From a virus, in IMG/VR virus record IMGVR_UViG_3300008113_000298, positions 1-32,551 of that record: a stretch of DNA of 32,551 nt, one strand, 5' to 3'. The notes beneath the pieces were generated by a model. The model ran no database searches. It had not been told where the DNA came from and worked only from the letters and a program-made list of their open reading frames with translations. Position numbers and translations under genes: made by a program. This document shows, piece after piece, positions 1 through 32,551 of the stretch. The stretch's first letter is position 1, and every line of letters starts with the position of its first letter.

Positions 1-686
1 GGTTCAGTCCAGCCTTGTATGCGACTCTTCATGTGTACAAATGTTACCGGATCGTGCCGGACATTGGTCACTTTTTCAGCAACATCCATTACCTTTGCGG
101 CCAATGCGGCAGTAATATCCATACTGGCTCTATCTGGATAATGTTCGCTGACAAAGTGTCCGTAAAACAATTCCCAGTTGTTGGTAATAATCTCAACCCA
201 TGAGTAAAACTCTTTGGCAAACTCGCCCTTCTTAAAATAATGTAAACCAGAATACAAGTTAGGCAACTGATTGGCTGAAAAGGCTTTGCGATAATAGTCG
301 CTGGTCACTGTGTTATTACGATAGTCTTGTACTTTGCCGGTATAGTATACGTCATAGTTCTCAAAGGTATCCCAAAAACTACCTAAGTCATCTAGCACCA
401 GCATATCGGTATCTAGCACAACTGTTTGATCATATGGACTCGCGTGATAAATCTTCCAACGATTTTCAACTTTGAATCTGCTATCAACTGCGGCGTCGCC
501 CCAAGGGATAGGAATAATATTTTCAAACACAGACTTATACTCTTCCGGAACTACATCGTCTGTGATAATAGATACGTTGGACATTGACTGTTGGCTTAAT
601 TTTAAACTCAACGCTAGTGCATATGCCTGTTTAACATAATCAATTGTATCAGTATTCTGTGCTAGGACAACATACCCTTTAGTCAT
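1..686 (-). CDS. Glycosyltransferase-like protein, C-terminus cut by window edge
   Basis: The reading frame is open from an ATG at 684-686 to the left edge, giving 228 residues without a stop. It has a GT-A-like layout: an N-terminal alpha/beta start (MTKGYVVLAQN), then ITDD near residues 41-44, and a DxD-type metal/nucleotide-sugar motif at residues 92-94 (LDTDMLVLDD), followed by a FKKGEFAKEF-type segment and a late histidine in FVHMK. The protein is a clear paralogue of its upstream neighbour: both share SPYD/TPYD before the DxD, the KGE segment and a late VH motif. It starts inside the end of that neighbour (8-nt overlap), so translation is probably coupled. Likely role: transfer of a sugar to a phage or host surface molecule. 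The acceptor is unknown. The family is inferred from motifs; that the frame is coding is near certain. Confidence 0.75.
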   Translation of the reverse strand, partial: MTKGYVVLAQNTDTIDYVKQAYALALSLKLSQQSMSNVSIITDDVVPEEYKSVFENIIPIPWGDAAVDSRFKVENRWKIYHASPYDQTVVLDTDMLVLDDLGSFWDTFENYDVYYTGKVQDYRNNTVTSDYYRKAFSANQLPNLYSGLHYFKKGEFAKEFYSWVEIITNNWELFYGHFVSEHYPDRASMDITAALAAKVMDVAEKVTNVRHDPVTFVHMKSRIQGWTE

Positions 687-1560
687 TGGCTAGTCCTTTC
701 ATAACTCTATGCAAACTAAATTTGTTCATCAAGTGTACGCTGACATCTTTTGTTTTCATTAGTGTATACTCGCCTTGTCTATTCTGTTTTTCAAGTAAGA
801 TGCGAAACCCCGAGTCGTCCATGCCAACTAACACATCTTTATCTAGGGCAAACACCATACGTCCTGGCATTCTTCCTTGCCAGTGTTCGCCGGTATAACC
901 ATTCATAATGTGTAGTGCAATACTAAACGCATGATCGTTACGATACATATGACTAGCAAATTGATACACTAGTTTGTAGTAGTCCCAATTGTCACGTACA
1001 TGATCCACTAGATCAAAGAAAGTTTTTGTTAATTCACCTTTACGGAACCAAAAAGCAGTGGCCCAATAAAAGTCTACGGTATAGTTGCTGACCTTTTCAA
1101 ACTCTGCATGATGTCTATATCCTGCTAGGTCATAACCTTCTTTGTAAATTAAAAAGTCTTGCTCTTGTTCCCAACAGTTCTTTAAAATATCATTGGCTAG
1201 AAAATAATCGCTGTCAATAACTAATGTTTCGTCGTAGGGTGTAAGTTCGTAGGTCTTTGTACGGAGACTATTTTTAAAATTGCTTTTCTTATGAGAAAGG
1301 GTACCGTCTGCAAATTGCCTAATGTTTCGAGTATTAAGAAGTTCTGCTGTGCTCTTTAAAGAAGGATCTTGCCATACATCAATTATTGTGTCGAAATAAA
1401 TCCTATCGGGATCAACTTTATCGACTTGTGCAGTAGAGTCTGTTACTAGGCATACTGGAACACCCAAGTACATTTTAACTCTTCGAGCGGCTTCCTTGGC
1501 CATGGTAATGTAATCTATTTCTTCATTGTTAAAGGCATAGATCAGACAACCTCTACTCAT
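679..1560 (-). CDS. Glycosyltransferase-like protein (GT-A, DxD type)
   Basis: 293 residues. The N-terminus (MSRGCLIYAFNNEEIDYI) and CLVTDS near residues 37-42 resemble the nucleotide-binding half of GT-A enzymes. A DSD motif lies at residues 116-118 in ETLVIDSDYF, preceded by TPYD, the same arrangement as DTD in the next gene. A FRKGELTKTFFDLV segment and a late VHLMNK (conserved histidine) complete the match to the paralogue. The start overlaps the stop of the 115-aa gene upstream by 4 nt (ATGA), and the stop overlaps the start of the next gene by 8 nt, so the three genes form one translationally coupled cassette. No signal peptide or membrane segment is visible, so a cytoplasmic enzyme is expected. 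The sugar donor and acceptor cannot be read from the sequence. Confidence 0.75.
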   Translation of the reverse strand: MSRGCLIYAFNNEEIDYITMAKEAARRVKMYLGVPVCLVTDSTAQVDKVDPDRIYFDTIIDVWQDPSLKSTAELLNTRNIRQFADGTLSHKKSNFKNSLRTKTYELTPYDETLVIDSDYFLANDILKNCWEQEQDFLIYKEGYDLAGYRHHAEFEKVSNYTVDFYWATAFWFRKGELTKTFFDLVDHVRDNWDYYKLVYQFASHMYRNDHAFSIALHIMNGYTGEHWQGRMPGRMVFALDKDVLVGMDDSGFRILLEKQNRQGEYTLMKTKDVSVHLMNKFSLHRVMKGLAND

Positions 1561-1904
1561 TGAGTGATACCTTCCACACTACGTTGCTTACGCAGTTTTT
1601 GATATTCTGTATAGTATTCGTTACTGGCTGTAAAGAACTTGTTCATGACTGTTTCAAAAAAGTCATTTAAGTTAGCAATTTCAACTGGCACATCATTGTC
1701 ATCAATTAGAATAACACCTGTGTCGTTGCCTGTATCTACAAGTAGTTTAATAAAATTGATTAGTTCTTTGTTGACGGCAAAGCATCCGCCGTTGTGATAG
1801 TAAATGATGTCAGCCAAATACTTTTCTTTAAGAGCACGCCTTTGGTTATTAAGTGTTACACTGTAATTGGCAAACTCTAATGCTTTGGATAAACGTTCAT
1901 CCAT
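1557..1904 (-). CDS. Unknown 115-aa protein leading the glycosyltransferase cassette
   Basis: 115 residues, mostly helical in appearance, soluble, with an acidic centre (VILIDDNDVPVEIANL) and a basic C-terminus. It has one cysteine (GGCFAV) and no recognised motif or membrane segment. The ATG at 1902-1904 is preceded by AGGAGA (1911-1916) at a 6-nt gap, a strong ribosome binding site. That site is buried in the 3' arm of a hairpin and a consensus sigma70 promoter lies just upstream, so this gene looks like the first of a transcription unit separate from the tail genes. Its stop overlaps the ATG of the glycosyltransferase-like gene. Function not recognised; the context suggests a partner or regulator of the two enzymes, which is inference only. 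Confidence 0.8.
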   Translation of the reverse strand: MDERLSKALEFANYSVTLNNQRRALKEKYLADIIYYHNGGCFAVNKELINFIKLLVDTGNDTGVILIDDNDVPVEIANLNDFFETVMNKFFTASNEYYTEYQKLRKQRSVEGITQ

Positions 1905-1905
1905 T

Positions 1906-1949
1906 AAAAATCTCCTAGGCTATATGTTATATTATATAGCACTAGGAGA
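1906..1949 (-). terminator. Possible intrinsic terminator after the tail operon
   Basis: The same 15-bp hairpin is followed on the minus strand by five T residues (1910-1906). It lies 19 nt after the stop of the last virion gene (1968). This is the shape of a rho-independent terminator for transcripts arriving from the tail genes. The T-run is short and the stem is only about half GC or less at its base, so termination may be partial. Confidence 0.4.
1911..1949 (-). promoter_or_regulatory. 15-bp hairpin that sequesters the ribosome binding site of the 115-aa gene
   Basis: On the minus strand, TCTCCTAG (1949-1942) pairs with CTAGGAGA (1918-1911), and GCTATAT (1940-1934) pairs with ATATAGC (1925-1919). 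One base is bulged (1941) and the loop is 8 nt (1933-1926). The AGGAGA ribosome binding site is wholly inside the 3' arm. A transcript started at the overlapping promoter would begin near 1924 and lack the 5' arm; a transcript reading through from the tail genes would contain both arms. The pairing is seen directly; the switching role is inferred by analogy with T4 genes e, soc and 49. Confidence 0.75.
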
Positions 1950-1959
1950 CAGTTGTCAA
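1931..1959 (-). promoter_or_regulatory. Consensus sigma70 promoter of the glycosyltransferase cassette
   Basis: Minus strand TTGACA (1959-1954), a 17-nt spacer, then TATAAT (1936-1931): both hexamers match the bacterial consensus exactly at the optimal spacing. The expected start is near 1924, giving a leader of about 20 nt with AGGAGA at its centre. The -10 hexamer sits in the loop and 5' arm of the hairpin at 1911-1949. Use of the host sigma factor suggests expression early in infection, unlike the NATAAATA-type sites of the structural genes. Confidence 0.85.
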
Positions 1960-1967
1960 GAAAAATA

Positions 1968-2885
1968 TTAGGTAATTGCTGTTGTTGTAGTAATAGTTGG
2001 AGCAGCCACGGCCACGTTAGAGCCTGTTGCACGGCGAATGTCCAAACGACTTGTTAGTGTACCAGTAACGGCTTCGTCAAAGTTTGGATTGCCACCTTTG
2101 TTATCATTGAATTGGATGTTAAAGAACACGTTGCCAGCACCGTCTGATCGAGCATTAACAATATAAGTGTTAGTTGCGTAGTTGCCAGACCCCACACGAC
2201 GGAAGATTTCTTGGTTAGTACCAGTTAATTGATAGAAACCAATTGCTTGTGTGGTTCCCGCAGTACCCGATCTAGTAGTACTGTTGTGGTTCATAGTAAT
2301 AGTACCCATTGTAGTAAACATATTAGACCAGTCTGTGAAAATTTGATTTACACCAGTATCACTTGTTCCGCCAGTTAACGTAACTCGGAATCGAATGTCG
2401 CCGCCACTGTTAAAGTAAAAACGAGCATTATTTTGGCTACCAAAGGCTACAGTAACGTTGTGTGTCAACAAGCCGTTCCAACTTGCGGTACGCTGACTAG
2501 TATTAGCATCTGAAGTATCAGTGAATTGATTACCTAATGTGCCGCCAGCACCTAATGCTAATCTATTAGTCTCAATAGTAGTCATTTGACTTTCAAGGTT
2601 GGCTGCAAATGCATCAGTAACTTGATCTGCTGTAGTTACTAACGGAAACGCACCAGTTCCAGGACTAGGTGCTTCATTATTAGCAGTTTGATGCTGACGT
2701 GCCTTGATCATGTCAGTTCGAAGACTCAACACTCTAGCGAGGTCAACGTTGCTACCTTGAGCAACTTGGGCACTGTTTAACGCTTGTCCGTAGCCACTGT
2801 TTCCCGAGCCTGTGCCCATGATAACAGTAATTCTACTTTGTATATTGTTATATCTTGCCGCTGTAATTAGATCACCAACTGCCAT
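1968..2885 (-). CDS. Putative virion structural protein (tail fibre/adhesin-like)
   Basis: 305 residues, rich in Thr, Asn, Gly and Ala and almost free of Cys, as is usual for phage adhesins. The N-terminus (MAVGDLITAARYNNIQSRI) looks helical and could form an oligomerisation or attachment module. From about residue 135 the sequence becomes beta-rich (HNVTVAFGSQNNARFYFNSG, then RFRVTLTGG), and it ends in a Thr-rich tail (TITTTTAIT). I recognise the general style from proteins in marine T4-like phages but cannot name the family. It follows three fibre genes and precedes the hairpin terminator, so it is probably the last gene of the tail operon. AAGGA (in AAGGAAG) stands upstream of the ATG. A minor tail or capsid decoration role is the alternative. 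Confidence 0.6.
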   Translation of the reverse strand: MAVGDLITAARYNNIQSRITVIMGTGSGNSGYGQALNSAQVAQGSNVDLARVLSLRTDMIKARQHQTANNEAPSPGTGAFPLVTTADQVTDAFAANLESQMTTIETNRLALGAGGTLGNQFTDTSDANTSQRTASWNGLLTHNVTVAFGSQNNARFYFNSGGDIRFRVTLTGGTSDTGVNQIFTDWSNMFTTMGTITMNHNSTTRSGTAGTTQAIGFYQLTGTNQEIFRRVGSGNYATNTYIVNARSDGAGNVFFNIQFNDNKGGNPNFDEAVTGTLTSRLDIRRATGSNVAVAAPTITTTTAIT

Positions 2886-2919
2886 AATTCTTCCTTTTAA
2901 CCTTGTTTATTATATATCT

Positions 2920-4470
2920 TTATAGTACTAGTACTTCAATTTTCTTGGCTCCAACATCACTGCTAGATTCTAGTGCAATACCAAACACATCCGAATGCTG
3001 GGTTACGCCTGCAACCATTGCGCAGCCGTTATCGGCAGCAACAAGGCGTTGTCCTTTTTGGACTGCCCCAACTACCATACACGGTACACGACCTTTTAGG
3101 GCAACATAAGTTCCGCCTTCTAATTCGCTGTTCATCATGTACGCAGGTGCAGTTGATACTACACCGATTGCACGATCACCAATTTTAACTGCTGTTACTT
3201 CTTTATCGCCGCCTACGCACATCACTGTACCTGCAACATATTCTGCATCAGCAAGATATTTTTCTGCTAAGTCAGCATAACGTGCTGTTGTTGCAGTACC
3301 ATTAAAGATACTTGCTGTAATATTTCCCGACGTATCGCGGCAAGCCACTGTGTTTGCTGTCGATGCTGTGCTGGCTTGACGGAATACTGGATTACCGCTT
3401 ATGTCTGTTCCCACTTGTAGTGTGGCTGCTTGAGTAGCAGTGCCAGTGAAAGATGTAGCGTATACATTTGCCCACTTTTTAGAACTTGTGCCTAAAAAGA
3501 AAGCGTTGTCAGTGCCAGGTGCAAGGCTTAATGTAGTGGCATCGATAACTGCAATATCTTTTGGAATACTGGCTTGTCTTGCTCTAAAAATTAATTTTGG
3601 TCCTGCTTGATTTTCGTATACTGGTGTTTGTTGGTCGTTTGGATCAATGTAAATTGCTAAGTCTTGTCCAAGACCTAGTGTAATTCCATCGTCGGACGAA
3701 AAGTTAACTAATGTATTATTAGTACCTTCTGATATTTCTTTAAGTTTTGCGCCGGAAACAAAGTTTCCTAGGCCGTCAACAATACCCTGAGACGCCGCGG
3801 CAATACCCCAGAATCTAAAACTTGTTGTAGTAACCTGCTGACCTTCTGTTAATACATCAACTGTGTTAGGAAGGGTAATGCCTTTTTTAATCTTTTGATC
3901 TGCTCCGGAAAATCCAGTAATAGGATTAGCAACTGGATCCAATGCAAATTCATCTTTAGAGATAACATAAACAACTGAGTCATTTACTGTTGCTTTGATG
4001 ATAGAGCGTAGTGTGCCACCAATATCTCGAACCTGTTCTGAAACTAATTGTGTAGTTCCTGTACCTGCTGTTTGCGGACCAACTACTAGCCAATCTACAC
4101 TAGTACGTACTTTAAGTTGGCTGGTTACTGTATCAAACCACTGATCGCCCGCAGTGGCGCCACTTGGAGCAATATCACTGTACTCTACACCGCCGGCAGT
4201 TTTATATAATTTAACACCGCCTGGGCTTTCGCCTGTGAAGAATTTAATCTTTTTAGATGTAATATCGTACCATAACTGACCGCGAACAGCGCGAGGCGGG
4301 GGACTACTGCCGGCAAAATTTTCCAGCATGTGTAAGAAATTTTCGTTTTGGAGTTCGCCATACCCCGCATAATTCTTACCAATAAGTTTGATATCAAGCG
4401 TTTGATCAACTGTACCGTCTTCGATAGTGCTAATCGCCTGCCCATCAAATCTATTAATAACATAAGACAT
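2920..4470 (-). CDS. Tail fibre protein A (shared N-terminal module)
   Basis: 516 residues. Residues 1-80 carry a module shared with the next two genes: MSYVINRFDGQ, a GKNYAGYGE-type turn, NENFLHMLENF and VRGQLWYD. A second short repeat follows (GDQWFDTVTSQLKV, then WLVVGP). The middle is beta-rich, with a fibre-like stretch (FFLGTSSKKWANVYATSFTG). About residues 398-516 form a distinct C-terminal domain starting ARYADLAEKYLADAEYVAG. It is rich in short strands and resembles C-terminal modules of other environmental phage fibres; a self-cleaving chaperone of the peptidase G2 kind is possible but not shown. The shared N-terminus probably binds the baseplate or another fibre, with the receptor-binding part C-terminal. 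AGGGGTGG precedes the ATG, and a late promoter motif lies 23 nt upstream. Confidence 0.8.
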   Translation of the reverse strand: MSYVINRFDGQAISTIEDGTVDQTLDIKLIGKNYAGYGELQNENFLHMLENFAGSSPPPRAVRGQLWYDITSKKIKFFTGESPGGVKLYKTAGGVEYSDIAPSGATAGDQWFDTVTSQLKVRTSVDWLVVGPQTAGTGTTQLVSEQVRDIGGTLRSIIKATVNDSVVYVISKDEFALDPVANPITGFSGADQKIKKGITLPNTVDVLTEGQQVTTTSFRFWGIAAASQGIVDGLGNFVSGAKLKEISEGTNNTLVNFSSDDGITLGLGQDLAIYIDPNDQQTPVYENQAGPKLIFRARQASIPKDIAVIDATTLSLAPGTDNAFFLGTSSKKWANVYATSFTGTATQAATLQVGTDISGNPVFRQASTASTANTVACRDTSGNITASIFNGTATTARYADLAEKYLADAEYVAGTVMCVGGDKEVTAVKIGDRAIGVVSTAPAYMMNSELEGGTYVALKGRVPCMVVGAVQKGQRLVAADNGCAMVAGVTQHSDVFGIALESSSDVGAKKIEVLVL

Positions 4471-4493
4471 ATATATCCACCCCTAATTTAATT

Positions 4494-4501
4494 TATTTAT
4501 C
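4494..4501 (-). promoter_or_regulatory. T4-type late promoter motif GATAAATA
   Basis: Minus strand ACGATAAATAA, 23 nt upstream of the ATG of fibre gene A, in the short gap between fibre genes. It matches the NATAAATA form of the T4 late promoter (TATAAATA in T4). No -35 box is needed for that class. Confidence 0.6.
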
Positions 4502-4513
4502 GTAAATGTTAGT

Positions 4514-6112
4514 TTACAATCGCTCCGTTAAAAATCGCCTGAAAACACCCAAACACCGCACTACTTCCGCGGTACCTGTAGGAGTACTTACTTCAGCCAG
4601 GGTAAACTCACCAGTTGCCACGCTGGGACTGTAGGTAATATCAGCATTTGTTACAGTTGTTGTTGTACAGTGTAATTTTAAAATTGTTCCGTTAATTGCA
4701 ACACCCTGCTGTTGCTCTGGAGTACCATTTGCTACATAAAACGGAGCAATTTCATTTAGAATTGCGGCAATGGCAGTGTTGTCAACAACACCTGGAGACA
4801 CTTCTAATCCCGTAATATCCATACTCATAGACATTCCACGTAAGAATACCGCTAGGTCTACATAACTCTTAGTAGTTGCATCCTGTTCACTTTGTGGATT
4901 TGCAAGATTAGTAATTCTTCTATCATTTAACACCACACTACCGTTTACGGGAAATAAACCAATACTACCGTTGGCCAAAGATATTGTGCCGTCAGTGATG
5001 TTGATCCCGCTAGTAACTGATCCGGACATTTGCAGTGCTGTAAGATTACCAACTGTTACTAAACTAGAAACTGTAACTGCTGGTCCCAAGACATATGCGT
5101 TCAGGCCGTTAGGAGCGACAATTTCATCGTTGCCTATGGAAAATGTTTTGCCCGATGCAAGTTTTAAATTTTCAGATAAGTTCCAAGTTTGATCAACTCT
5201 ATTATATGTAATAGTTTTGTCAGTGTCGCCCTTTAGTGTAATGCCGCCACCGTCTGCTGTTAAATTAGTAGGAACAGTAGTGTTACCTAGTGTAATATTT
5301 TTATCTGCCGTAGGGCTGTCATTAAAAATTCCCACCTTTTGCCCGTTGCCTGTAACGGTGATACCTGCTACAGTTGTAGAACCTGATTTAACATTAATCT
5401 TGACTGCACGATTTTCAATTTGATTTTCTATGATAAAGTCATTTGAACTAACATACTGTCGCGCTTGACTTGCCGCACCGATATCGATACCATCGTTATT
5501 CTGAACGAACATTCGTTGAGTAAATGTGTTTTCTTCGTTGTTAAACACAAGTTCCGATGCTGTCTTTGCAGTTACGCCATCCTCAAGTAAAATACTTTCA
5601 CTTCGAGTAACTACAACATCAAATTTAATATCACTTAAATTGGCAGCATTAAATCCAATCTTCACAGGCTTAGTAACTGGGCCGTATCCCGGAATTTTAA
5701 ATCCAGTGACGCCTTGAGCGGCTGTGTAGATAGGCCCGACTAATGTTAAGTCGGTGCCGTCATACATATACATTTGGTTGGTTTCGTTGTTAATCCACAA
5801 GTCGCCAGTGGTAAGAGGATCAGGAACTCTAGCACTAACCTGGGGACCGCCAGTGGCTCTAAATCCAGAGCCGTCGTAGACATTTAATCGATTAGTACTA
5901 GTATCAAACCATATTTGGCCTTTGATAGCATTTTCTGGGGCAGTAGTCGATGCAAAGTTTTCAAGAAGTTTAATAAAGTTCTCGTTAACTGATTCTCCAA
6001 ACGAAGTCGAATTTCGACCTATCAGCGTAAGGGCAGTAGTCGATGTATCTAAGGTACCATCCGGTACTTTGGTCAACTCGTTGCCGTCAGTTTTATTAAT
6101 AGTATAAGTCAT
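4514..6112 (-). CDS. Tail fibre protein B (shared N-terminal module)
   Basis: 532 residues. It opens with the same module as its neighbours: MTYTINKTDGNEL, LIGRNSTSFGE, VNENFIKLLENFA and IKGQIWFDTSTNRLNVYDG, then a second repeat GDLWINNETNQMYMYDG and LTLVGP. The centre is a long Thr/Asn/Gly-rich beta region with repeated hydrophobic alternation, typical of trimeric fibre shafts. Around residues 403-420 stands RRITNLANPQSEQDATTKSY, a sequence widespread in phage fibres ahead of the tip. The C-terminus (RCLGVFRRFLTERL) is unusually basic for a fibre tip. Six bases separate it from the collar fibre gene upstream and the ribosome binding site is weak, so translation is probably coupled. A late promoter motif lies just past its stop, serving the next gene. 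Confidence 0.8.
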   Translation of the reverse strand: MTYTINKTDGNELTKVPDGTLDTSTTALTLIGRNSTSFGESVNENFIKLLENFASTTAPENAIKGQIWFDTSTNRLNVYDGSGFRATGGPQVSARVPDPLTTGDLWINNETNQMYMYDGTDLTLVGPIYTAAQGVTGFKIPGYGPVTKPVKIGFNAANLSDIKFDVVVTRSESILLEDGVTAKTASELVFNNEENTFTQRMFVQNNDGIDIGAASQARQYVSSNDFIIENQIENRAVKINVKSGSTTVAGITVTGNGQKVGIFNDSPTADKNITLGNTTVPTNLTADGGGITLKGDTDKTITYNRVDQTWNLSENLKLASGKTFSIGNDEIVAPNGLNAYVLGPAVTVSSLVTVGNLTALQMSGSVTSGINITDGTISLANGSIGLFPVNGSVVLNDRRITNLANPQSEQDATTKSYVDLAVFLRGMSMSMDITGLEVSPGVVDNTAIAAILNEIAPFYVANGTPEQQQGVAINGTILKLHCTTTTVTNADITYSPSVATGEFTLAEVSTPTGTAEVVRCLGVFRRFLTERL

Positions 6113-6118
6113 TTCTGA

Positions 6119-8488
6119 TTACGCTCCAGTGTAGATGATAAAGTTTAAGGCCATGAACGGGTTCAATATATTAACTGCTGTCTGGCTAAATGTGTTTGGA
6201 GGGTCTGTTAATATGCCGCCTGAGTTTCCAAGGTACTGACCCAGTCCTGCATCATCTGGCGGATTCCCTGTTCCGGGTACCGCATCAGTGTCTGTAGGAT
6301 TGCCAGGTGCATTTCTAAAAGCAAAATATGGGTTCTCGGCATTGCCTCGTAGATCATGTTCGTGATCAGGAAGATTGGTCTTTTGTAATGTTATTTCCTG
6401 ACTGCCGCCGCCTACTCGTGCTTGATAAGGATCTAACTGATTAATATCTGCTTTAGGATCTGTAACACGGTTAGCACTTGTGCCTATTGTTTCCACTTCA
6501 ACCAGTGGATCCCAACCGTCACCGGACCCCGGACCTTGCGGAACTTTGTTCTTGCTGTTCATATTATCAGCGCCCAATGGGAATCTACCGCGCATATCAG
6601 GCAATCTAAATGTTCCTAAGCCTAATAGTGTTTGAGAGTCTCCGTATGTATATTTGATTGCGTCAAATAATTCAGGATAATCAGAAGTTTGTACTTCAGA
6701 TCCATCACATAGTAACCAACCAACGGGTGCCGTTGGGCCAGCGTAGGGTATTAATGCTCCAACTGGGATTCCAACAATGCTAGACCATAGGTCGGATTTC
6801 TTAATCTTCTTAACACCCTGTGCGCCGCCATCCAGTCTACTAATGACAAATTCGTCAGTTTCCTGTATTGCTGTAACTGCTGGCTTTTCTGAGATGAATG
6901 TGTCACTTAATCTTGTAAAGAATCGTTTTCTATTGCCCACCGGTTCTAATGTCTGTATGCTACCTGCTGTAGTTTGTGCGCCAGTTACTGCACTAGTAAA
7001 ACTCACACTTGACACTGTAGCCCCTGTAACAACATATGTACCACGATAACCAATTGGTGCTATGTTAGCAACTGTGATAGTGCTACCCACTGGATAAGGA
7101 GGAATTGTCTGTGGATCAAATGTTAACGTTACAACAGTCCCAGTACCAGAGGCCGATAATGTTGTTAAGGTAGGAATTCCTCGTTGTCCATCAAATTCAA
7201 CTTGACTACTAACTATATCACCGGTTAATTCAAACACCGTTGAACTTGCAAGTTTACTTGCTGTACCAGACACGTTGCCAGTAACACTGCCAACTAGTGG
7301 GCCATAGAACGCCCCATCAAGTCGACTAGCAAGGATTCTATTGAATCTTTTTTCGGTTGTTCCGATGTCTGCGCCGAGATCAAAATTAGGAACAATTGCT
7401 CCGCCTACAATAAGTTGTTTGTCTTCTGCAAGAATAAGGTCGCCACCGACAGATATATTCTTAGCAACTCCGAGACCTCCAGTGATTAGTACAGCGCCGG
7501 TAGTTGTATTAACAGATTCAGTTGTGTTAGTAAACTTGGAAACACCATTAACTAACATAGTACCGTTGACGTCTACTGTTTCTTGCGGTGCAAAATTATT
7601 TGGGCCCAGTCCTATACGCTCTGCACTATCAACACGCACCATAGTACGAATTGTACCGTTATTGTTAACACGTATATCTAAACTCGAGCCAGTTGTTTTG
7701 TTTAGTAGAACACCAATAGTGCCTTCTAAACCTAATGTAATTTGTCTGTCAGCACCAATGGCAAGTCCTGTACTGTTACGAATGTCAATACCAAAATTCG
7801 TACTACTTGTAACATCGCCGCGTAAGAAATTTGCGGCTGGTACAGATGTAGTGCCAACTAACAATGCGGCTGCATTTTCAGCCACACCAAAATAATTTGC
7901 ATATGAACTGTTTAGATTAACACCTGATTTGACTTCTGTAAAACCTGGAATAACACTTTTAGGAATAAAATTAACTTTACTAATAATCATGACACGTTCG
8001 CCGCCAACAAACTGGCTAACTACTGTCTGACTATTGTTTGCAGTGTCTACAATAATTTCAGGTTCTGCTCCGGTCTTGGCTCCGCTGGAAACGTTAGGGC
8101 CAACTAAAATCCAACCTGATCCTGTGAACAAATATAACTGTTGAGTATCAGTGTTAACCCAAAGATCGCCGGCAATACTACTCTCAGCATCAGGAGTAGT
8201 AGAACCTTTCTTCAATCCTCCGGCTGCTCCCCAGCCAGTGCCATCGTACACTTTGAGTTGATTAACACCTTCTGTGGTGTCATACCATAATTGGCCTTGA
8301 ATTGCATTGCTAGGTTCTTGCGGGCTGGAAAAATTCTCCAACAAATGTAGCAAATCTTCACCAATGATCTGTCCGTAGCCCGTGGTATTTCTACCCGGGA
8401 ATCTCAGTGAAGTAGTGTCGTCAATTGTGTTGTCTTCAACAGTGATTGATCCGTTTAATTGGTTGGTTCTAAAAATTCTATATGACAT
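6119..8488 (-). CDS. Short-tail-fibre-like protein with phage tail collar domain
   Basis: 789 residues. Residues 1-85 are the shared fibre module (SLRFPGRNTTGYGQ, LLHLLENFSS, IQGQLWYDTT), followed by GDLWVNTDTQQLYLFTG. A long beta shaft follows, with an Ig-like insert near residues 445-510 (TVVTLTFDPQTIPPYPVGST). A tail collar domain begins near residue 577 (GALIPYAGPTAPVGWLLCDG) and continues with TFRLPDMRGRFPLGAD. NLPDHEHD places an HxH pair at residues 709 and 711, as in the metal-binding receptor domain of T4 gp12. The end (NPFMALNFIIYTGA) is also gp12-like. It probably acts as the short fibre that locks the baseplate to the cell. GAGG upstream overlaps the end of the 204-aa gene, 2 nt away. 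Confidence 0.88.
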   Translation of the reverse strand: MSYRIFRTNQLNGSITVEDNTIDDTTSLRFPGRNTTGYGQIIGEDLLHLLENFSSPQEPSNAIQGQLWYDTTEGVNQLKVYDGTGWGAAGGLKKGSTTPDAESSIAGDLWVNTDTQQLYLFTGSGWILVGPNVSSGAKTGAEPEIIVDTANNSQTVVSQFVGGERVMIISKVNFIPKSVIPGFTEVKSGVNLNSSYANYFGVAENAAALLVGTTSVPAANFLRGDVTSSTNFGIDIRNSTGLAIGADRQITLGLEGTIGVLLNKTTGSSLDIRVNNNGTIRTMVRVDSAERIGLGPNNFAPQETVDVNGTMLVNGVSKFTNTTESVNTTTGAVLITGGLGVAKNISVGGDLILAEDKQLIVGGAIVPNFDLGADIGTTEKRFNRILASRLDGAFYGPLVGSVTGNVSGTASKLASSTVFELTGDIVSSQVEFDGQRGIPTLTTLSASGTGTVVTLTFDPQTIPPYPVGSTITVANIAPIGYRGTYVVTGATVSSVSFTSAVTGAQTTAGSIQTLEPVGNRKRFFTRLSDTFISEKPAVTAIQETDEFVISRLDGGAQGVKKIKKSDLWSSIVGIPVGALIPYAGPTAPVGWLLCDGSEVQTSDYPELFDAIKYTYGDSQTLLGLGTFRLPDMRGRFPLGADNMNSKNKVPQGPGSGDGWDPLVEVETIGTSANRVTDPKADINQLDPYQARVGGGSQEITLQKTNLPDHEHDLRGNAENPYFAFRNAPGNPTDTDAVPGTGNPPDDAGLGQYLGNSGGILTDPPNTFSQTAVNILNPFMALNFIIYTGA

Positions 8489-8490
8489 AA

Positions 8491-9105
8491 TTAGGCCTCA
8501 TTGAATCCTGTTAAACTTTGTACTCGAACAGTATAATCAATTTGAATAAGCCTGTTTAAAGATTTTTGCACAGGGTGAAAAATAACGTGAGTTAACAATC
8601 GTCCAGTACCTGAGGGATTAAAACTACGTAGCCCTAATTCATCAAATACATAAGGACTTTCATTATATGTTGCATTATCAAATGCTTCTTGATCTGCTGG
8701 CTCGCCGTAGTCTAGCAAACAACTAACTACAATGTCAGTATAATTTGTGCCAGTCAAATGACGAGTTTCAATTTTATTACGTACAGGATCAATGTTGTTT
8801 GCTGATCTATCATCTACAACTTTTGTGTAAGTTTCATTATAAAGGCTGCTGTTAATGCCCGCTGTGTTTGGGGTCAAATAGGTAATAATACCAGTTGGGT
8901 CAACTGTGGTACCTCCATTGCCAAATACCATTTCGTAAATAAATCCTTTGCCCTCGTTGCCAAGACTTTCTGCAAGAGAGATACTCATATTTTCATAATG
9001 AATGGCGTTACGTTTATCAATAGCAATTTCGCCTGTTTCGGGATACCAAATTTTGATATGTCCTTCTACAAGAAATCCTGCGTTTTCGTTGGGTGCTTTA
9101 ATCAT
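8491..9105 (-). CDS. 204-aa putative baseplate/tail structural protein
   Basis: 204 residues with N-terminal EGHIKIWYPETGEIAIDKRN, then AIHYENMSISLAESLGN, a Gly/Thr-rich loop region (MVFGNGGTTVDPTGIITYLT) and a C-terminal YVFDELGLRSF followed by IQIDYTVRVQSLTGFN. No enzymatic motif, signal or membrane segment is visible. The sequence style fits a small beta-sandwich virion protein. It lies between the giant wedge-position gene and the collar fibre, the place held by gp8-gp11 in T4, so a connector between wedge and fibres is a fair guess. Homology to any named T4 protein is not claimed. AGGTAGGA precedes the ATG, and a late promoter motif lies 19 nt upstream, inside the stop of the giant gene. 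Confidence 0.7.
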   Translation of the reverse strand: MIKAPNENAGFLVEGHIKIWYPETGEIAIDKRNAIHYENMSISLAESLGNEGKGFIYEMVFGNGGTTVDPTGIITYLTPNTAGINSSLYNETYTKVVDDRSANNIDPVRNKIETRHLTGTNYTDIVVSCLLDYGEPADQEAFDNATYNESPYVFDELGLRSFNPSGTGRLLTHVIFHPVQKSLNRLIQIDYTVRVQSLTGFNEA

Positions 9106-9124
9106 AATTCCTACCTATTTTGTA

Positions 9125-9132
9125 TATTTATT
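9125..9132 (-). promoter_or_regulatory. T4-type late promoter motif AATAAATA
   Basis: Minus strand GGAATAAATATAC, 19 nt upstream of the ATG of the 204-aa gene. Its central TAA is also the stop codon of the giant gene. Spacing and sequence match the other late motifs in the window. Confidence 0.6.
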
Positions 9133-12100
9133 CCGACAAATCTACACCCTTGGCACGGATGAACTTAGCAGGGTCGCTAGTTGCATCCGCTAGGGCAATA
9201 TTCTGTTCTGTCCATGTACGACCAATTCGTTTTTGTACAATAATCTTAACTCCAGGCGGTGGTGTATCTGTTAATCTCACATACGCACCGATATTCTTGT
9301 TTACAGCAAATTCTGCTTCTATTAGTTTATTTCCACTTGGACTGTCTGGGCCTAGCGTTTCGTCAAATATTTCAAGTGGACTCTTTCGAAGTCTACGGCC
9401 TCCAACAAATACTTCAATGTCTGTACTTTCCCAATATTCATAAGGAATACTAGTGTAATCAACAACTGTACCTGTGCCTGTGCCGGCGGCAGATGCTATG
9501 AATCCAGTACCGACAGCGTTTGCACTAGCACCTATTAAACCAAAATTAGTAGTGCCTACGGATGCTATCACATACCCTCGTCCAGGTTGGATACGTGTTA
9601 CTGGTATTACTCTAGTATCTTTATACCATCCTGTTTCTGTTGCTGGATTAGGAAGAGGAGCAAAAGGCAATAATATCTGTACATATTTAATTGCTTGCGG
9701 AACAACTACACTTGTTGTTGGAATAACAAACGGTGTGGTCCTCGAAGGATTTACAATAGTTAAATCGTATGATCCAACACTTTTGGCACTGGTGATAAAT
9801 GTTAATTGTGTTTCGCTAATATAAGTTGTAGCACATTGGTTGACAAAATTTCCAAGACCGTCAACTATAGTCGGATCTCCAACAAACACCTTGACATCAC
9901 TACGGAATCCTGTGCCTGTAACAGTACACACTTGCCCGCCTAACGGAAAGGCTGTGTTGTTATTAAAGTTGTAAGTAAAGTTGGTTACAGTTACGCCTGT
10001 GCTGTTTGGATAATACTGGCTTCCAAGAGTAAATCCATCAGATATTACTTCAGTGTTTAATATTTCGTCTTTGTAAGGAACAGTATTAACTATACCTTGG
10101 TCTCGTAGTCGTGTTCCCACAGGGTATTGCGGTTTAATACCAGTACCCAATGTTCCACGACGTAACTGGCTTAATATGTTGCCAGTCTTTTTCAAATATT
10201 CAATTCTTTCTTTATCAATGACTATTACGCCAGGCTCGTTTTTTAACGCATTAGGAGTTGTTAATCCGCTGGCATCAACTACAGTAATTTTAGAATCGTA
10301 TCCGTTCAGAGGTTCTGCTAGGCTAGTGCTAGTGGCATCATCGATACGTTTGTAGACTACTCGGTTCGTCATATCTTTAAAAATTCTATAACCAAACGAT
10401 GACCGTGTAGTATTACTATTGAATACAATAACTTCTACCATATCTGCTGATTGTAACTGTCTTGTAATTCTTACAAATCGTAAATTATTTTCAAGCACGT
10501 AATCAACATCTGCAACTAGTAGTTCTCCGTTGACAGAGATCCATACATATTGGGCTGCTAGTGCTGGCTTGTTTAATGCAATGCGACCAGATGTTAATTG
10601 AGTGAATTTTGTATAATCAACAGCGCCCGGAACAAGACTAGAATTGAATTTAACTACATCATTAAATCGTTGAATATCTAGTACATCATGATTACTAAAT
10701 GTTGTTACTTCAATTGATGTGTCGGCCGGATACGAATCTAGGAATGTAATTACGCTACCTGAAATAGTATACTTTGCATCTTTGAGTATGGACAAAGTAA
10801 CTTTATCGCCAACTACAGCAACATTGCGTTTTAATTTTAATTCGTTATTATTAGAAACCCAGTTCCAATCTCTGGCACGTTGAGTCGGCAGTCCGTTAAT
10901 ATACACTTCAACTTGATCTGGGTCAATAGAATTGAATGAATAATCTACAGGACTTACACTGTAAGTTCTAGAAGTTCCCGCAACATCAAAGTAGTAATTA
11001 TCAATAGATTTAACAATACTGCCATCAATTACAACAATAACATTATTTTCAAATGGCTCTTTAAACAACGGTGCGTAACTTAATGTGTATGCAGACGTTG
11101 TACCATTGTGTACTATTGTTTCTTTTTGCACTTTGCTGATTGTGTTTACAAAACTGTTGATAATAGTAAAGTTGATAATACTGCCCGCTTCGGGTGCAGT
11201 ACTAAATTTAATAACAATGTTGCCAGTATTCTCGAATGTTTCATCAGCAATAAATGTTGTTACAGATTCCGCCACTCCGTCGACTGTAACAAACGCAGTA
11301 TAATTCTCAGTCGATCGTGCCGCAGTTACATAGTCTGTGGTTAATCCGTCAGATATAAAGAAGTCTAAGTCTAAGATGCCAAGGCCGTTTTGACTTAAAC
11401 TTGTAACTGCAACTTCGTCGCCAATTGTTGGTGGCACTAGTAATCGTATTGTCTGTGTTCTATAATCAATAGAATAATCTTCATTGACGATTCCAACATT
11501 GTTATTGATTTTAACAAACACAGCATCGGCTGTTCCTGGACGTTGTCCTAATTCAAATTCTGTATCTGCAACAGTTTTTACACGGTAGAATCTAGTTAAT
11601 ATTGTAGGTGAGCCATCGCGGACCTTGTCGTACACTTGTATATCAACAGTGTCCACAACTTGTCCGGGAACAACTTCTTCAGGTGCGTGACTTGAAAATA
11701 CAGAAACAAACCCATCACCATCCACATTAATTGCGTCAGGGTTAATACCTCTGGCACTTTGGTATGCTAGATCACCGCCAGTTAAATCAACGTCAAAGGT
11801 AGTGTCATCTGGTCGGAAACTACCGTCACTGGTGCTTTCACGTAGAACTATTTTATCTCCGTTAGTCAACGGAACGTCGTTAGGTATTACAAAAAATTGC
11901 GTACTACCGTCGCCGTAGAGACTATTCATAATTGCAGTTACATTGAGTACTACGGGCAAGGTGTCTAGTGTTGTTTGGGCAGTACTGACTATTAGTTGCT
12001 GGTCTGCAACATCTTGTTGTTTGTTGATAACCGCAGTAATTGAAGCGTTGTACTGAGATATTGCAAGAGTCAATGCCGCGTTAGCAGCCAAGCGAACGTT

Positions 12101-15100
12101 GGCCTGTGCTACAATTAACGGTTCAATCTGCATTGCAAGAACTAAATTACCGTCTAACAATGCTTGATTATATTGTGCAGTTAAATCATCTAGATAGGCC
12201 TGTTGTTGAACAAGATTATCAGCGGCGGCCTCTTTAGCGGCATTTTTTTCTGCACGTACATTAACTAAAAGTTGAAGATCATCTTCAAGATCAGTAAGTG
12301 TATTTTGTTCCGATATAAGAATAGTTTGTGCCGCGTTGACTGCATCATAGTTAGGATCGTCAATTTTAATTCCGTTTTTATAAACGTTAAGTTCTGCTCC
12401 ATCCGTTAAGATGTAATTCATATCAAATGAGCGGCTGGTGCCGTCACTGATAAACAATCTATCCTTAAACTCGGTATCAAATGTGTCCCAACCTCCTACA
12501 AACCACGGAAGTGCGTCCCATCCTGATCCAATATTAAAACTTAGTCCTTGAATTTCTACGCCGCCGTAGTCTACTCCCTGCATTAACTGTCCAAGGTCTT
12601 TGCCAAGTTGGCCGCTACTTGGAGCATAGTAGTGTTGGATTCTGTCGGCAGCATCTAATAAGTCAATACTCTTTCTGTAATTAATTACTATAACACTTTG
12701 ATTAATTGGTGCTGTTACAAATACAACTCTTGCGAAATAACGAGTATAACCAAGACTAGTGTCTGCAACATTTGTCAATGTGAATTCGCTGTCCAGTATA
12801 TCAATTCCATTTATAGAAATTCCATATGTACCAGGACGACTGTCGGCTGGCCACTTTAAGTCAAATCTTGTTCGGGCGCCACTGCCATCAAATTGTTGCG
12901 ACACACTCAAATCTGTTATAGTATATTTTGCAGAAATTCTATCAAATTTAACTCCAAGTTTGTTAGAACGAACAGGCCCTCTTTCTAACTGTAAACTTAA
13001 TTGTGCTACAACCCCACCTTCTGTATCAAGTCCGCCATCGAGTGTAACTGTTGGTGTTACTAAGTATCCCTCGCCTTGATTTTCTACAACGACTTTGATT
13101 AATTTGCCGCGACTAACATATGCGGTGGCGATTGCAGGAACAGAACATATTCCAGAAATAATAACTTGAGGAGCAGTTTTATATCCAGCACCTCCGTTGG
13201 TCACGTCAATACTCTTGATAGAATGTCCAGCATTGTAATACCAGTTACTGTATGGCTCTTGTAAAATAATATTATTATCAGATACAATTGCGCCATCAAC
13301 AATTTGAGTTGTAATCGGTTGAATTAATCCAGAATCTGGATTGTAGATTGCTGGCAAATCAAAGTCTGTGGTTAATGTTCTAGACCTATCAAGTTTATCA
13401 TATGCACTGACAAACTCTCTAATCTTAGTTCTATATGGTTTAACTTCTCGAACATAATCTTCGTAACTTTCTAAATTATCGTTCTGATATGTTATTTTTT
13501 GTTTTAGTTCGCCTAGATTATGCTTACTTTTAACAAAACTTGTTTTAAATGCCCAGTCAACAAAAATTTGTTCTGTGAACACATAACGAAGACTTGCAAA
13601 GAATAGTGCATTGTACTCTTGTGTTAGTTGGTCAACAAATATGTTGTTCTTTAACACATCGATGATAATGCGTAGTTCTTCTTTGGGCTCATCATCAAAC
13701 ACATCAACATCATAGAACGGTCCGTCAAAGCCAACGTTACTATTTTTAAATTCATAGATATTAGATTTTAATTGTATTGTACCATTTTGACGACCAATAA
13801 CTTTAAAACTACTATTAATGTCTAGTAAGTTTACACTGTCAGTATTCTTTTCTAACAATAGCCATCCTGAAGAACCAACGTTTTTAACTTTAACTGTTTC
13901 ACCAAGGTCAACAGTTAGGCCGGCTAGTTGATAAGAAAAGTCAACTGAAAAATCAACTTTAGTAAAACTGTTGTATCCGTCAGCATACCAGTCAGCAAAA
14001 TTCCAATACTTGCTGACATTGTAAGTTTGAACTAGATCTTTAATCCATACTTTATTTGTAGTGTCCCAGATATATAATGCCCAGTTGCCCGATGATTGTT
14101 CGTCAGTATTAACTAACGCAGTGTAGGGGCGAACTGTTAACGTAGTGTTGGCTTGATATCCGTTGCCAGGATTCTCAACGACTGCACTGACAACTTCGCC
14201 TTTGATATTGATAATTGTACTAATTTTAGCGCCAGTACCGATACCCGACACTTGTACGTTTGGTCCTCGTCGAGGTTTGCCTAGACTTTCATCGTAACTT
14301 AAATCATTATAATTTTTTCCGCTGTTAACAATAGTAACACGAATAATTCTGCCATCTTCAATTACAGGCTGAAGTACGGCTGTGCGGCTTGGCGCAACGT
14401 TGACAAATCGTAGGTCTGAATACAAGTCTTTAACTGCATCATATTTTAGTGAATACACACTCGGTGCTTCATCTTTATTATAAAGATTACTAATATCAAC
14501 ATCATCAACAATATTGTTTTTAATTAAAACGCGATTGGCACGTTCAACGAATTGTTTTAATGCTTCAAGTCTATTGATAAACATGCTTTGTCGCGGCTTA
14601 CTTAAAATACCGTAACGAAGTTTCATTGGTAACTTAGGATCCGGAACTGGATTTGCTAAATCGTCAAAGCCTATTAGACTTTCTAGCCACTTTTTCTCAA
14701 TATACTTGTTGAGTTGTTTAGACTCATCGCCTTCGGCAACTAACTGATAGTGACTATGAACGTTAACTTCAGTATTATCGATTACCCAGTAGCGGAAATT
14801 AATTGCAACTCTACGGTCCGTGATCAATTCTTTACAGTTAACTAGACTAAATTGTGTTGGGCTGTGAAACGCAATGTACTTGACCCCTTTGCTCTTTGGA
14901 TCAGAAATAAATCCTGCAACATCATTTGCAGAATATGCACGATTATTCACAGCAGGAATAGTCTTTTTATTCTTAACCCAGAAATAATAAGTCGTTGACA
15001 ATGATTCTGCAATAGAATCATATGTTTGTGTAATTGAATACGCGAAATCGCCATACTTACTTTGGCCGCTGATGCCCATGGTCAGGCCTTCATCTGTGTC

Positions 15101-18100
15101 AGCAAGACTGTCCCAGACACTTGGCGTGTATTTAGAACTTACCCATTCGTAGACAGCAACTTCACTGTCATTAAATCTTCCATTCCAACTATTTGTCTTA
15201 TAAACAACTGATCCTTGATAAGTGTTTAGGAACTTAGCACTGGCCAAGTCCCACCATAAACGGCCAACCTGACTTTCATTCCAACCAGTTAGTTGATCAA
15301 CGTTAACTGCTTCTGTACCAATAATATAAGTTGCAGGATCATAAAAAGTCTTATAACTTAATTCTTGTTCGGCAAGGCCTAAAATTTTTCCTTGTAGTGG
15401 ATCAATAAAATCTAGATATTGAATAATTGTGTTCTTGTCAATGTCATACATGAACACTGATTTTATTTTTTTGACATCAACTACCGGTGTAGGAGATTGA
15501 TCCTTAATCCATGATTTAGCAGTACTCTTGAATTCGTAGACAGCGCCTGAAGTTTTGCCAGGATCACCAATGTATACAGAATTTACAAATGTTAATGAAT
15601 TACCGTACTTGGTTCCAAGTACTCCGTCAATGTCCAGTTGTTCTGCAAAAACTAATTTAGTATCATATTTGTCAAACACAAACACTGCGCCAGCGCCCGG
15701 TTGCGGGTCTTTAAAGGTAGTGCTCGTTAAATCAAATAGTGTAGTGTTACTATCAAAAGTGGTAGGGGTATCTTGTAGTATACCGGCGGCATACACTGAC
15801 AGTCTGTCACCCGCACTGTTGAACTCAACTTCAGAACCAAAGCGGCCGGCTGAAGTATTTTTTGGATTTTTAATCAAGTATTGAGCAACGTACTCATTGT
15901 TGATTAATTCAAATACTACCACACATCCTTCTTCCGTGTTCAACCCGCTGTAAGAAGGTGCGCCAACTGCTAGTGTTTTAGCATCTCGAGTGATAGCAAT
16001 TGATTCAGCAAAGTTTGATCCAGTGCTGATAGTTAATGTAGTATTTGGAACTAAATCTCCAAACTGTACAGTGTGTGTTAATACTAATGTTCCGTTACTA
16101 ATAGCATATAGTCTTACTGTTTCGTCTGTAAACGACACAGCCACTACATCATCTGCCACACTTAAATCTGTGATTTCATATAAACTATTAAATCCAGAAA
16201 TCAAATCTAATTCTTGTCCGTCTAAGTCATATAGGAATAATGCAGGCGACACACTGCCAATTGTTCCGCGAGATGCTACAACAATATTTGCAGATGTGAA
16301 TCCGGTAAACTGTGAATAGAATTCCGATGTTCTTCGAGTGTCAGGTAACAAGTTCTTTGTAAATTCAAAAATGTTTGAGGAAGTTTTTGTATATAACGCC
16401 GCATACCCTTCACTGTCATCTGCGCCAGGAACTCCTATTAATAAACGAGCACCGTCATAGGACAATGCCAGCGAGTTACCAAATGTACCATTTGTATCTA
16501 TAAGTCCTGTTGATCCAGCGTTTAACGATTCAGTAAATGACCAGTTAAATGTACTAGCAGGACGAGTAAAATATCTAACTCTGTCGTCAACACCACTTCC
16601 AGTGGACACTGCCATAATTGTTTCATTTTTGCTAACCGCAACTGTACGACCAAAATTATCAGACTCGTCTAATATATTAGTAGAAGTAAATGCAGGTTCG
16701 TATTTCCATACTGCCCAATTATTGTTAACACCGTCGATCCATACTCGATCTCCGGATACTTTAACTGGCAAATTAACTTCGTCTAGTCTATCAATTGACG
16801 AAACTTCGTTGACACTTTCTTTGATTCTCAAAGAACTAAACTTGTAAACAATAAATGGATTACCCACTGTTGCTAGTAAAATATCGTCTTCTGTTAAGTC
16901 GCCTGCTGGAATTTCAATATAATTAAATCCTGTGGCTGTGATCTCATAGACTCCGTCAACTACCGCAGAGGAGTTGATACCGATATAGTCTCCAACTTGT
17001 AATTCTTCGTCTTTATTTCCCGCAAATGTAATTCTGATTACAGGATCACTTAATGTAACTGTTGACACTCGTGCATTGATCATTGAGAATCTGTAGACTC
17101 CCCAAGTATTAACATCATAGCCAATCCAGATTCTGCTGCCTTCTGACAACTGAGATAATTCAAGTGTGGTTATTTCTGCCTTGCTGGTAAAGACAAAGTC
17201 AACATCATCTTTTCTAATATATCCAGAAGTATCTACAAAGTAATCGTCCGGAACACGTACCGGGAACGGAGCATGATTATAATCTTCGCTTGGAACATAT
17301 ACTTCGTAGGGCAGGATTCTATAAACGAAATCGTTAGTTTCTTTGTCAATGCTACTGACTAGTTCAAACGGTTGAGGATTAATCAACATTTTTGTTTCGT
17401 CAATACGATACTCTATTTCCTCAAAGGCTGCTGTGGCTCCGTAGGTACCTAATCGAAGTGCCCACTCTTCATAAAATTCTAAACTGTCTTTATCTGCGGA
17501 ACTCAACGGGTTGAACAATTTAGTCAGTACGTTTTGTGTACCTTTATCACGGATCATGCCTTGATAGAATTTGTACTGTGCAACATCATCGTTGATAATG
17601 TTTTCTAGATAATCTCTACGTTGGTATCCAATTAAATGTTTAGCAATAGTTTGTTGGTCAACATCAAAACTATCAGTGTCAAGATCATAAAAATCAAAAA
17701 ATTGATTTGCTTTATAATCCCAGTTAGGGATTAGTTTACTTTCTGGTTTGTTAGGTAGTCTAAACCAACTGGCATCATCGAATTCAGCAGTACCCGGTAC
17801 ATTTCCTTTAGCAGAATAATAAAACTCTTTATATTTTACAGTGTCGCTTAGTGAATAATCTTTCCAGGCTGACCATTCAGTAACTTCTGCACGATCGTAG
17901 ATAAATCCTGGAATATTAAAGTCACCTTGCCAAGCGGCAGTTCTATAGCCAACTGCTTTAATACGTTCTTGGCGATATCCTTGAATCTGATCATAGATGA
18001 CATCGTTAAACACTGTTTTGTTATCTAAAATAATAACGTGTTCTTTTTGTACTGAGTTCAATGTTACGTGGTATATACCGTCCGCAGTGTTACGGGGACG

Positions 18101-21100
18101 AAGTACAAAGTTATCGCTTTTTCTAACTGTGTTTATGAACAACGGATCTAAACTGTTTCCATCTTGTTTATAAACACTGTATTCATAGAAATTATCAAAG
18201 ATATTATCAACCACACTGAATGGTTTCTTGAATTTAATTTCGTCAGCGCCTGGGCTTAAACTAATAACGGAGCCTGCACTCCACTTTTGAGTTGTCCAAA
18301 ATGCAAACTCTTTAACTGCTGTGCTCCAATCAGTTACAGTAGATAACACTGAATTAAAGAAATCAAAGTTAAAACCTTGAGCGATTAACCACTGGCCGTA
18401 GCCCGTTAAGAAATCTGCAACACCTTGTACAGTTGCAATTTCTGATCCGTAGTGTAGTGTAGATTCAGATGTTTCAACAGTGCTACGCACAATGATAGAT
18501 CGGCCGCCAGTAATTGGTAAACGCGGTAATTTAGAAAAATATTTTAATTCAAAAGTCGTACTACTAGTATGACTTGTTGTCACTCTATAATAATTGTTGT
18601 CATATCTTACAACTTGTGTTTTGTTGTAAAATTTTTCGTTATCCCAATCAATAAATCCTTCTGAAATTCCGCCAACGTTGATTACAGGATCGCTGGCAAT
18701 TTCCACTGGTTTGTAATACTTAAATTCCGGAGATACTAGATTATATCCTTTGATTACGAATCCGTTGGAAACTTTTTCAACAATAACACCACTGTAGTCA
18801 AGACTTGATACAGGAGTGCTTGTGTTAAGAATAATTTTGTAGTTCTCAAACGGAACAAATACATTCTTTTGATTTAGAGGACTACGGCTGTCTAAGACAA
18901 GTTTAAACTTTTCTTTAGTAATAAATCCGCCTACTTTTGTAGACAAGTTAACTTGTAACCTAGGCATTTTTGACTTATAAGATTCTAGACTGTCCTGACT
19001 CTTAGATGAAATAAAGTCAGTGATATAGTTTACTAATCCGCTGGAATATACTCTAGTAGTATCGTTGATAGAGTTTGGATATTCAATGTTAGTATGACTA
19101 AATCTAACATTGCCCGATACAGTTTTATAAACAAGTTGTCCTGTAAAGTCTCGAATTTGTCGACTGCGGTCAAACAATGTAGCAAATGCTTTTGCTGGTC
19201 GCAAAATGCTTATTGCAGTAATTAGTGCAAAGGGATATTCAGAACTGCGTCTCCAGGCATTTTCAATAGGAGCACAGTCACCGAACGAAAATTCCGCATC
19301 GGTCAAGTAAAATACATAATCTTTTACAGAGTTGGATTCCAACGGTGACAATAACTTTCCACTGTCATCTACAGGAATTTGTCCTAAAATAGTCGGGCGA
19401 GCATATTTTGCAACACGCTGAATTAGTTTACCAGGTTCACGAATAATACCTTCTGAAATGTCAGTCCATAGTATTAAGTTGTCTCGAGTGTATGGTGCTG
19501 GCCCGTACACGCTTACCCACCACGTTGGACGTTGACTGAATCCTAATATTTCCCAAGGATGGGTATGCGGACGATCCGTGTCATAAAAGTGTTTATAGAT
19601 CCCTCTCCAATGTCCTGGTAATTCTGTACCGGTTGGTGACGAAAAGTTTTTATAATTATAAGTAAAACTGTTTGTAGGTTCAAAGAATGTGTGCTTTGTA
19701 TAGTCGTCGGCTATGAAACGACTCCATTTCAAGAAGTCTTGTCGAATAGTACCATTAAGTTGTTGACTGGTTATGTCACTAGTTCTATAATATCCAGATG
19801 TAAAATCTAAAATATCAAATAGGCTAGTGTCATATCTAACTTTGATATTGTTATAGATCCTACGTTCTAATTCTAAAATTAAATCATCTCGGTAATCATT
19901 AAATGCACGAACAATACTGCCATCATGTCCTTGTATTACAGAAATTGGTTCGTCACTTACTAAAGTGTCGTCAACATAAATTGCTGGCTCAAAAAGAGGA
20001 TATAGTCCTAATTTTGTAGGAGTGGGCGGAACATAGCAACCGTTGGTATTTTCGTACTGTACAATTTTTAATTCGTCACCAACAGTCAGCGGCTTTTTAA
20101 TTCTAACAAAATTTGTGTTAAAAAATTCGTAATCATTGCCGTGCAATAGTTGAGAGTCATTTAAGTAAACAATAACTGCTTTGTCGCTAAGTGTGTTTAA
20201 ATCAAAATCAAATGTTATAGGATACTCTGTGATAGAATCATCTATAACTTCTTGATCGAATATAAAATTTCCACCAAACGGAATCATGTCTGAAAAGAAA
20301 AATGGCATCGATGATGTTTTATCCTTGACCATTTCTTTCATTAACAAATCTAAGTGTATTCGAGTAATTCCATCAAATCCGTAATCTGTTGCAGTACGGA
20401 TAAAGTTTCTTTTAAATTTATTATATTCTTCTTTGGCGAATCGTAATGCTTTAACAACATTGTGTTCTTTGTCTGTAAAATGATAGATGATAGGAGTTAG
20501 CGGAGCACTATGCTGTACAATCCGTTTGCCATAGGCAGTGAGATTAGATAAATCTCGTAGATTGCCTGTTCCTGGTAATGTTCCAGTGAAATCGTCTCTA
20601 TCGTCGGCAATTGTTTTAGCGTGATTAATTACTTCGCCCAAGGTGCAGTCTGCAAGTCCTAAGTTTGCAGGATTACTTTCAAAGTTTCTAGGAATTTCAT
20701 AAAATCCGTTGGCATTTTTTGGAGTATTGCTAAACGATTTAACAACAATACTATCAGCCGCAGTGATATCTACTGCTAGTTCGATATATGCTTGATCGTT
20801 TCTTAGAAAGATTTCATAATCAAATACTCGTTTGATAATTTTACCGTTGACAAATACCTTGACTTCTAGGTCTGTCAATAGTCCGCTGTTATCATAAACG
20901 TCTATTGGAAAATAGTTTGTACGTTCTGTACCGTCAAACTGTCTTGTAACATACTGTTTACTATTTTCAACTGCAATTTCCCAGCCATTGACATAATCAA
21001 ATGTATCAATACTGATTGTCTTCTTTAAATAACCTTTGGAAATATCAACAGTAACAATGTCAGCAAGTTCTTTATAAATGAATGTGTCTTTTTGTAAGTT

Positions 21101-22948
21101 AAAATCAAATAAGATATCGCCAATGTTGCCGATATTCTTATATGCTATTCCGAACCCTAGTTCTGTGTCAATACTCACACCCGGAGTATATCCGAATACT
21201 CGAGTGCCGCTGAAAGTAGTGCCTGGGTATTTGATTTCAGTTCCGTAACTGATTCCAACATTATCAAAAACATCAAACAACGGTGCTTGGTTTACAGAAT
21301 CCTTAGACTGTGCAACACTCCAATTGTCTCCGTTGTAATAAAACATCTTGCCTTTATTAACTAGACCATCAAGCACTAATACAGTTTCGTCCTGGATGGG
21401 CGATGTGTCTTTTTCTTCTAATAAAGTAATTCGACGAGCGTTTAAATGTGTTATAAACGATACTTTAAATATTCTACCAGCAACTTGTACATCAGGATCT
21501 GCTAGGAATAATACACGCATACCTTCTAGTAAATCAATACCATCAACATTATATCCAAGACTGCCTTCAATGGTTGAAAACACATCAGTGGTGTAGGTAT
21601 CAACTAAAGTTACGCTGGTTTTATACTGACGGCCAAACTTCCATAATGCAATATCTGCTTCAAATTCAATAATAGGTCGAGTTGCTCTAAAATTTTGATC
21701 AAGCACTGCTTGAACACCATTAACATCTGAAGATGTTGCAACAATATCCTTATGGAACCAACGGTTAAATCGAGACCAGGGATTGAGATCTTTGCTTGAA
21801 CGATTAATTACAAGATAATCCTTAGTTGTTGGTAAATTTCCAGCAACATCAAATCCTTGGCTATCAAATCCTTCGTTGTCAAATTCAACGTTTACACTAG
21901 TAGAATAAGAACTAGGAGTTGCTAAATCAGTTTCGTTAACTAATTTAATGGCTGCTCCAACACCCTCAACATACCAATTGCCAGTAGCATATTTTTCAGG
22001 TGTTACTCGACCTTGGAAATACACTTTCATACCATTAGATAATATGATGTCGTTAGAAGATATATAATTTTTCTTTCCTACTACTTCAACGTCTACGTTG
22101 ATGCTGGACGAATCTGTAATATCATAAATTTTAAAAATGCCACCGGTGTTAACATCAGTTTCACTTACATAATAAATGATGTTTGGTGCATCTAGGGGCA
22201 CTGTGAATTCAATTATACCCGATTGAACATATTGATTACCCGTACTGACTCCACTTTCAAAGAAGTTACTATCGCCGGTTTCACGAATTGTTTTAAATGC
22301 AATTCCGTATCCCGGACAATTTACTTCAAATTGATAAGTTTGTCCTCTGTACAATCGAAGATTAGGATTACGTGTTAATGCATCTGGTGTAAACACGTAG
22401 GCACGATTATCAACATCGTCAACTAAGTTAATAGAATACGTACTGATAATATTGTCTGACTGGCCTGCTATTGGAATAGCAACTGGTCCATTAGGTAGCC
22501 AGTAGTAATCTCGATAGTTGACAAACTTGTCCCAATCCATGTGAGGATTCCAAGCATAGAATTCTTGACTATTAATCTTGTTATGATCAGTGTCTCCGCT
22601 GTTGAAGAACGCTAACTGATTAATAAAATCAGGATAGTCTTTAAAGAATTCTACGTTATCAAGATTATCCTTAATGATAACTGCTGGCTCAAATTGATAG
22701 TCTGAACGTTGAGCCGTTGCACCTGATAGGTAATTGTCTCCTGGACGGTAAGGTTCAAAAGTTTTTCTGCCAATAAATGCACTTACTTTTTCTACTTCAC
22801 CTTCTGAGATCATTTGATCTAAGGTGGCAGATAAAAACTTTTGATTTGCACTAGTTCTAAAATACTTAGGCAAAAATCCTATAGAAGTTTTATCTGCATT
22901 ATCAGAAACAGAAAGTGGTGGGTCAAATTGATCGTTGTTAAATGCCAT
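9128..22948 (-). CDS. Giant modular baseplate/tail protein, about 4606 aa
   Basis: One uninterrupted frame. I take the ATG at 22946-22948 (MAFNNDQFDPP); a GTG at 22958-22960 adds four residues but has no ribosome binding site. Visible modules, from the N-terminus: a conserved-looking head (GFLPKYFRTSANQKFLSATL); beta modules of the form VFVNGK...DYE...ADSIVV near residues 690 and 920; a region of seven FG-GAP-like blades at about 2094-2480 (for example FGNSLALSYDGARLLIGVPG); GxGY-type repeats near 2863-2943 and 3243-3313; a coiled-coil-like Ala/Gln/Asp-rich stretch at about 3535-3662; more NG...DY modules; an IPT/TIG-like domain at about 4320-4405 (VCTVTGTGF); and a final beta domain. It overlaps the gp6-like gene by 11 nt and sits where T4 has gp7. 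Probably a wedge protein with built-in host-binding arms. Function is inferred from position and domain style. Confidence 0.85.
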   Translation of the reverse strand: MAFNNDQFDPPLSVSDNADKTSIGFLPKYFRTSANQKFLSATLDQMISEGEVEKVSAFIGRKTFEPYRPGDNYLSGATAQRSDYQFEPAVIIKDNLDNVEFFKDYPDFINQLAFFNSGDTDHNKINSQEFYAWNPHMDWDKFVNYRDYYWLPNGPVAIPIAGQSDNIISTYSINLVDDVDNRAYVFTPDALTRNPNLRLYRGQTYQFEVNCPGYGIAFKTIRETGDSNFFESGVSTGNQYVQSGIIEFTVPLDAPNIIYYVSETDVNTGGIFKIYDITDSSSINVDVEVVGKKNYISSNDIILSNGMKVYFQGRVTPEKYATGNWYVEGVGAAIKLVNETDLATPSSYSTSVNVEFDNEGFDSQGFDVAGNLPTTKDYLVINRSSKDLNPWSRFNRWFHKDIVATSSDVNGVQAVLDQNFRATRPIIEFEADIALWKFGRQYKTSVTLVDTYTTDVFSTIEGSLGYNVDGIDLLEGMRVLFLADPDVQVAGRIFKVSFITHLNARRITLLEEKDTSPIQDETVLVLDGLVNKGKMFYYNGDNWSVAQSKDSVNQAPLFDVFDNVGISYGTEIKYPGTTFSGTRVFGYTPGVSIDTELGFGIAYKNIGNIGDILFDFNLQKDTFIYKELADIVTVDISKGYLKKTISIDTFDYVNGWEIAVENSKQYVTRQFDGTERTNYFPIDVYDNSGLLTDLEVKVFVNGKIIKRVFDYEIFLRNDQAYIELAVDITAADSIVVKSFSNTPKNANGFYEIPRNFESNPANLGLADCTLGEVINHAKTIADDRDDFTGTLPGTGNLRDLSNLTAYGKRIVQHSAPLTPIIYHFTDKEHNVVKALRFAKEEYNKFKRNFIRTATDYGFDGITRIHLDLLMKEMVKDKTSSMPFFFSDMIPFGGNFIFDQEVIDDSITEYPITFDFDLNTLSDKAVIVYLNDSQLLHGNDYEFFNTNFVRIKKPLTVGDELKIVQYENTNGCYVPPTPTKLGLYPLFEPAIYVDDTLVSDEPISVIQGHDGSIVRAFNDYRDDLILELERRIYNNIKVRYDTSLFDILDFTSGYYRTSDITSQQLNGTIRQDFLKWSRFIADDYTKHTFFEPTNSFTYNYKNFSSPTGTELPGHWRGIYKHFYDTDRPHTHPWEILGFSQRPTWWVSVYGPAPYTRDNLILWTDISEGIIREPGKLIQRVAKYARPTILGQIPVDDSGKLLSPLESNSVKDYVFYLTDAEFSFGDCAPIENAWRRSSEYPFALITAISILRPAKAFATLFDRSRQIRDFTGQLVYKTVSGNVRFSHTNIEYPNSINDTTRVYSSGLVNYITDFISSKSQDSLESYKSKMPRLQVNLSTKVGGFITKEKFKLVLDSRSPLNQKNVFVPFENYKIILNTSTPVSSLDYSGVIVEKVSNGFVIKGYNLVSPEFKYYKPVEIASDPVINVGGISEGFIDWDNEKFYNKTQVVRYDNNYYRVTTSHTSSTTFELKYFSKLPRLPITGGRSIIVRSTVETSESTLHYGSEIATVQGVADFLTGYGQWLIAQGFNFDFFNSVLSTVTDWSTAVKEFAFWTTQKWSAGSVISLSPGADEIKFKKPFSVVDNIFDNFYEYSVYKQDGNSLDPLFINTVRKSDNFVLRPRNTADGIYHVTLNSVQKEHVIILDNKTVFNDVIYDQIQGYRQERIKAVGYRTAAWQGDFNIPGFIYDRAEVTEWSAWKDYSLSDTVKYKEFYYSAKGNVPGTAEFDDASWFRLPNKPESKLIPNWDYKANQFFDFYDLDTDSFDVDQQTIAKHLIGYQRRDYLENIINDDVAQYKFYQGMIRDKGTQNVLTKLFNPLSSADKDSLEFYEEWALRLGTYGATAAFEEIEYRIDETKMLINPQPFELVSSIDKETNDFVYRILPYEVYVPSEDYNHAPFPVRVPDDYFVDTSGYIRKDDVDFVFTSKAEITTLELSQLSEGSRIWIGYDVNTWGVYRFSMINARVSTVTLSDPVIRITFAGNKDEELQVGDYIGINSSAVVDGVYEITATGFNYIEIPAGDLTEDDILLATVGNPFIVYKFSSLRIKESVNEVSSIDRLDEVNLPVKVSGDRVWIDGVNNNWAVWKYEPAFTSTNILDESDNFGRTVAVSKNETIMAVSTGSGVDDRVRYFTRPASTFNWSFTESLNAGSTGLIDTNGTFGNSLALSYDGARLLIGVPGADDSEGYAALYTKTSSNIFEFTKNLLPDTRRTSEFYSQFTGFTSANIVVASRGTIGSVSPALFLYDLDGQELDLISGFNSLYEITDLSVADDVVAVSFTDETVRLYAISNGTLVLTHTVQFGDLVPNTTLTISTGSNFAESIAITRDAKTLAVGAPSYSGLNTEEGCVVVFELINNEYVAQYLIKNPKNTSAGRFGSEVEFNSAGDRLSVYAAGILQDTPTTFDSNTTLFDLTSTTFKDPQPGAGAVFVFDKYDTKLVFAEQLDIDGVLGTKYGNSLTFVNSVYIGDPGKTSGAVYEFKSTAKSWIKDQSPTPVVDVKKIKSVFMYDIDKNTIIQYLDFIDPLQGKILGLAEQELSYKTFYDPATYIIGTEAVNVDQLTGWNESQVGRLWWDLASAKFLNTYQGSVVYKTNSWNGRFNDSEVAVYEWVSSKYTPSVWDSLADTDEGLTMGISGQSKYGDFAYSITQTYDSIAESLSTTYYFWVKNKKTIPAVNNRAYSANDVAGFISDPKSKGVKYIAFHSPTQFSLVNCKELITDRRVAINFRYWVIDNTEVNVHSHYQLVAEGDESKQLNKYIEKKWLESLIGFDDLANPVPDPKLPMKLRYGILSKPRQSMFINRLEALKQFVERANRVLIKNNIVDDVDISNLYNKDEAPSVYSLKYDAVKDLYSDLRFVNVAPSRTAVLQPVIEDGRIIRVTIVNSGKNYNDLSYDESLGKPRRGPNVQVSGIGTGAKISTIINIKGEVVSAVVENPGNGYQANTTLTVRPYTALVNTDEQSSGNWALYIWDTTNKVWIKDLVQTYNVSKYWNFADWYADGYNSFTKVDFSVDFSYQLAGLTVDLGETVKVKNVGSSGWLLLEKNTDSVNLLDINSSFKVIGRQNGTIQLKSNIYEFKNSNVGFDGPFYDVDVFDDEPKEELRIIIDVLKNNIFVDQLTQEYNALFFASLRYVFTEQIFVDWAFKTSFVKSKHNLGELKQKITYQNDNLESYEDYVREVKPYRTKIREFVSAYDKLDRSRTLTTDFDLPAIYNPDSGLIQPITTQIVDGAIVSDNNIILQEPYSNWYYNAGHSIKSIDVTNGGAGYKTAPQVIISGICSVPAIATAYVSRGKLIKVVVENQGEGYLVTPTVTLDGGLDTEGGVVAQLSLQLERGPVRSNKLGVKFDRISAKYTITDLSVSQQFDGSGARTRFDLKWPADSRPGTYGISINGIDILDSEFTLTNVADTSLGYTRYFARVVFVTAPINQSVIVINYRKSIDLLDAADRIQHYYAPSSGQLGKDLGQLMQGVDYGGVEIQGLSFNIGSGWDALPWFVGGWDTFDTEFKDRLFISDGTSRSFDMNYILTDGAELNVYKNGIKIDDPNYDAVNAAQTILISEQNTLTDLEDDLQLLVNVRAEKNAAKEAAADNLVQQQAYLDDLTAQYNQALLDGNLVLAMQIEPLIVAQANVRLAANAALTLAISQYNASITAVINKQQDVADQQLIVSTAQTTLDTLPVVLNVTAIMNSLYGDGSTQFFVIPNDVPLTNGDKIVLRESTSDGSFRPDDTTFDVDLTGGDLAYQSARGINPDAINVDGDGFVSVFSSHAPEEVVPGQVVDTVDIQVYDKVRDGSPTILTRFYRVKTVADTEFELGQRPGTADAVFVKINNNVGIVNEDYSIDYRTQTIRLLVPPTIGDEVAVTSLSQNGLGILDLDFFISDGLTTDYVTAARSTENYTAFVTVDGVAESVTTFIADETFENTGNIVIKFSTAPEAGSIINFTIINSFVNTISKVQKETIVHNGTTSAYTLSYAPLFKEPFENNVIVVIDGSIVKSIDNYYFDVAGTSRTYSVSPVDYSFNSIDPDQVEVYINGLPTQRARDWNWVSNNNELKLKRNVAVVGDKVTLSILKDAKYTISGSVITFLDSYPADTSIEVTTFSNHDVLDIQRFNDVVKFNSSLVPGAVDYTKFTQLTSGRIALNKPALAAQYVWISVNGELLVADVDYVLENNLRFVRITRQLQSADMVEVIVFNSNTTRSSFGYRIFKDMTNRVVYKRIDDATSTSLAEPLNGYDSKITVVDASGLTTPNALKNEPGVIVIDKERIEYLKKTGNILSQLRRGTLGTGIKPQYPVGTRLRDQGIVNTVPYKDEILNTEVISDGFTLGSQYYPNSTGVTVTNFTYNFNNNTAFPLGGQVCTVTGTGFRSDVKVFVGDPTIVDGLGNFVNQCATTYISETQLTFITSAKSVGSYDLTIVNPSRTTPFVIPTTSVVVPQAIKYVQILLPFAPLPNPATETGWYKDTRVIPVTRIQPGRGYVIASVGTTNFGLIGASANAVGTGFIASAAGTGTGTVVDYTSIPYEYWESTDIEVFVGGRRLRKSPLEIFDETLGPDSPSGNKLIEAEFAVNKNIGAYVRLTDTPPPGVKIIVQKRIGRTWTEQNIALADATSDPAKFIRAKGVDLSE

Positions 22949-25900
22949 AGTTGTTTGCACTCTGGATGCCGGTATTATTAGTTAGTGATGTTAACACTGT
23001 GCCGTTTGCGCGAATTCTCGACGCAGTAATTTCGCTGATAATTTCAATGTCAGTGACTGTTGCAGAACTTACAAATATTTCATCAGCATTAGATTTAATT
23101 TCATATAAACTACCAAAACTTAAACTTTGGTCTTTAGGAACTATTACTAAGTTACTAATGTTAGGAGAAACTTTATTCATAATATAAGTTGTCAACTCTG
23201 TGAAATAAAACGTGTCGCCGAAGTTCCAATTTTCAATTGCAAAAAATTCGTTGATTGCAGTTATCACACTGGTTTTAATATCGCTGTCACTTACAGCAAC
23301 GTTGCCGCTTTTAACAACTTTAAATGTTGCCTGTAAAGATACTGGCGCAGTGGCTCCAAATATTTCTTTATATTTTACTGGATGATATATTACTTCATCA
23401 CTGATTGCTTTAACTTTGTCTAGACTAGCGCCAAAGTTTACATATAATGCATCACTGCTTGGGGGCAGTGGACGCTCTGTAATTTCATTTCTAATCCAAC
23501 GACGATATTCAGTATCATATATCTTTGTCAACACGTAAACATCCATGATGTTTGTGGAACTTGGATCTAATCTTGCATTACTGTTGGCCGCATGTAGATA
23601 TTGAAATTTTAAACCGCTTCGTCCAAAAAATCCACGATATTCGTTGGTTACCTGAAACATAGGAGCGCCTGTTCTATTAAACTGCTTGACTAGTTTTTCG
23701 TCTAACAAATAAACAAGTTGTCCGTCTGCAATTCCGTTAAATGGATTAATATTAATTTCTTCTACATTGTTATATGTTAAAATAAGACCGTTGTCATTGG
23801 GGCAATAATAATAATCAGTGACTCCGTCTAGTCCAGTCTTACGTTGTTGAAAAATAATTTTTTCAGTTGTGTTTGTTTCTGTTTCTACAATACGTGCAAA
23901 GACTTCAGGATCGTCAATGACTCCGTCATCGTCACTGTCGGTAAATGTTATACTGATTTTTTTACTGTCAATGTATCCGTCGGCGCCTTTGTACTCATCA
24001 ATAATTTCCCAGTCATAGGTTAAGCCTAATGGCAACACTACTCCAAGAGTAGAGTCTACATCTGGGCGAGTATTAATGTCTAATACTGAAATTTTGTCTT
24101 TGACAATTTTTCCGATACTAGTATCATAAATTTTATCGCTTGAATCATAAAAGAATCTAACTTCCTTGATACTTTCAAAGACATAACGAGTTGCACGATT
24201 AGTTACTGTGTAAATTTCACCATCAGTTTCAAATAGGACAATCCAACTTGCATCCAGTTGCTGATTACTGATGTCGCCGGCTTTGCCAATACTAAAATTA
24301 GAAATTTTATCCACGTTAGATTCTGCAATAATTTTCCACGAACTGTCAACAGTGTCATAGCGGAGACCAAATTCTTTTTTAGCAAAAATTAAATCAAATA
24401 TTTTGTTACGAACACTATCTGAAAATTCTTTAACAAACTTAGGAATAATACTTTGTAATTCTGCACTTGACGGAACAAGTTCGTTTAGTTTAATTGGGCC
24501 TTCACCGTTGGCCAATACATTAGTTGATCCAAATGTGCCGCTACCTGCAATGTTAACAATTTTTGACCAAATATATGGTTTCTCCCCTGCCTTTTTAGGT
24601 GCAGTGGATAGGACAAGATTATTTTTTGAATCAAATGCTCTGTAATTTGTTGGAGGAACAAACTTAACTAAACAGTCATTAACAACATAACGAAGATTAG
24701 AACTAGTAAATGCGCCAACTTGACGTACTTCGCCAGTTAGAACGTTGGTCAAATATCCTGTAGATTGATTAGTTGTTTTAGTTACTCTATTCCATTTGAT
24801 AAACGGCGTTCCCAAATTGATTTCTGAGAAGTTGTCTAAGTAAAAATCATAAACAGATTTCTTTTTAAGAATAGGAACGACCTGATTTGTAACCACACTT
24901 TCAATTTCGCTACGGGTAGCAAAACTAAAATTAAATGTTTCTGTAAAATTTTCTTTGTATAGTACACCATCTGTACCAAATAAATTAGTACTACTGTACT
25001 GACCAGTTACATCTTTTAAATCAAAGTAACGGCTAATGCCCGAACTGACTCGATTCACTGCTTTTACTTTTATAATTTCTTGACTTACGCCTAGAGGTAG
25101 AATGTTATAGTCTTCACCAGTGATCATTCTATTTTGTGTATAGTATGTCTGCGGTGCTTTTTCTTTAATGCTGTCAGAATCTTCTGCTGGGGTTGCATTA
25201 GTCACTGTGTACTTTAAACTCAGTGTAACTGTTAGTGTTTCTTGACGACCTTTACGACTTAGGTATGGGATGTCGATAGTAACACTCTTGATGCTGTTTG
25301 GTGTAATTTTATAAGATAGTCCGTTGCTTACACGATAATATACTTTGTAATTACCTTGTGGTAACTCTCCAAACACGCCATCAGAAAATACTAGTCGTAC
25401 ACGATCTGCTGTTCTGCTTTGTACAGAATAAATTTTACGAGACCCGTTGCTAACGCTGTTGTATATGATGTTGTTGCCTGTTAAGGCTTCAACTTTTTCC
25501 CATAGGTTTGCATCAAGACCAATTTGATCTAAGTCATATAACCATACGTCCGAATCGTTAATTCCGCTGGCGTCTAGGTCAACTACTTCGTTAGGAGTTG
25601 CTCGTGCAACATTAAAGTTACCTTGTTGCAAACTGCCTTGACGAAAATGTAGAAAGAATCCAGTGTTACTGCTAGGCGCTCCGCCGCCGTCATCTCGGTA
25701 CAAGAATGCCAAGTTGTTACCTGGAAACGGTGCTTCTTCGTATATGCTACTTGAATTTTTAATCACACTAGATACAACGTCAAAACTCATGTTACGACCA
25801 TCAACGTTTTTACTAAAACTATAAATGGGCAGTTCTGTGTTGGTTCCGTTGAATCTATACTGTTCTGTAGGCACACCATTGATTGTGTTTCTATCCTGAG

Positions 25901-26417
25901 GACGACCAAACTGAATAGTTTCACTCATTGAGGCATTAATAATTTTAATGAACTGCTCATACCAATTAGTGTTGCTTGGGTCGTTCCATAACACTGTTAA
26001 GTTGGATAAGTTTCGGCCATTGCTGTCCACAATTTCTTCAGTGGTACTTACAGCAGAGAACTTTAATAGACCGTTGGCTGGGATGTTTCTTTTGGGATTG
26101 TAGGACAGTAAACGTGCTAGACGTAGCACACTTTCTCTGCGTTCTGCTAGTTCTAAAAAGTTATCTCGAGCATTTAAATCAAATCTAAATGCTAGGTTTT
26201 GACCCAAGAATGCAATAAGGTCAATAAGAGCCAAGTACTCACTGGACTCAATATAATCGTTAAAATCTTCTGGATAATTTTCACGTAGATACGCAATCAT
26301 TGTCCTACGTAGGTTATCAAAGTCGTAACTTTGAAAGTCCGCGTTTCGAAAACTCTGGTAGATCTTCTGCCAGTCTTCGGCGGCAATTAATCGGTTCTGT
26401 CTATCAATACTTCCCAT
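22938..26417 (-). CDS. gp6: Baseplate wedge protein, gp6-like (enlarged)
   Basis: 1159 residues against about 660 in T4 gp6. The N-terminal 120 residues show the gp6/J pattern: a helical start, YLALIDLIAFLGQNLAFRFD at 61-80, NARDNFLELAERRESVLRLA, and LLSYNPKRNIPANG. A later KEKAPQTYYTQNRMITGEDY followed by IIKVKAVNRVSSG corresponds to the gp6 segment ahead of its C-terminal wedge-pairing part. The extra length lies in the second half and includes DSDDDGVIDDPE (residues 826-837), which looks like a calcium-binding loop. In T4, gp6 dimers form the inner wedge ring that joins wedges and changes shape on contraction. GAGGA lies 6 nt before the ATG. The stop overlaps the giant gene, which suggests coupled synthesis of two interacting wedge proteins. 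Confidence 0.88.
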   Translation of the reverse strand: MGSIDRQNRLIAAEDWQKIYQSFRNADFQSYDFDNLRRTMIAYLRENYPEDFNDYIESSEYLALIDLIAFLGQNLAFRFDLNARDNFLELAERRESVLRLARLLSYNPKRNIPANGLLKFSAVSTTEEIVDSNGRNLSNLTVLWNDPSNTNWYEQFIKIINASMSETIQFGRPQDRNTINGVPTEQYRFNGTNTELPIYSFSKNVDGRNMSFDVVSSVIKNSSSIYEEAPFPGNNLAFLYRDDGGGAPSSNTGFFLHFRQGSLQQGNFNVARATPNEVVDLDASGINDSDVWLYDLDQIGLDANLWEKVEALTGNNIIYNSVSNGSRKIYSVQSRTADRVRLVFSDGVFGELPQGNYKVYYRVSNGLSYKITPNSIKSVTIDIPYLSRKGRQETLTVTLSLKYTVTNATPAEDSDSIKEKAPQTYYTQNRMITGEDYNILPLGVSQEIIKVKAVNRVSSGISRYFDLKDVTGQYSSTNLFGTDGVLYKENFTETFNFSFATRSEIESVVTNQVVPILKKKSVYDFYLDNFSEINLGTPFIKWNRVTKTTNQSTGYLTNVLTGEVRQVGAFTSSNLRYVVNDCLVKFVPPTNYRAFDSKNNLVLSTAPKKAGEKPYIWSKIVNIAGSGTFGSTNVLANGEGPIKLNELVPSSAELQSIIPKFVKEFSDSVRNKIFDLIFAKKEFGLRYDTVDSSWKIIAESNVDKISNFSIGKAGDISNQQLDASWIVLFETDGEIYTVTNRATRYVFESIKEVRFFYDSSDKIYDTSIGKIVKDKISVLDINTRPDVDSTLGVVLPLGLTYDWEIIDEYKGADGYIDSKKISITFTDSDDDGVIDDPEVFARIVETETNTTEKIIFQQRKTGLDGVTDYYYCPNDNGLILTYNNVEEININPFNGIADGQLVYLLDEKLVKQFNRTGAPMFQVTNEYRGFFGRSGLKFQYLHAANSNARLDPSSTNIMDVYVLTKIYDTEYRRWIRNEITERPLPPSSDALYVNFGASLDKVKAISDEVIYHPVKYKEIFGATAPVSLQATFKVVKSGNVAVSDSDIKTSVITAINEFFAIENWNFGDTFYFTELTTYIMNKVSPNISNLVIVPKDQSLSFGSLYEIKSNADEIFVSSATVTDIEIISEITASRIRANGTVLTSLTNNTGIQSANNYGI

Positions 26418-26434
26418 ATATAGTCCTCACATGT

Positions 26435-26442
26435 TATTTATC
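26435..26442 (-). promoter_or_regulatory. T4-type late promoter motif GATAAATA
   Basis: Minus strand ACGATAAATAA, 17 nt upstream of the gp6-like ATG, in the 49-nt gap after gp25. It shares the ACGATAAATAA core with the site at 4494-4501. It is flanked by a small inverted repeat (CTCAC/GTGAG, 26426-26447), probably chance. Confidence 0.6.
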
Positions 26443-26466
26443 GTGAGTAAAAATGTGGGTAGTTAA

Positions 26467-26895
26467 TTATAATATAGTGTTGTCTTGATCGAATCTGTAG
26501 CGCAGGCTTTCAGAAATATTGTAGGGCAAATATGTTAATTCGCACTCTATTTGAAGTCCGCTTTCATATTCGCTGACTGTGATGTTGTCCACAGTAACTC
26601 GTGGATCATAGTTTATGATAGTAGTCACATCCTCGATGATTAGATCTTTAATATCTTCTGTTAGCGGTTCGAATAAGATATCCCAGATTAAAGTTCCAAA
26701 CTTGGGATTTTCTAGTTTTTCGCCGCGACGGATATGAAAGTGATTAGTAATATCCTGCTTGATCAGTGCAATATCGTAGAGTGCAAAATTACCAGATTCT
26801 GCAACCGTGCTAATTCCTCTGTAAGTACGGCTAGTAACAAAACTAGTGTCCTTGCTAGATGGTATTTTTATTCTAGAAACTAAGTTTTTTTCCAT
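26467..26895 (-). CDS. gp25: Baseplate wedge protein, gp25-like
   Basis: 142 residues from the ATG at 26893-26895, close to T4 gp25 (132). A longer frame from 26973 would add 26 residues inside the spike gene and is rejected, because the internal ATG has AGGT (26901-26904) just upstream and starts MEKNLVSRIKIPSS. The body matches the GPW/gp25 family: YDIALIKQDITNHFHIRRGE, then NPKFGTLIWDILFEPLTEDI, IINYDPRVTVDNITV and a final strand region with LTYLPYNISESLRY. In T4 and related contractile machines, gp25 sits in the baseplate core and seeds sheath assembly. It lies between the spike and gp6-like genes, as expected for a core wedge component. Confidence 0.92.
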   Translation of the reverse strand: MEKNLVSRIKIPSSKDTSFVTSRTYRGISTVAESGNFALYDIALIKQDITNHFHIRRGEKLENPKFGTLIWDILFEPLTEDIKDLIIEDVTTIINYDPRVTVDNITVSEYESGLQIECELTYLPYNISESLRYRFDQDNTIL

Positions 26896-26905
26896 GGTGT
26901 ACCTA

Positions 26906-26913
26906 TATTTATT
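26906..26913 (-). promoter_or_regulatory. Possible late promoter motif AATAAATA upstream of gp25
   Basis: Minus strand AAATAAATATAGG, only 10 nt from the gp25 ATG and containing the stop codon of the spike gene. The short distance would leave almost no leader and may cut off the AGGT site, so it is weaker evidence than the other four. Confidence 0.35.
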
Positions 26914-28276
26914 TTGAAACTTTCTTAAACGGATCAGGCGTAGACGTGAGTTTTCCGTCTGTTGGTTTTGCATCGGGAGTATGGCCGGCTGGATTTAGAT
27001 TCTCGTGTCCTGACCAAGGTTCGGCCTGTGGTACACGATTAGGTTTATCGCCACTGCCGGCAGTGCCAGCAGCCGGGCCGTTCATGTGTATTTGAGCCGC
27101 AGTTTCCAAGTGATTGCCGCCACTATTGATATTTGTTGCGCCTGAAGTAGTTATAAATGTATCGGCGCCGGAAACAATTTCCATGGCTGCACCACTGTCT
27201 AAATGCATTTTATCACCGGATAATATATTAACTTTGTTGCCTGCGCTCATATTGATATCTCTATCAGCAGTGATGTTTAAATCATTTTTAGTATGGATAC
27301 TCACACTGTCAGCGGCATAGATATCTAACTTGCCGTTGCTGGTCATTTCGATCCAGGTTGTGCCGCGGGCATTGCCAATATAAATTAAGTCTTCACTGTT
27401 GTGTAACAGAATTTGATGGCCTGTTCTAGTTCTAATTCGAAAACATTCGTTGTGAGGAATTGTTACATCGCCCTCTTCACCGTTGTCAACACTGGCATAT
27501 TCTGGAGGTCCTTCACTTGCGGGTGTTTTACGCAATAATGTATCATTGCCGTCGTCCATGACAAATGTTGTACCACCTAATCTACTAACAAATGCTCCTG
27601 TAACTTTGCTTTCGTAGTGTCCTATATTTCCTTTTTTAGCATTTGGTCTGCGATCAACTGGTCCAGGGGTACTAATACCAAATACCATGCTTGGCATATC
27701 TCTTCTAGCACTAGAAGTAGTAGTTCCTCTAGTTTCATCAGTTGATAGTCCTTGTCTTCCCAGAACATCATTGAAAGGATGAGATGGCTTTTTAATTAGA
27801 GTAGTATCACGTTGTACATTTTCATTAACACGTTTGTTGAATTCTGCAACAACTTTTTTGCCTTTAGTCGGATCTGTATGTGCTTCAGTCGCGGCAAGTC
27901 CAGGCACCATGAAGTTCATATATTCGTCCGGAGCACATCCAATCCAGTAGCCTTGTTTAATATCGCCTTCAATAAAAATTACTGCAACAACTGTGCCCAC
28001 ATCAGGAGGTACTGCCCAGAATCCATAACTTTTTTGTGTACCGTTAAAGTCATTGTTTCTATCAGTATGTTCGACAGCAGTTACTCCGTAAAACGGAGAT
28101 AAGTATCGAACAGGTATAGTTTGTCCTTCTCTATTATAGATATTGCCAACTTCTCGTATTAGTTGCACTTGTAGAGTGCCCATATACTTAGAATCAATAT
28201 TACTTACAATCCTAGCCAGGTAAGGGCCGCCGTTGAGTTTGTTAGAGTCTTCTGATGATCTAATTGGTTCTGACAT
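26909..28276 (-). CDS. gp5: Baseplate central spike, gp5/VgrG-like without lysozyme domain
   Basis: 455 residues. Residues 18-115 form an OB-fold-like start (YLARIVSNIDSKYMGTLQVQ, then WAVPPDVGTVVAVIFIEGD and GYWIGC), typical of gp5 and VgrG. A linker with SRLGGTTFVMDDGN and FRIRTRTGHQILLHN leads to a triple-stranded beta-helix region at about 305-400 of short repeats (LDIYAADSVSIHTKNDLNIT and onward). The T4 gp5 lysozyme domain, normally between OB fold and helix, is absent. After the helix comes a 55-residue Pro/Gly-rich tail with EPWSGHENLNP, which may bind a tip or cargo. The start overlaps the stop of the hub gene by 1 nt (TAATG). The trimer should be the membrane-piercing needle. Confidence 0.9.
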   Translation of the reverse strand: MSEPIRSSEDSNKLNGGPYLARIVSNIDSKYMGTLQVQLIREVGNIYNREGQTIPVRYLSPFYGVTAVEHTDRNNDFNGTQKSYGFWAVPPDVGTVVAVIFIEGDIKQGYWIGCAPDEYMNFMVPGLAATEAHTDPTKGKKVVAEFNKRVNENVQRDTTLIKKPSHPFNDVLGRQGLSTDETRGTTTSSARRDMPSMVFGISTPGPVDRRPNAKKGNIGHYESKVTGAFVSRLGGTTFVMDDGNDTLLRKTPASEGPPEYASVDNGEEGDVTIPHNECFRIRTRTGHQILLHNSEDLIYIGNARGTTWIEMTSNGKLDIYAADSVSIHTKNDLNITADRDINMSAGNKVNILSGDKMHLDSGAAMEIVSGADTFITTSGATNINSGGNHLETAAQIHMNGPAAGTAGSGDKPNRVPQAEPWSGHENLNPAGHTPDAKPTDGKLTSTPDPFKKVSK

Positions 28277-31155
28277 TACGGGCCCATCCAGGAATTTGCA
28301 AACATTTCATTTTTCTCAGCATCGGTCATTACTCCAGTAGCAGACGATGCAGTTACCACGGCGGCCGCGCTTGCATCAGGTGTTTTAGGATCTGCTGAGG
28401 CGCGATTCAATCTAGCATTTTCTGCACGGTCATACGATCCGTCATCAGTTGCGGCATTAGTTGCCACAGGAGTTGCTTCTACACTGTCTGCCGCCTGTCT
28501 AGTTCTTCTCATAAGTTTTAATTCTTGCGTAAATTTTCCACGAGAAATTCTGTGCAATACAAAATTTACTTTGTACAAGCCGCTAAAACTTTCAACGATT
28601 TCAGTATTACCAAAACTCATAATTCCATCATCGCCGTAGTCTAGAGGAGTTCTAAAATTAATAATAATGTCTACTTCCCCGCTTTGATAGTCCATAGCAT
28701 TTGTGTCTGTGACATTGAATCTGCCTGACCCGGTATTACTAAAATTACCCATACCACTATCAGCAAGAAAGTAAGGATCTCCAAAAATTGACATTGTTGC
28801 TGTCATTAAATCTGTTCTACTATCATACAGTGCTTTTTGAAATTGTTTAGCCACTAGTGTTCTATAATCTTCTGAGACTGTGCCACCGTCTTCAGTATTG
28901 ACTTCTGTACGATACCCCATGCCAACGTTTCCTATTAATGAATCTTTAACTTCTGGTCGATTATTTGGAGTTTTTACGCCGGTGTTGGGAGCGGCGGCGC
29001 CTTGTTGACCTGCTTGAGCCGCAGTATTATTACCTTTGCTGTTGTCTGCGGTCACTGTGTTAAAGAACGCTCGTTGAAATTCAATTTCTAAATCAATGAT
29101 TTCAGTATTTTTTCCAGTATAGATATAATCGTAGACTTTTGCCGCTTCTTTTCGTAATCGGTCATAGCCTTTTACTCTAGAGCCGCCGGCTGAAATTTTT
29201 GAACTGTGTGCTTTATAAGGAACAATTTTAAAAATTAATAACTTAGGATCATCGTTGTTACCTATGTTACCTTCCTTTGGTGGTCGATAGTCAACTTGGG
29301 ATTCAATTCTAAACCAGTTAACCATTCCCAATTCATCAATATTTTTGTCTTCGACTGCATCCTTACAATACTTGCTGTTTTGCATTATACTAGATATAGC
29401 ATTAATTATACTAGTTCCCTGACTGTAAATAAATTGTCGTGTACTGCTGTCGTTGACAACTTTGCTTTTCTTAACGGGTTTACTAGCATCTGGTTGCGCA
29501 GTATTTTGCTGATTAACTTTAGTCTCTCCGGCTGTTGTGCTATCAAAATCCATAATGCTTAGACCAATATCATTTAAAGTATCTTCAGACTGTGTTAGAT
29601 TGCTGGCGCTGTCCGCTCGATTAACAGTGATAGTTTCTGTAGTTCGACTGGTTGCGCTTTCTACCTCACCCGATTCGGGATTAAACTGTTGAATAATATC
29701 GCCATCTGGTTTTGGAAACACAATCACGATTTCATCAAATGCAGTTGGTGCTAGTTGTTTTTCTGCTAACTCTTGTAATCGTTTATTAAGCACAGTTTGT
29801 AAACTAAACTCACCGGTTTGTAAAACTTCGCGTACAGTTTTTCCGCTGACTGCTATGTCGCTTTGGAACAAAGAATAGTTATTATTATGCACTATTTCAT
29901 TAGACGGATGACATTTTACTCTGTAAGTTGCTCCGCCGGCTTTTACACTCATTGCAATGTCTTTAACAGTCATTGGAATATGTCTAGTGACATTCTCCAC
30001 CAGCGTTGGGTTTCCGTCTGAATCAAACCCAACAAATTGAATAGTTAATAAAAATATACTATTGAGATAACCGTTTTTCCAACCATTTTTTCTTGCTGCC
30101 ACTTCGCAGGACTGTAAAAATACACCCATGCTGTAGGGTTCTCTAACTTCAAAACTAATGTCGGTGGCATTACTACCTTTGGTTTGTTCATTGTGAGATA
30201 TGATAGACTGCATTTCTAAATTATCAATAAAGAAATCATATTGTCCCGACGGGTTGTCCCTAGTAGTCATATCCGTTTCTTGCAATCGGCTACCGCCGCC
30301 GGCACTCCGTAATACAATCTCTCCTAAGAATCCTGCCTTATAACTTTCTAAAGGTGTTTTGTGCTGGGTCGCTGATATGCTACTCAACGTCATAACTGCA
30401 TTGAAACTGCTAAACTGAGACAACGGATTTATTAAAGGTAATTCAATTTCTTGTGCTGCTGGCGCAGAATTGTCTCCGATTGTTACCGAGTTCCCCACTC
30501 CAGTATCTTTAAGTTTTCGGTCGGCGCCATTGTATACTTCTCGTTTAGGAGGCACTGTACTAGTGCCAGGCTTGGCTGGAGTTGTTGTGCCAGGAGTTGT
30601 TGTGCCAGGTGGCTTAGGCGGAGTGAATCCTGATTTGCCTCCAACATAGGCTTTACCTTCATTGAAATATTTTCCGGCAGAAGTGCCGTTGGCGTCTGTT
30701 TTAGTAAGGCCGCTTTTTATCACGCTGCCAGCACCCACAAGATGAGATGCTGAAACATATCCAGCAACATCTGCTGCCGGAGTATCAGCAGTAATTATAC
30801 CTTTCCTAGACAACGTTTTGTAATTGCTGTCTGCAAGTTTGTCAAAGGCTTGATCTTGTAAGGCTTTGTTGGCAAGGAATCCTTGTTTACTGCCGGGAGG
30901 ATTATTCCAATTGGCAGGATTATCTAACAAATCTTTGTGTCCCTGGGCTCCTAATTTGGAGTACCGTGTGATCACTCCAGGCTTAATTAGCCCTTGGTCT
31001 TGAAGTGCTTGGGCGCCGAATTGATATGCGCCGATGTAACCAAATTTGTTTTCAACTTGGTAATTGCCTGCTGTGGAGCCGCTTTCTTTTAGGCGGATAA
31101 ATTCTCGAAGTTTTTCAGAATTATCAGCACCTAACGTATTTTGCAACTTGGTCAT
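28276..31155 (-). CDS. Baseplate hub protein with N-terminal peptidoglycan hydrolase-like domain
   Basis: 959 residues. Residues 1-175 look like a lytic-transglycosylase/lysozyme-type domain: LREFIRLKESGSTAGNYQ, with Glu24 the likely catalytic acid, then NKFGYIGAYQFGAQALQD and a SASHLVGAG segment. A Pro/Thr linker (177-205, with repeated PGTTT) joins it to a long hub-like part beginning LPLINPLSQFSSFNAVM, with GQYDFFIDNLEMQSII and HIPMTVKDIAMSVKAGGATY. A late segment holds INFRTPLDYGDDGIM and FVLHRISRGKFTQEL. The last 70 residues are Ala-rich and probably flexible. It is next to the spike gene, as expected for a gp27-like hub that holds the needle. Assignment to gp27 is by position and size of the core, not by sequence match. 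It would make the hole in the cell wall that the spike follows. Confidence 0.8.
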   Translation of the reverse strand: MTKLQNTLGADNSEKLREFIRLKESGSTAGNYQVENKFGYIGAYQFGAQALQDQGLIKPGVITRYSKLGAQGHKDLLDNPANWNNPPGSKQGFLANKALQDQAFDKLADSNYKTLSRKGIITADTPAADVAGYVSASHLVGAGSVIKSGLTKTDANGTSAGKYFNEGKAYVGGKSGFTPPKPPGTTTPGTTTPAKPGTSTVPPKREVYNGADRKLKDTGVGNSVTIGDNSAPAAQEIELPLINPLSQFSSFNAVMTLSSISATQHKTPLESYKAGFLGEIVLRSAGGGSRLQETDMTTRDNPSGQYDFFIDNLEMQSIISHNEQTKGSNATDISFEVREPYSMGVFLQSCEVAARKNGWKNGYLNSIFLLTIQFVGFDSDGNPTLVENVTRHIPMTVKDIAMSVKAGGATYRVKCHPSNEIVHNNNYSLFQSDIAVSGKTVREVLQTGEFSLQTVLNKRLQELAEKQLAPTAFDEIVIVFPKPDGDIIQQFNPESGEVESATSRTTETITVNRADSASNLTQSEDTLNDIGLSIMDFDSTTAGETKVNQQNTAQPDASKPVKKSKVVNDSSTRQFIYSQGTSIINAISSIMQNSKYCKDAVEDKNIDELGMVNWFRIESQVDYRPPKEGNIGNNDDPKLLIFKIVPYKAHSSKISAGGSRVKGYDRLRKEAAKVYDYIYTGKNTEIIDLEIEFQRAFFNTVTADNSKGNNTAAQAGQQGAAAPNTGVKTPNNRPEVKDSLIGNVGMGYRTEVNTEDGGTVSEDYRTLVAKQFQKALYDSRTDLMTATMSIFGDPYFLADSGMGNFSNTGSGRFNVTDTNAMDYQSGEVDIIINFRTPLDYGDDGIMSFGNTEIVESFSGLYKVNFVLHRISRGKFTQELKLMRRTRQAADSVEATPVATNAATDDGSYDRAENARLNRASADPKTPDASAAAVVTASSATGVMTDAEKNEMFANSWMGP
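30578..30607. repeat. Two perfect 15-bp tandem repeats in the hub linker
   Basis: The unit ggagttgttgtgcca occurs twice head to tail (30578-30592, 30593-30607). In the minus-strand gene it encodes repeated PGTTT in the linker between the hydrolase and hub domains. This repeat can expand or contract in frame and so change linker length. Confidence 0.9.
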
Positions 31156-31158
31156 ACG

Positions 31159-31461
31159 TTACAGCCCTAGCAATTTAAAAAGTCCTGATTTCTTAGGAAC
31201 ATAAATTTCTACACCTGCCCTAAAATCAAATATAGGATCTTGAATAACGTCTAGGTTGCGCTGTGTAAATACCCACCACAACTTAGTAGAGTCGTACAAA
31301 TAATATGCCAGTAAATCGGGACGATGATTGAACTGAGGTTCAATGCTGTATAAAATGTCATCGTCTTCAGCAGCCACGGGCCTAATTGCAAAGTGATCTA
31401 AGAATCCTGATTTGACTTTAGTCTTTGCCCAAGGACTAGAATTAGTATATTTTACAGCCAT
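31159..31461 (-). CDS. gp53: Baseplate wedge protein, gp53-like
   Basis: 100 residues, shorter than T4 gp53 (196) but with the family core: ILYSIEPQFNHRPDLLAYYL, then YDSTKLWWVFTQRNLDVIQD and DPIFDFRAGVEIYVPKKSG. The second half resembles a LysM-type fold ending in a short strand that sets the protein on its partner. In T4, gp53 joins the wedges around the hub and is needed to start baseplate closure. The ATG overlaps the stop of the tube-cap gene by 1 nt (TAATG), and 3 nt separate its stop from the hub gene, so the first three genes of the operon are closely coupled. Confidence 0.88.
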   Translation of the reverse strand: MAVKYTNSSPWAKTKVKSGFLDHFAIRPVAAEDDDILYSIEPQFNHRPDLLAYYLYDSTKLWWVFTQRNLDVIQDPIFDFRAGVEIYVPKKSGLFKLLGL

Positions 31462-32294
31462 TAGATGAATCCCTTATCGTTGATATAATTACCTTTAACA
31501 AAGTCTTGAAGATTAAAGTTACGTACTGCTTCTCTACTATAGACTGGCATTAATGTTAAAGTAATAACGCTTTTAACTGGAACATATCCCACACCATCAA
31601 CATCGAACTCTGACCCTTCAATAGTTGTATTTCCAACAAATTTACTTGAAATATAATCTACATCTTTAGGCAATTCTACTGAAAAGTTTGTAACTACCAC
31701 AGGCACATTATTAAACACAAAATCACCGTATCCGTTGAGTTTTAGCACCGGTGGAGGTGCTCCTGGATTTTCTGTGTTTTCACCAAAATACATTTTTGTC
31801 ACACTGCGCAAGTAATGAACTGCGGCAATCCAATATGCGGCATCATTACTGTCTTCACAATAAAAATCTCCGGTAATGGTAATCTTATCCAATTTGCTGT
31901 TTTCATAAGATGCAAATGAATAATTATTATGTACAGCATCCATTGCAGAATACGATGCTTGATGAGTCAATGATATACTTGGGGTAAAAGGGAAAATAAA
32001 CTTCCCAATTTCATTAAGGGGTTTTAAAATCTTGCTGTCAGCATATGAGCCGCCCGGAATACTTAAACTAACACGCCAATCTTTTGCTCCTGTAGATGCA
32101 AACTGTGCAGTAGTGGCCTTAGTACCCGATACAGGCTGTGCTCCTGGACTAAGAACTTTGCTTATGGCACCGCCAAACTTTCGTATGTTATCAACTAATC
32201 CGGCGCCGGCTTGAAGTGCAGATCCTGCTCGTCCGCCTACACTGGATCCAAGGCTGTTGGCTCCTTTGACAAAAGTATCTAGATTAAGTGGCAT
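31461..32294 (-). CDS. Baseplate tail-tube cap/initiator, gp48/gp54-like
   Basis: 277 residues. The N-terminal 60 residues are Gly/Ala/Ser-rich and probably flexible or helical. The body is beta-rich with AKDWRVSLSIPGGSYADSKI, FIFPFTPSISLTHQASYSAM, KITITGDFYCEDSNDAAYWI and HYLRSVTKMYFGE, ending with VPVKSVITLTLMPVYSREAV. This is the style of the tube-like proteins that cap the hub and start the tail tube (gp48 and gp54 in T4; both have tube-protein folds). It could be either one, so no symbol is given. GGAG lies 9 nt ahead of the ATG, and a late promoter motif is 21 nt upstream. First gene of the tail operon in this window, followed by gp53. Confidence 0.75.
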   Translation of the reverse strand: MPLNLDTFVKGANSLGSSVGGRAGSALQAGAGLVDNIRKFGGAISKVLSPGAQPVSGTKATTAQFASTGAKDWRVSLSIPGGSYADSKILKPLNEIGKFIFPFTPSISLTHQASYSAMDAVHNNYSFASYENSKLDKITITGDFYCEDSNDAAYWIAAVHYLRSVTKMYFGENTENPGAPPPVLKLNGYGDFVFNNVPVVVTNFSVELPKDVDYISSKFVGNTTIEGSEFDVDGVGYVPVKSVITLTLMPVYSREAVRNFNLQDFVKGNYINDKGFI

Positions 32295-32315
32295 ATTGGC
32301 TATCTCCGTTACACA

Positions 32316-32323
32316 TATTTATT
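32316..32323 (-). promoter_or_regulatory. T4-type late promoter motif AATAAATA for the tail operon
   Basis: Minus strand TCAATAAATATGTG, 21 nt upstream of the tube-cap ATG. It overlaps by two bases the -35 box of the divergent plus-strand promoter, so the two directions share one control region. Confidence 0.65.
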
Positions 32324-32350
32324 GACTTTATTAAGTGCAGAGTTTATTAT
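32322..32350 (+). promoter_or_regulatory. Sigma70-type promoter of the divergent gene
   Basis: Plus strand TTGACT (32322-32327), a 17-nt spacer, TATTAT (32345-32350): five of six consensus matches in each box. The expected start is near 32357, directly at AGGAG (32358-32362). An inverted repeat TTATAG/CTATAA (32347-32352, 32365-32370) places AGGAG in its loop. Confidence 0.7.
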
Positions 32351-32375
32351 AGCATATAGGAGTACTATAAAAATA

Positions 32376-32551
32376 ATGAAAAAAGTTAACTACCTGAATA
32401 ACAAGGATTTGTTGTCAGAAATCCATAAAAGTAAAAATACTTTTAGCAGTTACACAAAACCAGAGTACCATCAATACGATCTTATTCTACCAAGTTTGGA
32501 AAAGATCAATATTCGAACTATTGCAGAAGCCAAACGGGTCAAAGCAAAACG
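32376..32551 (+). CDS. Unknown small protein, N-terminal part only
   Basis: Open from the ATG at 32376 to the right edge: 58 complete codons. The product starts MKKVNYLNNKDLLSEIHKSK, continues with a Tyr-rich stretch (SYTKPEYHQYDLILPSLEKI), then IRTIAEAKRVKAKR, basic at the end of the visible part. The N-terminus is helical and charged, with no signal peptide. It is the only plus-strand gene and is driven by its own sigma70-type promoter, with AGGAG 13 nt before the ATG, a little far. The early-type promoter and divergent direction suggest a role apart from virion assembly. I do not recognise a function. Confidence 0.75.
   Translation, partial: MKKVNYLNNKDLLSEIHKSKNTFSSYTKPEYHQYDLILPSLEKINIRTIAEAKRVKAK

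Follow-up and report, generated by a model that had tools for sequence, protein, structure and literature searches.

A giant virion protein family of RaK2-like jumbo phages encoded directly after gp6, in the gp7 position

A single reading frame occupies 42% of the viral DNA analysed here, a 32,551-nucleotide record from IMG/VR (IMGVR_UViG_3300008113_000298) that we refer to as the window. What is a protein of this size doing beside genes for a contractile tail baseplate, and is it the counterpart of the T4 baseplate wedge protein gp7? A reading of the sequence alone had noted the one uninterrupted frame and had proposed that its product takes the place of gp7. The frame is as described: a minus-strand ORF with no internal stop runs from 9128 to 22960 (4610 aa from a GTG codon) and is uninterrupted over 9128-22948, the span that begins at the ATG.

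The ORF is a real coding sequence, because it has full-length relatives of 72-74% identity, because substitutions between those relatives are concentrated at third codon positions (differences of 0.23, 0.14 and 0.50 at positions one, two and three) and because the main ORF measures 4349-4954 aa in the 17 IMG/VR loci that span both of its ends. Its unusual length might bring to mind an assembly artefact or a fused pseudogene, but the presence of a gene of about the same length on many independent contigs, the strong third-position bias and the detection of homologues in virions (below) make this extraordinarily improbable. The idea of a singleton or artefact was likewise discarded in view of the match to phrog_10938, the relatives in at least 559 IMG/VR stretches and the coding bias. 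In one of the 17 loci (L022:8652-23602) the gene is present as two overlapping ORFs of 640 and 4349 aa, being split because a separate 640-aa ORF stands in front; a sequencing error or a natural break near residue 640 would account for it.

The gene and its neighbours are as follows.

26467..26973, minus strand: gp25-type wedge / sheath initiator protein (PF04965, E 2.6e-7, over cut-off)
22938..26417, minus strand: gp6-type baseplate wedge protein, 1159 aa (phrog_10646, E 0; phrog_219, E 5.9e-23)
9128..22948, minus strand: giant virion protein gene, 4606 aa from ATG, with a GTG start at 22960 also possible (phrog_10938, E 0)
8491..9105, minus strand: small protein directly downstream of the giant gene (phrog_11259, a PHROG of unknown function, E 8e-70)
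2920..8488, minus strand: three fibre-like genes (6119-8488, 4514-6112 and 2920-4470), the first with a Collar domain (PF07484, E 8e-19)

Upstream lie genes for a gp53-type wedge protein, a large hub-like protein, a gp5-type OB/DUF2345 protein, gp25 and gp6, the last of which overlaps the start of the giant gene. T4 gp6 is itself assigned to phrog_219, the same family that the gp6 of the window matches. The matches to phrog_10646, phrog_219 and the Collar domain confirm the flanks that had been read from the letters, gp6-like on one side and fibre genes on the other. The three fibre-like genes have in common an N-terminal domain of about 130 residues (36-44% identity; blastp matches among them reach E 1e-26 to 1e-28 within the first 130-140 residues) that looks like a baseplate docking domain to which different distal parts have been swapped. 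Further downstream, at 3-1560, two adjacent genes are distant paralogues of each other (24% identity, E 1e-11) and read like glycosyltransferases; no Pfam match was seen for the pair at E 0.1.

Against the phrog_10938 profile the giant protein scores 1103 bits (E 0) in four stretches. On sequence grounds it belongs over its full length to PHROG 10938 ("virion structural protein"), a family of giant proteins from RaK2-like jumbo phages whose members (in RaK2, GAP32, CBB, 121Q, PA5oct, Atu_ph07, SCTP-2 and XacN1) are 3100-4450 aa long. Homologues found by tblastn in RaK2-like and related jumbo phages include those of PA5oct (3857 aa), Atu_ph07 (4449), SCTP-2 (3807), RaK2 (3326), GAP32 (3341), XacN1 (3313) and RAS14 (3138), with CBB, 121Q and others also matched; named examples are RaK2 ORF070, GAP32_230, CBB_236, 121Q_582, PA5oct gp355 and Atu_ph07 AUZ94962. 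Among viral models, Foldseek matched members of the family, that of Atu_ph07 for example, and IMG/VR yielded relatives at 31 loci by sequence search and in at least 559 stretches by profile search. By these sequence matches the protein belongs to an already catalogued, widespread family and is ordinary for its lineage. The PHROGs category given to phrog_10938 is 'head and packaging', a label that appears to be generic and was treated as such.

The order of genes is conserved along with the family. In all 104 of the IMG/VR loci with enough upstream DNA for the question to be put, gp6 lies immediately upstream of the giant gene. The homologue directly follows genes of the gp25 and gp6 types in the annotated genomes of PA5oct, RaK2, GAP32, XacN1 and CBB; in 121Q it also follows gp6, with one intron-associated gene between the gp25-type gene and gp6. 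The gp7 position proposed for the protein thus holds throughout the 104 loci and the annotated jumbo relatives examined, with the single exception of SCTP-2, where an unannotated ORF of 3096 aa (ORF141, L040:6630-15920) precedes the giant gene. That ORF is perhaps an enlarged or fused gp6.

Absence from purified virions had been named as the result that would count against a structural role, and for the family the outcome is the opposite, through homologues. Mass spectrometry of CBB virions recovered 21 unique peptides of CBB_236, a coverage of 7.72% (PMC5259590); CBB_236 adjoins the gp6-like CBB_237. In phAPEC6, reported as the same species as 121Q, gp245 (predicted 381.88 kDa) was represented by 17 peptides with 7.6% coverage and adjoins the 131-kDa wedge protein gp244 (PMC7247149), the gp244/gp245 pair corresponding to 121Q_583/582. 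The record for PA5oct gp355 also flags ESI-MS/MS. Coverage of only about 8% demonstrates presence in the virion, is compatible with a single chain or a processed one and does not place the protein in the tail.

The protein had been described as a string of beta modules and repeats with a coiled coil and an IPT/TIG domain. Its modular make-up is borne out; the coiled coil comes from reading of the sequence, and the IPT/TIG assignment reaches only a sub-cut-off score (E 0.09). The parts recognised, from the N-terminus, are these.

20069..22948, minus strand: conserved N-terminal block, residues 1-960 less an insert (alignments; model pLDDT 85, pTM 0.75)
22121..22450, minus strand: cupredoxin-like domain, residues 167-276 (AlphaFold2 model; VIA-align Z ~10)
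17279..20086, minus strand: most conserved block, residues 955-1890 (alignments; model pLDDT 83, pTM 0.66; ~24-33% identity to jumbo homologues)
18521..18664, minus strand: chitin-binding type-3-like module, residues 1429-1476 (Pfam CBM_5_12 E 0.03, below cut-off; VIA-align Z ~7)
17510..17635, minus strand: conserved helix pair with DKGT motif (LIGYQRRDYLENII..FYQGMIRDKGTQNVLTKLF), residues 1772-1813, candidate gp7-like core
15509..16711, minus strand: FG-GAP-like variable stretch, possible beta propeller, residues ~2080-2480 (Pfam FG-GAP_2 E 0.004, below cut-off; lowest conservation)
14489..15568, minus strand: conserved block common to jumbo phages, residues 2461-2820 (alignment conservation)
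14144..14353, minus strand: GxGY beta repeat, residues 2866-2935 (tailspike Dpo31/Dpo36, 8ck1, E 8.5e-5; Syn19 proteins)
13034..13222, minus strand: second GxGY beta repeat, residues 3243-3305 (blastp/hhalign to Syn19_088 and Syn19_090 repeats)
11954..12355, minus strand: long helical, coiled-coil-like insert, residues ~3532-3665 (sequence reading; in ~21% of aligned relatives)
9743..9958, minus strand: possible IPT/TIG domain in a lineage-specific insert, residues 4331-4402 (Pfam TIG E 0.09, below cut-off; coverage ~25%)

Alignment coverage marks a further conserved block at about residues 2940-3240. Residues 1981-2460 are variable, as is the C-terminal third, and inserts confined to particular lineages lie at 3541-3660 and 4321-4500. 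Structure prediction in overlapping segments, which had been suggested for the whole chain, was run with AlphaFold2 for residues 1-960 (from 103 sequences) and 955-1890 (from 86 sequences), and solved structures were matched at accessory domains only. By VIA-align, the cupredoxin-like domain matches copper nitrite reductase and laccases over 94-100 residues; it also occurs in cyanophage fibre and wedge proteins and is poorly covered in RaK2-type homologues. The module at 1429-1476 superposes with an rmsd of 1.2-1.5 over 45 residues on chitin-binding modules and on a baseplate chain of phage Milano (8fqc_P1). We claim no catalytic function for any of these modules.

Is the giant protein then gp7? 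A profile comparison with T4 gp7, put forward as a check on the idea, went against it: hhalign gave probabilities below 1% for the family and for each block, and 3.5% for the best window of the motif scan described below. The gp7 profile phrog_964 matches T4 and cyanophage Syn19 and no jumbo genome, nor was any other T4-type gp7 found in the jumbo genomes. The positive control was T4 gp7 against Syn19_088, which aligned over a 29-residue KGT motif (residues 695-723 of Syn19_088) with a probability of 92.5% (E 5e-7; phrog_964 E 8.5e-6). This suggests that Syn19_088, annotated only as 'virion structural protein', is a true giant gp7. When the core motif, KGT/KGI (DFYSTKGIEASYKFLFKVLYNE), was sought in the jumbo family by comparing 160-residue windows with the T4-plus-cyanophage KGT core, the best three all overlapped residues 1801-1840 and aligned at the family's own DKGTxxxLxKLF helix (residues 1801-1813), the nearest counterpart. 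We regard this as a lead, not a result, because the best probability is only 3.5%, far below significance. In the family alignment the K and G of the DKGT motif are invariant and the T is nearly so, and the helical region falls where conservation across the marine set is highest. Folded alone it has a pLDDT of 37-55; such low confidence would be expected if the helices fold only with partners.

Other searches gave a similar picture. Searched with a profile of the KGT block, the PDB, Pfam and PHROGs yielded no gp7-type family, and a profile search found no significant PDB chain match over the core of the giant protein. Foldseek and VIA-align comparisons of the two models (residues 1-960 and 955-1890) with the PDB returned no gp7/TssG entry, which does not exclude a gp7 fold (helix bundle plus trifurcation domain), and no wedge-core match; only the cupredoxin and chitin-binding modules stood out. 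Matches to cyanophage proteins annotated as gp7 or gp9 (the Bellamy 'baseplate wedge initiator' and Syn19 gp9) were rejected as evidence for gp7, because only the mobile cupredoxin-like domain is matched. Only gene position, then, points to gp7, and an ancestry from gp7 would be a conjecture from that position.

Taken together, these results lead us to favour, as the probable though by no means assured reading, a role for the giant protein in the baseplate wedge, where it would be the outer partner to gp6 and form an arm, its gene occupying the gp7 slot of T4. In this reading gp6 would hold the conserved core (residues 1-1900 and 2460-3240) close to gp25 and the sheath; the variable beta modules, the sugar-binding-like domains and the optional coiled-coil and TIG inserts would extend outwards as an arm, and this arm could carry the fibres or link them, and perhaps make contact with the cell surface. 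Membership of the wedge, stoichiometry and the geometry of the arm are what we infer here from position and modular make-up.

The missing gp7 signal also suits a different view, in which the giant has no relation to gp7 and only decorates the wedge, as a peripheral baseplate protein or an anchor for fibres, the true gp7 equivalent being a small unrecognised protein or part of an enlarged gp6. The gp6 of the window is indeed enlarged (1159 aa against 660 in T4), and contractile phages can use very small gp7 equivalents, such as gp32 of A-1(L), with residue numbers to 151 (PMC10966104). Nevertheless, both T4 and Syn19 have their gp7 slot directly after gp6, and across the 104 loci the giant gene is never apart from gp6; we judge this alternative rather unlikely. 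Unlikelier still, to our minds a long shot, is a host-recognition appendage, a long fibre or whisker merely co-transcribed with wedge genes. Chitin-binding-like, cupredoxin-like and GxGY modules do occur in tailspikes and fibres, and unusual ramified fibres and whiskers are known from RaK2-like phages (PMC3622015; PMC5259590), but conservation within the protein is highest in the core blocks, which are non-adhesive, collar-type fibre genes lie separately downstream in the window, and the homologue stays beside gp6 even where the downstream genes differ.

The sequence-only reading went further, suggesting that a wedge protein this long could replace several of the peripheral proteins gp7-gp11. 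In none of RaK2, PA5oct, Atu_ph07 and five large IMG/VR relatives did the Pfam models of T4-type gp8, gp9/10 and gp11 score over cut-off, a result to be read with the window itself being a fragment and Pfam liable to miss diverged forms; as controls, T4 was matched by gp8, gp9/10 and gp11 and Syn19 by gp8 and gp9_10. The gp9_10 model made a sub-threshold match (E 2.7e-4) in one of the five IMG/VR relatives, and the PA5oct record calls one fibre gene gp10-like. Replacement is therefore possible; what agrees with it is only that T4-type gp8, gp9/10 and gp11 went undetected in RaK2, PA5oct and Atu_ph07. We offer only tentatively, and doubt somewhat, the idea of a hypertrophied gp7, a wedge core with many added modules in which one chain per wedge would do the work of gp7 and gp8-gp11, with gigantism in RaK2-like jumbo phages as well as in T4-like cyanophages.

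The family is large (the 559 or more IMG/VR stretches), its members are found in virions and its core is without a solved structure. For phAPEC6 a tail map at 25 A is available (EMD-10929). If the giant protein is the gp7 partner of gp6, jumbo baseplates would be built from a shorter parts list and far larger chains than that of T4, and a single protein could serve as the basis for modelling baseplates across a large group of jumbo phages, aquatic and enterobacterial.

Among known systems, the jumbo homologues of PHROG 10938 are closest, sharing the slot after gp6 and homology over most of the length (~24-33% identity in the core blocks); the window protein is longer (4606 versus ~3100-4450 aa) and has extra inserts, namely the coiled coil, TIG and a second W-rich module. 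One gp7/TssG chain is paired with two of gp6/TssF both in T4 and in type VI systems (PMC6300606). With TssG, P2 gpI and A-1(L) gp32 the giant protein would share only this proposed role of single partner to two gp6/TssF chains; they are far smaller (~150 residues for A-1(L) gp32), and no similarity was seen between the giant protein and their Pfam families. At its N-terminus the giant protein may resemble P2 gpI (LPxxF..). T4 gp7 (1032 aa, phrog_964) likewise lies between gp6 and the peripheral baseplate and fibre genes, and its structural role is probably the same, whereas significant sequence similarity was not detected; at 4606 aa the window protein is 4.5 times as long, in keeping with the initial estimate of several times. 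Giant proteins in the gp7 slot are already on record, and the earlier pointer to marine phage giants was apt: the same slot in Syn19 holds Syn19_088, a 6483-aa protein (T4-GC 969; NC_015286 54654-74105, L069:14655-34106). Like the window protein, Syn19_088 is giant, follows gp25-gp6 and carries a ~60-residue GxGY beta repeat; it differs in having the T4 gp7 KGT motif and shows no full-length homology to the window protein, and Syn19, in contrast to the three jumbo genomes (RaK2, PA5oct and Atu_ph07), retains gp8 and gp9-type genes.
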